DNA from: Ewingella americana ATCC 33852
Lineage (GTDB): Bacteria > Pseudomonadota > Gammaproteobacteria > Enterobacterales > Enterobacteriaceae
Assembly: GCF_000735345.1 (NCBI RefSeq)
Contig: NZ_JMPJ01000067.1
Span: 5-64,004, forward strand
DNA length: 64,000 bases
Direction of reading: 5' to 3'
The position numbers were made by a program, and so were the translations under genes. The notes beneath the pieces are model-generated. The model made no database searches. It was given only the letters and a program-made list of their open reading frames with translations, and was not told the origin of the DNA. This document shows, piece by piece, positions 1 to 64,000 of the stretch (the stretch's first letter is position 1; every line of letters begins with the position of its first letter).

Positions 1-38
1 GGGGTGGTTTCAACCCGAGGTGATAAACCTCACCCCTG

Positions 39-61
39 CCCTCTCCTTAAAAAGGAGAGGG
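39..61. repeat. Short palindromic intergenic repeat upstream of urtB
   Basis: Arms CCCTCTCCTT (39-48) and AAGGAGAGGG (52-61) are perfect inverted repeats around an AAA loop, preceded by CTCACCCCTG. Enterobacterial genomes carry many short intergenic palindromes of this style. A related hairpin lies at 51038-51062. It could fold in RNA between the upstream gene (outside the window, perhaps urtA) and urtB. Confidence 0.5.
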
Positions 62-99
62 AGCAAGCTAGCGATAACTTTGGGCAACGGGAAAACACG

Positions 100-1677
100 A
101 TGACGACCAGCTTAATGAACTTCAGGACACTGCTTTTCCTGCTTTGTTGCCTGCCGTTTTTGGCTCAGGCCGGGGCGGCGAATGACTTTGCGGCGGCGAA
201 TCGCAGCCAGCAAGCCACTCTGTTGCAGCAGTGGGCCGCCGACCCGCAGCCGGAGCGTTTGCCGCTGCTGGAAGCGCTGAAGCAGGAAAACGTGGTGATC
301 GACGACGCCAAACACGCCTTTGTGCAACAGGGCGACGCGCTGACCCCGCTAGATGGCGATGCCAAGCCGCAGGGTGACACCAAAAAGGTTTGGCTCAACA
401 ACCGTTTACGCATTTTGATTGCCAACGCGCTGTCGGCGCATCGTCTGGTCAGCACTGACAGCAATGTGCGGCTACAGGCGGCCAAATCGTTGCAGCGCGA
501 GGCGCAGGCGGACCAGTTGCCGCTGCTGACCCATCGTCTGGCGCTGGAAAAAGACTCGGCGGTGCATGACGCCTTAAATATCGCGCTGGCGAATTTGCAG
601 CTCGCCGACGCTAACCCGCAGGTGCGACTGAAAGCCGTCGAGCTGCTGAGCGCCTCGGGGGACCCCGACACGCAGGGCCGCCTTCAGGCGCTAACAGACC
701 CGAAAACTGAGGCCGACGCCGAGGTGCGTAAAGCCGCGCAGGCCAGCCTGAAAGCCGTTGAGCACCGTTTGCTGATTGGCGACCTGATTGGTCAGGCGTT
801 TACCGGCCTGTCGCTCGGCTCGATTTTGCTGCTGGCGGCGCTGGGTCTGGCGATCACCTACGGCCTGCTGGGGGTGATCAACATGGCCCACGGCGAAATG
901 CTGATGCTCGGCTCCTACTCCACTTATATGGTTCAGTCGCTGTTCCAGCACTACGCCCCGGGCCTGCTGGCGCTCTATCCGCTGGTCGCGCTGCCGGTGG
1001 CCTTCTTTATTACTGCCGGAATTGGCATGGCGCTGGAGCGCACGGTGATCCGCCATTTGTACGGTCGCCCGCTGGAAACGCTGCTGGCTACTTGGGGCAT
1101 CAGCCTGATTTTGATTCAGGCGGTGCGGGTACTCTTTGGCGCGCAAAACGTCGAAGTCGCCAACCCCGGCTGGCTGTCGGGCGGCATCCAGCTGCTGCCG
1201 AATCTGGTGCTGCCGTATAACCGCATCGCGGTGATTATCTTCGTGCTGCTGGTTCTGGCTTTGACGTGGCTGCTGCTGAATAAAACCCGTCTAGGAATGA
1301 ATGTGCGCGCCGTGACGCAAAACCGCGCCATGGCGGCCTGCTGCGGTGTGCCCACGGGCCGCGTAGATATGCTGGCCTTCGGCCTCGGCTCCGGCATTGC
1401 CGGGCTGGGCGGCGTGGCGCTGTCGCAGCTGAGCAACGTCGGCCCGGAGTTGGGTCAGGGCTACATCATCGACTCATTCTTAGTGGTGGTGCTCGGCGGC
1501 GTGGGCCAACTGGCAGGCACGGTGGTCGCCGCCTTTGGTCTGGGCATTGTGAACAAAATTCTTGAGCCGGAAATCGGCGCGGTTCTGGGGAAAATCCTGA
1601 TCCTCGCGCTGATTATTCTGTTTATTCAAAAACGTCCACAGGGACTCTTCGCCTTCAAAGGCAGGGTGATCGACTGA
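100..1677 (+). CDS. urtB: Urea ABC transporter permease UrtB
   Basis: 525 residues. One of the two inner-membrane permeases of the UrtABCDE urea importer, a branched-chain-amino-acid (Liv) type ABC system. The ATG at 100 gives a signal-like N-terminus (hydrophobic stretch from about residue 9, ending AQAGA). About 200 mostly helical periplasmic residues follow, as is typical of UrtB, and then a LivH-like membrane domain from about residue 230 containing GVINMAHGEM and GGVGQLAGTV. An upstream in-frame start at 4 would read through a palindromic repeat and is unlikely. The stop overlaps urtC by one base. urtA would be expected upstream, outside the window. The name rests on the N-terminal extension plus the gene order. 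Confidence 0.9.
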   Translation: MTTSLMNFRTLLFLLCCLPFLAQAGAANDFAAANRSQQATLLQQWAADPQPERLPLLEALKQENVVIDDAKHAFVQQGDALTPLDGDAKPQGDTKKVWLNNRLRILIANALSAHRLVSTDSNVRLQAAKSLQREAQADQLPLLTHRLALEKDSAVHDALNIALANLQLADANPQVRLKAVELLSASGDPDTQGRLQALTDPKTEADAEVRKAAQASLKAVEHRLLIGDLIGQAFTGLSLGSILLLAALGLAITYGLLGVINMAHGEMLMLGSYSTYMVQSLFQHYAPGLLALYPLVALPVAFFITAGIGMALERTVIRHLYGRPLETLLATWGISLILIQAVRVLFGAQNVEVANPGWLSGGIQLLPNLVLPYNRIAVIIFVLLVLALTWLLLNKTRLGMNVRAVTQNRAMAACCGVPTGRVDMLAFGLGSGIAGLGGVALSQLSNVGPELGQGYIIDSFLVVVLGGVGQLAGTVVAAFGLGIVNKILEPEIGAVLGKILILALIILFIQKRPQGLFAFKGRVID

Positions 1678-2753
1678 TGAATCAACCGCTCACTGTTACT
1701 GGCGTACAAAAAGCGCCGAAAACCGCCCTGACGATTGGCGCACTGGTGGTTATTGCGCTGATTATCATGCCTTTTCTGGCATTGTTGCCCGCCAATAATC
1801 CGCTGGCAGTCTCCACCTACACGCTGACGCTGGTTGGCAAGATCCTGTGTTACGCGATCGTCGCGATCGCGCTCGATCTGGTGTGGGGCTACGCCGGTCT
1901 GCTCTCCCTCGGCCACGGCCTGTTCTTCGCCCTCGGCGGCTACGCCATGGGCATGTACCTGATGCGTCAGGCGGCAGGCAGCGGCCTGCCAGACTTTATG
2001 TCATTCCTCTCGTGGAACGAGTTGCCGTGGTTTTGGGCCGGAACCCAGCATTTTGCCTGGGCGCTGTGCTTGATTGTATTGGTGCCGGGCGCGCTGGCAT
2101 TTGTCTTCGGCTACTTCGCTTTTCGCTCGAAAATCAAAGGCGTCTACTTCTCCATCATGACGCAGGCGTTGACCTACGCGGGCATGCTGCTGTTCTTTCG
2201 CAATGAAACCGGGTTTGGCGGCAACAACGGCTTCACCGGTTTCACTACCCTGCTCGGCTTTCAGGTCACGGCTACCGGCACGCGCATCGGCCTATTTTTG
2301 ATGACCGTTATCGTGCTGGTCGCCAGTCTGGCGCTGGGTTTTGCTCTGGCGCGCAGCAAATATGGCCGGGTACTCACCGCCGTGCGCGACGCCGAAAACC
2401 GATTGATCTTCTGTGGCTATGACCCGAAAGGCTTCAAGCTGTTCGTCTGGACAGTCTCCGCCATGCTGTGCGGCATCGCCGGGGCGCTGTACGTGCCGCA
2501 GGTCGGCATTATCAACCCGAGCGAGATGTCGCCCACCAACTCAATCGAGGCGGCAATCTGGGTGGCCCTCGGCGGGCGCGGCACGCTGATCGGCCCGATT
2601 CTCGGCGCGGGGATCGTCAACGGCGCGAAAAGCTGGTTCACCGTGGCGATTCCCGAGTATTGGCAATTTATCCTCGGCGGCATGTTTATTCTGGTGACGC
2701 TGTTCCTGCCGCAGGGCGTGATTGGGTTGCTTCGCAAGAGGAAATCCTCATGA
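1677..2753 (+). CDS. urtC: Urea ABC transporter permease UrtC
   Basis: 358 residues, the second LivM-type permease of the urea importer. It has about eight to ten hydrophobic segments. Conserved stretches include DLVWGYAGLLSLGHG near residue 65 and GRGTLIGPILGAG near residue 300, as in LivM/UrtC proteins. The ATG overlaps the urtB stop codon (TGATGA) and the 3' end overlaps urtD by four bases (ATGA), so translation of the set is probably coupled. It should form the transmembrane channel with UrtB and use the UrtD and UrtE ATPases. Confidence 0.9.
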   Translation: MNQPLTVTGVQKAPKTALTIGALVVIALIIMPFLALLPANNPLAVSTYTLTLVGKILCYAIVAIALDLVWGYAGLLSLGHGLFFALGGYAMGMYLMRQAAGSGLPDFMSFLSWNELPWFWAGTQHFAWALCLIVLVPGALAFVFGYFAFRSKIKGVYFSIMTQALTYAGMLLFFRNETGFGGNNGFTGFTTLLGFQVTATGTRIGLFLMTVIVLVASLALGFALARSKYGRVLTAVRDAENRLIFCGYDPKGFKLFVWTVSAMLCGIAGALYVPQVGIINPSEMSPTNSIEAAIWVALGGRGTLIGPILGAGIVNGAKSWFTVAIPEYWQFILGGMFILVTLFLPQGVIGLLRKRKSS

Positions 2754-3556
2754 ATTCAATGACTATGAACGAAGAGCTGTTCACGCAATCCTATCCGTCT
2801 GACCGTTTTCGTCAGCAAACCGACCCCGTTTTGCTGCTGGAAAATATCAACGTCAGCTTCGACGGCTTTAAGGCGCTGACCAACCTGTCATTGCGCATCG
2901 GCGTGGGCGAGCTGCGCTGCGTGATTGGCCCGAATGGTGCGGGGAAAACCACCCTGATGGACGTGATCACCGGCAAAACCAAGCCGCAGAGTGGCCGGGT
3001 GTTTTACGACCAGACCACTGACCTGACCCAGCTTGATCCGGTGCGGATTGCGCAATCAGGCATTGGGCGGAAATTCCAGAAACCGACGGTGTTTGAAGCT
3101 CTAACCGTGTTCGAAAATCTCGAGATCGCTCAGAAAACCAATAAGTCGGTGTGGGCCTGTCTGCGCGCCAAGCTGAACAGCGAACAACGCGACAGAATCG
3201 ACGAAATGCTGGTGACGCTGCGCCTTGCCGGTGAGCGTCATCGGCTGGCGGGGTTGCTCTCTCACGGCCAGAAGCAGTTTCTGGAAATCGGCATGCTGCT
3301 GGTGCAAGAGCCGCACCTGCTGCTGCTCGACGAGCCCGCCGCCGGGATGACCGACGCCGAAACCGAATACACCGCCGAGCTGTTCAAGCAGCTGGCGGGC
3401 AAGCACTCGCTGATGGTGGTTGAGCACGACATGGGATTTGTGGAGAGCATCGCCGACCACGTCACCGTGCTGCATCAGGGGCAAGTGCTAGCGGAAGGCT
3501 CGTTGCAACAGGTGCAGGCCAATGAGCAGGTTATTGAAGTCTATTTGGGACGCTAA
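2750..3556 (+). CDS. urtD: Urea ABC transporter ATP-binding protein UrtD
   Basis: 268 residues. Cytoplasmic ATPase of the LivG type. Walker A is GPNGAGKTT, the signature region is LLSHGQKQ, and Walker B is LLLLDEPAAGM, followed by a switch histidine in VVEHDMGF. The LivG-like pair of VVEHDMGFVESIADHVTVL supports UrtD rather than UrtE. The start at 2750 overlaps urtC by four bases and has an AGAGGA ribosome site. A longer frame open from 2468 lies inside urtC and is not the real start. Confidence 0.92.
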   Translation: MNSMTMNEELFTQSYPSDRFRQQTDPVLLLENINVSFDGFKALTNLSLRIGVGELRCVIGPNGAGKTTLMDVITGKTKPQSGRVFYDQTTDLTQLDPVRIAQSGIGRKFQKPTVFEALTVFENLEIAQKTNKSVWACLRAKLNSEQRDRIDEMLVTLRLAGERHRLAGLLSHGQKQFLEIGMLLVQEPHLLLLDEPAAGMTDAETEYTAELFKQLAGKHSLMVVEHDMGFVESIADHVTVLHQGQVLAEGSLQQVQANEQVIEVYLGR

Positions 3557-3571
3557 AACTGAGGAACCATT

Positions 3572-4270
3572 ATGCTGCAAGTCAATGAACTGAATCAGTT
3601 TTACGGCGGAAGCCATATTCTGCGTGGGTTAAGCTTCGAGGCGAAAATCGGCGAAGTCACCTGCCTGCTGGGTCGCAACGGCGTTGGTAAAACCACACTG
3701 CTGAAATGCCTGATGGGGCTGATCCCGGCTAAGTCCGGCACCATCAACTGGCAGGGAGAAACCATTAATGGCCGCAAACCCCACCAGCGGGTGCAGGCGG
3801 GCATCGCCTATGTCCCGCAGGGTCGCGATATTTTTCCGCGCCTGACGGTAGAGGAAAATCTGCTGATGGGCCTGTCGCGCTTTTCCGGTAGCCAAGCCAA
3901 ACAGGTGCCAGACCACATCTATCACCTGTTCCCGGTGTTGCTGGAGATGAAGCATCGACGCGGCGGTGACCTGTCCGGCGGCCAGCAACAGCAGTTGGCA
4001 ATTGGCCGTGCGCTGGCCTGTAAACCGAGCTTATTGATCCTCGACGAGCCTACCGAGGGGATTCAACCCTCGGTGATTAAGGAGATCGGCGCGGTCATCA
4101 AGCAGCTTGCCGCACAAGGCGATATGGCAATCCTGCTGGTCGAGCAGTTCTACGATTTCGCCGCCGAACTGGCCGACAGCTATCTGGTGATGTCCCGCGG
4201 CAGCATCATTAAAAGCGGGCGCGGCGAGGAGATGGAAGCCGAAGGCGTGCGGGGATTGGTGGCGATTTAA
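3572..4270 (+). CDS. urtE: Urea ABC transporter ATP-binding protein UrtE
   Basis: 232 residues, the LivF-type second ATPase. Walker A is GRNGVGKTT, the signature is LSGGQQQ, and Walker B is LLILDEPTEGI. The stretch PQGRDIFPRLTVEENL is typical of UrtE/LivF. It begins 15 bases after urtD with GAGGAA ahead of the ATG, so it belongs to the same operon. No urease gene and no clear terminator follows; the next gene is unrelated. Confidence 0.93.
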   Translation: MLQVNELNQFYGGSHILRGLSFEAKIGEVTCLLGRNGVGKTTLLKCLMGLIPAKSGTINWQGETINGRKPHQRVQAGIAYVPQGRDIFPRLTVEENLLMGLSRFSGSQAKQVPDHIYHLFPVLLEMKHRRGGDLSGGQQQQLAIGRALACKPSLLILDEPTEGIQPSVIKEIGAVIKQLAAQGDMAILLVEQFYDFAAELADSYLVMSRGSIIKSGRGEEMEAEGVRGLVAI

Positions 4271-4311
4271 TCAAATTCTGCTCGCATTGCCGCCACTAAG
4301 AGACTATTCTA

Positions 4312-4330
4312 AAACCTAACAGCTAGGTTT
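4312..4330. promoter_or_regulatory. Inverted repeat before the DUF2442 gene
   Basis: AAACCTA (4312-4318) and TAGGTTT (4324-4330) form a perfect 7-bp inverted repeat with a 5-base spacer, ending 11 bases before the start codon at 4342. The position fits an operator or a 5' leader hairpin that affects initiation. No regulator is identified. Confidence 0.35.
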
Positions 4331-4341
4331 ATGGATAATGA

Positions 4342-4740
4342 ATGACGCAATTTGAAGCCGCGCTAAAACGCGGGGAAGAGGCTGCCATTGAGTCTTCCCG
4401 ACCGGTTTCCGTTGAATATCGGCCTCAGCAACATGCATTTATGATCATGCATGGCAATGGCGTGGGTTACCTGATTAATGTTGATTTAATTGACGAACTT
4501 CATGACGCCACCCCTGAGCAGCTTCAGGGGGCGGAAGTCGACGGTTTCAGCAAAGCCCTGCGCGTTCCAGCCTGCGATGTCGATATTTTTCTACCCGGCT
4601 TATTAGCAAAAATCTTGTTCGAGGCCAGTGATTTGAAAAAGATCGCTGCGTCAATCAATGGCGCGATCCGCACCGCCGTAAAGGCACAGTCCAGCCGTGA
4701 GAATGGCAAAAAAGGCGGGCGTCCACGGAAAGCCACCTAA
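4342..4740 (+). CDS. DUF2442-like protein
   Basis: 132 residues, soluble, no signal peptide. The N-terminal half has the beta-rich pattern of DUF2442 proteins, and the C-terminus ends in the basic tail ENGKKGGRPRKAT that many DUF2442 proteins carry and that resembles a DNA-binding AT-hook-like tail. Family members often sit beside DUF4160 partners and behave like toxin-antitoxin components; no DUF4160 gene is visible here. It lies between urtE and a convergent mazEF pair and is followed by a strong terminator. Function unknown; the family call is from recall of the motif pattern. Confidence 0.6.
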   Translation: MTQFEAALKRGEEAAIESSRPVSVEYRPQQHAFMIMHGNGVGYLINVDLIDELHDATPEQLQGAEVDGFSKALRVPACDVDIFLPGLLAKILFEASDLKKIAASINGAIRTAVKAQSSRENGKKGGRPRKAT

Positions 4741-4754
4741 ACCACTCGCAGACA

Positions 4755-4783
4755 CAAAAAAGCCGCGTTCAACGCGGCTTTTT
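4755..4783. terminator. Bidirectional terminator between DUF2442 gene and mazF
   Basis: An A-run, the stem AGCCGCGTT/AACGCGGCT and a T-run make a symmetric intrinsic terminator usable from both strands. The same hairpin recurs at 5500-5527 on the other side of the mazEF pair. Confidence 0.85.
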
Positions 4784-4797
4784 GCTTAAAGCTAGGG

Positions 4798-5133
4798 TTA
4801 ACCGTCAATCAGCGCTTTTACCTTTGCTCTGACTTCATCAAGCTCGAGCTGGCTCACGGTTCCTTTTTTGGCAGCATTTCTTTTACGCCAGTCCAAGCTT
4901 TTGATCTGATCTGACAACACCGCGCTCTGCCTAGTGCCAGCAATTAACACCTCGAAAGGGTAGCCTTTTATCTTGGTGGTCATCGGGCAGCACAGCAGCA
5001 ACCCCACTCGATCATTATATGCAGCAGGACTCAGAACGACGGCTGGCCTATGCCCGGCCTGTTCGTGACCGGCTTGTGGGTCAAAGTCCAGCCAGATGAT
5101 ATCTCCGGCGTCAGGAATAAAAGGCTTCACCAT
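4798..5133 (-). CDS. mazF: MazF/PemK-family mRNA interferase toxin
   Basis: 111 residues from the ATG at 5133. Type II toxin of the MazF/ChpB/PemK fold, an endoribonuclease. Family landmarks are DIIWLDFDP, HEQAGHRPAVVLSP (the conserved Arg-Pro-Ala-Val-Val core) and CCPMTTKIKGYPFEV with the catalytic Thr. An in-frame upstream start at 5166 would overlap the antitoxin gene and is less likely. One base separates it from the antitoxin stop, as expected for coupled translation. The sequence lies closer to ChpB/PemK than to E. coli MazF; the cognate target sequence cannot be read from it. Confidence 0.9.
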   Translation of the reverse strand: MVKPFIPDAGDIIWLDFDPQAGHEQAGHRPAVVLSPAAYNDRVGLLLCCPMTTKIKGYPFEVLIAGTRQSAVLSDQIKSLDWRKRNAAKKGTVSQLELDEVRAKVKALIDG

Positions 5134-5134
5134 G

Positions 5135-5380
5135 TCACAACACCTCTCGGCCTGTCGGGGAGCCAAAATCTGCCTCTTCGTGCATATTGCTTTCCGTCAC
5201 TCCACCCAGAAGGGAATCGAGTGAATAGGTTTTAGCGCGGACTGGGACGATGATGATTTTGCCGTCTTCTACTGCAATCTCGACAGTATCATCGACTTTG
5301 AGAGAGGCTGCTTCCATGATAGCGACCGGTAGGCGCACAGAGGGGCTATTTCCCCATTTTTTCACAATGACCTGCGGCAT
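5135..5380 (-). CDS. mazE: MazE-family antitoxin (AbrB/SpoVT-type DNA-binding)
   Basis: 81 residues. The N-terminal half has the swapped-hairpin AbrB pattern seen in MazE/ChpS (VKKWGNSPSVRLP, then DDTVEIAVEDGKIIIVP). The acidic, flexible C-terminal tail should wrap and neutralise MazF. It lies directly upstream of the toxin in one operon. A palindrome just upstream (5399-5417) is the likely site through which it represses its own promoter. Confidence 0.9.
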   Translation of the reverse strand: MPQVIVKKWGNSPSVRLPVAIMEAASLKVDDTVEIAVEDGKIIIVPVRAKTYSLDSLLGGVTESNMHEEADFGSPTGREVL

Positions 5381-5398
5381 AAATTTTCCTCATGGGAA

Positions 5399-5417
5399 GT
5401 ATCAACAATGATGATAC
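5399..5417 (-). promoter_or_regulatory. Candidate mazEF operator
   Basis: GTATCA (5399-5404) and TGATAC (5412-5417) form an inverted repeat with a 7-base spacer, immediately upstream of the antitoxin start. A TTGACA-like hexamer lies further upstream on the minus strand near 5440, making this a plausible autorepression site. Confidence 0.5.
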
Positions 5418-5499
5418 TTTGAGACAAAGCCCTCTTAGTGTCAACAATGTTTATACAGGATAATGGGTGGGAGAAGCTCGAGGGGTGATTTCAAGACAA

Positions 5500-5527
5500 C
5501 AAAAAGCCGCGTTCAACGCGGCTTTTT
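5500..5527. terminator. Second copy of the mazEF-flanking terminator
   Basis: Same stem (AGCCGCGTT/AACGCGGCT) with flanking A and T runs as at 4755-4783. Here it lies downstream of the minus-strand glsB-like gene and upstream of mazE. Confidence 0.85.
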
Positions 5528-5551
5528 TAGAAATAATCTAGGTTGGTGTTA

Positions 5552-5800
5552 TCAACTGCGGACTTTGCGGTAGATAAACAGCACCACCAGCGCACCGATC
5601 ACGGCGACGACGAAGCTGCCGAAGTTGAAACCGTCCACGCGGCCAAAGCCAAACAGCGTACTGATGTAACCACCCACTACGGCGCCGACGATACCGAGAA
5701 CCACGGTCAGAATGAACCCGCCACCATCTTTACCCGGCATGATCCATTTCGCCAAGATACCTGCAATCAGACCAAAGATAATCCAGGATAAAATTCCCAT
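5552..5800 (-). CDS. GlsB/YeaQ/YmgE family stress-response membrane protein
   Basis: 82 residues with three hydrophobic helices (about 3-18, 29-47 and 62-77). The family hallmarks GLIAGILAKWIMPGKDGGG and LGIVGAVVGGYIS are present. This transglycosylase-associated small membrane protein family is stress induced in enterobacteria; the molecular role is unknown. The ATG at 5800 is chosen because GGAGGAG lies at the right distance. A longer frame to 5863 has no comparable ribosome site. Terminated by the hairpin at 5500-5527. Confidence 0.85.
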   Translation of the reverse strand: MGILSWIIFGLIAGILAKWIMPGKDGGGFILTVVLGIVGAVVGGYISTLFGFGRVDGFNFGSFVVAVIGALVVLFIYRKVRS

Positions 5801-6208
5801 TTTTCGACTCCTCCAAATAAATTTCCGTACCGTGAATATTGTTGAGCCAATGTGGCTAAACAAGTGCGAAGGAGGTTGCTCCTCGCATGATCGCCTGCTG
5901 AAATTCCACCAGAGACGGCTTTTTCTTGCACTGCACTTAAAGCGTAGCAGAAAACCAGAAACCCGCCCAAAATCAGCAGGAAGGGTAATAAAGCGTCAGT
6001 TTGTGCTGTGTTTTTAAACCGGTGTCAACGCCAGAACCCCCATTGTCAACCTCTCGCAGTCGGCTGTAAATTAGCGTAAAATCTTCAACTAATTTTTTGA
6101 ATGACATTCTCAAATCAATCCGTTTTTCATCTGCTAGCTACAGGCCTATTATTCACACATCGAAAGGCAATCACCTTTCTGTCTAATAACCTGAATGGAA
6201 TATACATC
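5801..6208. other. Divergent intergenic region
   Basis: About 400 bases between the glsB-like and bhsA-like genes, which diverge. No gene is supported. It should hold both promoters, but no clean hexamer pair stands out. Confidence 0.4.
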
Positions 6209-6466
6209 ATGAAAAACGTCAAAATTTTTGCTGTAGCTGCAACCCTTTCTCTGATTTCTTTCGGTAGTTTCGCTGCTCAGCAGGTGACTCAGCCGATGGA
6301 CGGTCAACAAAAACTGGGCGTGATTTCAGCTTCTGGCCCAACCACTATTGGTGGTCTGGAAAGCAAACTGGCTGCTCAAGCAAGTGATGCTGGCGCCTCT
6401 TCTTACCGCATCATCTCTGTAACGGGTAACAACCGTCTGCACGCTGACGCTGAAATCTACAAATAA
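6209..6466 (+). CDS. BhsA/McbA-like periplasmic stress protein (DUF1471)
   Basis: 85 residues. A clear signal peptide (KNVKIFAVAATLSLISFGSFA) precedes a short mature domain of the DUF1471 type: KLGVISASGPTTIGGLESKLAAQASDAG then YRIISVTGNNRLHADAEIYK, matching the YhcN/BhsA/McbA/YdgH pattern. Members respond to acid, peroxide and biofilm conditions, but their mechanism is not established. The start at 6209 is selected because it opens the signal peptide; earlier in-frame codons from 6101 would put about 36 unrelated residues ahead of it. A terminator follows. Confidence 0.85.
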   Translation: MKNVKIFAVAATLSLISFGSFAAQQVTQPMDGQQKLGVISASGPTTIGGLESKLAAQASDAGASSYRIISVTGNNRLHADAEIYK

Positions 6467-6502
6467 GCCGTCGCCAGTCAGTTAATACCCTCAGAAATCA
6501 AG

Positions 6503-6546
6503 AAGCCTGTGGAAAGCGTCTCAGTGGCGCATTCCACAGGCTTTTG
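6503..6546 (+). terminator. Terminator after bhsA-like gene
   Basis: Arms AAGCCTGTGGAA and TTCCACAGGCTT pair perfectly over 12 bp around a 17-base loop and end in TTTTG. Confidence 0.75.
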
Positions 6547-6663
6547 TCATTCTTATCAGCCTCTCTCCCGCCGTCACTTTAAGACTTTCTTTACGCTCCC
6601 CATTGCATCCCTGAAGTCCGATTACTATTCTGGACTGTCATTTTTTCAGCAAAGGGAACCGCC

Positions 6664-7119
6664 ATGAAAACACGCCTCACCGCAGCACCGACGGCCGATG
6701 AAGTAGACGAAATAAAAACGGCCCTCCGCACTTTCAATCTCAATTTTATTCATCGCCCTAAACTTCGCGAGCTGGGTATTTTTGTCGAAGATGAAAACGG
6801 CAAAAAGCAGGCTGGGATCGTGGCAGAAACCGTCGGCAAGTGGATGTACATCCAGATGCTGTGGGTTGATGAGTCGCTACGCGGTAAAGATGTCGGCACC
6901 CAGCTGATAAGCGAGGCGGAAGAAGAAGCTAAAGCGCGCGGCTGCCGCTACGCCTTGGTGGATACTTTCAGTTTTCAGGCGCGGCCGTTCTACGAACGCA
7001 TGGGCTACAGCGTGCAGATGACGCTGGAAGATTACATTGAAGACGCGCGAGCGCCGCAGGGCGAGTCCACCCATACGCGCTATTTCCTGAGCAAAACGCT
7101 CTCGACTTCACAGGGCTAA
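6664..7119 (+). CDS. GNAT family N-acetyltransferase (copy A)
   Basis: 151 residues, single GNAT domain. The acetyl-CoA pyrophosphate loop is visible as DESLRGKDVGTQL, followed by the alpha/beta segment GCRYALVDTFSFQARPFYERMGY. The substrate is unknown. The start has AAAGGGAACC ahead of it. The gene after the intervening exporter (7771-8217) is a close paralogue along its whole length, and the exporter starts four bases after this stop, so the three form a compact unit. Confidence 0.88.
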   Translation: MKTRLTAAPTADEVDEIKTALRTFNLNFIHRPKLRELGIFVEDENGKKQAGIVAETVGKWMYIQMLWVDESLRGKDVGTQLISEAEEEAKARGCRYALVDTFSFQARPFYERMGYSVQMTLEDYIEDARAPQGESTHTRYFLSKTLSTSQG

Positions 7120-7123
7120 TATC

Positions 7124-7756
7124 GTGACCCTTACCGAATCTTTGATTTCTTACGCCTTTGCCGCCGGTATCCTGACCCTCACGCCGGGGCTGGATACCGC
7201 GTTAGTATTGCGCACCGCCGCCAGCGAAGGCAGCAAGAAAGCCGTGCTCGCCGCGTTGGGTATCAGCACTGGCTGTCTGGTGTGGGGCGCGGCGGTTGCG
7301 CTGGGCTTAGGTGCGCTGCTGGCGGCATCAGAGCTGGCGTTCACTGTGTTGAAGTGGATTGGCGCAGCCTATCTGTGCTGGCTTGGGGTGCAAATGCTGC
7401 TAAAACCGCGCGAAAGCATGTCGTTTAGCGCGCAGGGCAAAGCCAAGAAAAACCCACTTTTCGGCAGCTGGTTTATCAAAGGTTTGTTCGGCAACGTGCT
7501 TAATCCCAAGGTCGGGGTGTTCTACGTGTCGTTTCTGCCGCAATTTGTCGCTACCGGCTATTCGGTGCCGCCTTACATTTTCGGCTTGGCGGCCATGCAC
7601 GCGGTGATTGGCACCCTGTGGTCATTGACCATGATCGCCGCCACCCGGCCGCTCTCTCGCTGGCTGCAACGCCCGCGAGTAGTAAAAACCTTAGATCGCC
7701 TGACCGGCACAGTATTTATCGCATTTGCAGTTCGTCTCGCGACGACTAAACGTTAA
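7124..7756 (+). CDS. LysE/RhtB family amino-acid exporter
   Basis: 210 residues with about six transmembrane helices. The RhtB-family motif GILTLTPGLDTALVLRTA lies near the N-terminus, and FLGNVLNPK is represented by LFGNVLNPKVGVFYVSFLPQF in the middle. It should export an amino acid or derivative through the inner membrane. The start is the GTG at 7124, four bases after the first acetyltransferase. Sandwiched between two paralogous GNAT genes, it may export the compound they acetylate; that link is inference. Confidence 0.88.
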   Translation: MTLTESLISYAFAAGILTLTPGLDTALVLRTAASEGSKKAVLAALGISTGCLVWGAAVALGLGALLAASELAFTVLKWIGAAYLCWLGVQMLLKPRESMSFSAQGKAKKNPLFGSWFIKGLFGNVLNPKVGVFYVSFLPQFVATGYSVPPYIFGLAAMHAVIGTLWSLTMIAATRPLSRWLQRPRVVKTLDRLTGTVFIAFAVRLATTKR

Positions 7757-7770
7757 CAAAGGAAAGAGTA

Positions 7771-8217
7771 ATGAAAACGCGCATGACCGACACGCCTACC
7801 GAGGCTGACATCACTGACATTATCGATGGCCTGCGCGGCTACAATAAAAGCTTCATCCCTGAGCAATCATTCCGGGATTTAGCGATTTTTATCGAAGATG
7901 ATCAGGGCAAGAAGCAGGCTGGTATTATTGCGGAAACAGTGGGTAACTGGCTAAAAATCATTTACTTATGGGTTGATGAGTCTCTGCGTGGTCAGGACAT
8001 CGGCACCAAGCTGCTGCAAGATGTCCAGCAAGAAGCGCTTCAGCGCGGCTGCCGCTACGCCATGGTCGACACCTTCAGCTTCCAGGCGCGTCCGTTCTAC
8101 GAGCGCCACGGCTTCCATATGCAAATGGCGCTGGAAGATTACATCGCGGATATCCGCGCGCCTGATGAAGCTCCATCAACCCACACCCGTTTTTACTTAA
8201 CCAAACGTCTGGGCTGA
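7771..8217 (+). CDS. GNAT family N-acetyltransferase (copy B)
   Basis: 148 residues, clearly paralogous to the gene at 6664-7119: shared blocks include KKQAGI.AETVG, WVDESLRG.D.GT and VDTFSFQARPFYER. The acetyl-CoA loop is ESLRGQDIGTKL. A ribosome site (GGAAAGAG) precedes the ATG. The first 45 residues differ most between the copies, which suggests different substrates or partners. It starts 15 bases after the exporter gene. Confidence 0.88.
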   Translation: MKTRMTDTPTEADITDIIDGLRGYNKSFIPEQSFRDLAIFIEDDQGKKQAGIIAETVGNWLKIIYLWVDESLRGQDIGTKLLQDVQQEALQRGCRYAMVDTFSFQARPFYERHGFHMQMALEDYIADIRAPDEAPSTHTRFYLTKRLG

Positions 8218-8269
8218 TGGCTTTGCGCGGCGGGCTTTGCTCCTGCCGCGCCACTTCTCTTTTTCGCTT

Positions 8270-8929
<660 letters not shown>

Positions 8930-9098
8930 TTAATAATTAAAAACATAGCGCAAAACGTCGGGGGTGTCGCAGGTTCTTTCAGCGCCTGAATGTTACAAGT
9001 TTTTGTCATACACATATTTAATCTTTCTCATCCTCGATTCATCTCCCTATACTGCAAAATATGTCGTGATGTAAGGCGTGACTCTTTCAGGAAAACCC

Positions 9099-9656
9099 AT
9101 GAAAAAACGGACATTTGTGCTGGCAATATTGCTTCCCATGTTGATGAGCGCCGTTCAGGCAGCCCCGTCGCCCGGCTCGCCTCCGCAAGTCATCAAAGCG
9201 CGGTTTAATCAGTTTCAGGTTGGCGACAAGACCATTTGTTTGGATGAGTTTACTTATCCCAACAACCAGAAAATGAAGTCTTTCGAAAGCGGCTATGTGA
9301 TTGCAAAACAGAAAGATGTGCTGACCTATGAGATTGTCAGCATGTACCTGCTCGGCAATGACGTAACCGCGACGGTCAAAGCCGTGGTGGAAAGCCGCCT
9401 GAAGCAAAAGGGCATGAGTACCGTCTTTAAACAGGCTTATATTGACGTCAACGGGATGGATAAACCCGAGCAGGCCGCGGCGAAAAGCAACCTGATTCAA
9501 GAGTTCCAGAAGATGGTGAGCACCAAGCAGGATGACCTGCCTTACAGCGCCATCGTGGTCAACGATCAGGGCTATGTGATTACCACCGTTGAGAAAAATG
9601 GCACTAACGTCAGCGAATGCTTTGTCACGCCGGTGAAAAAAGCGGAAAAAGGATAA
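9099..9656 (+). CDS. Secreted protein of unknown family
   Basis: 185 residues. A signal peptide (KKRTFVLAILLPMLMSAVQAA, cleavage probably after about residue 22) precedes a mature domain of about 160 residues with two cysteines (in KTICLDEF and SECFVTP) that could form one disulfide. The family is not recognised. The C-terminal half alternates helices and strands and ends in a lysine-rich tail. The ATG at 9099 is preferred to a GTG at 9078 because it starts the signal peptide. The acetyltransferase gene after it begins five bases beyond the stop, so they are probably co-transcribed. Confidence 0.75.
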   Translation: MKKRTFVLAILLPMLMSAVQAAPSPGSPPQVIKARFNQFQVGDKTICLDEFTYPNNQKMKSFESGYVIAKQKDVLTYEIVSMYLLGNDVTATVKAVVESRLKQKGMSTVFKQAYIDVNGMDKPEQAAAKSNLIQEFQKMVSTKQDDLPYSAIVVNDQGYVITTVEKNGTNVSECFVTPVKKAEKG

Positions 9657-9661
9657 ACCTA

Positions 9662-10138
9662 ATGACCCAGTTATGCCCAATGAGTGCCGACTATTTTCCG
9701 CAATTCAAACAGAAGCTGGCGGAAGATTACGCCAACGAAAACGTCAAATCTGGGCGCTGGCTGGAGCACAATGCGCTGGCGCGTTCTCAGGGCGTGATGG
9801 AGGAGTTACTGCCTCAGGGCGTCGCTACTCCAGATAACTATCTGTTTGAAATTAAAACCGATCATGGTGAAACGGCGGGCTGCATTTGGCTAGCCGACGT
9901 CGAACGTCAGGGCGAACGCAGCGCGTTTATTTATGAAGTGGCGGTGTACCCCGAGTTTCGCCGTCAGGGCCACGCCCGCGCCGCTTTCTTACAACTCGAA
10001 GAAAAAGTGCGCGAGCTGGGTTTGAAGTCCATCGGGCTAAACGTTTTTTATCACAACAGCGGCGCGCAGGCGTTGTATGCCGGGCTGGGCTATGCGCCGA
10101 CCAATCTGACCATGGTCAAAAACCTCGCCGACGAATAA
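9662..10138 (+). CDS. GNAT family N-acetyltransferase
   Basis: 158 residues. An acetyltransferase fold in which the acetyl-CoA loop is PEFRRQGHARAAFLQLEE and the C-terminal element LGLKSIGLNVFYHNSGAQALYAGLGY matches GNAT motif B. The substrate is unknown. It follows the secreted protein gene at five bases. Its 3' end faces another acetyltransferase gene across only seven bases. Confidence 0.87.
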   Translation: MTQLCPMSADYFPQFKQKLAEDYANENVKSGRWLEHNALARSQGVMEELLPQGVATPDNYLFEIKTDHGETAGCIWLADVERQGERSAFIYEVAVYPEFRRQGHARAAFLQLEEKVRELGLKSIGLNVFYHNSGAQALYAGLGYAPTNLTMVKNLADE

Positions 10139-10145
10139 CCTGCCC

Positions 10146-10598
10146 TCAACGCTGGTATTTGATGAACTCAGTCTGGGTGCCAATCCGATCATAGAGTTTG
10201 CGCGCGGTATGGTTGGAGGTCTTGGTAGTCCAGTAGACGTTGGCTTTATTGTTCTGATCGGCATAGTCATAAACTGCTTCAATCAGTTTTTGCCCAATGC
10301 CGAGCTTACGCGCGCTGTCATCCACGAATAAATCCTGCAAATAGACCACCTGACGCATATGCCAGCCGTGATCGTGATTAATGCAATTGACCAAGCCCAC
10401 CAACTTCCCCTGATACTCCGCCACATAGCCAAACATGTCGGGATAATCGTTCTGCGACAGACGCTGGAAGGTGTAATCAAACTGCGCCGGATCAAGCTCT
10501 GACTGGTAGAAGTCGAGATAGTCGCGCCACAGTACTTCCCACTCCGCGCGATCGGCAGGGGTCAGTGGACGAATTTTCACCTCATTAGATTGGCTCAT
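10146..10598 (-). CDS. GNAT family N-acetyltransferase
   Basis: 150 residues from the ATG at 10598, which has AGAGAG ahead; an in-frame ATG at 10619 is less well placed. The GNAT pattern is clear: LFVDDSARKLGIGQKLIEAVYDYA for the acetyl-CoA loop and VYWTTKTSNHTARKLYDRIG for motif B. WHMRQVVYLQDLFV is typical of the subgroup related to diamine and amino-acid acetyltransferases. Convergent with the preceding acetyltransferase. Confidence 0.87.
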   Translation of the reverse strand: MSQSNEVKIRPLTPADRAEWEVLWRDYLDFYQSELDPAQFDYTFQRLSQNDYPDMFGYVAEYQGKLVGLVNCINHDHGWHMRQVVYLQDLFVDDSARKLGIGQKLIEAVYDYADQNNKANVYWTTKTSNHTARKLYDRIGTQTEFIKYQR

Positions 10599-10669
10599 TG
10601 CGTTCTCTCTGTTAAACATAAGTGGGTGCTTTCGCTTAAATTAATCGTCTATTGCAAGGATTTCCAGCC

Positions 10670-11854
10670 ATGTTGCCGCGCTTTAGCCTCAAAGATGTGA
10701 CCTTTTCCGCCATTCTCGCCGGTTTTGTGGCGGTACTGGTCGGCTATACCAGTTCGGCGGCCATTATCTTTCAGGCGGCGGAAGCGGCGGGGGCTAGCCC
10801 GTTACAAATTGGTGGCTGGCTGACCATGCTGGGACTCGGCATGGGGCTGACCTCCATCGGCCTCTCCCTGTGGTATCGCACGCCAATCGTCACCGCGTGG
10901 TCGACACCCGGCGCGGCGCTGCTGGTTACGAGCCTGCCGGGCACCTCGATGAATGATGCCATTGGGGTGTTTATTTTTGCCAGCGGCCTGATGCTGTTAT
11001 GCGGCGTAACCGGCCTTTTTGCCAGACTGATGCATTACATTCCGCAGGCGCTGTCCGCCGCGATGCTGGCTGGCATATTGCTGCGCTTCGGGCTGAACGC
11101 CTTTACGTCGCTGCAAAGCAATTTTGCGCTGGCGGGGACGATGTGTCTGGTCTATCTGCTGGCTCGACGCGCCCTGCCGCGCTACGCCATCGTGCTGACA
11201 TTGGCCGCCGGGCTGATTGTCGCCGGGTTGCAGGGAGACATTAGCCTGCACGGTCAGAGCCTGAGCTTCGCCGTGCCCGAGTTTGTCACGCCGCACTTCT
11301 CGCTTTCGGCGCTGCTGGGCATCGGCATTCCATTTTTCGTGGTTACCATGGCGTCGCAAAACGCGCCGGGCATCGCCACGCTCAAGGCCCACGGCTATCA
11401 GGTGCCGGTTTCCCCGCTGATTTCATGGACCGCGCTGACCGCCCTGCTGCTCGCGCCTTTCGGCGGCTTCACCGTCTGTATCGCCGCCATCACCGCCGCG
11501 ATTTGCATGGGGGAAGATATCCACCCTGATGCCAAAAAACGCTATATGGCTGCGGTATCCGCCGGGGTGTTTTACCTGCTGGCTGGGCTGTTCGGCGGCT
11601 CTATCGGCCTGCTGTTCACCGCGCTGCCGACGCCGCTGATTCACACCATTGCCGGATTGGCGCTGCTGGGGACCATCGCGGGCAGCTTGCAGCGCGCGCT
11701 GGTGGAAGAGTCCCATCGCGACGCGGCCATCATCACTTTCTTGATCACTGCTTCTGGCGTCACATTGCTGGGCGTAGGCTCGGCGTTTTGGGGGCTGGTT
11801 GGCGGCGTGATTGCTCATTGGGTGCTGACTTTCAGTAAGCAAAAGGCATCGTAA
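10670..11854 (+). CDS. benE: BenE family benzoate/H+ symporter-like transporter
   Basis: 394 residues with about 12 hydrophobic helices. The BenE/YdcO pattern is seen in the N-terminal GFVAVLVGYTSSAAIIFQAA, in STPGAALL, in FVVTMASQNAPGIATLKAHGY and in TALLLAPFGGFTVCIAAITAAICMG. BenE imports benzoate in Acinetobacter; enterobacterial homologues have no proven substrate. No aromatic-degradation gene is near. The ATG at 10670 follows AAGGA; a TTG at 10652 is a less likely start. Confidence 0.85.
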   Translation: MLPRFSLKDVTFSAILAGFVAVLVGYTSSAAIIFQAAEAAGASPLQIGGWLTMLGLGMGLTSIGLSLWYRTPIVTAWSTPGAALLVTSLPGTSMNDAIGVFIFASGLMLLCGVTGLFARLMHYIPQALSAAMLAGILLRFGLNAFTSLQSNFALAGTMCLVYLLARRALPRYAIVLTLAAGLIVAGLQGDISLHGQSLSFAVPEFVTPHFSLSALLGIGIPFFVVTMASQNAPGIATLKAHGYQVPVSPLISWTALTALLLAPFGGFTVCIAAITAAICMGEDIHPDAKKRYMAAVSAGVFYLLAGLFGGSIGLLFTALPTPLIHTIAGLALLGTIAGSLQRALVEESHRDAAIITFLITASGVTLLGVGSAFWGLVGGVIAHWVLTFSKQKAS

Positions 11855-11903
11855 ATGTTGAGGGCGTTCAAGTTCTGGGTAACAGGATTTAGTAACACGC
11901 CTT

Positions 11904-11924
11904 AAGGTGATGGCGATCACATTT
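11904..11924 (+). promoter_or_regulatory. CRP-binding site upstream of idnD
   Basis: AAGGTGATGGCGATCACATTT matches the symmetric CRP consensus (GTGA-N6-TCAC core), about 80 bases before the idnD start. This fits catabolite control of a sugar-acid gene. Confidence 0.65.
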
Positions 11925-12003
11925 CCAACTGAGCAAACCCTCTTTACTGGCAGCATTCCTGCTGTAAAACGCAGCGGCAAAGCACCTAATAAAGAGCAAA
12001 AAT

Positions 12004-13038
12004 ATGACGAAGATTGACACCCAATCCTGCGTGGTCACCGGTAAGAAAGATGTCTCCGTGGTCGAGCAGCAGATCGATTATCAGGGACAAGGCACGCTAG
12101 TAAAAGTTACCCGTGGCGGCATCTGCGGTTCTGACCTGCATTACTACGAGCATGGTCAGGTTGGTGATTTCAAAGTGCGCGAAGCCATGGTTTTGGGCCA
12201 CGAAGTGGTTGGCGTGGTAGAGAAATCTGACACCGACCGCCTGAAACCGGGCCAAAAAGTGGCACTGAACCCAAGCAAGCCGTGTAAAGCCTGTAAGTAC
12301 TGCCTTTCTGGTGATGAAAATCAGTGTACCACCATGAAATTCTTCGGCAGCGCGATGTATTTCCCTCACATCAACGGCGCGTTCACCCAGTATAAAATCG
12401 TCGACAGCGACCAGTGCATCGCCTTCGATAATCAGGTCAGCGACCGCCTGATGGTGTTCGCCGAGCCGCTGGCCGTGGCTATCCACGCCGTCAATCAGGC
12501 CGGTGATATTAAGGGGAAAACGGTGTTTGTCTCTGGCGTTGGTCCGATTGGCAGCCTGATTGTCGCCGCCGCCAAAGCCAAAGGTGCGAAGGAGATTGTT
12601 TGCGCCGACCTGAGTGAACGCTGCCTGAGTTTGGCACAGGAAATGGGTGCCAATATTGCTCTCGATGCCGCAAAAGGCGATTTCGCGCCCTATCAAGCTG
12701 ATAAAGGTTATTTTGACGTCTCTTTCGACGCCTCAGGCCATCCGTCGTCTATTCGCCGCTGTCTGGAATTAACCCGCGCTCGCGGTACGCTGGTGCAGGT
12801 TGGCATGGGCGGCGCGGTGAACGACTTCCCACTGATGATGTTGATTGCTAAGGAAATTAACTGGGTCGGCAGCTTCCGCTTCACCGAGGAGTTCAATACC
12901 GCGGTCGAGTGGCTGGCGAATAAAACCGTCGATCCGATGCCATTGCTGTCTGCTGAGTTCCCACAGGGGGATTTGGTGGAAGCGCTGGAATTTGCGATGG
13001 ATAAATCCAAAGCCTCTAAAGTGCAGTTGGTGTTCTAA
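12004..13038 (+). CDS. idnD: L-idonate 5-dehydrogenase
   Basis: 344 residues, close in length and sequence to E. coli IdnD. Zinc-dependent medium-chain dehydrogenase that interconverts L-idonate and 5-ketogluconate. The catalytic zinc site is in GGICGSDLHYYEHG and LGHEV. The structural zinc cysteines are in CKACKYCLSGDENQC. The nucleotide-binding fold is at VSGVGPIGSLIVAAAKAKGA. No idnK, idnO, idnT or idnR lies beside it, so the rest of the L-idonate pathway must be elsewhere. A CRP site precedes it. Confidence 0.9.
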   Translation: MTKIDTQSCVVTGKKDVSVVEQQIDYQGQGTLVKVTRGGICGSDLHYYEHGQVGDFKVREAMVLGHEVVGVVEKSDTDRLKPGQKVALNPSKPCKACKYCLSGDENQCTTMKFFGSAMYFPHINGAFTQYKIVDSDQCIAFDNQVSDRLMVFAEPLAVAIHAVNQAGDIKGKTVFVSGVGPIGSLIVAAAKAKGAKEIVCADLSERCLSLAQEMGANIALDAAKGDFAPYQADKGYFDVSFDASGHPSSIRRCLELTRARGTLVQVGMGGAVNDFPLMMLIAKEINWVGSFRFTEEFNTAVEWLANKTVDPMPLLSAEFPQGDLVEALEFAMDKSKASKVQLVF

Positions 13039-13096
13039 GACGCGGTGAAGCCCGTTAAGAAGGGAGAGAGCCAAAGCTCCCTCCCTTAATTATCTA

Positions 13097-13321
13097 TTAT
13101 TTACGTTTTAAAACGCTACCAAACAGGCTCGTTAACGACTTAAGGGTGGATTCCACCACTTTGCCTATCTCATCAGCGACCGTGTTGGTCCCTGTCGGGC
13201 GAGTGAAGCCGAGCAGCAAAGCACCAATTCGCATCGCGCTGTTATCCAGCACGACACCCGCGTCAGTAAATAAGCCTGCGCCAGAAACCTGGTCCATTTC
13301 ATGCTGTTCTAATGTACGCAT
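13097..13321 (-). CDS. Microcin-like small peptide with double-glycine-type leader
   Basis: 74 residues. The N-terminus MRTLEQHEMDQVSGAG closely resembles class II microcin and bacteriocin leaders (microcin V begins MRTLTLNELDSVSGG): acidic and Leu/Met-spaced, ending in a Gly-Ala or Gly-Ala-Gly processing point. The remaining 58 residues have a hydrophobic segment (MRIGALLLGF), an amphipathic helix and the basic end KRK, and no cysteine. GGAGA sits 7-10 bases upstream of the ATG. No peptidase-containing ABC exporter, membrane-fusion protein or immunity gene is visible nearby. The leader is seen; export and toxicity are inference. Confidence 0.65.
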   Translation of the reverse strand: MRTLEQHEMDQVSGAGLFTDAGVVLDNSAMRIGALLLGFTRPTGTNTVADEIGKVVESTLKSLTSLFGSVLKRK

Positions 13322-13359
13322 TTTTAGATCTCCATATATAAGTTGATGTAGGTGAATCT

Positions 13360-13377
13360 CAGAACAACCCTGTTCTG
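13360..13377. promoter_or_regulatory. Inverted repeat upstream of the microcin-like gene
   Basis: CAGAACA and TGTTCTG form a perfect 7-bp inverted repeat with a 4-base spacer, 39 bases upstream of the peptide start, in an AT-rich region of about 295 bases that contains no supported gene. It may be an operator. Confidence 0.4.
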
Positions 13378-13617
13378 CCCTTCCACTTTAATCATCAATT
13401 TGGAGAGAAAACCAACAAACTATTTACAAACAATAAATTACAGGATTATTCGCGAAACATAATTAGAATGCTCCCTGAGCAAAGATTGCTCAAACCCTAA
13501 CTAAAGACCGCCAGCCAAAGTTCGTCCCTCACTGCCAGCATGATGTCCGTTTTTGGCATGTTCCTCCTATGCCTTCAGGCGCACACTGGCTTCACACCCA
13601 GTAGATGGAGTCCCAAA

Positions 13618-14172
13618 ATGACCCGCAGCGCCTTATTAAATATTGATGTCCAACGCTCCTTCGAGCACCGCCCTTTCTGGCAAGAAGAGGATTTACCTGC
13701 ATTTCAGCAGGCGTTAAACCGACTGATCGACGGCTGCCAAACGCGCGGCGTGCCGGTTATTGATGTGTTCCACGTCAATCCTGAAGGCGTGTTCTCGCTG
13801 GAGTCCGGGCTGGTCGTGCCGATGCCTTTCCTGCGCCATACACCAGCCAAGGTCTTCCACAAGCACGTTCACAACGCCTTGCTGGAGTCCGGCCTGCACG
13901 AATGGCTGCAAGAACAGGGCATTACTCACCTGATTATTGCCGGTGCGCGCACCGAGCAGTGCTGCGAAACCACCACCCGCGTGGCGTCTGATATTGGTTA
14001 TGCCGTGACTTATGTCACTGAAGCGACGCTGACCTTCCCGATGACCCACGCCAACGGCCAAACCTTCTCTACCGATGACATTAAGCGCCGCACCGAGCTG
14101 GTTCTGGCTGACCGGTTTGCCACTATCACTGATGTCGATGGCGCACTGGCGGAGCTTGACCAAGCTGTGTGA
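13618..14172 (+). CDS. Isochorismatase-family cysteine hydrolase
   Basis: 184 residues. The isochorismatase-like catalytic triad is visible: Asp in NIDVQ near residue 9, Lys in VFHKHVHNA near residue 84, and Cys in ARTEQCCETTTRVASDIGY near residue 117. Family members hydrolyse nicotinamide, carbamoylated amines or related amides; the exact substrate cannot be assigned. GGAG precedes the ATG at 13618; an upstream in-frame ATG at 13540 adds residues without family similarity. A GlxA-type regulator follows 39 bases later and probably controls it. Confidence 0.85.
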   Translation: MTRSALLNIDVQRSFEHRPFWQEEDLPAFQQALNRLIDGCQTRGVPVIDVFHVNPEGVFSLESGLVVPMPFLRHTPAKVFHKHVHNALLESGLHEWLQEQGITHLIIAGARTEQCCETTTRVASDIGYAVTYVTEATLTFPMTHANGQTFSTDDIKRRTELVLADRFATITDVDGALAELDQAV

Positions 14173-14211
14173 AGATGGGATCTCGCAGCTCGCTGGCATT
14201 GAGGTTCAACC

Positions 14212-15132
14212 ATGCAGGACGTTTACTTTGTCACGCTTCCGGGCGTGATGGCGCTGGATTTAGTCGGCCCCGGTGAGGCTTTGCGCCTTGCCGGGCAATT
14301 TCGCCTGCATTACATCAGTCCGCTCAATGAGGCCGAAACCTCCACCGGCCTGAAAGTCGGCAGCTTGCAGCCCCTGCCAGCAAGCTTCGCCGCAGGCAGC
14401 ATCATTATTATTCCGGGCGTTAATCATTCGGCGGAGAACTTCGCCACGCCCGCCGCGCTGCAAGTGCGCGACTGGCTCAAACAGCAAAAAAGTGCGATTG
14501 AACAAGGAGATGCGACGCTGGTGTGTATCTGCTCCGGCAGCCTGTTGGCGGGTCAGGCGGGGTTGCTCGACGGCTACCAGTGCACCACTCACCACGACGT
14601 GATCCCGCGCCTGAAATTGCAGGTGCCGAGCGCGCAGGTGAAGGACAACCGTATTTTTGTCGAAGACCGTTTTGTGCTGACCAGCGCGGGCATCACGGCG
14701 GGAATAGACTTGGCGCTGCACATTATTTCCAACCGATTAGGCGCACAGGCCGCGCTGGACGTGGCTCGCGAGATGGTGGTCTATTTTCGCCGCGCGGGAG
14801 ATGACCCACAGCTTTCGCCGTGGCTACGCTATCGCAATCACATTCATCCGGCGTTGCATCGCGCGCAAAACCTGATGTCCGCCACGCCAGAAGCCCCGTG
14901 GCAGTTGGAAGAGATTGCCGCGAAGGCTCACGTCAGCGGGCGGCATCTGACGCGCCTGTTCCGCCAACACCTTGGGATTAGCGTGCGCGATTACCATGAG
15001 CAGCTGCGCATCGCCGTCGCCCAGCAGCGACTGCAACAGGGTTTTGGGGTTGAGAAAGCCGCCCTCGCCGCCGGATTTACCTCCGGCAGGCAGTTACGGC
15101 GGGCACAGGAGAGATGGCCGAGCGCCAACTAA
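14212..15132 (+). CDS. GlxA-family transcriptional regulator (DJ-1/PfpI plus AraC domain)
   Basis: 306 residues. The N-terminal DJ-1/PfpI-like ligand domain (about 1-185) carries the nucleophile-elbow region CICSGSLLAGQAGLLDG and TTHHDV. The C-terminal AraC/XylS DNA-binding domain (about 215-302) has the two helix-turn-helix motifs in LEEIAAKAHVSGRHLTRLFRQHLG and FGVEKAALAAGFTSGRQLRR. It probably activates or represses the adjacent hydrolase gene. Its 3' end overlaps the convergent wecH gene by four bases. Confidence 0.9.
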   Translation: MQDVYFVTLPGVMALDLVGPGEALRLAGQFRLHYISPLNEAETSTGLKVGSLQPLPASFAAGSIIIIPGVNHSAENFATPAALQVRDWLKQQKSAIEQGDATLVCICSGSLLAGQAGLLDGYQCTTHHDVIPRLKLQVPSAQVKDNRIFVEDRFVLTSAGITAGIDLALHIISNRLGAQAALDVAREMVVYFRRAGDDPQLSPWLRYRNHIHPALHRAQNLMSATPEAPWQLEEIAAKAHVSGRHLTRLFRQHLGISVRDYHEQLRIAVAQQRLQQGFGVEKAALAAGFTSGRQLRRAQERWPSAN

Positions 15133-16124
15133 CTGACCCACTTCCGCCGATCAATTTTCGCCAGCAGCACCGCCAACAGCAGGCTGCCGAGCAGGCCGCA
15201 CAAGAACAGGAAGGCGATATTGACCAGCGGCCACTGCGGAAAGCCAATGCGCGCACCGCGCAGGCCGATGATGATCAGCGCGTGAAAGCCGTAAATCGCC
15301 AGCGAATGGCGGGAGATAATTCCTAGCCCCGGCAGCACTCGCGAAGCCAGCGCGTTTTTGCCGATAACGAACAGCGACATCGCCGAGATAAACACCAGCG
15401 GCCCGGTATAAACATAGTAGGTGTCGGCGAAATTCTGGTTGATCAGCGACTGATGGAATGTCCCCCAAGCCACGCCCAATGTGCTAAGGATAAACAGCCC
15501 ACAGGCGACCGGCGTGACGCCGCTCTTCTGCGTATCCATCATGCCAATCGCCCGCCCCATCAGCGCATAGAGCACGTAATAGAAGGTGTTGCCGCCGATA
15601 TACAGGTTGAGAGGCAAAATCGCCACTCGGTCAATACGCAGCGCCGGAAGCTGCGGGTTAGCCAGCACGCCCAGCAACAATCCGGCCACCAGCAGATATT
15701 TCCCCGGCACCTGTTTAACTTTGATCAGCGGCGAAAGCAGGTAAATCACCACGATGGCGTAGAAGAACCAGAGGTGATAAAACACCGGCTTTTGCAGAAT
15801 AAGACGTAAAGAAGGCCAAAAGCCAACATTTGTGAAACTTAAGATGTAAATAAGCGACACCGCGCTGTAGAACAGCAGGCATAAACCAATGCGCAGGAAA
15901 TGGCGTTTCTCCGCGCTTTTCTCGCCGAAGAACAGATAGCCAGAAATCATGAAGAACAGCGGCACGCAGACGCGCGAGGCAGAATTGAGCAGGTTGGCGA
16001 CGCTCCAATCGACGCTGTGGATAGCCGCGAAATTCACCACCTGCGCCGTGCTGGCGTGGATCATCACCACCATCATGCAGGCCACCGCCCGCAAATTGTC
16101 TATCCAGCTGATTTTCTGATTCAT
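15129..16124 (-). CDS. wecH: O-acetyltransferase WecH
   Basis: 331 residues, the same length as E. coli WecH (YiaH). Integral membrane acyltransferase-3 protein with about ten helices. The family motif is at the N-terminus (WIDNLRAVACMMVVMIHAS), with FFMISGYLFFGEKSAEKRHFLRIGLCLLFYS and KPVFYHLWFFYAIVVIYLLSPLI further on, all close to the E. coli protein. WecH O-acetylates GlcNAc residues of enterobacterial common antigen. The C-terminal stop overlaps the convergent regulator gene. Confidence 0.93.
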   Translation of the reverse strand: MNQKISWIDNLRAVACMMVVMIHASTAQVVNFAAIHSVDWSVANLLNSASRVCVPLFFMISGYLFFGEKSAEKRHFLRIGLCLLFYSAVSLIYILSFTNVGFWPSLRLILQKPVFYHLWFFYAIVVIYLLSPLIKVKQVPGKYLLVAGLLLGVLANPQLPALRIDRVAILPLNLYIGGNTFYYVLYALMGRAIGMMDTQKSGVTPVACGLFILSTLGVAWGTFHQSLINQNFADTYYVYTGPLVFISAMSLFVIGKNALASRVLPGLGIISRHSLAIYGFHALIIIGLRGARIGFPQWPLVNIAFLFLCGLLGSLLLAVLLAKIDRRKWVS

Positions 16125-16371
16125 TAAACTCTTTTTTCCTACAATAACCTGCGTTTTCTGACTTTATTAGCAGGTTAGTTAGCTTTGCTCGGGCTAACAA
16201 GCTAAAAGTCGTATTCTCAGAAAGTGCTTAACGCAAAAAGAGGATTGCGCTTAGTTCAAAAAATCGGCAAAATAGCCGCCATTACTGCCCCGCCTGCGTT
16301 ACCCGCCCGGACAGTCCCTATTTTCTTGCTAGTTTCCCATGATCTAGCCTTACGTCTGTGAAATAACAAAC

Positions 16372-17610
16372 ATGCATAACTCTCCAAATACCGCGTCCCT
16401 TTTGGATCGGCGGGCGCTTCTGTTCCCGCTTTGTCTGGTGCTTTTTGAGTTCGCCACTTATATCGGCAACGATATGATCCAACCCGGCATGCTGGCCGTG
16501 GTGGCGAATTTTAACGCTGGCGAAGAGTGGGTTCCGACATCTATGACCGCCTATTTAGCTGGCGGCATGTTCTTGCAGTGGCTGCTCGGGCCGCTGTCGG
16601 ATCGCCGTGGACGTCGCCCAGTGATGCTGGCCGGGGTCGGTTTCTTCATCCTAACCTGTCTGGCGATTCTGTTTGCGCAAAGCATTGAGCAATTTATGGT
16701 GATGCGCTTCCTGCAAGGCATCAGCCTGTGCTTTATCGGCGCGGTGGGCTACGCGGCGATTCAGGAATCCTTCGAAGAGTCGGTGTGCATTAAAATCACC
16801 GCTATGATGGCTAACGTCGCGCTGATAGCGCCGCTGCTCGGCCCGCTGGCCGGTGCCGCGCTGGTGCAGTTCGCGCCATGGGAAACCATGTTCGTGCTAT
16901 TCGCCTTGCTGGCCGCCATCGCCTTCTGGGGCCTGTGGAAATCGATGCCGGAAACCGCGTCGCGCCTTGGCGAAAGCTTCTCCATGAAGAGCCTGTGGAA
17001 AGACTATAAAGAGGTGCTGAAAAACCGCCAGTTCCTCTGCGGCGCGCTGGCCATTGGCTTCGCCAGCCTGCCATTGTTGGCGTGGATTGCTCAGTCACCG
17101 GTGATCCTGATCAGCGGCGAAGGCTTGCCGCCGTTCGAGTACGGCCTGTTGCAAGTGCCGATTTTTGGCGCGTTAATCATCGGCAATATCACGTTGGCGA
17201 AACTGACCGGCAAACGCAGCGTCGAGCAGTTAATCAAGCTGGGTGCCGGGCCAATGGTGGTCGGATTGGTGATTGCCGCAGCCGCCACCTTGCTATCAGG
17301 CCACGCCTACTTCTGGATGACCGCCGGGCTGAGCTTCTACGCCTTCGGCATTGGCGTCGCCAACGCCGGTCTGTATCGCCTGACACTGTTCTCCAGCACC
17401 ATGAGCAAAGGCACGGTTTCCGCCGCAATGGGGATGATCAGCATGGCGGTGTTCACGCTGGGCATTGAGCTGGCGAAAGTGGCTTACGTCGAGGGGGGAA
17501 GCGGATTGTTCAATCTTTTCAACTTGATAAGCGGCCTGTGCTGGTTAGCGCTGGTCACCGTGTTTATTCGCCGCCGTCAGGTGTTTGTCGCGCCGAATAG
17601 CGTGGTGTAG
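16372..17610 (+). CDS. mdfA: Multidrug efflux MFS transporter MdfA
   Basis: 412 residues with 12 transmembrane helices. Closely follows E. coli MdfA, for example [19 protein letters not shown] containing the membrane-embedded Glu, [20 protein letters not shown] and the motif [17 protein letters not shown]. MdfA is a proton-coupled exporter of chloramphenicol, lipophilic cations and Na+/K+. A strong terminator follows 6 bases after the stop. The 247-base upstream gap shared with wecH carries the divergent promoters. Confidence 0.95.
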
Positions 17611-17615
17611 CAGAC

Positions 17616-17645
17616 AAAGGTCCGCAATAGCGGACCTTCTTTTTA
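17616..17645. terminator. Terminator between mdfA and aldB
   Basis: AAAGGTCCGC and GCGGACCTT arms flank a short AATA loop and end in TTCTTTTT. It serves mdfA, and the A-rich side may also serve the convergent aldB. Confidence 0.8.
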
Positions 17646-17648
17646 TGC

Positions 17649-19187
17649 TTAAAACAGTCCCATCGGCTTGTCGGAATAGCTGACCAGCAGGCACTTGGTC
17701 TGCTGATAATGGTCCAGCATCATCTTATGGGTTTCGCGCCCGATGCCCGACTGTTTATAGCCGCCGAAGGCCGCGTGGGCCGGATAGGCATGGTAACAGT
17801 TGGTCCAAACGCGCCCGGCCTGCAAGTTCCGCCCCATGTGATAAGCCACGCTACCGTCGCGGCTCCACACTCCGGCTCCAAGCCCGTAAGCCGTATCGTT
17901 GGCAATCGCCAGCGCTTCATCCATATCTTTAAAGGTAGTAACCGCCAGCACCGGCCCGAAGATCTCCTCTTGGAACACCCGCATGTTGTTTTTACCCAGC
18001 AAAATAGTCGGTTGCAGGTAATAACCTTCATTGAGTGAGCCTTCCAGTTTCTTGCGCGCGCCGCCGGTCAGCACCTGAGCGCCCTCTTTCTTGCCGATTT
18101 CGATATAGTCCAGAATGGTTTTCATCTGGCCCGCCGACACCTGCGCGCCCATCTGAGTATCCGCGTCCAGCGGGTTGCCGGTGCGAATGGCTTCCACACG
18201 TTTTATCGCCCTTTCCATAAAGCGTTCGTAAATCGACTCTTGCACCAGTGCGCGACTCGGGCAGGTACAGACCTCGCCCTGATTGAAGGCGAACAGCGTG
18301 AAGCCCTCCAGCGCCTTGTCGAAGAAGCTGTCCTCTTTATCCATCACGTCAGCAAAGAAGATGTTCGGCGACTTACCGCCCAGCTCCAGAGTGGCCGGGA
18401 TCAGGTTCTGCGCGGCGTATCCGGCAATCTGCTGGCCCACTTCGGTGGAGCCGGTAAAAGCCACTTTGGCGATGCGTTTGGAGGTCGCCAGATATTCGCC
18501 AATCTCGCCACCCGCGCCGTTAACCACGTTAATCACCCCGGCGGGCAGAATGTCTTTCAACAGATCCATCAGCAGCAACACAGAAAGCGGGGTCAGCTTG
18601 GCGGGTTTCATCACAATGCAGTTACCCGCCGCCAGCGCCGGGGCCATCTTCCAGCAGGCCATCAGCAGGGGGAAGTTCCACGGAATGATCTGCGCCACCA
18701 CGCCCAGGGGCTCGTGGAAATGGTAAGCCACGGTTTCGCTGTCGATTTCACTGATGCCCCCTTCCTGCGCGCGAACGCAAGAGGCGAAATAGCGGAAATG
18801 GTCGATAGCCAGCGGCACGTCGGCCCCCGAGGTTTCGCGGATCGGCTTGCCGTTATCCCATGTCTCCGCATTGGCCAGCAGCTCGAGATTTTGCTCCATG
18901 CGATCAGCGACTTTCAGCAGCAGATTGGCGCGCTCCTGCACCGAGGTCTTGCCCCACGCCCCTTTGGCGGCATGGGCGGCGTCCAGCGCCAGCTCAATAT
19001 CATCTTTGCTCGAGCTGGCAACTTCGCACAGCGCCTCGCCGGTAATAGGCGTCAGGTTGGAATAGTATTCGCCCTTCACCGGCGCTACCCACTCGCCGCC
19101 GATAAAGTTGTCATAACGTTTTTTCAGTTTCAGCGGGAAACCATACTCTTCAGGTTTTACGGCGTGCGGGGTCTTGTCATAAGCCAT
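17649..19187 (-). CDS. aldB: Aldehyde dehydrogenase AldB
   Basis: 512 residues, identical in length to E. coli AldB and very similar throughout. NADP-dependent oxidation of acetaldehyde and related aldehydes in the cytoplasm. The catalytic Cys is in [17 protein letters not shown], the general-base Glu in [12 protein letters not shown], and the NAD site includes [17 protein letters not shown] precedes the ATG. In E. coli the gene is under RpoS, CRP and Fis control; no comparable set of sites is obvious in the 179-base upstream gap. Confidence 0.95.
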
Positions 19188-19366
19188 GATGAATCTCCTT
19201 TATGCTGCCTTGAACGAGAGTAAAACGCAGAACGCTGTATAAAGCGTAGGCAGTAAGGAGATGGACGGCGGGATGTAAAGGGAACTCTTCGAGCGGCCTC
19301 ACAACTTTTCAGCCGGAGGCGCACGAGATGCTCAAAAGGGGGTGAATCGAGCGAAAAGAGGCAGAA

Positions 19367-19972
19367 TTATGGCGGCGCGGTGCGGGAAAAGCTTTCTCTC
19401 TGGAACAGGCGTTCCACCAGCGAAACCAGCTTCGGACGCTCGACGCACCAGCCGGGAGCCACGCGACGATAGTTGATATAACCCAGCGCGCAGGCGACGG
19501 CGATATCCGCCACATTGAGGCTTTCACCATTCAACAACGTGCAGTTTTTGGCATGCTGCTCGAGGGTGTCGAGGCCGCGCAGCACCTTGGCGCGCTGTTT
19601 CACCACCCACTCTTCATTGCGCTTGTCAGCATCGCGCTTGCTCTCTAACACCAGCGCCACGGCGGCGTCGGTCACGCCATCGGCCAGCGCTTCAATCTGC
19701 TTAACCCGCAACGCCTCCAGCGGCTGCCACGGCAACAGCGTCGGAGACGCATTCTGCAATTCGATAAACTGCACGATGATCGGCGAATCATAAAACACCT
19801 CGCCATCGTCAGTGACCAGCGCGGGGACTTTGCCCAGCGGGTTGTAGTCAGTGATTTTGCTACCCGGCTCTCCCGGAGGGTCATTCACAAACTCAAACGC
19901 AATGCCCTTCTCCAGCAGCATTACTGAGATTTTACGCACGTATGGACTGGTGTAGCTGCCGACAAGCTTCAT
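19367..19972 (-). CDS. yibF: Glutathione S-transferase-like protein YibF
   Basis: 201 residues. N-terminal thioredoxin fold (KLVGSYTSPYVRKISVMLLEKG, then the cis-proline segment NPLGKVPALVTDDGEVFYDSPII) and a C-terminal helical domain with LNVADIAVACALGYINYRRVAPGWC, all close to E. coli YibF. The physiological substrate is unknown. The ATG at 19972 is preceded by GGGAG; the adjacent GTG at 19975 is an alternative. In E. coli yibF also neighbours the mtl genes. Confidence 0.92.
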   Translation of the reverse strand: MKLVGSYTSPYVRKISVMLLEKGIAFEFVNDPPGEPGSKITDYNPLGKVPALVTDDGEVFYDSPIIVQFIELQNASPTLLPWQPLEALRVKQIEALADGVTDAAVALVLESKRDADKRNEEWVVKQRAKVLRGLDTLEQHAKNCTLLNGESLNVADIAVACALGYINYRRVAPGWCVERPKLVSLVERLFQRESFSRTAPP

Positions 19973-20197
19973 CACGTTCTCCCACGTTAAGACCTGTTTT
20001 AAAGCTAGCAGCCAAGCCTCGCTTTACCAAGCTTCGCCGCGCAAAGCGTCTTTTTTAAGAATTGCCCTTCACGCGTCCTACACCAAAAATGCCTTTCTGC
20101 CGCGTTAGCCTCGGGTTGCCGCAATCAGGCTTTCCCCTCAGAGAAGCGAAGCGTTAAAATATTGTTTAAATTTCGTAGCGTTTAAAAGGTTACTTCG

Positions 20198-21043
20198 ATG
20201 GATGTTCTGCGCCAGAGCGATTCTGACGAAAAAGGCGATCAGACCCTGACGGCGATTGTCGGGGCGACCCGCAAGCCGGTGATGCAGCGCGGGCATCTGG
20301 ATGCGCCAGAAGATGACTGGATCGCCGAAGAAGTGCCGGTAGCACTGGTCTACAACGGCATCTCTCACGTGGTGATGATGGCTTCGCCAAAAGATCTCGA
20401 CGCCTTTGCTCTCGGCTTTTCTTTATCAGAAGGCATTATCGAATCCGTCTCTGACATTTACGGTATGGATGTGTCATCCAACTGCAATGGCATCGAAGTT
20501 AACATTGAGTTATCAACCCGACGCTTCAGCGGTTTGAAAGAGCGCCGCCGCGCGATGGCCGGGCGCACCGGCTGCGGCGTCTGCGGCATTGAGCAACTCG
20601 GCGACCTGTTCCGCCCGCTCAAGCCGCTGCCTTTCACGCAAACCTTTGATTTAGCGCTGTTAGACAATGCGCTGAGCCAGCTGAAATCGGTGCAAACCAT
20701 CGGCCAGCTCACCGGTTGTACTCACGCCGGAGCATGGATTAACCCGCAGGGCCAGCTGCTCGGCGGCTGTGAAGATGTCGGTCGCCACGTCGCGCTGGAT
20801 AAAATTCTCGGCGTGCGAGCCAAGAAAGCCGACTGGCAGCAGGGCGCGGTGCTGGTCTCGAGCCGCGCCAGCTATGAAATGGTGCAGAAAGCCGCGATGT
20901 GCGGCGTCGAAATTCTGTTTGCTGTCTCCGCCGCCACGCAACTGGCGGTAGACGTCGCCGAACGCTGCAACCTGACGCTGGTCGGTTTCAGCAAGCCGGG
21001 GCGCGCAACGGTCTATACTCATGCTCAGAGGTTGAGAGGCTAA
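20198..21043 (+). CDS. fdhD: Formate dehydrogenase accessory sulfurtransferase FdhD
   Basis: 281 residues. Transfers sulfur from IscS to the molybdenum or tungsten bis-MGD cofactor before insertion into formate dehydrogenase. The sulfur-carrying cysteines sit in [12 protein letters not shown]. Other family blocks are [29 protein letters not shown] and [15 protein letters not shown]. It is divergent from yibF and lies upstream of sodA, as near the E. coli fdhD-sodA locus. No formate dehydrogenase subunit gene is in the window. Confidence 0.95.
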
Positions 21044-21170
21044 GCGCGTCGGATTGCTCTCAATTCAGCGTTAGATTGTTTATTACCAGCTTATTTTTAC
21101 TTGCTCTAAGGGCGGCCGAAAGCCCCGCCTGACGGGCCTGAGAGAATACCCGCACAAAGTGCGGAGCATA

Positions 21171-21189
21171 GATAATCATTTTCAATATC
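21171..21189 (+). promoter_or_regulatory. Fur box upstream of sodA
   Basis: The 19 bases GATAATCATTTTCAATATC match the palindromic Fur consensus at 15 of 19 positions, about 80 bases before the sodA start. Fur repression of sodA is established in E. coli. Confidence 0.8.
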
Positions 21190-21269
21190 ATTTAATTAAC
21201 TATAATGATCCTACTGATTACGCGGTGCTCACAATGACGGTGCCGCCCTACACTATGGAGACGATGAAC

Positions 21270-21893
21270 ATGAGTTATTCACTGCCATCACTGCCTTACG
21301 CATACGACGCACTCGAACCGCATTTCGACAAACAGACGATGGAAATCCATCACACTAAACACCACCAGACCTACGTTAACAACGCTAACGCTGCGCTGGA
21401 AAGCCTGCCAGAACTGGCAAAACTGTCTGTTGAAGAACTGATTGCCAACCTTGACAAAGTGCCAGCTGACAAGAAAGTTGCTCTGCGTAACAACGCAGGT
21501 GGCCACGCTAACCACAGCCTGTTCTGGAAAGGCCTGAAAACCGGTACCACTTTGCAGGGCGACCTGAAAGCGGCAATCGAACGTGACTTCGGTAGCGTTG
21601 ACGCTTTCAAAGAAACCTTCGAAAAAGCAGCAACCACTCGTTTCGGCTCAGGCTGGGCGTGGCTGGTTCTGAAAACCGACGGCAAACTGGCGGTAGTTTC
21701 TACTGCTAACCAAGACAGCCCGCTGATGGGTGAAGCAATCTCTGGCGCATCTGGCTACCCTCTGCTGGGTCTGGACGTTTGGGAACACGCTTACTACCTG
21801 AAATACCAGAACAAACGCCCTGACTACATCAAAGCATTCTGGGACGTTGTGAACTGGGACGAAGCAGCAAAACGTCTGGCTGAAGCGAAGTAA
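21270..21893 (+). CDS. sodA: Manganese superoxide dismutase
   Basis: 207 residues, cytoplasmic. Mn ligands are His in [15 protein letters not shown], His in NHSLFWKGL, and Asp and His in [16 protein letters not shown]. The sequence is close to E. coli SodA along its whole length. The ATG at 21270 with GGAG upstream is chosen; earlier in-frame codons from 21159 run through the Fur box and promoter. A terminator follows. Iron regulated through Fur by the visible box. Confidence 0.97.
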
Positions 21894-21926
21894 TTTCGCG
21901 CCCCTAGGGGTTCAGCAACGCACATC

Positions 21927-21951
21927 AGGCGGGGTCTTCCCCGCCTTTTTT
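21927..21951 (+). terminator. Terminator after sodA
   Basis: AGGCGGGG and CCCCGCCT arms with a TCTT loop, followed by TTTTT. Confidence 0.9.
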
Positions 21952-22105
21952 ACGCCCATTTTGCACTCATTTCTCACGATTTTCAGACCTCGCTCGCACT
22001 TCTCAAATATCCTGCCGCTTACCCCTAAAGTTTGGCTTAAGTCATTCCGATAGACCCTTCACAAAGGCATCTCTTTTTAAGCAAGGACGTTGGGGGAAAA
22101 TAGTT

Positions 22106-24046
22106 ATGGGAATCGGTTTAGTACAGCGCATTGATAATCTAAAAGTCGGCACCAAGCTCGGGTTAGGTCTGGGGTTTATTTTGCTGATTGCCGTGGTGAT
22201 TTCCGCCGTCGGCATGATCAAGTTTAAAAGCATCGACCAGCGAGCCGAAAAGGTCGATTTCAGCAACCAAATTAATACCTTACTGCACGACGCACGCCTT
22301 AATCGCACTTTGTACCAGCTCAACTATGACCCCGTTTATCTGCAGAAAAACCAGCAGCTTATTGGCCAAGTTGAGCAGTTGCTGCAAGAGTCCAAAGGCA
22401 AGATGAGCTGGGAGCCGAAAAACCTGGCCAATCTGGATCAGGTGCCGGTAAAAATTAAGGAATACAAACAGGCGCAGGCGGCTTTCAAACACGCAGTAGA
22501 TGAAAAAGACGCCGTGCGCAAAAGCTGGAACCTGTCGGACACTGAAGACATTCTCAAACGCTTGCAGGAACAGCTGCGCGTAGAAGATGTAGATCCGTCG
22601 ATTCGCATGTCGCTTTCTGAAGTGATTCAGAAGCTTATCAGCATCCGCTACTACGTGCGCGGCCTGCTGCTTAGCCCGACGGCGGCCTCAGAAGCGCCCC
22701 TGATGCAGGCGATTGACGACACCAAAGCCAACGCCACCAAGCTCAACGCCCTGCTGCTGCCGAACCAGCAAGAGACGCTGGCCCCGCTGATGAACGCGCT
22801 GGCGAGCTATAAAACTCACGTTTTGGCTTACCTGCCGGCCGTCGAGCGCGAGAAGGCGACTTCGCAGGTTATGGCGGTAAAAGCCAATGATATGAACTCA
22901 TTGGTGGCGAACATCTTCAAAAATGAGCTGGACAGCACCCATGCGGATATCCGCAAAGCGATGATGCTGATGGGCATTATTACGCTGGCGGTGCTGATTA
23001 TCGGCACGCTGTTCTCTTGGCACATTACCCGCCAGCTAACTCATCCGCTGCGCGCCACGCTGGCAACCGCCGAGCTGATTGCCAAAGGCGATTTAACCGC
23101 GGCACAGACTACTGCCCGCCGCGACGAGCTGGGGATGCTGATGAACGCCGTGGCCGGAATGAGCCAGAACCTGCGCAATATGATTTATGAAATTCGCACC
23201 GGGGTGGGTCAGGTGTCCCACGCGGCGGCCGAAATTGCGGCGGGGAATACGGATTTATCTTCGCGCACCGAGGAACAGGCAGCGGCCGTGGAAGAGACTG
23301 CCGCCAGCATGGAGCAGCTCAGTTCGACGGTGAAGCAGAATGCCGAAAACGCCCACCACGCCAGCAAACTGGCGTCTGACGCCTCGCAAACCGCCACCCT
23401 CGGCGGCAAGCAGGTGGGCGACGTGGTACTCACCATGCAGCAGATCTCCAGCAGCTCCAAGCGCATCGCCGAGATAACCTCCGTTATCAACGGTATTGCC
23501 TTCCAGACCAATATTCTGGCGCTAAACGCGGCGGTGGAAGCCGCCCGCGCTGGCGAGCAAGGGCGCGGCTTCTCGGTGGTGGCTTCTGAAGTGCGCACTC
23601 TGGCCCAGCGCAGCGCGCAGGCCGCCAAAGAGATTGAAGGGCTGATTGCCGAGTCGGTCGAGCGGGTGAATACCGGGGCTAAATTGGTGGAAAGCACCGG
23701 GCGCACCATGCAGGACATCGTGCAGTCGGTGACCAACGTGCGCGACATTATGGGTGAGATTGCCTCGGCCTCTGACGAGCAGAGCCGCGGCATCACGCAG
23801 ATCTCGCAAGCGATTGTCGAGATGGACAGCACCACCCAGCAGAACGCCGCGCTGGTCGAACAGTCTGCCGCCGCCGCTGATTCTCTCGAAGAGCAGTCGC
23901 GCCTGTTGACCGAAGCCGTGTCGGTGTTCCGTCTGTCGGACAATGACAGTAAGAGTGCGTCGGTGACTCCGCGCGCGTCGCAGTTGCAGTCGCCGCTGCT
24001 GCCGCGACCGGCGGGAGTCAGTCAGGATAATTGGGAAACCTTCTAG
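22106..24046 (+). CDS. Methyl-accepting chemotaxis protein with large ligand domain
   Basis: 646 residues. TM1 at about 16-38, a periplasmic helical sensor of about 250 residues, TM2 at about 288-310, a HAMP domain to about 365, then the methylation helices and the signalling hairpin with the conserved tip ITSVINGIAFQTNILALNAAVEAARAGEQGRGF. It ends in NWETF, the CheR/CheB tether identical to that of E. coli Tsr. The sensor is about 100 residues longer than the four-helix bundles of Tar and Tsr and fits a helical bimodular (HBM) domain, which in McpS binds TCA intermediates; the ligand here is unknown. No che or flagellar genes are nearby. Confidence 0.9.
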   Translation: MGIGLVQRIDNLKVGTKLGLGLGFILLIAVVISAVGMIKFKSIDQRAEKVDFSNQINTLLHDARLNRTLYQLNYDPVYLQKNQQLIGQVEQLLQESKGKMSWEPKNLANLDQVPVKIKEYKQAQAAFKHAVDEKDAVRKSWNLSDTEDILKRLQEQLRVEDVDPSIRMSLSEVIQKLISIRYYVRGLLLSPTAASEAPLMQAIDDTKANATKLNALLLPNQQETLAPLMNALASYKTHVLAYLPAVEREKATSQVMAVKANDMNSLVANIFKNELDSTHADIRKAMMLMGIITLAVLIIGTLFSWHITRQLTHPLRATLATAELIAKGDLTAAQTTARRDELGMLMNAVAGMSQNLRNMIYEIRTGVGQVSHAAAEIAAGNTDLSSRTEEQAAAVEETAASMEQLSSTVKQNAENAHHASKLASDASQTATLGGKQVGDVVLTMQQISSSSKRIAEITSVINGIAFQTNILALNAAVEAARAGEQGRGFSVVASEVRTLAQRSAQAAKEIEGLIAESVERVNTGAKLVESTGRTMQDIVQSVTNVRDIMGEIASASDEQSRGITQISQAIVEMDSTTQQNAALVEQSAAAADSLEEQSRLLTEAVSVFRLSDNDSKSASVTPRASQLQSPLLPRPAGVSQDNWETF

Positions 24047-24065
24047 GCCTGTCGCCCTCCCCGTG

Positions 24066-24094
24066 AAATGCGCCCAGCCGGGCGCATTTTTTTT
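24066..24094 (+). terminator. Terminator after chemoreceptor gene
   Basis: AAATGCGCCC and GGGCGCATTT arms around AGCC, followed by TTTTT. Confidence 0.9.
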
Positions 24095-24163
24095 CACCTG
24101 TTTAGCCGGGCAATTGCGGGGTATGCTGAAGCACCAGGGGCAACGACTAGACAGGAGGTTTTT

Positions 24164-24844
24164 ATGCATTACCCGGACGTGTATATCGGCGCGGTCAAAC
24201 CCTATGAGAATGACAGACCGAGCGCCATCGGCAAACGGCAGGTGGACGGAATTTTACAGCTGACAGCCCTCGGGCTGGAAGGCGACGAGCAGGCGGAAAG
24301 CAGCTACCACGGCGGGCCAGATCGCGCCCTGTGCCACTTCCCGCGCGAGCACTACGCGTGGCTACGCCAGCACTTCCCGGAGCAGGAGGAGCGTTTCCAC
24401 CCGCCCGCTTTTGGGGAGAACCTCTCCACTCTTGGCCTGACCGAAGCCAACGTCTTTATTGGCGATATTTTCCGCTGGGGCGACGCGCTGATTCAGGTCA
24501 CCCAGCCGCGCTCGCCGTGCTACAAGCTCAATACCTTCCTGCACTGCCCGCAAATGTCGCCGGTGTTACAAGACACCGGCAAATGCGGCTGGCTGTACCG
24601 GGTGATCGCCACCGGCAGCGTGAGTGGGGATAAACCTTTCGAATTGATGACCCGCAACAGCGACGTGTCGGTGGCCGAAGCCATCTCCATCGCTTTCAAC
24701 ATGCCGTTCGACGAAGAGCAGTATCGCCGCTTAATGAACGCAGCGGGGCTGTCCGCCAGCTGGAGTAAAACCATGCAGATGAGGCTAATTAATCGCAAGA
24801 TTGAGGATTTTGGCAGAAGATTGTTTGGTTCGGCGGGTAAATGA
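24164..24844 (+). CDS. yiiM: MOSC-domain protein YiiM (6-hydroxyaminopurine reductase)
   Basis: 226 residues, close to E. coli YiiM (224). A MOSC domain (about 20-165), with GGPDRALCHFPREHY, FGENLSTLGL, GDIFRWGDALIQVTQPRSPCYKLN including the Moco-binding Cys, and a C-terminal helical extension. YiiM uses molybdenum cofactor to detoxify N-hydroxylated purines. AGGAGGT stands at ideal spacing before the ATG at 24164; an in-frame start at 24068 lies in the terminator. Confidence 0.92.
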   Translation: MHYPDVYIGAVKPYENDRPSAIGKRQVDGILQLTALGLEGDEQAESSYHGGPDRALCHFPREHYAWLRQHFPEQEERFHPPAFGENLSTLGLTEANVFIGDIFRWGDALIQVTQPRSPCYKLNTFLHCPQMSPVLQDTGKCGWLYRVIATGSVSGDKPFELMTRNSDVSVAEAISIAFNMPFDEEQYRRLMNAAGLSASWSKTMQMRLINRKIEDFGRRLFGSAGK

Positions 24845-24851
24845 TTTCACA

Positions 24852-24876
24852 TCCTCCCCGCGCGATGCAGGGAGGA
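24852..24876. terminator. Possible hairpin between yiiM and yibL
   Basis: TCCTCCC and GGGAGGA form a 7-bp stem between two convergent genes. It has no T-run, so it would be a weak or factor-dependent stop. Confidence 0.4.
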
Positions 24877-24886
24877 CGTTTGCAGC

Positions 24887-25249
24887 TTAGAAGGCTTTTT
24901 TGGCGTAACCGGTCACCACTTTCAGGCCCATTTCGCGGCCCAGCGCGGTCATCGGGTGAACCACCACGATACCACGAACGGTTTTCTTCAGCGTACCCAT
25001 GTCGGCTTGCTCTTTCTTGGTGATTTCGCGGCTGAATGGCAGCGTTTCCAGCTTCTGCGCTTCTTTGCTCAGCTTCTTAACGCGAACGTCTTTCAGACGC
25101 GCGATTTCAGCGGCCAGCTTCTCTTTCTCTTCTTCATGCTTGGCAATCAGCTCGGCATTACCCTGCTGGATAACGGTCGCATCTTTGTGGTTCAGCGCGT
25201 CCAGCATGTCGCTGAGGCGTTTGATTTCGGCTTTTTCGACTTCTTTCAT
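24887..25249 (-). CDS. yibL: Ribosome-associated protein YibL
   Basis: 120 residues, same length as E. coli YibL. Begins [18 protein letters not shown] and ends [39 protein letters not shown], matching YibL at both ends. A central coiled-coil segment (about 35-65) is rich in Glu and Lys. YibL co-purifies with ribosomes; its role is unknown. The start at 25249 is supported by the family N-terminus rather than an upstream codon at 25300. In E. coli it follows mtlR; here a MocR/LysE pair separates them. Confidence 0.93.
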
Positions 25250-25314
25250 AGTATTTTCGACCCGTAGGTGCCGCAGCGGGCACGATGTTGCTAAAGACAA
25301 TAACCGCTAGTGTA

Positions 25315-26835
25315 TCAGGAAGTGCGGGTTTCATCAGCCCGCGCATCATCGGTAGTTTGCGCCAGCCCCGGCGGCAGGCCGCTCATTTCACAGGCGCGCT
25401 GCCCTAAACGCGCCAGAGCGGCGGTGTAGCGCACGTCAAACGGATAACAGCAGGAGAGCCGCAGGCCATTGCTGTAGCGCCCGCTCGGCGAGTACAACGT
25501 GCCCGGCGTCATGCAGATCTTCTCCTCAATCAGCTGTTTAAAGAGCGCCACGGTATCCACGCCTTCTGGGAAGTCCACCCAAAATACAAAACCGCCCATC
25601 GGGCGCGTGGAGCGAGTTCCCTGTGGGAAATATTGCGCGATCAGCGCTCGCGCTTCGTCGACCTGCGCCTCATAGCGGCGACGCAGACTGCGCAGATGAT
25701 GGTCGTAGCCGCCGGACTCGAGGAACACCGCCAGCGTCTGTGACAGCAAAGAAGACTCGGTCATCGACGACACTGCCTTCAGCTTGCGCAGCTTGTCGGC
25801 GAAGCGCCCGCCCGCAATCCAGCCAATGCGAAAATCGGGAGCCAGCGTCTTGGTGAAGCTGGTGCAAAACAGTACCCAGCCGTATTTGTCGAAGGATTTC
25901 ACCGCCGGAGAGAGCGCGTCGCTGAACTGGATTTCGGCATACAGCCCGTCTTCAATCAGCGGCACGCGGTGATCGTTCATCAGCCGCGCCAGCCGTTTTT
26001 TCGCCGCCAGCGGCATGGTGAAGCCCATCGGGTTTTGCGCCGTCGGCATGGCGATCACCGCGTTCAGCCGCTTCTCATTGAGCATCAATTCGAGGGCGTC
26101 GAGGGACAAACCGGTTTGCGGATCGGTTGGGATTTCCACTGCTTTCAGCCCAAGGCTCGCCAGCAGCGGCAGGAGATAGAAGTAGGTCGGCGTCTCCAGC
26201 CCGACGCTGTCGCCCGGCTGAGTGGTGACGCGCAGCGCCAGTTGCAGGGCTTCCATGCAGCCGTGGGTCAGGGTGATGTCGGAGGCTTCCAGCATCATGC
26301 CCAAGGCCAGCGAGCGGCGAGCGATTTGCTGACGCAGCGCCAGATTCCCCGGCGGCAGCGCGTACTGGCCAATCAAATGCGGCTGGCGGCGCAGCAGCGA
26401 AGACATGATGCGCCCCAGTTTGGCGCCGGGGTAGAAGTCGTTGGCCTGCGGGCAAGCCAGCGAGAGATTGGTGTAGGCCGGGTTGATTTGCGCGGCAAAC
26501 ACCGTGTCTATCAGGTCCAGCACGTCGTCGGCAGGCTCCGCCGCTGGCCCGTGAGGCAAATGCTGCACTTCGAGGGCCGGGAGCGCGGTGCGCACGTAAA
26601 ACCCCGACTGGGGCCGCGCTTCAATCAGCCCGCGATCTTCCAATCGGCGATAAGCCGCCACCACGGTATTAATGCTCACCGAATAGGTCTGCGCCGAGCG
26701 CCGCACCGAAGGCAAACGGCTGCCGGCGGGCAAGGTGCCGCGTCGAATCGCCTCGGCCAGATTGTCAGCCAACAGGTTGTAGCGCGTGTCGCCCGCGCGG
26801 TTTGCATCGGTCAAAGGGGTGAGCATCTCGGCCAT
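25315..26835 (-). CDS. MocR/GntR-type regulator with aminotransferase-like domain
   Basis: 506 residues. N-terminal winged helix-turn-helix of the GntR family (about 18-88, GSRLPSVRRSAQTYSVSINTVVAAYRRLEDRGLIEARPQ) fused to a fold-type I aminotransferase-like domain (about 115-490), with the PLP lysine in FCTSFTKTLAPDFRIGW. MocR proteins use PLP as an effector-sensing group. It is divergent from a LysE-type exporter gene and probably controls it. Its end abuts the yibL leader. The PLP signature residues look intact. Confidence 0.92.
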   Translation of the reverse strand: MAEMLTPLTDANRAGDTRYNLLADNLAEAIRRGTLPAGSRLPSVRRSAQTYSVSINTVVAAYRRLEDRGLIEARPQSGFYVRTALPALEVQHLPHGPAAEPADDVLDLIDTVFAAQINPAYTNLSLACPQANDFYPGAKLGRIMSSLLRRQPHLIGQYALPPGNLALRQQIARRSLALGMMLEASDITLTHGCMEALQLALRVTTQPGDSVGLETPTYFYLLPLLASLGLKAVEIPTDPQTGLSLDALELMLNEKRLNAVIAMPTAQNPMGFTMPLAAKKRLARLMNDHRVPLIEDGLYAEIQFSDALSPAVKSFDKYGWVLFCTSFTKTLAPDFRIGWIAGGRFADKLRKLKAVSSMTESSLLSQTLAVFLESGGYDHHLRSLRRRYEAQVDEARALIAQYFPQGTRSTRPMGGFVFWVDFPEGVDTVALFKQLIEEKICMTPGTLYSPSGRYSNGLRLSCCYPFDVRYTAALARLGQRACEMSGLPPGLAQTTDDARADETRTS

Positions 26836-26862
26836 GGTGTCAGTTCCGCAAATATGAATGAG

Positions 26863-26888
26863 TACAGTTTATTTTTAGTACAACTGTA
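26863..26888. promoter_or_regulatory. Candidate MocR operator in divergent region
   Basis: TACAGTT (26863-26869) and AACTGTA (26882-26888) are perfect inverted repeats. AGTACA occurs twice as a direct repeat (26861 and 26877). This arrangement of repeated half-sites is typical of MocR regulators. Confidence 0.55.
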
Positions 26889-26976
26889 ACCATGACAATA
26901 TCCTATTTTTGGTTCTGTTACCTAATTGGCTGACTGTTTACTCTGGCGGTACAGATTTTTTTCCGAGGAATGCCCC

Positions 26977-27585
26977 ATGCTGGACACCGCTTTTGTCAGT
27001 TACGTCACCGTCATGTCGATTACGCCCGGCCCAAATAATATTTTGCTCGCCGCCTCTGGGGTGAATTTCGGCCTGCGCCGCACCGTGCCGATGATGCTCG
27101 GCATCACCCTCGGCTGCGTGATCCAATGCGCGCTGACCACCTCTCTTCTGGCGATTTTACTTAGTTGGATGCAGGTGATCCGCCTGCCGATGGCGGTGTT
27201 GGGCTGCGCCTATCTATTCTGGCTGTCGTGGAAGATTTATCGCTCGGGCACGCCGGGAGAAGGGGCCGAGCAAGCACCGATGAAGATGATCCACGGCGCG
27301 CTGTTTCAGGCGGTGAACCCGAAAGCTTGGCTGATGGCGACCAACGTAGCAATTCTCTTCACGCCGCGCGAAGGAGCGCTGTTAAGCCACACGCTGATGA
27401 TTTGCGTTGGTTTCGCGCTGATCAACCTGCCGTGCATTCTGATATGGGTGGTGATGGGCGACCGTCTGCGTCAGGCGCTGCGAGTCAGCTGGAAGTTGAA
27501 ACTGTTCAACAGCATCATGGCCGCGCTGATGGCGATCACCGCCGTCTGGCTGATGTTTGACGAGTTACGCCATGCGTTTAACTAG
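26977..27585 (+). CDS. LysE family translocator
   Basis: 202 residues with about six membrane helices. The motif MSITPGPNNILLAASGVNFGLRRT lies at the N-terminus, and ALFQAVNPKAWLMATN in the middle, both typical of the LysE/RhtB/CmaU family. It should export a small amino compound. GAGGAA precedes the ATG at 26977; an upstream in-frame ATG at 26926 is less likely. It is divergent from the MocR-type regulator, a common pairing in this family. Confidence 0.9.
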   Translation: MLDTAFVSYVTVMSITPGPNNILLAASGVNFGLRRTVPMMLGITLGCVIQCALTTSLLAILLSWMQVIRLPMAVLGCAYLFWLSWKIYRSGTPGEGAEQAPMKMIHGALFQAVNPKAWLMATNVAILFTPREGALLSHTLMICVGFALINLPCILIWVVMGDRLRQALRVSWKLKLFNSIMAALMAITAVWLMFDELRHAFN

Positions 27586-27609
27586 CCAAATCTCAAAGTA
27601 GCAAAGGGA

Positions 27610-28218
27610 TTAACGCTGAACGGGAGAGAGGCGCGACGGCTGCTGATTGCTGATATGAGCAATCAGCCCGGTAATAGAAAGCACCATGGTGGAACGGACG
27701 ATTTGCTGATAGCGCTGCTGCTGCATGGCAATCAAGGATTCGTCGGCTTCGCCGGGTTTAAGGAAGGTTGGCGCCGGGGGAAGCGCGGCTACGCAGTGCA
27801 GCTCGCCAAAGGGGCCAAGGATTTCGTCGTCGGTGAAACGATAGTCTTCACCGTCGTAATTTAACTCTTCGCGCAGGGCCATCAGCAGCTCGGCGTCTTC
27901 ATATTCATGGCGGCTGATCACGCCCAGCGCATAAATCAGTTTGAGCCTGACGGACAGGTCGCCCAGCGGACCATTGCCGGTCAATAAAGGCTCGACGGCG
28001 TATTTCACCGCGTAATCGTCTTTGCGGAATACCTGAATCACCAGAATATCCAGCGCTTCAGCCAGTAATTCTACGGCAGTCATCAAGAAGCTGCGCACAG
28101 ATTTGCCTGCGTTCAGTTTTTCCAGTACCCGGTTTTCAAACGCCTGTGCTTTTTCCATCGAGTTACTTACGTTAAGAATCGCGTCATGAATTACGGCTTC
28201 TGATGTGTCCATAGTCAT
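27610..28218 (-). CDS. mtlR: Mannitol operon repressor MtlR
   Basis: 202 residues. Core blocks match E. coli MtlR: FENRVLEKLNAGKSVRSFL, VFRKDDYAVKYAVEPLL, GPLGDLSVRLKLIYALGVI and DDEILGPFGELHCVAALPP. MtlR dampens mannitol operon expression in enterobacteria; it has no classical DNA-binding domain. The N-terminal 20 residues differ from E. coli; the start may be at 28218 or at the second ATG at 28212. It is last in mtlADR. Confidence 0.93.
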   Translation of the reverse strand: MTMDTSEAVIHDAILNVSNSMEKAQAFENRVLEKLNAGKSVRSFLMTAVELLAEALDILVIQVFRKDDYAVKYAVEPLLTGNGPLGDLSVRLKLIYALGVISRHEYEDAELLMALREELNYDGEDYRFTDDEILGPFGELHCVAALPPAPTFLKPGEADESLIAMQQQRYQQIVRSTMVLSITGLIAHISNQQPSRLSPVQR

Positions 28219-28239
28219 CCGTGAGTCCCAGTTGTGTTT

Positions 28240-28271
28240 GAAGCTACAACGGCGCGAACCGCTGTAGCTTC
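28240..28271 (-). terminator. Hairpin between mtlD and mtlR
   Basis: GAAGCTACA and TGTAGCTTC arms form a 9-bp stem, with no strong T-run following on the minus strand. It could cause partial termination or protect mRNA ends. Confidence 0.4.
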
Positions 28272-28297
28272 ATCACTTGGGCATTAATTTTTGAAAA

Positions 28298-29446
28298 TTA
28301 GTGCTTTTTCTCGTAGATGCTCACGGCTTGCGCGACAACTTCGCCGTCTTCTGGCAGGCCTGAAACCTGTGCCAGCGCCGCTTTTGGACCGACTTTTTCC
28401 AGCAGTTCCGCCCACTCTTTAGCTTGCTGATCTTCGTCACTGCGGTAGTGCATGGCAGCGGCGATACCGATCACCAAATTATTGTGCGGCAGATTATATT
28501 CCAGTGTACCCAGCAATGGCTTAATTAAACGGTCGCCCGCGCTCAGTTTACGCAATGGCTGGCGGCCAACGCGCTCCACGTCGTCATGCAGGTACGGGTT
28601 TTCGAAACGGGTGATGATTTTTTCGATGTAAGCGAAGTGCTTCTGTGGGTCAAAGCCGTAACGGTTGATCAGCACCTGACCACTCTCTTCCATCGCGCCG
28701 CGCACCACCAGACGGATTTTCTCGTCGAGGATCGCATCACGGATGGTGGCATGACCTGCCTGCTGGCCGAGATACGCGGTGATCGCGTGGCCGGTGTTCA
28801 GGGTAAACAGCTTGCGCTCAACGAACGCCATCAGGTTATCGGTTGGCTCCATACCGGCGATAGTCGGCAGCGGACCTTTGAACTGGGTCTGATCGACAAT
28901 CCACTCGCTGAAGGTTTCAACCGTCACTTCCAGCGGATCAGTGGTGCCCGCCGCAGCCGGAGGCACGATACGGTCAACAGCTGAGTCGACGAAGCCGACG
29001 TGCGCCTCAACCCAGGCTTTCTCATCTTCTGGCAGCGCGTTGAACACGTGCTGTTTGAACTGGCTGGTGCCACGCACCATGTTTTCACAAGCGATGATGT
29101 TCAGCGGAGACTCATTGCCCTGCTGGTGACGCAGAACCAGACCTTTCGCCACGTTCGGCGCGATTTTCTCCAGCACGGTTGGGCCAACGGCGGTGGTCAC
29201 TAGGTCGACTTTAGCGATCAGGTCGATAGCTTCCTGACCTGCGCTGTTGACCGCGTTGACGTTTTTCACTGGCTCAACGCTGGCCTTCTCGCCAACCACG
29301 TGCACGTCGTAACCATGACGGCTGTTTAATGCTTCCAGCAGCACCGGGCTGACGTCAGCGAAGGTTAATTCAACTTGTGCATCGGCCAACAGTTTACCGA
29401 TAAATCCACGGCCAATATTGCCCGCGCCAAAATGTAGTGCTTTCAT
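28298..29446 (-). CDS. mtlD: Mannitol-1-phosphate 5-dehydrogenase
   Basis: 382 residues, the length of E. coli MtlD. Converts mannitol 1-phosphate to fructose 6-phosphate with NAD+. The N-terminal nucleotide fold is [13 protein letters not shown]. Catalytic region: [19 protein letters not shown]. It follows mtlA across an 87-base gap that contains a strong hairpin. Cytoplasmic. Confidence 0.96.
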
Positions 29447-29475
29447 AACAATATTTCCTTCGAGTCCGAATCAAC

Positions 29476-29499
29476 AAGCGGGTCTCGAAAGACCCGCTT
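29476..29499 (-). terminator. Intercistronic hairpin between mtlA and mtlD
   Basis: AAGCGGGTC and GACCCGCTT form a 9-bp stem around a 6-base loop, with no downstream T-run. It probably modulates relative mtlA and mtlD levels by attenuation or 3' end protection. Confidence 0.5.
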
Positions 29500-29533
29500 A
29501 GTAATACTCTCGACCGTTTCCCTTGTTGGCTGA

Positions 29534-31447
29534 TTAGCCGCGAAGGATGGTCAGAACCTCTTCAACGCTGGTGGTGGTGGCCAGACGGTCAATCACGCCA
29601 TCTTCGTCCAGCGCCGTGGTCAGCTTAGTGATCACGTTGATGTGCTCATTATTACGCGCCGCGATACCAATAACCAGACGGGCTGAGTCATCTTCGTCAT
29701 CGCCCCAGCGAATGCCCGCCGGGTACTGGCAGAACACGATACCGGTTTTCAGCACGCGGTCTTTCGCTTCGATAGTCCCGTGCGGTACTGCGATAGATTC
29801 GCCGAGGTAAGTCGAGGTCAGCTGCTCACGAGCCAGCATCGCTTCAACGTATTCCTGCTGAACGTAACCGCCTTTCACCAGTTGCTCACCGGCGAAGCGG
29901 ATCGCGTCTTCTTTGTTGCTCGCCTGCAAGCCGAGGAAGATGTTGCTTTCGCTCAGGCGGAACAGGTGTTCGTTCTCTTGCTCGCTCACCAAGCTGTCGC
30001 TCAGCGTAGTGTTCACTTTCTCTTTGTACTGGCTGGATTTGTTCACTTCAACCAGACGGGCAGTCAGGTCAGTGTACAGGCCGCTGTCGAGGAAGTTGGT
30101 CAGTGAAATGTGCTGTGCGTGTGGCACTTGGCGCATTGCACGTTCGGTCAGGTCACGGTGGGTGATAACCAAGTCAACATCGTCCGGCAGGCTGTTAATC
30201 GCGCTGTTAGTGACGCTGATGTTAGTCAGGCCAGCATCCTGCACTTTCTTACGCAGCACGCCTGCACCCATGGCACTTGAACCCATACCTGCGTCACAAG
30301 CCACGATGATTTTACGCACGGTAGACAGGTCGCCAGCCACGCCAGCGGTAGAAGCTTTGCCGCCTTTAGACTGTGCTTTCATGTCTTGAACGCGGCGCGT
30401 TGCTTCGTCCAGATCGTCGCCCTCTTTCACTTTGCTGGTTTTCAGCAGGAAAGCAGAGACGATGAAGGAGACCGCGAACGCCGCCACGATTGCCGCGATG
30501 TTAGCGAAGTAAGTGCCTTTTGGCGTCATCGCCAGAACCGCGAGGATAGAGCCCGGAGACGCTGGAGAAACCAGGCCGCCGTTCAATACGGTCAGGGTGA
30601 ACACGCCAGTCATACCGCCCAGAATTACCGCCAACAGCAGGCGCGGGTTCATCAGAACGTATGGGAAGTAAATTTCGTGGATACCACCGAAGAAGTGGAT
30701 AATTGCCGCGCCGCCAGCTGACTGTTTAGCGCTGCCACGACCGAAGAACATATAGGCCATCAGTACACCCATACCCGGACCTGGGTTAGCTTCGATCAGG
30801 AAGAAGATTGATTTACCGGTTTCAGTCGCCTGCTGGATACCCAGTGGAGAGAAGATACCGTGGTTGATGGCGTTGTTGAGGAACAGGATTTTCGCTGGTT
30901 CAACAAAGATAGAAGCCAGTGGCAGCAGGTTATGGATAACCATGATGTGCACGCCAGCCGCCAATACTTTGGACAGTGCTTCAACCAGCGGGCCAATAGC
31001 TAAGAAGGCGAGGATCGCCAGCAGCATACCGATGATACCGGCCGAGAAGTTGTTAACCAGCATCTCGAAGCCGCTTTTGATTTTGCCGTCGACCAGACGG
31101 TCAAAGCGCTTGATACACCAGCCGCCCAGCGGACCTGCAATCATCGCGCCGAGGAACATCGGCATGTCTGCACCGACGATAACGCCCATGGTGGTGATAG
31201 CACCTACCACGCCGCCACGGTCGCCGCCAACCAGACGTCCACCGGTGAAACCGATCAACAATGGCAGCAGGTAAGTGATCATCGGGCCAACCAGCTTCGC
31301 TAACGTTTCGTTAGGCAACCAACCCGTTGGGATGAACAGCGCCGTGATGATACCCCAGGCAATAAATGCCCCGATGTTAGGCATCACCATGTTACTCAGG
31401 AAGCGGCCAAAGTTTTGAACTCCGACCTTAACGTCTGGTGAAAACAT
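29534..31447 (-). CDS. mtlA: PTS mannitol transporter subunit IICBA
   Basis: 637 residues, equal to E. coli MtlA. Domains in order: membrane IIC (about 1-340, with GGIHEIYFPYV), IIB (about 375-465, phosphocysteine in IIVACDAGMGSSAMG) and IIA (about 490-637, phosphohistidine in YLGESIAVPHGTIEAKD). Imports and phosphorylates mannitol. The ATG at 31447 gives the family length; a GTG at 31456 is possible. The promoter region with several CRP sites lies upstream. Confidence 0.96.
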   Translation of the reverse strand: MFSPDVKVGVQNFGRFLSNMVMPNIGAFIAWGIITALFIPTGWLPNETLAKLVGPMITYLLPLLIGFTGGRLVGGDRGGVVGAITTMGVIVGADMPMFLGAMIAGPLGGWCIKRFDRLVDGKIKSGFEMLVNNFSAGIIGMLLAILAFLAIGPLVEALSKVLAAGVHIMVIHNLLPLASIFVEPAKILFLNNAINHGIFSPLGIQQATETGKSIFFLIEANPGPGMGVLMAYMFFGRGSAKQSAGGAAIIHFFGGIHEIYFPYVLMNPRLLLAVILGGMTGVFTLTVLNGGLVSPASPGSILAVLAMTPKGTYFANIAAIVAAFAVSFIVSAFLLKTSKVKEGDDLDEATRRVQDMKAQSKGGKASTAGVAGDLSTVRKIIVACDAGMGSSAMGAGVLRKKVQDAGLTNISVTNSAINSLPDDVDLVITHRDLTERAMRQVPHAQHISLTNFLDSGLYTDLTARLVEVNKSSQYKEKVNTTLSDSLVSEQENEHLFRLSESNIFLGLQASNKEDAIRFAGEQLVKGGYVQQEYVEAMLAREQLTSTYLGESIAVPHGTIEAKDRVLKTGIVFCQYPAGIRWGDDEDDSARLVIGIAARNNEHINVITKLTTALDEDGVIDRLATTTSVEEVLTILRG

Positions 31448-31620
31448 AAAACGCACCCCTATTGATACGCGCTAACAATAAGAGCGCGTGATATCTGTTA
31501 ATTATCGGTGACGGTTAATACGGTTTTCGTGCCACTGCTTTAAAAATCCGTCCGTCGAATTGCTGTCTGCGAGGCGGACTCTACCACGTGATTATGGCAC
31601 CGCGTAGACGCTGCGCATTA

Positions 31621-31797
31621 CGTGAGCAAGATCACGCAGCCCACCCCGTGACACCCCACTTTTTAGTGACTTTCATCACAAAACACTCCTGAAACTTAGG
31701 TACAACGAACAAATTTTACGCGTTATCGCTTTTAAAACGTGACTAAAATCACATTTTTCCTTCGTCGCTTTGTTATTAAAATGTGATATTCATCACA
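31621..31797. promoter_or_regulatory. Cluster of CRP-binding sites upstream of mtlA
   Basis: Four GTGA-N6-TCAC type sites are visible: CGTGAGCAAGATCACG (31621-31636), GTGACTTTCATCAC (31666-31679), GTGACTAAAATCAC (31739-31752) and the perfect TGTGATATTCATCACA (31782-31797). Multiple CRP sites are known for E. coli mtlA. Confidence 0.8.
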
Positions 31798-31860
31798 ATT
31801 TATTTTTCGACGACGGCAAAAATTATGTTCAAAAAGCATCCAGCCGTGCGAAGGCCGTCT

Positions 31861-31983
31861 ATGAATCAGTTTACGAGGGGGATGTTGAAAGAAAATTACG
31901 GTTGGGGGGAGTGGGAATACGCTCAGGACAGCGGCTATGGGCGCAATCCCCACTCTTATATGGCTTGCTATTACAAACCTTAA
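31861..31983 (+). CDS. Possible small protein upstream of the effector gene
   Basis: 40 codons plus stop from an ATG at 31861, with AAGG seven bases upstream. The product is rich in aromatic residues (NYGWGEWEYAQDSGYGRNP). It resembles no family known to me and could be a remnant of the insertion event rather than a gene. Confidence 0.2.
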   Translation: MNQFTRGMLKENYGWGEWEYAQDSGYGRNPHSYMACYYKP

Positions 31984-32053
31984 ATATTTTTTTGGTTTGG
32001 AATGATGCCGAGTATGATGCTAGTGACGACAAAATGACCTCAAGGATTGAGTG

Positions 32054-34333
32054 ATGAAAACGGAACTACCCGTGGACGGGTATGCGTCAGCCCACGCGCT
32101 GATGGAAGCAATGCAAGGAACGAACGGCGATACGTTCTGGCTGGCGAAAGCAGAAGGTCACTGGCACGGCGGCATCCACCTCAAAGACAGCATTTCCGGA
32201 ACGTCCGGTTTTCGAAGCATGACCGACGGCCATATCGTGGCCTACCGGCTGAATGACGACTATCTGAGAGCCCCTAGCGGGCCAAAAATGTTGAAATTCA
32301 CTTCTACATTCATCCTCATCAAATCGACCTGCACACCCGACGCTGACAAACCCGCGGACGCGCTAGACTTCTATACCCTGTGGATGCAGCTCTCTCCGCT
32401 GTCAAAATACGGCGGTGATAGACCTGCTTTAGTCACCGCGAGCAGCCTAAAGGTCCGACAGAACAGCGCGGAGAGTCGCTGGGCGCGCGGCGGCATCCCC
32501 GCAGGCCATTCGGTGAATGCTTCCGGCGAGAATCTCTCCCTCTACGGCGTGCCTGTCGACAGCGGCGGTACCCTGCCTCGCGGCACCGAGGTAGAAATAT
32601 TGGAGGAGGCCAGTTTCTTCCTGAAGCGGCGCGCTTCGCCTTTTGTATTTGTCCGGGTGATTTCCGTCCCGTCGGGTAAAAACTCGTCGCTTGCGGTGGG
32701 CGAAACAGGCTGGGTGTCTGGACTGGGTAAGTACCTGAAACGCCAGCCCTCAACTATTCCCGGTTGGATGCAAAAGGCGAAAGCCCGGGGCGAGTTTAAT
32801 CAGGTTGTGACACTGGCCGGTGATGACCTTATCGCAGTGGCCGCGGGTGAGAAGATTGGCCATGCCGGAAACAATGAGTCGCCGGGCGTCGCGCCCTGTG
32901 CGTTTTCACACCTTGAGATATTTAGCCAAGACAGCCGCTTTCCCGATTTTGTGGAGAACAAAGCGGGCCTGAGTGTGGGCGAGAAGCTGCTCAGGTCAGA
33001 GGCGGGAAAAACGCTGTGGCAGTACCGCGAACGGGAAAATCGCTTTGTGGCGATGGAAGGAGAGTCGGCCCGCCAGACCAGTGACCGCCAATTTACCAAG
33101 CTGACCGACGCGAAGAAGACCGAGGCTGACGGCCGGCTCTGGTACTTTATTGAGAAAGAAAACGGCTGGCTCCCTGCGTCGGATGTGACGGAAATCGAAC
33201 ATTACGATTTGGCTGAACGTGGCTTTGTCATGCTGGTTCAGGAGGAGCCGCCGACGGACGTCACCAAAGGATTTCAGGAAAGCTGGCTCCGTGAGGCTTA
33301 CGGGAAGCTTGAAGTACATTCGGCGAAGCAGAATGGGATGTATTCACTGAGCCTGACGGAGTACTACCAGAAACGACTGCGCAAGTGGGACTTAGACGGT
33401 GACCAGAAACTCTCCGGGTACGAGATATGGCGCGGTTTGCACTGTCGTGAAAGCTGGTGCCGTGACATCGTGCAGCGGCTGTTGGTGAAACACCATAGCG
33501 AATGGTTGCACGACGCGGACTCCGCGCGATGGCGGCCGAGGCTGGCAGAGTTGTCGAAACGTTACCCAACGATCGCGCAGTACAATCACGCGCACATCAA
33601 CGCACTGGTATGGATGAAAGATGTGCCGGAAATTAGAAGCGGAGAGGCTCTGTGGCACATGCATCCTTTGGTATTTTTGGATGCAATCACAAGAAAATTT
33701 AGCGATACAATTGATTTCCAGACAAGCTTGGGTATTTACAAAATATCTAAAAAATCAGCCGATTTAATTTTAAAAGCTGAAGGTTACCAAAAATCTCCTT
33801 ATGTACCTCAAGGTAGTAATGCCAGTGGCGTCACAATTGGATATGGTTATGATTTAGGACAGCAAACCGTAGCTAAAATGCGAGCCATGCTTACTGGCTA
33901 TTTTACGGAGGAGCAGCTAACTCGTTTGGAACAAAGTATTGGACTGAAAGGTGATAATGCTTTGGCTTTTATCCCTTCATTTAGTGATATAACAATTAGC
34001 AAAGAGGAAGCGACGTCTTTAGCTATGAAAATGAAATCTAAATATGCACAAATAGTCGTGGACACGTATCCGGAAGTCTTGAACACGCACCCTCATTGTC
34101 AAGGAGCCATGCTTTCACTAGTAATCAATCGTGGTACATCCTTTGTTAAACCCAATGTTGCTTCGCGCATTGAAATGAAGAATATTCATGATGACTTTAT
34201 TTCAGGAAATTTGAGTGACATTCCAAATCAGTTTCGCTCAATGAAGAGACTTTGGGTTGGTAAGGGGTTAGACGGGTTAATAACCCGCAGAGAAGATGAA
34301 GCCAAATTATTCGAGGAGGGATTATCTCAATGA
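32054..34333 (+). CDS. Multidomain peptidoglycan-targeting effector with pesticin-like muramidase C-terminus
   Basis: 759 residues, no signal peptide. In order: an M23-like part (WHGGIHLKD near 38-44, then DGHIVAYR; a second piece SHLEIFSQD near 285-293) with an SH3-like insert (about 165-228); a linker; an EF-hand loop DLDGDQKLSGYE (about 446-457); the motif WHMHP near 534; and a C-terminal GH24/pesticin-type muramidase (about 560-755) with the likely catalytic Glu in LILKAEGY near 576 and SGVTIGYGYDLGQ at 591-603. This N-terminal architecture recurs in proteins associated with type VI secretion. The M23 metal ligands look incomplete, so that part may serve only in delivery. GC falls sharply after about 33,640. 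Two LprI-like genes follow, the first overlapping by four bases. T6SS delivery is inference. Confidence 0.8.
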   Translation: MKTELPVDGYASAHALMEAMQGTNGDTFWLAKAEGHWHGGIHLKDSISGTSGFRSMTDGHIVAYRLNDDYLRAPSGPKMLKFTSTFILIKSTCTPDADKPADALDFYTLWMQLSPLSKYGGDRPALVTASSLKVRQNSAESRWARGGIPAGHSVNASGENLSLYGVPVDSGGTLPRGTEVEILEEASFFLKRRASPFVFVRVISVPSGKNSSLAVGETGWVSGLGKYLKRQPSTIPGWMQKAKARGEFNQVVTLAGDDLIAVAAGEKIGHAGNNESPGVAPCAFSHLEIFSQDSRFPDFVENKAGLSVGEKLLRSEAGKTLWQYRERENRFVAMEGESARQTSDRQFTKLTDAKKTEADGRLWYFIEKENGWLPASDVTEIEHYDLAERGFVMLVQEEPPTDVTKGFQESWLREAYGKLEVHSAKQNGMYSLSLTEYYQKRLRKWDLDGDQKLSGYEIWRGLHCRESWCRDIVQRLLVKHHSEWLHDADSARWRPRLAELSKRYPTIAQYNHAHINALVWMKDVPEIRSGEALWHMHPLVFLDAITRKFSDTIDFQTSLGIYKISKKSADLILKAEGYQKSPYVPQGSNASGVTIGYGYDLGQQTVAKMRAMLTGYFTEEQLTRLEQSIGLKGDNALAFIPSFSDITISKEEATSLAMKMKSKYAQIVVDTYPEVLNTHPHCQGAMLSLVINRGTSFVKPNVASRIEMKNIHDDFISGNLSDIPNQFRSMKRLWVGKGLDGLITRREDEAKLFEEGLSQ

Positions 34334-34803
34334 AAAAATTAATACTATTATCTTTAATTAGTTTTTCTGCTGTAGGCTACGAAAATTGTACAAGTGGGGA
34401 TACTGCCGCATTGGAAAAATGCTCTTATAATAATTATCAATCAGAGGATAATCTTCTCAACTACTTGTATAAAAGCATAGTTACATCTTTCCCTGAGATA
34501 AAAGATGAAGTAAAGAGAACTCAGATCCTATGGATCAAAGCTAGGGATGAAATTTGCAAATATAGTCCTGATGACGGTGCCGAGTATAAGATAAATCAGA
34601 ATGCATGTTTGTATCAGCAAACATACGAGAGAAATCGTGAACTAAAAGCAATAATCGACAAAGAGACCAATAAAGATGTAGCCCCAAAAATAGAGGCGCA
34701 GCCCGAATGGGATAACTACATTAAAAATCACTGTGACTTTATGGAGAAACAATTCTCAGATAATGAATGTAAAGGCAGAAACCAGTTTCTTCATTCTGAC
34801 TAG
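34330..34803 (+). CDS. LprI-type lysozyme-inhibitor-like protein, likely immunity protein
   Basis: 157 residues. A hydrophobic N-terminus (KKLILLSLISFSAVGY) suggests export to the periplasm. The LprI N-terminal-domain (DUF1311) pattern is visible: paired Cys in YENCTSG and LEKCSYNN, then ILWIKARDEICKY and ACLYQQTYERNRELK. LprI of Mycobacterium inhibits lysozyme. The start overlaps the effector stop (ATGA), as expected for a co-translated immunity protein. An additional Cys-containing tail (about 130-157) is not part of the usual domain. AT-rich like the toxin C-terminus. Confidence 0.78.
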   Translation: MKKLILLSLISFSAVGYENCTSGDTAALEKCSYNNYQSEDNLLNYLYKSIVTSFPEIKDEVKRTQILWIKARDEICKYSPDDGAEYKINQNACLYQQTYERNRELKAIIDKETNKDVAPKIEAQPEWDNYIKNHCDFMEKQFSDNECKGRNQFLHSD

Positions 34804-34877
34804 TAGATGAGTATTAAGTTGGCAGAACTAAATCACTTAAGATCAGTTTAATATTCTCGCAATGTTTTTTGAAAAAA

Positions 34878-34906
34878 GCAAAACCATCTTTTAAGGTGGT
34901 TTTGCT
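34878..34906. terminator. Long hairpin between the two LprI-like genes
   Basis: The arms AGCAAAACCATCTT and AAGGTGGTTTTGCT pair over 14 positions with one G-U. The T-run lies on the minus-strand side (TTTTTTC), but the stem itself ends in TTTTGC on the plus strand. It probably separates the two immunity genes into distinct transcripts. Confidence 0.55.
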
Positions 34907-35021
34907 AAGTCAGATAACTGCTTAACTAAGATAGTTCAACCTTATGGGAACAGTCATCAAATCTGAGCTAAAACAAATATATCAACGTTATACTTTTTAA
35001 CTCAAGGAAGGGGTATTTACA

Positions 35022-35393
35022 ATGATAATTCCAAAGAAAGCGACATTTGTACTAATAACGATAACTTTTTTTACATATGCAACATCTAAAGATGAAGAGA
35101 TGAATTATCTTGATATCAAAAATAAATATACACAAGCAGATCACGAGCTAAATGACTTGTATACTATCCAAATGCAGAAATATAAAAAAGAAGGTGGCGA
35201 TTTGTATGGACAAGCCTTATCTAAAGATATATTCCTGAAAAAATCCCAACAAATATGGATCAGATTTAGGGATACAAGTTGTGATTATGAAACATACGAA
35301 TCCCAAACCGGAACTGGGTATCAAAGCATATATACCCAATGTCTTCTTGATAAAACCATTGAGCGCATAAAATACCTAAAAGAAAACAATTAG
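35022..35393 (+). CDS. Second LprI-type lysozyme-inhibitor-like protein
   Basis: 123 residues. The N-terminus (KATFVLITITFFTYATS) is a signal-peptide-like segment. The mature part has the LprI pattern YTQADHELNDLYTIQM, then SQQIWIRFRDTSCDYE and IYTQCLLDKTIERIKYL. The first family Cys pair is missing (the segment reads SKDEEMNYLDIK), while the second pair is kept. AAGGAAGG precedes the ATG. GC of the line at 35041-35100 is 17 of 60. It is a second, diverged candidate immunity protein, or protects against a related enzyme. Confidence 0.75.
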   Translation: MIIPKKATFVLITITFFTYATSKDEEMNYLDIKNKYTQADHELNDLYTIQMQKYKKEGGDLYGQALSKDIFLKKSQQIWIRFRDTSCDYETYESQTGTGYQSIYTQCLLDKTIERIKYLKENN

Positions 35394-35462
35394 AATTCAT
35401 TCTTGGGGTGTACGTGAAATTTTTTTCGGCGTATCAGGAGAAGGCAAGGCGAGAAAAAATCT

Positions 35463-35490
35463 CAGGCCCCCCGATCGAGGAGCCTGAAGG
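35463..35490 (-). terminator. Terminator after the DsbA-like gene
   Basis: On the minus strand TTCAGGCTCC and GGGGCCTGAG arms form a stem, followed by ATTTTTTC. It lies just downstream of the stop at 35504. Confidence 0.75.
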
Positions 35491-35503
35491 TGTTAGCTGC
35501 GGG

Positions 35504-36295
35504 TTATTTGCCCTGCGCTTTCACGATGGCGGCCTGCAACTCTTCGGCAGACACGGCACCTGGCAGTACAGTGGTGTTTGCAGCGGTTGCGCCAGAGGTT
35601 GGCATCACCACGAAGCCCGGCGTGCCGCCGAAGCCTAAAGTACGCGCCAATTCGTCATTGGAGGCGAGAGCTTCATGGGTCGCTTTCAGCTGGTCTGCGC
35701 TTGGCGTGCTGGCTTTGGCTGCTTTCACCGCAGCGGCGATGTCCGCGTTGGTCAGCTTGCCTTCGTCATGGCCAGTGCGATAAAGGCTGTTGTGATAGTC
35801 GAAGTAAGCCTGTGAGCCCTTCTCTTTCCACACTGCCATGCCGGTTTCAGCAGCGGTGATTGACTCTTTCCAGCGATCGCCGAAGATTGGCCACTCTTTA
35901 AACACGAAACGCACGGTTGGGTTGGCTTTCACAGTCTGCTCAACCAGTGGCGCCATACGACTGCAATACAGACATTGGTAATCGAAAAACTCCACAAACG
36001 CGACTTTGGCATCTTTCGGGCCATAGCTTGGCGTCGCTGGATCATTCACCAGCGCTTTAGCGTTTGCCAGCACCGCGTCCTGAGCCTGTTGCTGTTGCTG
36101 ATCAGCCTGCTGCGCCTGCAACTTCTGGCTGACCTGCACCAGAATCTCTGGGTGCGCGACCATGTAATCAGCCGCAATCTTGCCAATCGCTTCTTGCTGA
36201 GCTGGAGTGAAATCCGCGGTGGTGGCATCAGCCGCCATCGCCAGCGTAGGGGTCATTACCAGTGCAGCCAGCAAAGTCATCGTCTGACGTTTCAT
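35504..36295 (-). CDS. DsbA-family thiol:disulfide oxidoreductase (Com1-like)
   Basis: 263 residues. Signal peptide (KRQTMTLLAALVMTPTLAMA), then a Gln-rich helical segment (about 35-75) and a DsbA/thioredoxin domain (about 85-260) with the active site CLYC in EFFDYQCLYCSRM and a cis-proline in FGGTPGFVVM. The N-terminal helical region resembles Com1/ScsC-type oligomerising DsbA proteins. Periplasmic disulfide formation or isomerisation. Convergent with the effector island; no dsbB-like gene is next to it. Confidence 0.87.
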   Translation of the reverse strand: MKRQTMTLLAALVMTPTLAMAADATTADFTPAQQEAIGKIAADYMVAHPEILVQVSQKLQAQQADQQQQQAQDAVLANAKALVNDPATPSYGPKDAKVAFVEFFDYQCLYCSRMAPLVEQTVKANPTVRFVFKEWPIFGDRWKESITAAETGMAVWKEKGSQAYFDYHNSLYRTGHDEGKLTNADIAAAVKAAKASTPSADQLKATHEALASNDELARTLGFGGTPGFVVMPTSGATAANTTVLPGAVSAEELQAAIVKAQGK

Positions 36296-36429
36296 TGATG
36301 GATCCTTAATAGATGAAGTCGGTAAACAGAGAAATGTATTGCTGAAAAGTAGAGTAAATCGCAGCCAGTTGCAGGTGGAAAATTGTTATTTTTTATAAAT
36401 TTACAGATCCTGACGCTGGCGCAAGAGAC

Positions 36430-36459
36430 AAAAAAGCCACGAGGTTTCCCACGTGGCCT
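36430..36459 (-). terminator. Terminator after yiaF
   Basis: On the minus strand GCCACG and CGTGGC arms lie around a 9-10 base loop and are followed by TTTTTTG. Confidence 0.75.
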
Positions 36460-36494
36460 GATTATTTAACAATAATTCAGCGAGTTACCAGAAA

Positions 36495-37217
36495 TTAATG
36501 GCTGTAATCGCCTTGCGCGACTTTCTGCGCACTGAGCAGCGTCTGCTGTTTGCCCACCAGATTCGACATCATGGTGTTGTACTGCGTTGCCTGCTGCTGA
36601 GTCGGGAATTGCACGCCGCCATTGGCGAAAGCAACCTGATTGCCCTGCTGTTGCAGGTAATCGCCCACGGCAATAATGTCCTGAGTGAAGCTGCTGAGTG
36701 CAGGCACCAGTGGGGTCAGAACGTTAGCCGGTTCGGTCACGACATTGGAATAAACCTGACCATAAACCGCTTTCAAATCATCCGGCTGCTTCAACGCGGC
36801 CATCGCGGTATCCGCTTTATTCTTCGAGTCACGAATTTGCGCACTCAGAAGATTTAACGAACCCGCCGCCTGTTGCAGCGCAGAGCGTTGCGTCATGTAG
36901 TCCTGCGGGGCACGAATCTGACCAATGGCGCTTACCGCTGGGACCAGACCGCCTTCAACCGACGACTTCAACTGACGCGAGAACGACAGAATGATGCCGT
37001 AATCGTTAGCATAATTGCCGAACTTCTGTTTTTGATCTTCGCTCAGCGACGGCAGATTCTGCCCGCTGCGCATCACGGTATTTTGCAAATAATCGATAAA
37101 AGCTTTGCGTTGCTCCGGCTCTTTATCGCCGCATGCCGTGAGTTGAAACACGACCAGCAATGCCACAAACGGCGCTAACCAACGCCCGAATGCCCTGCTT
37201 CTGATCCCTACAGCCAT
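36495..37217 (-). CDS. yiaF: DUF3053 lipoprotein YiaF
   Basis: 240 residues. An N-terminal hydrophobic segment ends in the lipobox LTACG (Cys near residue 29), so the mature protein is a lipoprotein. The body matches E. coli YiaF: QRKAFIDYLQNTVMRSGQNLP, YVTQ-like QDYMTQRSALQQAAGSLN and GDYLQQQGNQVAFANGGVQFPT. Predicted mostly helical. YiaF has been suggested to contribute to envelope integrity; function unproven. A terminator follows. Confidence 0.9.
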   Translation of the reverse strand: MAVGIRSRAFGRWLAPFVALLVVFQLTACGDKEPEQRKAFIDYLQNTVMRSGQNLPSLSEDQKQKFGNYANDYGIILSFSRQLKSSVEGGLVPAVSAIGQIRAPQDYMTQRSALQQAAGSLNLLSAQIRDSKNKADTAMAALKQPDDLKAVYGQVYSNVVTEPANVLTPLVPALSSFTQDIIAVGDYLQQQGNQVAFANGGVQFPTQQQATQYNTMMSNLVGKQQTLLSAQKVAQGDYSH

Positions 37218-37662
37218 GAGTCCTGACTCCTGATTTCAATGTTCTTTTTACCGGCCAGTTCCGTGCCGATCTGGGCTTTCCATGCGTGTAATAGAATAGA
37301 ACATCTGGGGTGAGAACGCTTTTTAAAAAAGCGGGCAAAAGGGTTTAAATTCAACTTCAACGTCAAAACCGTGGGCCGCCACGCAAACTGTTCTGCTCCT
37401 GCCTCTGAAAAGGGGGAGGGATAAAACCAACGTCAAAATCCTAAACAAAACAAACTGAAACGGCTCGGTTGAGAAGCCAGTAAGCCGCATTCAGAAGTGA
37501 CGCCGAGCAAGAGGTGGAAAACCGCGTGGTAGTTTGCGTTTCAACGCAATGTCTTAAATTTAAAACTAAAATTTGCAATCAAAAAAAAAGAGGCCAGGTC
37601 ACCAGACCCAGCCCCCCCTCAACACTTTACCTTCAGCTTTCTAAAAGCTGAAAATCCCCTGC
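37218..37662. other. Intergenic region between yiaF and glyS
   Basis: About 445 bases with no supported gene. It contains a purine/pyrimidine-biased hairpin-like segment near 37395-37420 (CTCCTGCCTC then GGGGGAGGG) and, at its glyS end, the glyS terminator. Confidence 0.5.
37580..37613 (-). terminator. Terminator after glyS
   Basis: On the minus strand GGCTGGGTC and GACCTGGCC pair over 9 positions (two G-U wobbles) around TGGT and are followed by CTCTTTTTTTTT. Confidence 0.8.
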
Positions 37663-39732
37663 TTATTGAAGCAGAGAAATATCCGCGACTTGCAGGAACA
37701 GCTCACGCAGCTTGGACAGCAGCGTCAGGCGGTTCACGCGGATGGCTTCGTTCTCATCCATTACCATCACGGTATCAAAGAAGCTGTCGACGGTTTCACG
37801 CAGCGCGGCTAACTCAACCAGCGCTTCCTGATACTGGCCTGCTGCGAACAGCGGTTCCAGTTTGTCGCGCAGGACGACCAGATGGGTCGCCAGCTTCAGC
37901 TCTGCCGCTTCTTTCAACACGGAAGCGTGGACGTGGTCCAGCAAGGTGTCGGTAGACTTCGCAAGAATGTTTGAAACACGTTTGTTGGCAGCGGCCAGCG
38001 TCGCGGCTTCATCCAGTGTACGGAAGTGACTCACGGCTTTCACACGGGCGTCGAAATCAGCAGGCTTGGTCGGACGACGCGCCAATACGGCTTGAATGGT
38101 GTCGACCGCGTGACCTTCTTCCTGATACCACGCGCGGAAACGACCGAGCATGAAATCAACCACTTCATCCACAGCCTTGGCGTTAGTCAGCTTGTCGCCG
38201 TACAGGCGAACCGCTTCTTCGGTCAGGGTTTGCAGGTCGAGAGGCAGGTTCTTCTCGACGATAATGCGCAGCACGCCCAGCGCGGCACGGCGCAGAGCGA
38301 ATGGGTCTTTATCGCCTTTTGGATGTTGACCGATGCCGAAGATACCGGCTAGCGTGTCCATTTTGTCAGCGATTGCCAGCGCACAGGCCACCAGCGATTC
38401 TGGCAGTTGGTCGCCAGCAAAGCGCGGCTGATACTGCTCGTTCAGCGCCACGGCCACTTCTTCAGCTTCGCCGTCATGACGCGCATAGTGCATGCCCATC
38501 ACGCCCTGAGTGTCGGTGAACTCGAACACCATGTTGGTCATCAGGTCGCACTTAGACAGCAGGCCCGCGCGCTTGGCGTTCTCAACGTTGGCACCGATTT
38601 TATCGGCGATCCAACCTGACAGCGCTTCGATACGGTTGGTCTTGTCACGCAAAGTGCCGAGCTGTTTCTGGAACAGAACGGTTTCCAGACGCGGCAAGTT
38701 GTCTTCCAGACGCTTTTTCAGGTCGGTATTGAAGAAGAACTCGGCGTCGGCCAGACGTGGACGAACCACTTTCTCGTTACCGGAGATGATCTGCTGCGGG
38801 TCTTTCGACTCGATATTGGTCACGAAGATAAAGTTCGGCAGCAGTTTGCCCGCGGCGTCGTACACCGGGAAATACTTCTGGTCGCCCTTCATGGTGTAAA
38901 CCAGCGCTTCAGCAGGCACCTTGAGGAATTTCTCTTCGAACTTGGCGGTCAGCACGACCGGCCATTCAACCAGCGAGGCCACTTCTTCCAGCAGGCTTTC
39001 GCTCAGGTCAGCAATACCACCGATCTCTTTGGCAGCTTTCTCGGCATCTTGCTTGATGAGGGCTTTACGCTGCTCATAATCGGCAACCACTTTGCCGCGT
39101 TCCAGCAAGATTTGCGGGTACTGGTCAGCATTGTCGATGGTGAATTCAGCTTCGCCCATGAAGCGGTGGCCGCGAATAGTGCGCGCAGACTCGATGCCCA
39201 GAATGGTGCCTGGGATCAGCTCATCGCCCAGCAGCAGGGTCACGGTATGAACCGGACGCACAAACTGCACGTCGGAGTCGCCCCAGTGCATCAGTTTAGG
39301 AATTGGCAGTTTAGCCAGCGAATTGGCGACCATCGGTGCCAGCAGGTGTTGCGCGCTCTCGCCTTTGACGTGCGCACGGTAAACCAGCCATTCACCTTTG
39401 TCAGTCACCAGACGCTCGGCCTGATCGACAGTAATGCCACAACCGCGCGCCCAGCCTTCGGCCGCTTTGCTCGGTTTACCTTCGGCATCAAAAGCCTGAG
39501 ACACGGCTGGGCCGCGTTTTTCGACTTCACGATCGGCCTGAGTGGCGCTCAGGTTGGAGACTTTCAGCGCCAGACGGCGCGGTGCCGCGAACCATTTTAC
39601 TTCGCCGTGTGGCAGATTTGCCGCATCCAGCTCCGCAGTCAGGTTAGCCGCAAAAGATTCAGCAAGGCTACGCAGAGCCTTCGGTGGCAGTTCTTCAGTA
39701 CCGATTTCCACCAGAAAAGTTTTTTCAGTCAT
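37663..39732 (-). CDS. glyS: Glycyl-tRNA synthetase beta subunit
   Basis: 689 residues, identical in length to E. coli GlyS and very similar throughout, starting [21 protein letters not shown] and ending [13 protein letters not shown]. Forms the alpha2beta2 bacterial-type glycyl-tRNA synthetase with GlyQ; the beta subunit binds tRNA and includes an HD-like domain and a C-terminal anticodon-binding region. It begins 9 bases after glyQ. The ATG at 39732 is taken; a GTG one codon upstream is possible. Confidence 0.97.
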
Positions 39733-39741
39733 CACTGTTTC

Positions 39742-40656
39742 TCACTTCTCGTTCTTTTTGCACATCGGGAAGCCCAGCACTTCGCGGGAAGCGTAATACG
39801 CTTCAGCAACCGCTTTAGTGAGGGTACGGATGCGCAGAATGTAGCGCTGGCGTTCAGTCACGGAGATGGCTTTACGCGCGTCCAGCAGGTTAAAGCAATG
39901 CGCCGCTTTCAGAATGCGTTCGTAAGCAGGCAGTGCCAGCGGCTTCTCAAGAGCCAACAGGGTTTGCGCTTCTTTCTCATGCTGCTCGAAACAGGTGAAC
40001 AGGAAATCAACGTCGGCGTATTCGAAGTTATAAGTCGATTGCTCAACTTCGTTCTGGTGGAACACGTCGCCGTAGGTGGTTTTACCCAGCGGGCCGTCGC
40101 TCCAGACCAAGTCGTAAACGCTGTCTACGCCCTGGATATACATCGCCAGACGTTCCAGACCGTAAGTGATTTCGCCGGTAACAGGCTTACATTCCAGACC
40201 GCCAACCTGCTGGAAGTAAGTGAACTGCGTCACTTCCATGCCGTTCAGCCACACTTCCCAACCCAGACCCCATGCGCCAAGCGTTGGGTTTTCCCAGTTG
40301 TCTTCGACGAAGCGGATGTCGTGGATCAGCGGGTCAATACCCAGCTCTTTCAGCGAGCCGAGGTACAGCTCCTGAATGTTGTCCGGGGAAGGTTTGATCA
40401 TCACCTGGAACTGGTAATAGTGTTGCAAGCGGTTTGGGTTCTCACCGTAGCGACCGTCAGTCGGGCGGCGTGACGGCTGGACATAGGCTGCCGCAAAAGG
40501 CTCTGGGCCGAGTGCGCGCAGGCTGGTCATCGGGTGCGAGGTACCCGCGCCGACTTCCATATCCAGTGGTTGAACAATGGTGCAGCCCTGCTGCGCCCAA
40601 TAATCCTGAAGTGTCAGGATCAGGCCCTGAAAGGTCTTGGTATCAAACTTTTGCAT
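39742..40656 (-). CDS. glyQ: Glycyl-tRNA synthetase alpha subunit
   Basis: 304 residues (E. coli 303). Class II synthetase catalytic subunit that makes glycyl-adenylate. Begins [24 protein letters not shown] and contains the class II motif region [23 protein letters not shown]. First gene of glyQS. Confidence 0.97.
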
Positions 40657-40776
40657 GTTGGTTTCGCACGCGAGACAGTGAGTTTAAAAGAGTCGGACAG
40701 TATACCCGCTGAGCGGAAGATAATCAGCCAGAATGACACAACAGATCGGTTGCATTAGGTTTCGGCCTCTCTGTGC

Positions 40777-41061
40777 TCATCGACTGGCGGCTAATCGGTA
40801 GGCTGCATCGCCTTCCCGCTTGCCTATCGCCACCACCACGACCACTATTTGCTGGTCTTCCACCTGATAAACCAACCGATAACCCAGACTTTTGAGTTTA
40901 ATTTTATATCGATTGGCTTTTGGCCCGGATAAACGCGCTGAGGGGACATGCGGGTTTTCCAGCCGCTCGGCCAGTTTTTTCTTGAATTGCTCTTTGATGG
41001 GGGGAGCCAGCGCCTTCCATTCCTTGAGCGCCGACTTTAAGAAATCGAGTTTATAGGTCAT
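40777..41061 (-). CDS. RelE/ParE-family toxin
   Basis: 94 residues, basic. The RelE fold pattern is clear: YKLDFLKSALKEWKALAPPIKEQFKKKLAERLENP, then YKIKLKSLGYRLVYQVEDQQIVVVVVAIGKREGDAAY. The Lys/Arg residues of E. coli-type RelE catalysis are present (RYKIKLKSLGYRL). Likely a ribosome-dependent mRNA endonuclease. The start overlaps the antitoxin gene by 11 bases. It sits between glyQ and a lipase autotransporter. Confidence 0.9.
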   Translation of the reverse strand: MTYKLDFLKSALKEWKALAPPIKEQFKKKLAERLENPHVPSARLSGPKANRYKIKLKSLGYRLVYQVEDQQIVVVVVAIGKREGDAAYRLAASR

Positions 41062-41299
41062 CCAGAGTCAGCCTTATCCTTTCTTCACCCTGCCGCTTAT
41101 CCATAATGCGGTTCAATTCGACGTCTTCCGCCAAACTCATGAGATAGGCGTAGAGGTCAGGCGGGACACAGTAAAAGGCCGGTTCGTTGCGATTGAGAAT
41201 TGCCACGGATTCGCCTTCTCCTGCGCTAAACGTCCCCATTGGGTCACGTTTTAATTCAGTAATGCTGGCAGCTGATGAGGTGAGTATTTCAAACGGCAT
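41051..41299 (-). CDS. Phd/YefM-type antitoxin
   Basis: 82 residues. N-terminal Phd/YefM DNA-binding pattern (ILTSSAASITELKRDPMGTFSAGEGESVAILNRNEPAFYCVPPDLYAYL) and an acidic C-terminal tail (GEERIRLTLDDL) that should bind the toxin. The ATG lies in one arm of an inverted repeat whose loop contains the AGGAG ribosome site (41294-41325), and a TATAAT-like hexamer and a 32-bp palindrome lie just upstream. Confidence 0.9.
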   Translation of the reverse strand: MPFEILTSSAASITELKRDPMGTFSAGEGESVAILNRNEPAFYCVPPDLYAYLMSLAEDVELNRIMDKRQGEERIRLTLDDL

Positions 41300-41325
41300 A
41301 GTTTTTCTCCTGTCAGACTATGCCG
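41294..41325 (-). promoter_or_regulatory. Inverted repeat spanning antitoxin start codon
   Basis: CGGCATAG (41294-41301) and CTATGCCG (41318-41325) are perfect 8-base arms with a 16-base loop. The antitoxin ATG is in the minus-strand arm and AGGAG is in the loop. Confidence 0.5.
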
Positions 41326-41335
41326 TAATTATAGC

Positions 41336-41367
41336 CTTTAAAGGTGCTTTTAAAAGCACCTTTAAAG
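41336..41367. promoter_or_regulatory. 32-bp perfect palindrome between the antitoxin and autotransporter genes
   Basis: The half CTTTAAAGGTGCTTTT (41336-41351) is followed by its exact reverse complement (41352-41367). It lies just after the autotransporter stop and just upstream of a TATAAT-like hexamer (minus strand, about 41329-41334) for the toxin-antitoxin genes. It may be both a terminator hairpin and an operator. Confidence 0.6.
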
Positions 41368-41373
41368 ATTCTT

Positions 41374-43389
41374 TTAGAACCTTGCACTGATACCCGCGTT
41401 GTAAGAGGTCTGTTCGCCAGAATCCAGTCCGGTGGTCTGGGAAACGGCGGCGAAGGCGGCGACGCTGTCGGTCAACTGCACGTTAGCGCCGATGGTCATA
41501 TCCACCCAGTCTTTATCCTGATCTTCCGTGGTGCGGCTAAAGCGCGTGCGGGTCGATTTAATCGCGCCGGTGGCGGTGTAGTTGTTATCACCGAACTGGC
41601 GGTCATAGGTGACCTGCGCATACGGGTTGACGATGCCCAGCTGCGCGTTCAGACGCCAGCCCAGCGCGCCAATCTGCGAGTGGGAAGTCTGGTCGCCAAA
41701 GCGCATTGAGGTGCTGTTGTTGTCCTTCTCGGCGTAGCCGTTAACGCTGCTGTAATCCCAGCTGTATTGCGCCACCGGGCCGGTAGTCAGCACGGGTAAC
41801 ACCGGAATATCCCAACCTGCGGTCACGCGGCCACCGATATTTTTACCGTCGGTGTCGCCCTGCTCGGTGCGGGTTGCTGGGCCGAGGGTGATGCTGCGCT
41901 TGATGTCGTCATAGTTCAGCGAGCCATAGTGGAAATCGCCGTTGATCCAGCCGTTTTCGGCGATTTTCACTCCGGTGAAGGCCGTCGCCATCCAGCCACG
42001 CGTGCGATAGCTGAAGTTGTCGGTCGGGTCCTGCTTGTCGCTGGAGCCGGAAATCATCAGGCCCATCATCCAGTTGTCGGTCAGCTGATAATCCAGCCCG
42101 ATATTGCCGGAGTTGGTGGTGCTGTCGCCATTGCCCAGAGAAGGATTGGCTTTGTTGTCGAAGTGCTGCCCGGCATAGCCGCCGAACATGCCGAAGGTGC
42201 CGGCTTTGTTATCCTGCGTGCGCAGCTGCTGGTAGCGGCTGTCGAGCAGCCCTTGGGTGTTGCGCGCTAATGCCAGTGAACCTTGGTTCAGGGCAGTGAC
42301 TTCCAGCGGGCCGTTGATCACCGACTGCATATACTGCGCAATCAGCGCGTGGGCCTGCGGCGTTGGGTGGAAGTGGTCGGCAAACAGGAAAGCTTTGCTG
42401 CTGTCGAAGCCCGGCAGGTTGGAAGTACATTCTGACGCCGAGGTGCCGACCGGGCAGGCGGTGCCCGCGGTATTGGCGAAGCCGTACATCGCCGGGTTGG
42501 CGATCACTTCGTTGAACAGGCCGTTGATGTCCACGCGCGCGATGTTGCCGCCGGTTTTCGCCAGCGCGATATCTTCGGTGGTGTTGTAGGTTTCAGTCAG
42601 CCCTTCCGCCACGCCGCGCAGCGCGTCATAGGCCGCAATCATCCCCTTCGATATCAAGTCCTGCACGATCTCTGAGTCCAGCCCGGCGGTAGTCGAGGCC
42701 TTTAACGCGTCGTGGATGGCCTGAGTACGGGCATCGGTGCTCGGGGTGTTTTGCGCGTTGAGGTACTTATAGGCTGCTTCCAGCGCCTGCTGCTGCACTG
42801 GCAGCATGCCGACTTGAATAATGCCTTCCATCAATACCGGGGTCAGGCCGATGTTAGGCACCGTCGGCACCACCACGGTTCCTGCTCCGGCTTTCAGTAA
42901 GTCATTAACCTGCGACGCGGCCTGAGTCGCGCTGTTAGTTGCAATATCCAAGGCTTTTAATGGGTTAAGCGCCGCAGCCGCCAAGTCATTGCCGCCAATC
43001 CAATGGATGTACAAGCCATTCGGATCGGCTTTGCCGCCGGTGGAAGCCAAATAGTTTTTTACCTGATCCTGCGTGGTGTAGTCGGAATCCAGCCCCGGCA
43101 CGGCCACGCCGCCGCCTTCGGCATAGTTCAGCCCGCCTTTGGAAGAAGGCGTTAACGTGGTGCCGATATTGCCAGCCAGAATTTCGTCATAAAGCTGATG
43201 GGAGCTGCTGTCGAAGGTCCAGCGGCCGATATTTCCGGTGTCGCTCAGGCTGTCGCCGAACACATAGAGCTGGTCATAGGCATGGGCTGAGGCGCTGGTG
43301 CCAAGCAGAATGGCGGTAGCCAGAGCACATCGGGTCAGGCGTGAAAGAGGTTTTTTATTCTTATCCATCAGGTGTTGGCTCATCATCAT
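41374..43389 (-). CDS. GDSL-lipase autotransporter (EstA/ApeE-like)
   Basis: About 671 residues. Signal peptide ending SASAHA, then a GDSL/SGNH esterase domain: Ser in VFGDSLSDTGNIG, the Asn block in WIGGNDLA, and the Asp/His pair in FADHFHPTPQAH. The C-terminal 270 residues form a type Va autotransporter beta-barrel ending in Phe (SYNAGISARF). It should place an esterase on the outer membrane surface. The start is uncertain among several clustered Met codons (43383-43404); 43389 is chosen for the GGAA-containing upstream. A palindrome follows the stop. Confidence 0.88.
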   Translation of the reverse strand: MMMSQHLMDKNKKPLSRLTRCALATAILLGTSASAHAYDQLYVFGDSLSDTGNIGRWTFDSSSHQLYDEILAGNIGTTLTPSSKGGLNYAEGGGVAVPGLDSDYTTQDQVKNYLASTGGKADPNGLYIHWIGGNDLAAAALNPLKALDIATNSATQAASQVNDLLKAGAGTVVVPTVPNIGLTPVLMEGIIQVGMLPVQQQALEAAYKYLNAQNTPSTDARTQAIHDALKASTTAGLDSEIVQDLISKGMIAAYDALRGVAEGLTETYNTTEDIALAKTGGNIARVDINGLFNEVIANPAMYGFANTAGTACPVGTSASECTSNLPGFDSSKAFLFADHFHPTPQAHALIAQYMQSVINGPLEVTALNQGSLALARNTQGLLDSRYQQLRTQDNKAGTFGMFGGYAGQHFDNKANPSLGNGDSTTNSGNIGLDYQLTDNWMMGLMISGSSDKQDPTDNFSYRTRGWMATAFTGVKIAENGWINGDFHYGSLNYDDIKRSITLGPATRTEQGDTDGKNIGGRVTAGWDIPVLPVLTTGPVAQYSWDYSSVNGYAEKDNNSTSMRFGDQTSHSQIGALGWRLNAQLGIVNPYAQVTYDRQFGDNNYTATGAIKSTRTRFSRTTEDQDKDWVDMTIGANVQLTDSVAAFAAVSQTTGLDSGEQTSYNAGISARF

Positions 43390-43591
43390 GTTTTCCATCA
43401 TCAACGAGAAGGTCGAAGACCCATCTGTATGTAAGGATTGCGTAATTTGTGGTGTTGACTATGGTTCAGAATGCCGGGTAGTCAAGGATGAGAACGCAAA
43501 AGCGGGAAGTTGCAGAGTAGTCTCATCAAGTTGCAGACTAGCTCCATTAGTAGGACTATGAGCCACCGCCATGACGATAAGGATTAACGTA

Positions 43592-44158
43592 ATGACACGA
43601 TGTAGTTGGGTATCCAAAGAGCCCATTTATCTGGAGTATCACGACAAAGAATGGGGCGTTCCGGTGAAAGATGGCCGCGAACTGTTCGAAATGCTGTGTC
43701 TTGAAGGCCAGCAGGCCGGTCTTTCCTGGATAACCGTGTTGCGTAAACGCGAGAATTATCGCCGCTGTTTTCACAATTTCGACCCAGTTCGCATCGCAAA
43801 AATGAGCGATGAGGATGTCGAAACGCTGGTACTGGACGCGGGCATCATTCGCCATCGCGGTAAAATCAAAGCCATCATCTCCAATGCACAGGCCTATTTG
43901 GCGATGCAAGCCAACGGCGAGGACTTCTCTGACTTTATTTGGCAGTTTGTCGATAACCAACCGGTCATCAATAATCCTCTCGGCCCAGAAGGCATTCCGG
44001 CCAAAACCGCCGTGTCTGACAGCATGTCCAAGGCATTGAAGAAGAAAGGTTTTAAGTTTATCGGCTCGACCATTTGCTACGCTTTTATGCAGGCCGCAGG
44101 GCTGGTGAACGATCATCAATCTTACTGCTTCTGCCACCCCGACAATCGCCCGGCATGA
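43592..44158 (+). CDS. tag: DNA-3-methyladenine glycosylase I
   Basis: 188 residues. Removes 3-methyladenine from alkylated DNA. The structural zinc ligands are visible: Cys in TRCSWV and His in LEYHDKEWG at the N-terminus, and the Cys/His pair in SYCFCHPDN at the C-terminus. Other hallmarks are FEMLCLEGQQAGLSWITVLRKR and GFKFIGSTICYAFMQAAGLVNDH. AAGGA precedes the ATG at 43592. It overlaps yiaC by four bases, as in E. coli. Confidence 0.95.
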   Translation: MTRCSWVSKEPIYLEYHDKEWGVPVKDGRELFEMLCLEGQQAGLSWITVLRKRENYRRCFHNFDPVRIAKMSDEDVETLVLDAGIIRHRGKIKAIISNAQAYLAMQANGEDFSDFIWQFVDNQPVINNPLGPEGIPAKTAVSDSMSKALKKKGFKFIGSTICYAFMQAAGLVNDHQSYCFCHPDNRPA

Positions 44159-44598
44159 TCCGCCTCTCCTCACCCGCCGACACGCCAGCCATTATGCTGC
44201 TCTGGCTGAAAAGCACCCTCGCCGCTCACCCCTTTATAGAGGAGTCATACTGGTATGAGAGCGCCGCGATGGTGCGCGAGGAGTTCTTACCGAAAGCCGT
44301 CACTTGGGTTTCTTGCGACGCGGCGGGCGAGATTGAGGGTTTCATCAGCGTGCTCAACAAGCAGTTTATTGGCGCGCTGTTCATCAAAGAAACGCTTTAT
44401 GGTCAAGGCGTTGCTCAACGTTTGATGCAGCAAGCCAAGGAGAGTTTCCCCCTGCTGCTGTTTGAGGTTTACCAACAAAACCACCGCGCGGTGGCGTTTT
44501 ACCGCAAAGAGGGGTTTTTGGTAGTCAATGAGACTGTCCATCCCGGGACGTCTCTCCCCACTTGGGTACTGCGCTGGCAAAAGCCTTTTGCGTCGTAA
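44155..44598 (+). CDS. yiaC: N-acetyltransferase YiaC
   Basis: 147 residues, GNAT family. Resembles E. coli YiaC (HPFIEESYWYESAAMVREEFLP, LFEVYQQNHRAVAFYRKEGFLVV and LPTWVLRW). YiaC acts as a lysine acetyltransferase in E. coli. The acetyl-CoA loop is KETLYGQGVAQRLMQQA. The ATG overlaps the tag stop (ATGA), so translation is coupled. Confidence 0.9.
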   Translation: MIRLSSPADTPAIMLLWLKSTLAAHPFIEESYWYESAAMVREEFLPKAVTWVSCDAAGEIEGFISVLNKQFIGALFIKETLYGQGVAQRLMQQAKESFPLLLFEVYQQNHRAVAFYRKEGFLVVNETVHPGTSLPTWVLRWQKPFAS

Positions 44599-44837
44599 CG
44601 CGTTAAAAAAAAGTTCCGTAAAAATCCGCAGAAGTGACAAAAAAGGAGAACCGGAATTCTCCTACTGCTTAACGCAGCAAAATTCCGCATAAAGAGCGCC
44701 AGAAAGCCGAAATACCTATGACAGCCGGTTTCATTTCTTTATGTTTTGACACCTTTTTATGTGCAACTTGTGACGAATTGCCGCGTCATAATCAAAACGA
44801 TTCGGCTTGAAATAAAACATCCCTAAAGGAAATTAAG

Positions 44838-45500
44838 ATGAAGAGAAGACTTCTTGTGGTCGCGGGCGCACTTTGCGTCACTATGGGCCTGTCAGCCTGT
44901 ACCACCAACCCGTATACCGGCGAATCTGAAGCAGGAAAATCAGGCATCGGCGCAGGTCTTGGGGCCGCACTGGGCGCGGGCGTAGGGATGCTTTCATCAT
45001 CTAAACATGACCGCGGCAAAGGCGCTCTGATTGGCGCAGCGGCAGGCGCAGCACTGGGCGGCGGCGCGGGTTATTACATGGATGTGCAGGAATCCAAACT
45101 GCGTGACAAAATGCGCGGCACCGGCGTTAGCGTGACCCGTCAGGGCGATAACATCGTGCTGAACATGCCAAATAACGTCACCTTCGACTCGAACAGCAGC
45201 ACCCTGAAACCGGCGGGTGCCAACACCCTGACCGGCGTGGCGATGGTGCTTAAAGAATATCCGAAAACTGCCGTTAACGTCGTCGGCTACACCGACAGCA
45301 CCGGCACTCGCGCGCTGAACATGAAACTGTCCCAGCAGCGTGCTGACGGCGTAGGTAGCGCCCTGATCACCCAAGGGGTGGACGGCAGCCGCGTGCGCAC
45401 TCAGGGCGCAGGCCCGGACAACCCAATCGCCAGCAACAGCACCGAACAGGGCAAAGCGCAGAACCGTCGCGTAGAAATTACCCTCAGTCCGTTGCAGTAA
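44838..45500 (+). CDS. yiaD: OmpA-family lipoprotein YiaD
   Basis: 220 residues. Lipoprotein signal with lipobox LSAC (Cys near residue 21). A Gly-rich segment (about 35-82, GKSGIGAGLGAALGAGVGM and GALIGAAAGAALGGGAGYYMD) is glycine-zipper-like. The C-terminal OmpA-like peptidoglycan-binding domain (about 100-220) has NNVTFDSNSSTLKPAG, VVGYTDSTG, LSQQRADGVGSAL and NRRVEITL. Similar to E. coli YiaD, an outer-membrane lipoprotein that suppresses bamB defects. Terminator follows. Confidence 0.93.
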   Translation: MKRRLLVVAGALCVTMGLSACTTNPYTGESEAGKSGIGAGLGAALGAGVGMLSSSKHDRGKGALIGAAAGAALGGGAGYYMDVQESKLRDKMRGTGVSVTRQGDNIVLNMPNNVTFDSNSSTLKPAGANTLTGVAMVLKEYPKTAVNVVGYTDSTGTRALNMKLSQQRADGVGSALITQGVDGSRVRTQGAGPDNPIASNSTEQGKAQNRRVEITLSPLQ

Positions 45501-45519
45501 GTGGTATCGATTTGGTAAT

Positions 45520-45545
45520 TACGGGGCCTAATGGCCCCGTTTTTT
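45520..45545 (+). terminator. Terminator after yiaD
   Basis: ACGGGGCC and GGCCCCGT arms around TAAT, followed by TTTTT. Confidence 0.9.
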
Positions 45546-45585
45546 ATGCTAGTCTCCTGTGGTTATGCATTTTGAGGAAAAGGTT

Positions 45586-46620
45586 GTGAGCAGAAAAAAG
45601 GAGCCGGGCAACGCCGTCCGCGCCACGATACGTGATGTCGCCAGTGCGGCTAAAACCGGTAAAACCAGCGTTTCACGCTATCTGAATGGCGAAAAGAATC
45701 TGCTTTCCGACGATCTGAAAGAAAGGATTGAGCGGGCCATTACCTTATTGGATTATCAGCCAAGCCAAATGGCGCGCAGCCTGAAGAGTGGGCAAACGCG
45801 CTTAATCGGCCTGATTCTGGCGGATATCACCAACCCCTACTCTGTCGAAGTGATGCGCGGCGTCGAAGCCGCCTGCCGCCAGCAGGGCCTGACGTTGCTA
45901 GTGTGTAATACCAACAATCAGCTCGACCAAGAAAAGCACTATCTCCAGCTGCTCAGCAGCTATCGGGTCGATGGCATGGTGGTTAACGCGGTGGGCATGC
46001 GCGAAGCGGCAATCTCAACGCTGCAACAGGCCCAACTGCCGATGGTGCTGATTGACCGCAAAGTAGAGAACTTCTCTTGCGACGTCATTGGCCTAAACAA
46101 TGCCCAAGCCACTACCGAAGTCACTGAACATCTGCTGGAGCAAGGCTTCGAAGCTATTTTGTTCCTCAGCGAGCCGATGACCGTCAACACCCGCCTTGAT
46201 CGTCTGCAAACCTTCCTCAAACGCATGCAGCGCGAGCCAGACCGCATTGCCGAACAGGGCGAGGTTGAACTTAGCGACACCGCCGGTCTGGAAGCTTTAC
46301 TGCACGATTTCGTCTCGCGCCACCCGCACAAATGCAAAGCCGTGCTGGCCGCCAACGGCGCCATGACGCTGCTGGTCGCCCGCGCAATGCGCAGAATGGA
46401 GCTGGTGTGGGGTCAGGATATCGGCCTGTTGGGCTTTGACGAACTGGAATGGGCCGAGCTGGCAGGCGTGGGCATTACCACCCTGAAACAACCCACCTAT
46501 GACATGGGCGTCGCGGCGCTAGAGCAACTGGTCACCCGCATCCAAGGCAGCCAAGAACCTATCCGCGAGCAAGCCTTCGCCGGAGAACTGATTGTGCGTG
46601 GTTCGACCGCGCAAATCTAA
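45586..46620 (+). CDS. LacI-family regulator of the 2-ketogluconate genes (PtxS/KguR-like)
   Basis: 344 residues. N-terminal helix-turn-helix (about 15-35, TIRDVASAAKTGKTSVSRYLNGE, with hinge LLDYQPSQMARSLKSGQT) and a periplasmic-binding-protein-type effector domain. It lies directly upstream of and in the same direction as kguEKTD. The GTG at 45586 with GAGGAAAAGG upstream is the best start; a longer frame from 45559 lacks this. The likely effector is 2-ketogluconate or its phosphate; the assignment to PtxS/KguR rests mainly on the neighbours. Confidence 0.85.
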   Translation: MSRKKEPGNAVRATIRDVASAAKTGKTSVSRYLNGEKNLLSDDLKERIERAITLLDYQPSQMARSLKSGQTRLIGLILADITNPYSVEVMRGVEAACRQQGLTLLVCNTNNQLDQEKHYLQLLSSYRVDGMVVNAVGMREAAISTLQQAQLPMVLIDRKVENFSCDVIGLNNAQATTEVTEHLLEQGFEAILFLSEPMTVNTRLDRLQTFLKRMQREPDRIAEQGEVELSDTAGLEALLHDFVSRHPHKCKAVLAANGAMTLLVARAMRRMELVWGQDIGLLGFDELEWAELAGVGITTLKQPTYDMGVAALEQLVTRIQGSQEPIREQAFAGELIVRGSTAQI

Positions 46621-46715
46621 GTCGAAATCCCCCTTCTCACTCCCTCATCTTACTGATCCTTCGCTCCGATACTTTCGTGAGCGAGATCATACTTTTCAGC
46701 CTTATGACTTTCGAA

Positions 46716-46729
46716 TGGTACCGGTCCCA
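46716..46729. promoter_or_regulatory. Candidate LacI-type operator upstream of kguE
   Basis: The palindrome-like TGGTACCGGTCCCA has a central ACCGGT and resembles the PtxS operator TGAAACCGGTTTCA at 10 of 14 positions. It lies about 125 bases before the kguE start in a 233-base gap. Confidence 0.45.
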
Positions 46730-46853
46730 ATTACTGTGAGAAAAGCGTTAAAAAGGTGCAGCAAGTGCTTAACAAAAATCGGCACTGCGTTTAACCGTCT
46801 AAAATTGAACGTTGACCCATGTGACTGGGCCATTTCTTACAAGGACTATTAAG

Positions 46854-47603
46854 ATGAAAAGAGACATTGTGGTAGTGATGGCGGCCTATGGGAACGACAA
46901 CGTGAAGGCGCTGGGCGGGCAGGCGGAGCTGCTGTCGGTGGTTGCCGACGCCGGGGCTGATGGCGTAGAAATCCGTCGTGAACTGTTTGATGACGCCGAC
47001 CTCCATTCATTGGCTGAATTGGCCGAAAAGATCCGCCAGAAAAATTTATTTACGGTTTATTCAGTGCCGGAATCCCTGTTTGTCGAGGGTGGAAGAGTGA
47101 ACCCTTCGCTGCCGACCTTTTTAAAAGAAGCTGAAACGCTCGGCGCGCGCAGCCTGAAAGTGGCACTGGGTCATTTCAACGTTGGCGCAGACCTGACACC
47201 GCTGAAAGTCACGCTGGAAGCCAGTCCGGTGAAACTGGTGGTGGAAAACGACCAGACTTCGGATTGCGGCATCTTGTCACTGATGAACTCGTTTATGTTC
47301 GCCGCCGAATCCCGCCATTTACCTCTGGCGATGACTTTCGACATGGCTAACTGGCTGTGGGTCGGGCAAGACCCGATGGCCGCCGCCGATCGTCTGGCAA
47401 GCCATGTGGGCTATGTCCACGTCAAAGCCGCCGAAAAACGGGGTGACAAGTGGCACGCCGTGGCTCTCGACGACAGCGATGGCAGTTGGAAACCGCTGCT
47501 GGCGAAGCTGCCGCAGGACGCGCCGCGCGGCATCGAATTCCCACTGGTGGGCGAAGATCTGACCGCCGTAACGCGCCACTATGTGGATTTACTCCGCGAC
47601 TAA
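46854..47603 (+). CDS. kguE: KguE-like sugar phosphate isomerase/epimerase family protein
   Basis: 249 residues. TIM-barrel fold of the xylose isomerase-like (AP endonuclease 2) family: DGVEIRRELFDD near residue 37, VVENDQTSDCG near 130, MTFDMANWLWVGQDP near 165 and YVHVKAAE. kguE is the first gene of the 2-ketogluconate operon in Pseudomonas and enterobacteria; its reaction is not firmly established. AAGGA precedes the ATG. 16 bases separate it from kguK. Confidence 0.85.
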   Translation: MKRDIVVVMAAYGNDNVKALGGQAELLSVVADAGADGVEIRRELFDDADLHSLAELAEKIRQKNLFTVYSVPESLFVEGGRVNPSLPTFLKEAETLGARSLKVALGHFNVGADLTPLKVTLEASPVKLVVENDQTSDCGILSLMNSFMFAAESRHLPLAMTFDMANWLWVGQDPMAAADRLASHVGYVHVKAAEKRGDKWHAVALDDSDGSWKPLLAKLPQDAPRGIEFPLVGEDLTAVTRHYVDLLRD

Positions 47604-47619
47604 GCCAAGGAGCAATAAG

Positions 47620-48576
47620 ATGTCGAAACTGTCGCAACCCGGCGCGCTGGATGTGGTCACCGTCGGCGAAGCTATGGCGATGTTTGTCGCTTGTGAAACC
47701 GGTCCTTTAGAGGAAGTCAGCCAGTTTACCCGTCAGGTGGCGGGGGCTGAGTTGAACGTGGCGATCGGCCTGTCTCGCCTCGGGTTAAAGGTCGGCTGGG
47801 CCAGCCGCGTGGGCGACGACGTGTTTGGTCGGTTTGTGCTTAAGCAGTTGGAAAAAGAGCAGATTAACGCCGGCCAGGTGACGGTGGATAACCGTTTTCC
47901 CACTGGCTTCCAGCTCAAATCCAAAGAGCTGGGTGGCAAAGATCCGCGCGTTGAGTATTTCCGCAAAGGCTCGGCAGCCAGCCATTTGTCAGTCGCAGAT
48001 TTCAATCCGGACTACTTCGGCGCGGCGCGGCATTTGCACCTGTCGGGCGTCGCCGCCGCGCTGTCCGATACTTCACTGGCGCTGTCGAAATTCGCCGCCA
48101 GCGAGATGCGTAAAGCGGGCAAAACTATCTCGTTTGATCCGAATCTGCGCCCGGTGCTGTGGAGCAGCGAGCAGCAAATGCGTAAAGAAATTAACGCATT
48201 AGCTTTTGCTGCGGACTGGGTGCTGCCCGGCCTTGGCGAAGGCCAACTGCTGACTGGCCAACAGACGCCGGCGGGCATCGCCGATTTCTACCTCGAACAG
48301 GGAGTGAAAGCCGTGGTGATTAAAACCGGCCCGGACGGCGCGTGGTTTAAAAGCGCCAGCGGCGAACAGGCGCAGGTTGCGGCCTGCAAAGTGGAAAACG
48401 TGGTGGACACCGTGGGCGCTGGCGACGGCTTCGCGGTTGGGCTGATTAGCGCCCTGCTGGAAGGACTGAGCCTTGAGCTAGCCGTGAAGCGCGGCAACAA
48501 GATTGGCAGTCTGGCGGTGCAGGCGGTGGGCGATAGCGAAGGATTGCCGACCCGCGAGCAACTGGAGCAGGCCTAA
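47620..48576 (+). CDS. kguK: 2-ketogluconokinase KguK
   Basis: 318 residues, PfkB/ribokinase family. N-terminal TVGEAMAMFVA and VAGAELNVAIGLSRLGLKVGWASRVGDD, central SFDPNLRPVLWSS, and the anion-hole DTVGAGDGFAVGLISALLEG with the catalytic Asp near residue 268. It should phosphorylate 2-ketogluconate. The strongest resemblance is to KdgK/KguK; the operon partners point to KguK. AAGGAG precedes the ATG at 47620; a frame open from 47581 lies in kguE. Confidence 0.88.
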   Translation: MSKLSQPGALDVVTVGEAMAMFVACETGPLEEVSQFTRQVAGAELNVAIGLSRLGLKVGWASRVGDDVFGRFVLKQLEKEQINAGQVTVDNRFPTGFQLKSKELGGKDPRVEYFRKGSAASHLSVADFNPDYFGAARHLHLSGVAAALSDTSLALSKFAASEMRKAGKTISFDPNLRPVLWSSEQQMRKEINALAFAADWVLPGLGEGQLLTGQQTPAGIADFYLEQGVKAVVIKTGPDGAWFKSASGEQAQVAACKVENVVDTVGAGDGFAVGLISALLEGLSLELAVKRGNKIGSLAVQAVGDSEGLPTREQLEQA

Positions 48577-48658
48577 AACACCCTGTTTGCTACACTTAGT
48601 TAGCACCCTATATAACATCAAATAATACTAATCAGTCGCGAAACTGAGGATAAATGTC

Positions 48659-49927
48659 ATGAACGAAGCCAAAATTGCCATCAGACGATGGTGGTATATC
48701 ATGCCAATCGTGTTTATCACTTACAGTCTGGCTTATGTCGATCGCTCGAACTTTAGCTTTGCTTCGGCCGCGGGCATCAACGACGACCTTGGCATCACCA
48801 AAGGCATGTCTTCCCTGCTCGGCGCGCTATTTTTCCTCGGTTATTTCTTCTTCCAAATCCCCGGAACGATTTACGCCGAACGCCGCAGCGTCAAAAAGCT
48901 GATCTTCTGGTGCCTGCTGCTGTGGGGTGGTTTTGCCTCACTGACCGGCGTGGTCAACAACATCCCGATGCTGGCGGTGATCCGTTTCGCCCTCGGGGTG
49001 GTGGAAGCCGCCGTTATGCCCGCCATGCTGGTGTATATCAGTAACTGGTTCACCAAATCCGAGCGTTCGCGGGCCAACACCTTCCTGATTTTGGGTAACC
49101 CAGTCACCGTGCTGTGGATGTCGGTGCTCTCCGGCTACCTGATCCACGCCTTTGGCTGGCGCGAAATGTTTATCTTCGAGGGTATTCCGGCGGTGATTTG
49201 GGCCTTCTGCTGGTGGTTCTTGGTGAAGGACAAACCAGAGCAGGTGGGCTGGCTGACGCAGGATGAAAAACAGGCGCTGGCGGCGCAGTTAGCCAAGGAG
49301 CAGGAAGGCATCAAGGCCGTGCATAACTACGCGGAAGCCTTTAAGTCGCGCAATGTGATTTTACTCTGCATGCAATATTTCGCGTGGAGTATCGGGGTTT
49401 ATGGCTTCGTGCTGTGGCTGCCGTCGATTTTGCGCAGCGGCATGCAGATGGGCATGGTGGAAGCGGGCTGGCTCTCCTCGGTGCCTTATCTGGCGGCGAC
49501 TATCGCCATGATCGTCGTGTCATGGGCGTCGGATAAGATGCAAAACCGTAAGATTTTCGTCTGGCCGCTGCTGCTGATTGGCGCGCTGGCGTTCTTCGCG
49601 TCATGGGCGATTGGGCCAAATAACTTCTGGATCTCCTACTCGCTGCTGGTGGTTGCTGCCGCCGCGATGTATGCGCCTTATGGCCCGTTCTTCGCCATCA
49701 TCCCTGAGATGCTGCCGAAAAACGTCGCCGGTGGCGCAATGGCCTTGATTAACAGCCTCGGCGCACTCGGCTCTTTCTTTGGCTCGTGGTTTGTCGGCTA
49801 CCTCAACGGCAACACCGGCAGCCCGGCGGCCTCTTTCATTTTCATGGCCGTGTCGCTACTGGTTTCCGTGATATTGACGCTGATGGTCAAGCCGGAGCGT
49901 GATGCCGCCAAGCCGCAGTCGGCCTAG
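48659..49927 (+). CDS. kguT: 2-ketogluconate MFS transporter KguT
   Basis: 422 residues with 12 transmembrane helices. Anion:cation symporter (ACS) family: AYVDRSNFSFASAAGINDDLGITKGMSSLLGALFFLGYFFFQIPG near the N-terminus, VISNWF-like YISNWFTKSERSRAN. It should import 2-ketogluconate with protons. GAGGA precedes the ATG at 48659, 82 bases after kguK. Its position within kguEKTD supports the substrate assignment. Confidence 0.88.
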   Translation: MNEAKIAIRRWWYIMPIVFITYSLAYVDRSNFSFASAAGINDDLGITKGMSSLLGALFFLGYFFFQIPGTIYAERRSVKKLIFWCLLLWGGFASLTGVVNNIPMLAVIRFALGVVEAAVMPAMLVYISNWFTKSERSRANTFLILGNPVTVLWMSVLSGYLIHAFGWREMFIFEGIPAVIWAFCWWFLVKDKPEQVGWLTQDEKQALAAQLAKEQEGIKAVHNYAEAFKSRNVILLCMQYFAWSIGVYGFVLWLPSILRSGMQMGMVEAGWLSSVPYLAATIAMIVVSWASDKMQNRKIFVWPLLLIGALAFFASWAIGPNNFWISYSLLVVAAAAMYAPYGPFFAIIPEMLPKNVAGGAMALINSLGALGSFFGSWFVGYLNGNTGSPAASFIFMAVSLLVSVILTLMVKPERDAAKPQSA

Positions 49928-50015
49928 GCCTGTGCTATGTTTAGTCATTAGCTTTAAATCGCTATCCCAACCATTTCAATAGGTTGGGTACATTCATTAG
50001 TTTCTGGAGTCCGTA

Positions 50016-50993
50016 ATGAAGCCGTCTATCGTTTTATACAAAAAGCTACCTGCCGACCTGCATCAACGTCTGGAAGAACATTTTTCTATTGTCGAATTCG
50101 ACGGGATTAATGAAGGAAACCGCGCCAAGGTGTTCGATGCCCTGCAACAGGCCGAAGGGCTGATTGGCTCGGGCGGCGCGGTGAACAAAGAGCTGCTGGA
50201 CCACGCTCCGCGCCTGCGCGGCGTTTCCACCATTTCAGTGGGTTACGACAATTTCGACGTGGACGAGCTGACTCGCCGCGAAATCCCGCTGATGCACACC
50301 CCGACCGTGCTGACCGACACCGTGGCCGACACCGTGATGGCGCTGGTGCTGTCTACCGCGCGCCGCGTGGTCAACGTCGCCGAGCGCGTCAAAGCGGGCG
50401 AATGGACCAGCAACATCGGCGCGGACTGGTTCGGCGTTGACGTGCACCACAAAACCATCGGTATTATCGGCATGGGCCGCATCGGCATGGCACTCGCCCA
50501 GCGCGCCCACTTCGGCTTCGACATGCCGGTGCTGTATAACGCCCGCAGCCAGCATAAAGCGGCGGAAGAGCGTTTTGGCGCGAAAAAGTGCGAGCTGGAC
50601 GAGCTGCTTGCTAAGTCAGATTTCGTCTGCGTGCTGCTGCCGCTGACTGACCAGACCTTCCACACTATCGGCAAAGAGCAACTGGCGAAGATGAAGTCCA
50701 GCGCCATCCTGATCAGCGCCGGTCGCGGCCCAGTGATTGATGAGAAAGCGCTGATCGCCGCACTCAAGGACGGCACCATTCACGCCGCCGGTATGGACGT
50801 GTTTGAAACTGAGCCGCTGCCGAAGGATTCGCCACTGCTCTGCCTGCCAAACGTCGTGGCACTGCCGCACATTGGCTCAGCTACCCATGAAACACGCTAC
50901 GGCATGGCGGCCTGCGCGGTGGACAACCTGATTGCCGCCCTGACCGGCGACGTGAAAGAGAACTGCGTCAACCCGCAGGTTCTCAATAAGTAA
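50016..50993 (+). CDS. kguD: 2-keto-6-phosphogluconate reductase KguD (D-2-hydroxyacid dehydrogenase)
   Basis: 325 residues. Two-domain D-isomer hydroxyacid dehydrogenase. Nucleotide-binding [20 protein letters not shown] near residue 155, catalytic Arg in [13 protein letters not shown], Glu in DVFETEPLP and His in [12 protein letters not shown]. Substrate by context is 2-ketogluconate 6-phosphate, giving 6-phosphogluconate. Sequence is also close to GhrB (2-ketogluconate/glyoxylate reductase), and E. coli ghrB lies near yiaD, so it could be the ghrB orthologue recruited into this operon. Confidence 0.87.
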
Positions 50994-51037
50994 TTTTCTC
51001 CCGCAATTTCTGCTGTAAAAGCCGCCCCACCTGACCT

Positions 51038-51062
51038 CTCCCTTCGCGCTGCGAGGGGGGAG
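51038..51062. repeat. Short palindromic intergenic repeat between kguD and avtA
   Basis: A hairpin CTCCC-T-TCGC-GCT-GCGA with G-rich 3' arm ending GGGAG, preceded by CCCACCTGA. It resembles the element at 39-61 and probably belongs to the same family of scattered intergenic palindromes. Confidence 0.45.
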
Positions 51063-51150
51063 TAATTCATGCAAAAACCTGCACCTGATTGCACTGTTTT
51101 GAAGCAAGCGTTAAGGTGGTAATCACATTCTGATAACACAAAGTTTGACT

Positions 51151-52401
51151 ATGACGTTTTCTGTTTTCGGCGATAAATTTACCCGTTCCACAGGCATTAG
51201 CCGTCTGATGGGTGATATGAATGAAGGTCTGCGCACGCCGGGCGCTGTGATGCTCGGCGGGGGGAATCCTGCGCAAATACCTGAAATGCAGGACTATTTC
51301 CAGACGCTGTTTACCGAGATGTTAAGCGAAGGCAAGTTGACAGAGGCCCTGTGTAACTACGACGGCCCGCAGGGTAAAGACGTGCTGCGCCACTCACTGG
51401 CGGCACTGCTGAAGAAAGAGCTGGGCTGGGAGTTAGATGCGAAAAACATTGCACTGACTAATGGCAGCCAGAGCGCATTCTTCTACCTCTTCAATCTGTT
51501 CGCCGGTCGCCGCGCAGACGGTTCGATGTCCAAAGTGCTGTTCCCGCTGGCCCCGGAGTATCTGGGCTACGCCGACGCCGGGCTGGACGAAAGCCTGTTT
51601 ATCTCTGCCAAACCGAACATTGAGCTGCTGCCGGAAGGCCAGTTTAAGTATCACGTTGATTTCGACCATCTGAACATTAACGAAGAAGTTGGCTTGATCT
51701 GCGTTTCACGCCCGACCAACCCAACCGGCAATGTGATAACCGATCAGGAATTACAGCGCCTCGACGCCCTCGCCCAGCAGCACGACGTGCCATTGCTGAT
51801 CGACAACGCCTACGGGGTGCCTTTCCCGAGCATTATCTTTAGCGAAGCCACGCCGCTGTGGAATCCAAATATCATTCTGTGCATGAGTTTGTCCAAGCTC
51901 GGCCTGCCGGGTTCGCGCTGCGGTATTGTTATCGCGGATGAGAAAATCATCACGGCAATCAGCAATATGAACGGCATTATCAGCCTCGCGCCGGGCAGCG
52001 TCGGGCCCGCTATCGCCAATGAAATGATTGCTCGCGGCGATCTGCTGCGCCTCTCCGAAGAGGTCATTAAGCCGTTTTACTACCAGCGCGTGCAGGAAAC
52101 TATCGCCACGCTGCGCCGCTATTTGCCGGAAGATCGCTGCTTAATTCATAAACCCGAAGGGGCGATTTTCCTCTGGCTGTGGTTCAAAGATTTGCCGATT
52201 AGCACTGAAACGCTTTATCAGCGCCTGAAACAGCGCGGCGTGCTGATGGTGCCGGGGCACTTCTTCTTCCCCGGCCTTGAGCACCCGTGGCCGCACACTC
52301 ACCAGTGTATGCGCATGAACTACGTGCCGGACGCTGAGAAAATTGAGCGCGGAGTGAAAATTCTGGCGGAAGAAGTCGAGCGAGCCCACGCCGAAGGTTA
52401 A
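51151..52401 (+). CDS. avtA: Valine--pyruvate aminotransferase AvtA
   Basis: 416 residues. PLP fold-type I aminotransferase that makes valine and alanine interconvertible through pyruvate. Close to E. coli AvtA: RTPGAVMLGGGNPAQIPEMQD, LTNGSQSAFFYLFNLFAGRRADG and CMSLSKLGLPGSRCGIVIADEKII containing the PLP Lys. The ATG at 51151 matches the E. coli start TFSLFGDKFTR; a TTG at 51145 is less likely. A symmetric terminator separates it from ibpB. Confidence 0.95.
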   Translation: MTFSVFGDKFTRSTGISRLMGDMNEGLRTPGAVMLGGGNPAQIPEMQDYFQTLFTEMLSEGKLTEALCNYDGPQGKDVLRHSLAALLKKELGWELDAKNIALTNGSQSAFFYLFNLFAGRRADGSMSKVLFPLAPEYLGYADAGLDESLFISAKPNIELLPEGQFKYHVDFDHLNINEEVGLICVSRPTNPTGNVITDQELQRLDALAQQHDVPLLIDNAYGVPFPSIIFSEATPLWNPNIILCMSLSKLGLPGSRCGIVIADEKIITAISNMNGIISLAPGSVGPAIANEMIARGDLLRLSEEVIKPFYYQRVQETIATLRRYLPEDRCLIHKPEGAIFLWLWFKDLPISTETLYQRLKQRGVLMVPGHFFFPGLEHPWPHTHQCMRMNYVPDAEKIERGVKILAEEVERAHAEG

Positions 52402-52426
52402 TTGGCTGATTTGCTGAAAATTCGCA

Positions 52427-52457
52427 TAAAAAAGGAGGACGTAATGTCCTCCTTTTT
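52427..52457. terminator. Bidirectional terminator between avtA and ibpB
   Basis: Arms AAAAAAGGAGGAC and GTCCTCCTTTTT around GTAAT, with an A-run and a T-run. Confidence 0.9.
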
Positions 52458-52478
52458 CATTTCAACCACGATTAGCTG

Positions 52479-52916
52479 TTATTCAGCCGGTTGATTCTCT
52501 AACGCTGGTTTATCAGTGCCGATGGCGATTTTCTGCGGTTGCAGCGCCTGTGGGACATCGCGCACCAAGCTGATGTGCAGCAGGCCGTTGACGAACTCGG
52601 CCGCCGACACGTGCATATGTTCGGCCAGCGTGAAGCTCAGGCTGAAAGGCTTAATCACCAGCCCCTGATGCAGATATTCCACTTTTTTATCGGTTTCTGC
52701 CGGGGTGCCGCTGACGGTCAACCGCGGGCCTTCGACTTCAATATTCAGCTCGCTCTGCTGGAAACCAGCCAGCGCCAGTGAGATGCGATAATGATTATCG
52801 TCTGATTTCTCAATGTTATATGGCGGGAAGCCTTGTTCAGCGCCCTGCATTGAGCTGGCGAGTTTGTCGAAACCAATCCACTGACGCAGTAATGGGGAAA
52901 GATCGTAGTTACGCAT
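52479..52916 (-). CDS. ibpB: Small heat-shock protein IbpB
   Basis: 145 residues (E. coli 142). Alpha-crystallin domain in the middle (about 40-125), [44 protein letters not shown] and [13 protein letters not shown]. An IbpB-type C-terminal IxI motif is replaced by KIAIGT. Begins [28 protein letters not shown] precedes the ATG. A hairpin CACGCC/GGCGTG lies in the 122-base gap to ibpA. Cytoplasmic holdase acting with IbpA. Confidence 0.95.
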
Positions 52917-53038
52917 AATTAAAACTCCTTCTGTGAAGCGAGATAATGTTTATTCATCAAGCACCACGCCATTCATAGGCGTGACGCTGCTGCTCCCTGA
53001 CGGCGAGCAATGGGGTAACACTTAAGGTTCGGTAGAAA

Positions 53039-53449
53039 TTAGCGAATGTCTATCCGACGCGGTTTTGAAGACTCAGGCACCACGCGTTCGAGATCGATAT
53101 ACAGCAAACCATTCGCCAAATTGGCAGATTTAATTTGAATATGTTCTGCTAACTGGAATTTGCGCTCGAAATTACGCTCAGCGATGCCCTGATATAAATA
53201 GGTACGCTCTGCGGCTGCATCTTTATGCGCGCCTTTAACCAGCAACATATTATCGTGAGCGGTAATATCCAGCTCAGACTCGGCAAAACCGGCCACGGCT
53301 ATCGCGATGCGATAGTGATTTTCATCAACCAGTTCAACATTATAAGGAGGGTAGCCGCCACCCTGACTTTGACCTGATTCGATCAAATTAAACAGACGGT
53401 CAAAACCAATAGCGGAACGGTAGAGTGGGGATAAATCAAAATTACGCAT
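53039..53449 (-). CDS. ibpA: Small heat-shock protein IbpA
   Basis: 136 residues (E. coli 137). Alpha-crystallin domain in residues about 35-125: [57 protein letters not shown] and [14 protein letters not shown]. The C-terminal IxI-like tail is RRIDIR. Together with IbpB it binds aggregating proteins during heat stress. The first gene of the ibpAB operon, under the sigma-32 promoter at 53560-53587. Confidence 0.96.
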
Positions 53450-53559
53450 TTATTACTTCTCCTGATTATGCAGCGAGTCGGTTAAACGACCTTCCTAATG
53501 GACAGGCCTGCGACGCTTCATACCCTGTCGGCGTATGCTTTTCCTGCGTCGTATGATAA
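53450..53559 (-). promoter_or_regulatory. 5' leader of ibpA, candidate ROSE-type RNA thermometer
   Basis: About 100 bases from the predicted start of transcription to the ATG, ending AATCAGGAGAAGTAATAA with the Shine-Dalgarno AGGAG. Enterobacterial ibpA leaders carry a ROSE thermometer masking the SD. This leader has the right length and position; the fold was not computed. Confidence 0.5.
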
Positions 53560-53587
53560 AAATGGCGACGGAAAAAAGATTTTCAAG
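53560..53587 (-). promoter_or_regulatory. Sigma-32 promoter of ibpAB
   Basis: On the minus strand CTTGAA (53582-53587) is followed after 14 bases by CGCCATTT (53560-53567), matching the heat-shock sigma consensus (CTTGAA, CCCCATNT). Confidence 0.75.
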
Positions 53588-53927
53588 TCAGGGAAAGAAA
53601 AGTTTTTATCAGTGCACTCCTGCAAGGAGCTGTGGATGTCTAAACAATGCGTAAACATTATAAAGATTGACATCTGGCAGCAGGATCTCAGTTATCTCTT
53701 ACACTATAACTGGCTCAATAAGTTTTGTAGCAAAGCTAAAAAAAATCACCCAGCGAAATAATTTGGACAGATCGCAGCAACATTTATAAACCCTGTTCAA
53801 GGATGAGAAAGATAAATTGGGATGGCTAGCACAGAGCCGCGCTTTGCTTTTTTAAATCTTTTAGCTGAATGATATAAATCAACGTTGATGAAATATCCTC
53901 AGCCCGACAGCATGAGATGAGTTTTAC
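53588..53927. other. Intergenic region upstream of ibpA and yidQ
   Basis: About 340 bases between the ibpA promoter and yidQ. An AT-rich stretch, no supported gene. It probably holds the yidQ promoter. Confidence 0.4.
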
Positions 53928-54299
53928 ATGATGAAATCAGTTTTATTACCGCTCGTGACGGGATGCGCATTTTTATCGGTTAGCGGGTGCTCTAGCGTAA
54001 TGAGCCATACCGGCGGCCATCAAGGTTATTATCCGGGGACACGCGCCGACGTATCGATGATTTCAAGCGAAGATACTAGCTGGGCCATGACGCCCTTGCT
54101 GATTGTCGATCTGCCTTTTAGCGCGCTGCTCGATACCCTTTTGCTGCCTTATGATTATTACCGTCAGGACAAGCTCAACACGCGCGATCGCATTAAAGCC
54201 AGCGAAGAGCAGAATTTAGCCATAAGCCACGGCATCGATATTGACCACGTGCCGCCAATGACTGAATCGACTAAGCAGAAAAAACGGGCGTCGAATTAA
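53928..54299 (+). CDS. yidQ: DUF1375 lipoprotein YidQ
   Basis: 123 residues. Lipoprotein signal with lipobox LSVSGC (Cys near residue 21), followed by MSHTGGHQGYYPGTRADVSMI, then a hydrophobic MTPLLIVDLPFSALLDTLLLPYDYY that is diagnostic of the YidQ/YceK DUF1375 family. Function unknown. Divergent from ibpA as in E. coli. Start at 53928 or one codon later. Terminator follows. Confidence 0.92.
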   Translation: MMKSVLLPLVTGCAFLSVSGCSSVMSHTGGHQGYYPGTRADVSMISSEDTSWAMTPLLIVDLPFSALLDTLLLPYDYYRQDKLNTRDRIKASEEQNLAISHGIDIDHVPPMTESTKQKKRASN

Positions 54300-54328
54300 T
54301 CTGCCACGCCTCATCTGTTCTGATTAAG

Positions 54329-54361
54329 AAAAAACCGGCCACTGTAAGGGCCGGTTTTTTG
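54329..54361. terminator. Bidirectional terminator between yidQ and yidR
   Basis: AAAAACCGGCC and GGCCGGTTTTT arms around ACTGTAAG. Confidence 0.9.
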
Positions 54362-54390
54362 CTTTTATCGTTCACCTAATTCTTCTTTAT

Positions 54391-55671
54391 TTAGCTTATA
54401 TTTTGCGCCACAAAAAGCTGGGCAAACTCGCCGCACTGGCGCATATAGGCGACTTTCGACCCGTCGGGGGAAAACACCACCGCATCGCCACAAGGCGCGA
54501 TTTGACTGCGCTCGGTCAGGCGGCGCATCTCACCACTCACTGCGTCCAAAACCATCACGCTATTATCGCAAACCAGTGCCAATGACTGTCCATTCGGGTG
54601 CCAGCTAAATGCCGACTGAATTCCGCTGGCGGTTCTGCTGATTTGATGCGGCTGGCCGCCGTTCGGCGAAACCGTCCAAAGCTGCACCACGCCCTGCTCA
54701 TCTTTCATCAAAAAGGCGATTTTTGAGCCGTCGGGGGAGGAGCGCAGCCAGTGGCGCGGCTGCAAGGCGACGCCGGGGAAAGCCTGCTGGTCGGTAAACG
54801 TGATACGGCGCTGGCGCACACCTTTTGGCGGCGCGGGAAGCGAAGCCGCCGTGCCCTGTAACGGCAACTCTCCGGCCTGCCGATAGCTGGCATCATCTTC
54901 AGGCAAATCAACCACAAAGACTTCGGGCAGCTTCTCGCCTCTGGCCGACAGCGTGTCGCCGATAAACGCTAGCGCCCAGCGTTGGCGGCTGCCGTCCGGC
55001 TTGAGATAGCCTTCCGCGCCAATCCAGCCCTCTTCATAAGCGCGGGTAATATCATCGCTGCCCGGCTGAGGGTCCGGCGTGGTGTGGCTCACCAGCACGC
55101 TGAAGTGGCTGCCGTCATATTCACGCGGGTGATGCTTAGGAGAAACGACGCCTGAGGAAGAGAGCGCGACGCCGACATTACGCTGATCGAGCCGCAAATC
55201 CAGCTCGTGCAGCACGTGGTCGTTGTAGGTGAAGCTCAGACGGCTGCCGTCGGGGCTGAAGACGTGAACGTGGGTACCGCCGCGCAGTGCGCCGGGGGTG
55301 AAAGGTGCCGTGATATCAAGAGCATCGAGCGTCACCGCCTCGGCTTCTGGCTCTGTGACAATCACGCCACGGCGGTGATGAAAATCATATTGCCACTGTG
55401 GATCCGGGTTTTCTGGCCCGTGGATGAAGGCATAACGCACCGGCGGCTGCGCGCTGGTCGTCACCACGCCGACGTGCGCCGCCTGCGTGGCCTGATAAAT
55501 CACCTGCACTTCGCCGGTTTCAACATTCACCCGCTCAATGGTTGAACCTGTGAATGAGCCACCGTGCGGGCGGACATCATAGACCAGCCACTGGCCGTCC
55601 GGCGTCCAGACGTTAATGTTGGTCAGCTGATGCCCGCGAGCATCGTCGGTTAACTGCTTTTCACCCACCAC
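54391..55671 (-). CDS. yidR: TolB-like beta-propeller protein YidR (DUF3748)
   Basis: 426 residues, no signal peptide. Beta-propeller repeats of the PD40 type: WTPDGQWLVYDVRP, FSPDGSRLSFTYND, SSPDGSKIAFLMKDEQG, WHPNGQSLALVCDN and FSPDGSKVAYMRQ. Resembles E. coli YidR, of unknown function, related by fold to oligogalacturonide lyase and TolB. Starts at a GTG at 55671 with GAGGAAGC upstream. It lies 70 bases after the dgo transporter gene on the same strand and may be co-transcribed. Confidence 0.9.
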   Translation of the reverse strand: MVGEKQLTDDARGHQLTNINVWTPDGQWLVYDVRPHGGSFTGSTIERVNVETGEVQVIYQATQAAHVGVVTTSAQPPVRYAFIHGPENPDPQWQYDFHHRRGVIVTEPEAEAVTLDALDITAPFTPGALRGGTHVHVFSPDGSRLSFTYNDHVLHELDLRLDQRNVGVALSSSGVVSPKHHPREYDGSHFSVLVSHTTPDPQPGSDDITRAYEEGWIGAEGYLKPDGSRQRWALAFIGDTLSARGEKLPEVFVVDLPEDDASYRQAGELPLQGTAASLPAPPKGVRQRRITFTDQQAFPGVALQPRHWLRSSPDGSKIAFLMKDEQGVVQLWTVSPNGGQPHQISRTASGIQSAFSWHPNGQSLALVCDNSVMVLDAVSGEMRRLTERSQIAPCGDAVVFSPDGSKVAYMRQCGEFAQLFVAQNIS

Positions 55672-55741
55672 GTTTGCTTCCTCTTATTCTCTGCCCTGTG
55701 CGGCCTTGCCTAAGAGTAAACGTTTTTGCTGAGGCACAACA

Positions 55742-57067
55742 CTATTTGGCGGCCGGCATGGCTCCTTTGCCCGCATTCACCAGCATGGAGCGTTTGCGGC
55801 CCAGAACCAGCCCCAACAGCCCGCCCAAAATAAGCGCGGCGGCCACGGCAATCAGCGCCGCATCGTAGCTGTGGGTCACGTCTTTGATGCGCCCCATAAT
55901 CGGCGGGAAGGTCAGCCCGGCAATATTTGCCACGGCGTTTATCAGCGCAATGGAGGCAGCACCCGCCACCCCCGCTACCGTCTCGGTGGTCACCGCCCAG
56001 AAGATGGGGGTGATGGCCCAGTTCAGCCCGACGGTCAGCACCAGCATGATGTAAGCCAGAACCAAGTTATGGGTAAAAATCGCCCCGAGCAGCAGCAAGC
56101 CCGACACAATCAGCGGCAGCCCAAGGTGCAAGGCGCGCTCTTTAGTGCGGTCCGAGTGGCGACCATTCAAATACATGAAAATACAGGCGAAAAGGAAAGG
56201 CACCGCCGACAGCAGGCTAACAATCAGGTTGCTCTGCTCCGACACCACGCCTTTGACGATCAGCGGCAAAAATAGCGTGATACCAATTGTCCCAAAGGCT
56301 TGTAATAACCACAGCAGGCTTAATGCCCAGACCTTTTTGCTTTTTAACGCCGCCGACCAGCGATGATCTTTATTTATTACTGACTCACCCGCTTCACGAT
56401 TTAATTGCTGAGTTAACGCATTACGCTGCGCCTCGCTCAGCCATTTGGCTTTCAGCGGGGAATCATCTAAATAAAACCACGTCACTATCCCCAGAAAAAA
56501 AGCGGGAATGCCTTCCAGCAGGAATAACCAGCGCCAACCTTCAATGCCTAAGAAACCGTGCATATTAAGAATTGTGCCGGAAATAGGTAAACCAACTACC
56601 GACGCCAGCGCTGCGCCAATATAAAACAGCGACATGGCCCGTGCTCTGTCACTGCGCGGATACCAGCAGGAGAGATAATAGATGATCCCCGGCGTGAAGC
56701 CCGCCTCTGCCGCCCCGAGCAGGAAGCGCATGACGTAGAGCTGCACCGGCGTCTGCACCAGACTCATTCCGGCGGCCAACAGCCCCCAGGTGATCATGAT
56801 GCGGGCAATCCACAATTTAGCGCCGACGCGGGTTAAAATCACATTACTCGGCACTTCGAAAATAATATAGGAAATATAAAATATCCCGGCGGCGATCCCA
56901 TACATTTCCGCTGTAAGCGCCAAATCAGCATTCATCTGCAATGCCGCCACCGAAATATTAGAACGGTCGATATAGGCAATGAGATACAGCAGCATAATAA
57001 AAGGAATGATCCTGATATTCATTTTCTTAATGGTCGAGGAGTACAATTCACTATTCATCGTACGCAC
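55742..57067 (-). CDS. ACS-family MFS transporter in the dgo cluster
   Basis: 441 residues with 12 membrane helices. Begins with the ACS pattern IPFIMLLYLIAYIDRSNISVAALQMN, followed by YIIFEVPSNVILTRVGAKLWIARIMITWG. This is more like the tartrate/phthalate (TtuB) branch than the DgoT branch; E. coli DgoT begins quite differently (VDRANLAVASAHIQEEFG). By position, it should import D-galactonate. It is separated from dgoD by an ERIC element of about 125 bases. Confidence 0.85.
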   Translation of the reverse strand: MRTMNSELYSSTIKKMNIRIIPFIMLLYLIAYIDRSNISVAALQMNADLALTAEMYGIAAGIFYISYIIFEVPSNVILTRVGAKLWIARIMITWGLLAAGMSLVQTPVQLYVMRFLLGAAEAGFTPGIIYYLSCWYPRSDRARAMSLFYIGAALASVVGLPISGTILNMHGFLGIEGWRWLFLLEGIPAFFLGIVTWFYLDDSPLKAKWLSEAQRNALTQQLNREAGESVINKDHRWSAALKSKKVWALSLLWLLQAFGTIGITLFLPLIVKGVVSEQSNLIVSLLSAVPFLFACIFMYLNGRHSDRTKERALHLGLPLIVSGLLLLGAIFTHNLVLAYIMLVLTVGLNWAITPIFWAVTTETVAGVAGAASIALINAVANIAGLTFPPIMGRIKDVTHSYDAALIAVAAALILGGLLGLVLGRKRSMLVNAGKGAMPAAK

Positions 57068-57160
57068 CTTGGTGTTGAATTACGTGTAGGGGAGCCCCTA
57101 TCCCGCCAAGCGGAATAAAAACCCGTAGGTATTATTTTTATTAAAAAGAGTACTTATTTA

Positions 57161-57283
<123 letters not shown>

Positions 57284-57285
<2 letters not shown>

Positions 57286-58432
57286 ACCATTCGGCGACCG
57301 AGCCATCCTCATACCGCCACACCGGATTGCGCCAATCGGGAGCCTGCTTGCTGCGTTCAATTACCAGTTCTTCATTGATAACCACACCCAGCCCCGGCTT
57401 CGACGGCGGCAGGAAGAACGCCCCTTCCATCGAGAAATCCTCTTTATTGACCACGTAGTCGAGCAATTCAGCGCCCTGATTGTAGTGGATGCCCATGCTC
57501 TGCTCCTGAAACACCGCATTGCGGGAAACAAAGTCGACGTGCAGGCAAGCCGCCAGCGCGATAGGTCCCAGCGGACAGTGCGGCGCGAGGGTGACGTCAT
57601 AAGCTTCGGCCATCGCGGCGATTTTGTAGCACTCGGTGATGCCCCCGGCGTGGGAGAGATCGGGCTGTAAGATTGCCAATCCGCCCTGCTCTAGCACGCG
57701 TTTAAACTCGAAGCGCGAATACATGCGCTCACCGGCGGCAATCGGGATGTGGGTTTGCGCGGCCAGCCGCGGGTAATATTCCGCCTGCTCGGCTAGAACC
57801 GGCTCTTCAATAAACAGCGGGCGATAAGGCTCCAGCTCTTTGATCAGCACTTTTGCCATTGGCGCATTCACCCGGCCATGGAAATCCAGACCAAACTCAA
57901 TGCTGTTGCCGAAGGCTTCGCGGATTTGCGCCACCACGGCGACCGTGGCGTCGATTTTGCGCGAACTGTCGATAAGTCCCATCTCTTCGCAGCCATTGAG
58001 CTTGAAGGTGTCGAAGCCAATGCCCTGCAATTTACGAATCCCTTCAATCACTTCCGCCGGGCGGTCGCCGCCCACCCAGCTATAAGCCTTGATTTTATCT
58101 CGCACTAAACCGCCAAGCAGCTGATAGACCGGCACGCCGAGCGCCTTGCCCTTGATGTCCCACAGCGCCTGATCGATACCGGAAATAGCACTCATCAAAA
58201 TAGGGCCGCCGCGATAAAAACCGCCGCGATACAGGGTTTGCCAAATATCGTTGATGCGCGCCGGGTCTTGGCCAATCAGGTATTCGCTCAGCTCGTGTAC
58301 CGCAGCCTCTACGCTGCGGGCGCGGCCTTCAATTACCGGCTCGCCCCAGCCGCTGATGCCTTCGTCGGTGTCGACTTTCAAAAACATCCAGCGCGGTGCC
58401 AGACGGTAAGTGGTCAGTTTGGTAATTTTCAT
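57284..58432 (-). CDS. dgoD: D-galactonate dehydratase
   Basis: 382 residues, equal to E. coli DgoD. Enolase-superfamily (mandelate racemase subgroup) enzyme forming 2-keto-3-deoxygalactonate. Metal and acid/base residues are visible in [30 protein letters not shown] and [15 protein letters not shown]. Begins four bases before the dgoA stop (overlap), so translation is coupled. Its stop codon coincides with the end of an ERIC element. Confidence 0.95.
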
Positions 58433-59064
58433 TGCAGTGCTCCCTGATAGGCGTCGATAAAGGCGCGTGCCTGTTGTTGCGTGCGCGAAACCGGCTGTCC
58501 GGCGCGGTATAAATCACTGCCGAGGCCAGCTCCGATGCAGCCCGCCGCCATAAACAGATGCAGGTTTTCCGGCGTGACGCCGCCCACGGCGAACACCGGG
58601 ATCTCCGGCGGTAACACTGCTTTCAGTGCTTTGATGTAGTCCGGGCCGAAGGCGGAAGAGGGGAAGATTTTCAGCCCCTGCGCTCCGGCTTCCAGCGCGG
58701 TAAAGGCTTCGCTGGCCGTGGCACAACCGGCGCAGACCACCATGCCCAACTCGACGGCGCGGCGGATCACCGGCGCGGAGGTATTTGGCGTCACCACCAG
58801 CTTGCCGCCCAATTCGGCGAGCTGGTCGACATTTTGCGGCGTTAGCACGGTGCCGCCGCCAATCAGCGCACGCGCGCCATATTTAGCACTCACGGCTTTG
58901 ATGCTGGTTTGCCAGTCGGGTGAATTCAGCGGGATTTCGATGGCGTTGAAGCCCGCCTCAATCAGCACTTCCACGTGCTGCTCCACCTCGGCAGGCATGA
59001 TGCCGCGCAGGATGGCGATCAGTGGCAGCAGTTCGCCGTCGAATACCTCAGTTTTCCAACTCAT
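58429..59064 (-). CDS. dgoA: 2-dehydro-3-deoxy-6-phosphogalactonate aldolase
   Basis: 211 residues (E. coli about 205). KDPG-aldolase TIM barrel: [37 protein letters not shown], the substrate segment [31 protein letters not shown] and the Schiff-base Lys in [18 protein letters not shown]. Cleaves the phosphorylated intermediate to pyruvate and glyceraldehyde 3-phosphate. Overlaps dgoK by 17 bases. Confidence 0.95.
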
Positions 59065-59947
59065 TGACTATGCTCCTTATTCCCGCCTGAAAAGCCGCAT
59101 CGCCCTCAATAACTTGGGCCTGAATCCCCGCCATTTTCAGCGCGGGGAGATAACGTTGGGTCAACGCCGGGCTGCCCACCAGCACCAGCGGGCCGTGCTC
59201 TCGGCTGAGCGAGTAGTGTTGTTGCATTTGTGCCACTTCGTGGCCGATTAATAGGCCGGAGAGCCAGTCGCTGACCGAGGTTTTCGCCAGTTTTCCCAGC
59301 ACTCGCGCGGCCCTGACTTCAAACAGTCGGCGCATCAGGCTGCTGTCGTAGAAGCCCTGCTCCATGCCTTTGGCGAAAGCCGCGCTGTCGGCAGTTTGCT
59401 CCGGCAGGCCGCTGCCAATCAGCGAATGGTTCAGCAGCAGGTGGTGCAGCTCGCCGGTCATCACGGTAGAGAAATCCACCACGCTGTCGCCCTCAAGGCG
59501 CACCCATTTGCTGTGGGTGCCGGGCAGCTGGTAAAACTCGCTGGCGTGGGTGGCATAGGCTCCCACCAACTGGGTTTCTTCGCCGCGCATCACGTTGAGG
59601 TTGTCTTCACTTTCGATGCAAATACCCGGAATAATGCGCACATTGGCCGATGTAGCCTGCTCGACAGGTGTCAGCCGATGGGCGATTTCCGACAGACTGA
59701 TCGGGCAACGCAGATAGGGCGCTGGCACCCAGCCCGCGTCGCTGCCGACCATTCCCGCCATCAAGACCGGCAGACCCTGCTGTTGCCACGGGGCGATAAG
59801 TTGCTGGAAAACCTGCGCCGGCGTTCGCCCTTCGAGGCGGGTAACCCCGGCGGTCGACTGCTGGCTGTCGACGCATTTGCCGTCGCGATAAAGCCAAGCG
59901 CGCAGGTTGGTGGAGCCCCAGTCAACGGCGATATAGCTGTGGTTCAT
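59048..59947 (-). CDS. dgoK: 2-dehydro-3-deoxygalactonokinase
   Basis: 299 residues. DgoK family (ASKHA-like fold): N-terminal AVDWGSTNLRAWLY, MAGMVGSDAGWVPAPYLRCP, LPGTHSKWVRL and GELHHLLLNHSLIG. Phosphorylates 2-keto-3-deoxygalactonate. Its ATG overlaps the dgoR stop by four bases and its end overlaps dgoA by 17. Cytoplasmic. Confidence 0.94.
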   Translation of the reverse strand: MNHSYIAVDWGSTNLRAWLYRDGKCVDSQQSTAGVTRLEGRTPAQVFQQLIAPWQQQGLPVLMAGMVGSDAGWVPAPYLRCPISLSEIAHRLTPVEQATSANVRIIPGICIESEDNLNVMRGEETQLVGAYATHASEFYQLPGTHSKWVRLEGDSVVDFSTVMTGELHHLLLNHSLIGSGLPEQTADSAAFAKGMEQGFYDSSLMRRLFEVRAARVLGKLAKTSVSDWLSGLLIGHEVAQMQQHYSLSREHGPLVLVGSPALTQRYLPALKMAGIQAQVIEGDAAFQAGIRSIVNELEN

Positions 59948-60657
59948 GGCATCTCCTGCAAACGGCGGGTGGTGCTGGCAATCATGGCTAACGCCGCCTG
60001 CTCCGCCTCATCTGGATGTTGTAAGCGAATGGCGTCGTACAGCGCCTGATGCTCGCGCAGGGTGCGCGGCATATTATTGGCGTCGGGCATGTAGGTTCTT
60101 TCGAAAACGGCGCGTTGCAGAGAACTGATGACCACGCTGAGCTGCTGCATAATAGGGTTATGCACCGCCGCCAGCACGGCTTCGTGGAAACGGACGTCGG
60201 CCTCGTTAAACGCCTGACGCTCCTGAGCAAATGCCACCATGTCGTTGAGCGCAGCTTCAATACGCATCAGGTCGGCAGCCGTGGCGCGCGCGGCGGCCCA
60301 GTGAGCGATTGCCGGTTCCACTAAGTTGCGGATTTCACTCATGGCGGCGATAAGTTCGGGCTTATCGCCCTGCGCCAGTGACCACTGCAAGACGTCGGTA
60401 TCGAGGAAATTCCACTGATCGCGCGGAGTGACGAAGGCGCCGCGATAGCGCTTGATGTCTATCAGCCGTTTGCCGGTCAGAGAACGCATCACTTCACGGA
60501 TAACGTTTCGCGAGGTTTGAAACTCTTCGCATAGCTCAGATTCAGGAGCCAGAGCGGCGCCCGGAGGGTATTTTCCCGCCACAATCTGTTCGCCCAATGC
60601 CAAAATAATGCGATCAGTTTTGCTTAATAGACTGTCTTCATTCACCACAACGTCCAT
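59944..60657 (-). CDS. dgoR: GntR-family regulator DgoR
   Basis: 237 residues. N-terminal winged helix (ALGEQIVAGKYPPGAALAPESELCEEFQTSRNVIREVMRSLTGKRLIDIKRYRG) and a FadR-type C-terminal all-helical effector domain with metal-binding His (RFHEAVLAAVHNPIMQ). In E. coli DgoR represses the operon and D-galactonate relieves it. The first gene of the cluster, with a palindromic site just upstream at 60695-60726. Confidence 0.94.
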   Translation of the reverse strand: MDVVVNEDSLLSKTDRIILALGEQIVAGKYPPGAALAPESELCEEFQTSRNVIREVMRSLTGKRLIDIKRYRGAFVTPRDQWNFLDTDVLQWSLAQGDKPELIAAMSEIRNLVEPAIAHWAAARATAADLMRIEAALNDMVAFAQERQAFNEADVRFHEAVLAAVHNPIMQQLSVVISSLQRAVFERTYMPDANNMPRTLREHQALYDAIRLQHPDEAEQAALAMIASTTRRLQEMP

Positions 60658-60694
60658 GCCATCTCCGGCTAAAAGTCATTCAACTTGTGACCGA

Positions 60695-60726
60695 TTGTAG
60701 TACCCATAATTTGGGTTGTACTACAA
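60695..60726. promoter_or_regulatory. Candidate DgoR operator
   Basis: TTGTAGTAC (60695-60703) and GTACTACAA (60718-60726) are perfect 9-base inverted repeats with a 14-base spacer that itself contains CCCA/TGGG symmetry. It lies 38 bases upstream of dgoR; a CRP-like GATCACAATTT follows at about 60731-60741. Confidence 0.7.
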
Positions 60727-60796
60727 TTCAGATCACAATTTAGACAATCAGCAACATTGGCTTAACAATTGTGTGAAGTGGCGACAGCTAGCGGGC

Positions 60797-60822
60797 ATAA
60801 AAAAAGCGGCCATTGGCCGCCC
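60797..60822 (-). terminator. Terminator after yidA
   Basis: On the minus strand GCGGCCA and TGGCCGC arms around AT are followed by TTTTTTT. Confidence 0.85.
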
Positions 60823-60838
60823 TGTTTATCAGTCTAAA

Positions 60839-61654
60839 TCAGACATTTAATACAAATTTTTCAACGGCATAGGCCACGCCGTCTTCAAGATTGGTCTTGG
60901 TCACGAACTGGCTCACGGCTTTCACGCTGTCCAGCGCGTTGCCCATTGCCACGCCGATACCGGCATATTCCAGCATGGCGATGTCGTTTTCCTGATCGCC
61001 AAGTGTCATGACGTTTTCACGCGGAATACCCAGTTTTTCCGCCAAGGCTTTGACGCCTTCGCCTTTGTTCACGCGCTTATCGAGGATCTCGAGATAGTAC
61101 GGCGAACTTTTCATGATGGTGTAGTTCACTCGAGCTTCAGCAGGGATTTGCGCGATGGCGCGGTCGAGCAGCTCGGGATGATCGATCATCATCACTTTCG
61201 GGAAAGTCATCGCCGCATCCATCTCTTCTGCCGGGCAGAAATGCAGGGGAATGCCGGTGACCGCCGACTCATTGACGGTGTACTGGCTGATATCGCGGTT
61301 GGCGGTAAACAGCTCAGTACGGGTCAGCGCGTGGTAGTGAACGCCCAGCTCGCGAGACAACTTCTCAAAGTAATGATAATCATGGATATCCATGGCTATT
61401 TCGGCAATCACGCTGCCATCCTGCGCGTTATGCACCAAAGCGCCATTATTGGTAATGCAATAACAACCCTCTTGCTGCAAATCCAGCTCCATCAGGTAAC
61501 GCTGCACGCCAACGAACGGACGCCCGGTCGCCAGAACAATCTGCACGCCTTTGTCGCGAGCGGCGGACAGTGCTTTTTTCACCGCGGGTGTCACTTCATG
61601 CTGCGGATTGAGCAACGTGCCGTCCATATCAATTGCGATTAATTCAATAGCCAT
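60839..61654 (-). CDS. yidA: Sugar-phosphatase YidA
   Basis: 271 residues (E. coli 270). HAD superfamily Cof-type phosphatase: motif I IAIDMDGTLLNPQHEV, motif II LATGRPF, motif III Lys in LDKRVNKGEGVKALAEKLGIP and motif IV MTLGDQENDIAMLEYAGIGVAMGNA. Dephosphorylates sugar phosphates such as erythrose 4-phosphate and glycerol phosphates. The ATG at 61654 matches the family start; an in-frame opening to 61768 runs toward the ERIC element. Confidence 0.94.
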   Translation of the reverse strand: MAIELIAIDMDGTLLNPQHEVTPAVKKALSAARDKGVQIVLATGRPFVGVQRYLMELDLQQEGCYCITNNGALVHNAQDGSVIAEIAMDIHDYHYFEKLSRELGVHYHALTRTELFTANRDISQYTVNESAVTGIPLHFCPAEEMDAAMTFPKVMMIDHPELLDRAIAQIPAEARVNYTIMKSSPYYLEILDKRVNKGEGVKALAEKLGIPRENVMTLGDQENDIAMLEYAGIGVAMGNALDSVKAVSQFVTKTNLEDGVAYAVEKFVLNV

Positions 61655-61771
61655 AGCATCCTCTGAATTGTCGGTATCTGGCCCAATGCTAGCGCGATAT
61701 GCCGAGTTGATCACGGATAAAAAAAATCCGAAGTGATTTCTCACTCCGGATTCATTTATACACATCATTTA

Positions 61772-61895
61772 ATACCCAAAATCATTCGTGCTGTATCAAG
61801 GCGGCAACTGAATGAACCCCGGGAGCTTACACAAGTAAGTGACCGGGGTGAAAGAAGGCAGCCAACGCCGAGACGGCGCGAAGGATGCCGGGTAT
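61772..61895. repeat. ERIC (IRU) element after gyrB
   Basis: About 124 bases between ATACCC and GGGTAT ends with the core GAGCTTACACAAGTAAGTGA, AGGCGGCAAC and GCAGCCAACGCC. It ends three bases from the gyrB stop codon and lies between the gyrB and yidA genes. Confidence 0.88.
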
Positions 61896-61897
61896 TT

Positions 61898-64000
<2,103 letters not shown>

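Follow-up and report, generated by a model that had tools for sequence, protein, structure and literature searches.

One question raised by the DNA analysed here, a stretch of 64,000 nucleotides from Ewingella americana (the window), is how an effector gene with two LprI genes behind it comes to lie where no T6SS genes were found within the window, and what the second of the two LprI genes is for. The sequence-only reading had described this effector with its LprI genes at 32054-35393 as an orphan locus, and that observation is real. Our answer, which we regard as highly probable, is that the protein is a WHIX polymorphic T6SS cargo effector, that the first LprI protein (P0002) is its immunity protein and that the second (P0003) is left over from a subtype-B toxin that has been replaced (Table 1).

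Table 1. Features of the effector island, in window positions
Feature	Positions	Strand	Basis or remark
Inserted island, about 3,541 bp, 45% G+C	31912..35452	.	upstream of mtlA; blastn and boundary/base composition
WHIX-type T6SS cargo effector, 759 aa	32054..34333	+	
WHIX carrier region, residues 1-545, 56.6% G+C (native-like)	32054..33688	+	alignment, eight relatives with differing C-termini
WHGGIH motif, residues 37-42 (WHxxxH of WHIX)	32162..32179	+	
SH3-like insert, residues 122-232, between two M23-like halves	32417..32749	+	predicted model of residues 1-310, structural comparison
HLE, residues 286-288 (H-x-E vs M23 H-x-H)	32909..32917	+	
EF-hand-like loop DLDGDQKLSGYE, residues 446-457	33389..33424	+	
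Module boundary ALWHMHPLVFLDA, residues 532-544	33647..33685	+	
Pesticin-type muramidase (toxin subtype A), residues 546-759	33689..34330	+	Pfam
P0002 (imm1), LprI-family, 157 aa	34330..34803	+	proposed cognate immunity
Scar, codons F-N-S-R-K-G-Y-L and bases to P0003 start	34996..35021	+	matches last codons of subtype-B toxins
P0003 (imm2), LprI-family, 123 aa	35022..35393	+	proposed leftover immunity, toxin subtype B

The genes sit on an island whose site is empty in all four genus mates compared by blastn (window 28001-37500), one of which (G164) has 34 bp where the island lies; by this comparison the island is an insertion at a site vacant in relatives. Between the two end stretches compared, repeats in either orientation did not exceed 6 bp, and the island's borders showed no repeat useful as a mark of mobile-element ends. 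Within it are three intact frames on one strand, with the 4-base overlap of toxin and P0002 kept. An upstream 94-codon frame and a second frame (31770-32054), considered as a truncated gene, were rejected as part of the island; they had no Pfam or NCBIfam match, no relative in the loci compared and none convincing on plasmids or in the same genome, and their DNA is largely native intergenic sequence common to the genus mates. Scans for promoters (2 found against 6.3 expected from shuffles) and terminators (8 against 5.2, near the shuffle level) were not used.

WHIX is a class of T6SS cargo effectors described by Fridman et al. 2025 (PMC12135965), in which pesticin-lysozyme C-termini (448 unique proteins, among the largest groups) and DUF1311/LprI neighbours have already been reported. 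The Ewingella protein resembles the class in its WHxxxH near the N-terminus, its two-part conserved region, its C-terminal peptidoglycan-targeting toxin, the DUF1311/LprI-type immunity downstream and a genome with a T6SS, and differs in its orphan locus, with no vgrG link, and in two LprI genes of unlike history; many WHIX genes, not all, lie near VgrG or PAAR (PMC12135965). In an alignment of 40 WHIX regions W37, H38 and H42 are kept in 39 of 39 readable rows, and conservation starts at about residue 29, so that there is no N-terminal extension of more than 99 residues, as in subclass I. The 759-residue protein fits the subclass-I WHIX effectors, an assignment that takes the WHxxxH motif, the layout in two parts and the description of the class in place of the published profile criterion (RPS-BLAST, E 1e-6, 70% coverage). 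The earlier proposal, an effector delivered by a T6SS against peptidoglycan and paired with LprI immunity, is supported, the carrier fitting WHIX and the Pesticin and LprI matches lying above their Pfam cut-offs. The M23-like, SH3-like and EF-hand parts are not additional effector domains; all fall within the common WHIX carrier, and the M23 metal ligands are altered. The EF-hand-like loop keeps D446 in 39/40 rows and E457 in 34/40, and its positions 3 and 5 vary across the family in the same alignment; the regulation by Ca2+ that the sequence-only reading had suggested for it stays conjectural. EF-hand, M23-like and endolysin parts also occur together, in a different order, in a reported effector (PMC12992299). 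In the main text of PMC12135965 zinc, metal, EF-hand and SH3 are absent, and M23 is named only for separate N-terminal extensions.

The toxin domain matches Pfam Pesticin (PF16754) with 38.4 bits against a cut-off of 25.8 (E 1.5e-9). Its putative catalytic residues E576, T594 and D600, assigned by motif and spacing rather than by alignment to pesticin letters, have E178, T201 and D207 as their pesticin counterparts, with the same T-to-D spacing of 6; a structure-database sequence search with the domain gave no convincing relative. A comparable case is VgrG3cp of Vibrio cholerae, a T6SS-delivered protein with a pesticin-type domain and demonstrated peptidoglycan degradation, which, however, keeps only the T201 and D207 positions, whereas the Ewingella toxin also has the glutamate, and which is fused to VgrG and a peptidoglycan-binding part rather than being WHIX cargo (PMC9927483). 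Third-position G+C steps at codon 536; relative to two other loci (L073 and L027) the toxins are 83.6% and 80.8% identical and the carriers 36.5% and 29.3%, while relative to a third (L070) the carrier is 53.7% identical and the toxin 28.6%. By these comparisons, the toxin end is exchanged as a module at the end of WHIX.

Both genes behind the toxin encode LprI-family proteins (PF07007, 43.2 bits for P0002 and 54.0 for P0003, against a cut-off of 22) with hydrophobic N-termini, as judged by eye. Relatives of P0002 (66.0% and 63.5% identity) lie directly behind subtype-A toxins, a pairing that rests on two independent loci; against it counts a further locus, L072, where the gene behind a subtype-A-like toxin (52% identical) encodes another protein, of 180 aa. 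The nearest relatives of P0003 (51-66%) instead follow another pesticin-like subtype, B, in 8 of 9 loci, two of which (L087 and L088) gave identical results. Among these P0003-like loci L089 is without a subtype-B toxin, L086 has only the last 57 toxin codons, and L085, L087/L088 and L092 have broken toxin frames. Immediately before P0003 itself stands FNSRKGYL, comparable to RFNxRKxYL at the toxin ends of 7/9 loci, a pattern defined only after those ends had been inspected. At the level of bases the best match is 25/29, with 20-25 across six loci, and none of 556 control start contexts scored above 20. A tblastn search of the gaps with toxin C-termini had placed the subtype-B end before P0003 at the homologous place (E about 0.05 each), any other toxin remnants there being chance-level matches only.

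The two LprI genes are therefore probably not both immunities to one toxin, and from this sequence context P0003 more probably remained from an earlier, displaced subtype than serves to inhibit the present toxin as well. The sequence-only reading had taken both as immunities for this toxin, a view that the subtype-B company of P0003 and the scar in front of it do not favour. That both nevertheless act on the same toxin, by dosage or as a two-part inhibitor, seems unlikely to us, although both genes are undamaged members of the LprI family that follow the toxin on its own strand, and in the same genome the T6SS of contig C18 likewise includes a pesticin-like effector with a pair of LprI genes behind it. 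Against this, the match between P0002 and P0003 spans only 49 residues (34.7%), the relatives of P0003 belong to the other subtype, and in the stretches examined from the two close loci of subtype A, L027 and L023, only the P0002-like gene is present. The C18 locus resembles the pairs of LysM/PG-binding muramidase and LprI of Salmonella Dublin SPI-19 (PMC8867033) and the Pantoea ananatis hcp island (PMC3942780), in which a hydrolase lies beside a signal-peptide LprI; those muramidases, unlike the effector studied here, are short, lack WHIX and lie inside T6SS clusters. P0003 still has an unbroken frame with a start of its own, so that a present role against subtype A is conceivable. A leftover immunity gene has a precedent in T6SS effector displacement that leaves orphan immunity genes, a process known from Kirchberger et al. 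2017 (PMC5361080): an incoming effector-immunity module takes the place of the resident effector, whose immunity gene is retained, and one step of their model includes a surviving 3' end of that effector, as with the scar here. Their case concerns Vibrio cholerae T6SS clusters and ours an orphan enterobacterial island with a WHIX carrier.

How then is such an effector linked to secretion? A genome devoid of T6SS would have undermined the sequence-only reading; this one has VipB genes for three systems (C18, C37 and C52) and four VgrGs that are full-length (frames of 700-900 aa), T6SS presence being judged from these two components in place of the 9-of-11-core-gene test of the WHIX paper. WHIX profile matches occur in 52 of 294 family genomes sampled. 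VipB is present in 51 of these 52, and among the 242 genomes that lack WHIX 118 have it (Fisher p 3e-13, for genomes that are related and hence non-independent). With ten weak WHIX matches set aside the counts are 41/42 and 128/252. The one WHIX genome without a VipB match, G019, whose WHIX is fragmentary, counts against the link. Taken from profile matches, the carrier appears strongly tied to T6SS genomes. In four T6SS-linked stretches (L069, L071, L075, L077) vgrG lies directly upstream of WHIX or within two genes; the closest own VgrG to all four is that of C52 (47-50%), and the C52 Hcp is 92% and 90% identical to those of L071 and L075. The SR tail end of three of these four WHIX-linked VgrGs is absent from the four own VgrGs, which end in HFTFS, EGTA, DPDG and GSSS. 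Because no vgrG lies near the effector gene and no own VgrG tail has the SR end, any choice of spike partner is guesswork.

Pesticin itself is a bacteriocin, and colicins are often encoded on small mobilizable plasmids. The toxin module is common to the effector and a 6-kb mobilizable plasmid. These points, together with the absence of T6SS genes nearby, would suit a diffusible pesticin-like bacteriocin. A literature search of titles and abstract starts found no report of T6SS effectors on small mobilizable plasmids. We nevertheless think the bacteriocin very improbable, since the carrier is WHIX, linked to T6SS genomes and found behind vgrG in T6SS clusters, and inspection of the island by eye revealed no recognisable lysis gene.

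A further question concerns the origin of the carrier itself. M23 peptidases bind their metal through H-x-x-x-D and H-x-H. It is conceivable, though we hold it as tentative and on balance doubtful, that WHIX arose by domestication of an M23 (LytM) peptidase, with the fold split by the SH3-like insert and the ligands changed from H/D/H to H/H/E, metal still being bound, and with a groove that grips the VgrG tail or, alternatively, a cryptic peptidase activity after delivery. The catalytic-side histidine would be retained, and the old substrate groove would be the deep cavity described for WHIX in 2025 (PMC12135965), gripping the VgrG tail like a peptide. The 40 aligned WHIX regions have the motif order of M23, H-x-x-x-(D), YxHL-like and H-x-(H), but differ in the second ligand (D to H), in the third (H to E) and in the insert; the readable rows have H-x-x-x-H and H-x-E in place of the M23 ligands, and H286 and E288 are present in 40/40. 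Pfam M23 (PF01551) has no match in the 759-aa effector or in any of ten WHIX N-terminal parts scanned alone, and the WHGGIH cousins give sub-cut-off M23 matches (E 2e-4 to 1.4e-3). WHIX and these cousins align by hhalign with a probability of 97.3 (E 1.6e-11, 87 columns); of 22 aligned proteins, five of which are cousins, six have M23 matches with E no higher than 5. The best structural-comparison row of the predicted model is 8s3m, an M23-related lytic endopeptidase, as a weak match. In profile comparison with three M23 domains of the same genome the WHIX halves alone were not significant (P 0.028 and 0.016), the first scoring 17.5 against shuffles of up to 17.8 and the second 17.1, above all 30 shuffles (maximum 15.2). 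Structure-database sequence searches with the effector, the N-terminal profile and the cousins' profile gave no convincing relative. The M23 link is thus drawn from the hhalign of WHIX with the cousins, the cousins' sub-threshold matches, the conserved residues and the weak fold row.

The same resemblance, and the existence of WHIX subclass II with separate M23 domains (PMC12135965), might suggest a double-blade effector, with the M23-like part as another toxic enzyme and one LprI protein neutralising each domain. Here, however, the M23-like part is the WHIX domain proper, with no additional N-terminal extension and an altered ligand set, the kin of P0003 follow a pesticin-like subtype and not an M23 domain, and WHIX by itself is non-toxic in the E. 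coli periplasm (PMC12135965), which leaves this scheme as improbable as the bacteriocin. The slimmest chance of all we give to a decaying remnant without function, for which the orphan location and the broken frames of several related subtype-B toxins elsewhere might speak, against three intact frames, the 4-base overlap and the presence of all listed catalytic and motif residues.

In the favoured reading, that of a WHIX cargo effector with one cognate and one leftover immunity gene, a VgrG spike, most likely that of the C52 system, would take up the WHIX N-terminus on its C-terminal tail, and the T6SS would fire the effector into a neighbour's periplasm, where the pesticin-type C-terminus would cleave the cell-wall glycan strands. 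P0002 would bind the toxin and shield the producer inside its own periplasm. The subtype-B toxin end of an older effector would have been replaced by subtype A, with P0003 staying behind and, if still expressed, possibly protecting against relatives with subtype B. Within this scheme the sequence evidence covers the domains, the genomic T6SS genes, the module swap, the insertion at an empty site and the subtype-B scar.

The locus would then be a well-resolved example of T6SS weapon evolution, in which a toxin was swapped at a conserved junction and the old immunity was retained, with a short run of codons from the former toxin recording the swap; the prediction is that the toxins against which P0002 and P0003 protect are not the same. 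Should the M23 reading be true, it would provide a molecular origin for a structurally uncharacterised export domain present in thousands of effectors, would explain why WHIX is almost confined to wall-targeting effectors, and would open a direct test of how WHIX cargo gets loaded.

The first 545 residues of P0001, the 759-residue toxin protein, fit the WHIX class of T6SS cargo effectors by motif, layout and class description. Members of this class are described as having a conserved region in two parts, the motif WHxxxH and varied wall-targeting C-termini (PMC12135965); the same source mentions pesticin-lysozyme-like C-termini in 448 unique WHIX proteins (Fridman et al. 2025, PMC12135965), neighbouring genes of the DUF1311/LprI type and a T6SS in >98% of WHIX-domain genomes. 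P0001 carries WHGGIH at residues 37-42 with no long stretch N-terminal to it, as in subclass I. In the nine nearest public-genome loci this carrier region is common to all while C-termini and neighbours mostly differ, and the gene is therefore polymorphic. The P0001 locus is a new member of an already known kind.

The existence and positions of the three genes named in the sequence-only reading were borne out, Pfam finding Pesticin at residues 569-674 of P0001 (38.4 bits, cut-off 25.8) and LprI in the two small proteins (43.2 and 54.0 bits, cut-off 22). Among six congeneric genomes, the own one counted, five carry the dsbA-like gene; the sixth, G295, gave no dsbA-like match, and the site was compared in the other four, from all of which the three island genes are absent. 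The closest, G164, aligns at 97.2% to window positions 28001-31911 and at 95.1% to 35453-37313 with 34 bp between; the same site holds ~78 bp in G247, ~98 bp in G024 and ~630 bp of other sequence in G294. Since the aligned flanks enclose short or different filler in these genus mates, the island extends over about 31912-35452 (3,541 bp).

Genes of the island and its flanks
Feature	Coordinates	Strand	Remark
P0001, 759-aa protein	32054-34333		Pesticin by Pfam
P0002, LprI-family gene	34330-34803		4-base overlap with toxin gene
P0003, second LprI-family gene	35022-35393		LprI by Pfam
mtlA	29534-31456	minus	named by eye from translation; flanks the three genes
dsbA-like gene	35504-36295	minus	named by eye from translation; flanks the three genes, other side

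Carrier and toxin end have different relatives. L070 (Mixta theicola, covering the region that L018 also covers) is 53.7% identical to P0001 in the carrier and 28.6% in the toxin, whereas L073 (L023 locus, Pantoea sp. 1.19) and L027 (6-kb plasmid, Enterobacter sp. JBIWA005) are only 29.3% and 36.5% identical in the carrier against 80.8% and 83.6% in the toxin. The best step in third-position G+C falls at codon 536, inside the conserved ALWHMHPLVFLDA, with 0.668 before codon 531 and 0.332 after. The identity contrast and this step together indicate that an AT-rich toxin-immunity end is joined onto a native-like carrier at the codon-536 junction.

Plasmids of 6.0-6.7 kb with WHIX-carrier matches and a neighbour gene (L124, L125 and L027, being pJBIWA005_5, _6 and _7, and L126, E. 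coli pRHB39-C14_4) look as if small plasmids were carriers of T6SS toxins; the three pJBIWA005 plasmids come from one Enterobacter strain, are MOBP mobilizable and share a replicon cluster, with different effector ends. At L023/L073 (~10982-13465), the pair with the P0001-type toxin end (subtype A) is followed by transposase-like pieces and by a detached WHIX end that has a different toxin and immunity gene. At L069 (G210, 799-18999) a vgrG precedes an array in which the stretch read contains three WHIX effectors that differ in their toxin ends; the array also includes two transposase-like genes and detached cassettes of toxin ends and immunity genes.

The two LprI genes, proposed as a pair of immunity genes, do share a family, but not a history. 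The best relatives of P0002 (66.0% and 63.5%) are encoded immediately after the two close toxins of subtype A, which they likewise overlap by 4 bases, while those of P0003 in a first set (66%, 62%, 51%) lie behind WHIX effectors with another pesticin-like end, subtype B, only ~30% identical to the P0001 toxin over ~70-100 residues. A wider P0003 search of 391 genomes gave ten non-self matches at E < 1e-30, nine of which were read as loci. Subtype B stands upstream in eight of the nine: intact in L084, L090 and L091, broken in frame in L085, L087, L088 and L092 (L087 and L088 gave identical results) and reduced to its last 57 codons in L086; it was not found upstream of the P0003-like gene in L089. 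Just before the immunity start, FN-x-RK-x-YL is encoded in seven of the nine loci and, as FNSRKGYL, in the window. Over 29 bases the window matches six compared loci at 20-25 positions (maximum 25); 556 unrelated start contexts gave a best of 20 and a mean of 11.7, and two of the true loci get no further than 20. Most simply, this suggests that the site formerly held a subtype-B effector whose toxin end was displaced while its immunity gene and last codons were retained. Effector displacement leaving orphan immunity genes is described for V. cholerae (PMC5361080). L072 (G072) has a similar order, with a subtype-A-like toxin (52% identical), another immunity-like gene and a broken P0003-like gene ~600 bp on; this toxin lacks a P0002-like gene, which counts against a simple pairing rule. 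A second, unrelated own-genome locus with paired LprI genes lies in the T6SS cluster of contig C18 (L016, 7780-9604), where they follow a 295-aa PG-binding and pesticin-like protein.

By motif and spacing, the pesticin residues E178, T201 and D207 (reported in PMC9927483) correspond to E576, T594 and D600 of P0001. Published accounts of the LprI family name its members as inhibitors of lysozyme and as likely immunity proteins of T6SS (PMC8867033; PMC12135965). By eye, P0001 has no evident signal peptide and both LprI proteins have a hydrophobic start, as expected of a T6SS toxin active in the periplasm. That the toxin is secreted and kills, that the proteins bind and that P0003 is expressed are steps that we infer. 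The EF-hand loop at 446-457 is canonical in form, with D446 in 39 of 40 alignment rows, E457 in 34 and positions 3 and 5 variable. Ca2+ binding by some family members is plausible; Ca2+ regulation through the loop would be speculation. Phage proteins on viral contigs (L030-L033), probably endolysins, are ~33% identical to toxin domain residues 590-754.

In agreement with the sequence-only reading, the window yielded no T6SS gene, and neither did the fetched stretches of the nine nearest loci, some of which are short contigs. The search that this reading proposed elsewhere in the genome found three VipB genes (contigs C18, C37, C52), together with six matches to the VgrG family, of which four lie in 700-900-aa frames. 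WHIX profile matches occur in 52 of 294 sampled family genomes, with VipB in 51 of these against 118 of the 242 others (p 3e-13, a value that overstates independence because the genomes are related); with ten weak matches omitted, the counts are 41/42 against 128/252. To the VgrGs of four stretches with WHIX genes in T6SS clusters, the C52 VgrG is the nearest of four own VgrGs, and the C52 Hcp is 92% and 90% identical to those of two such stretches. An own 749-aa WHGGIH protein, with a sub-threshold Pfam M23 match, is encoded directly behind the C52 vgrG (L064, 14162-16411), and another such protein on C65 (L122, 1096-3297). WHIX is reported to load on the VgrG tail (PMC12135965). The C52 VgrG/T6SS is only a best guess as delivery partner of P0001, because the own VgrG tails, when compared, single out no partner.

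The locus clearly records the displacement of a toxin and gives one bold lead on the origin of WHIX.
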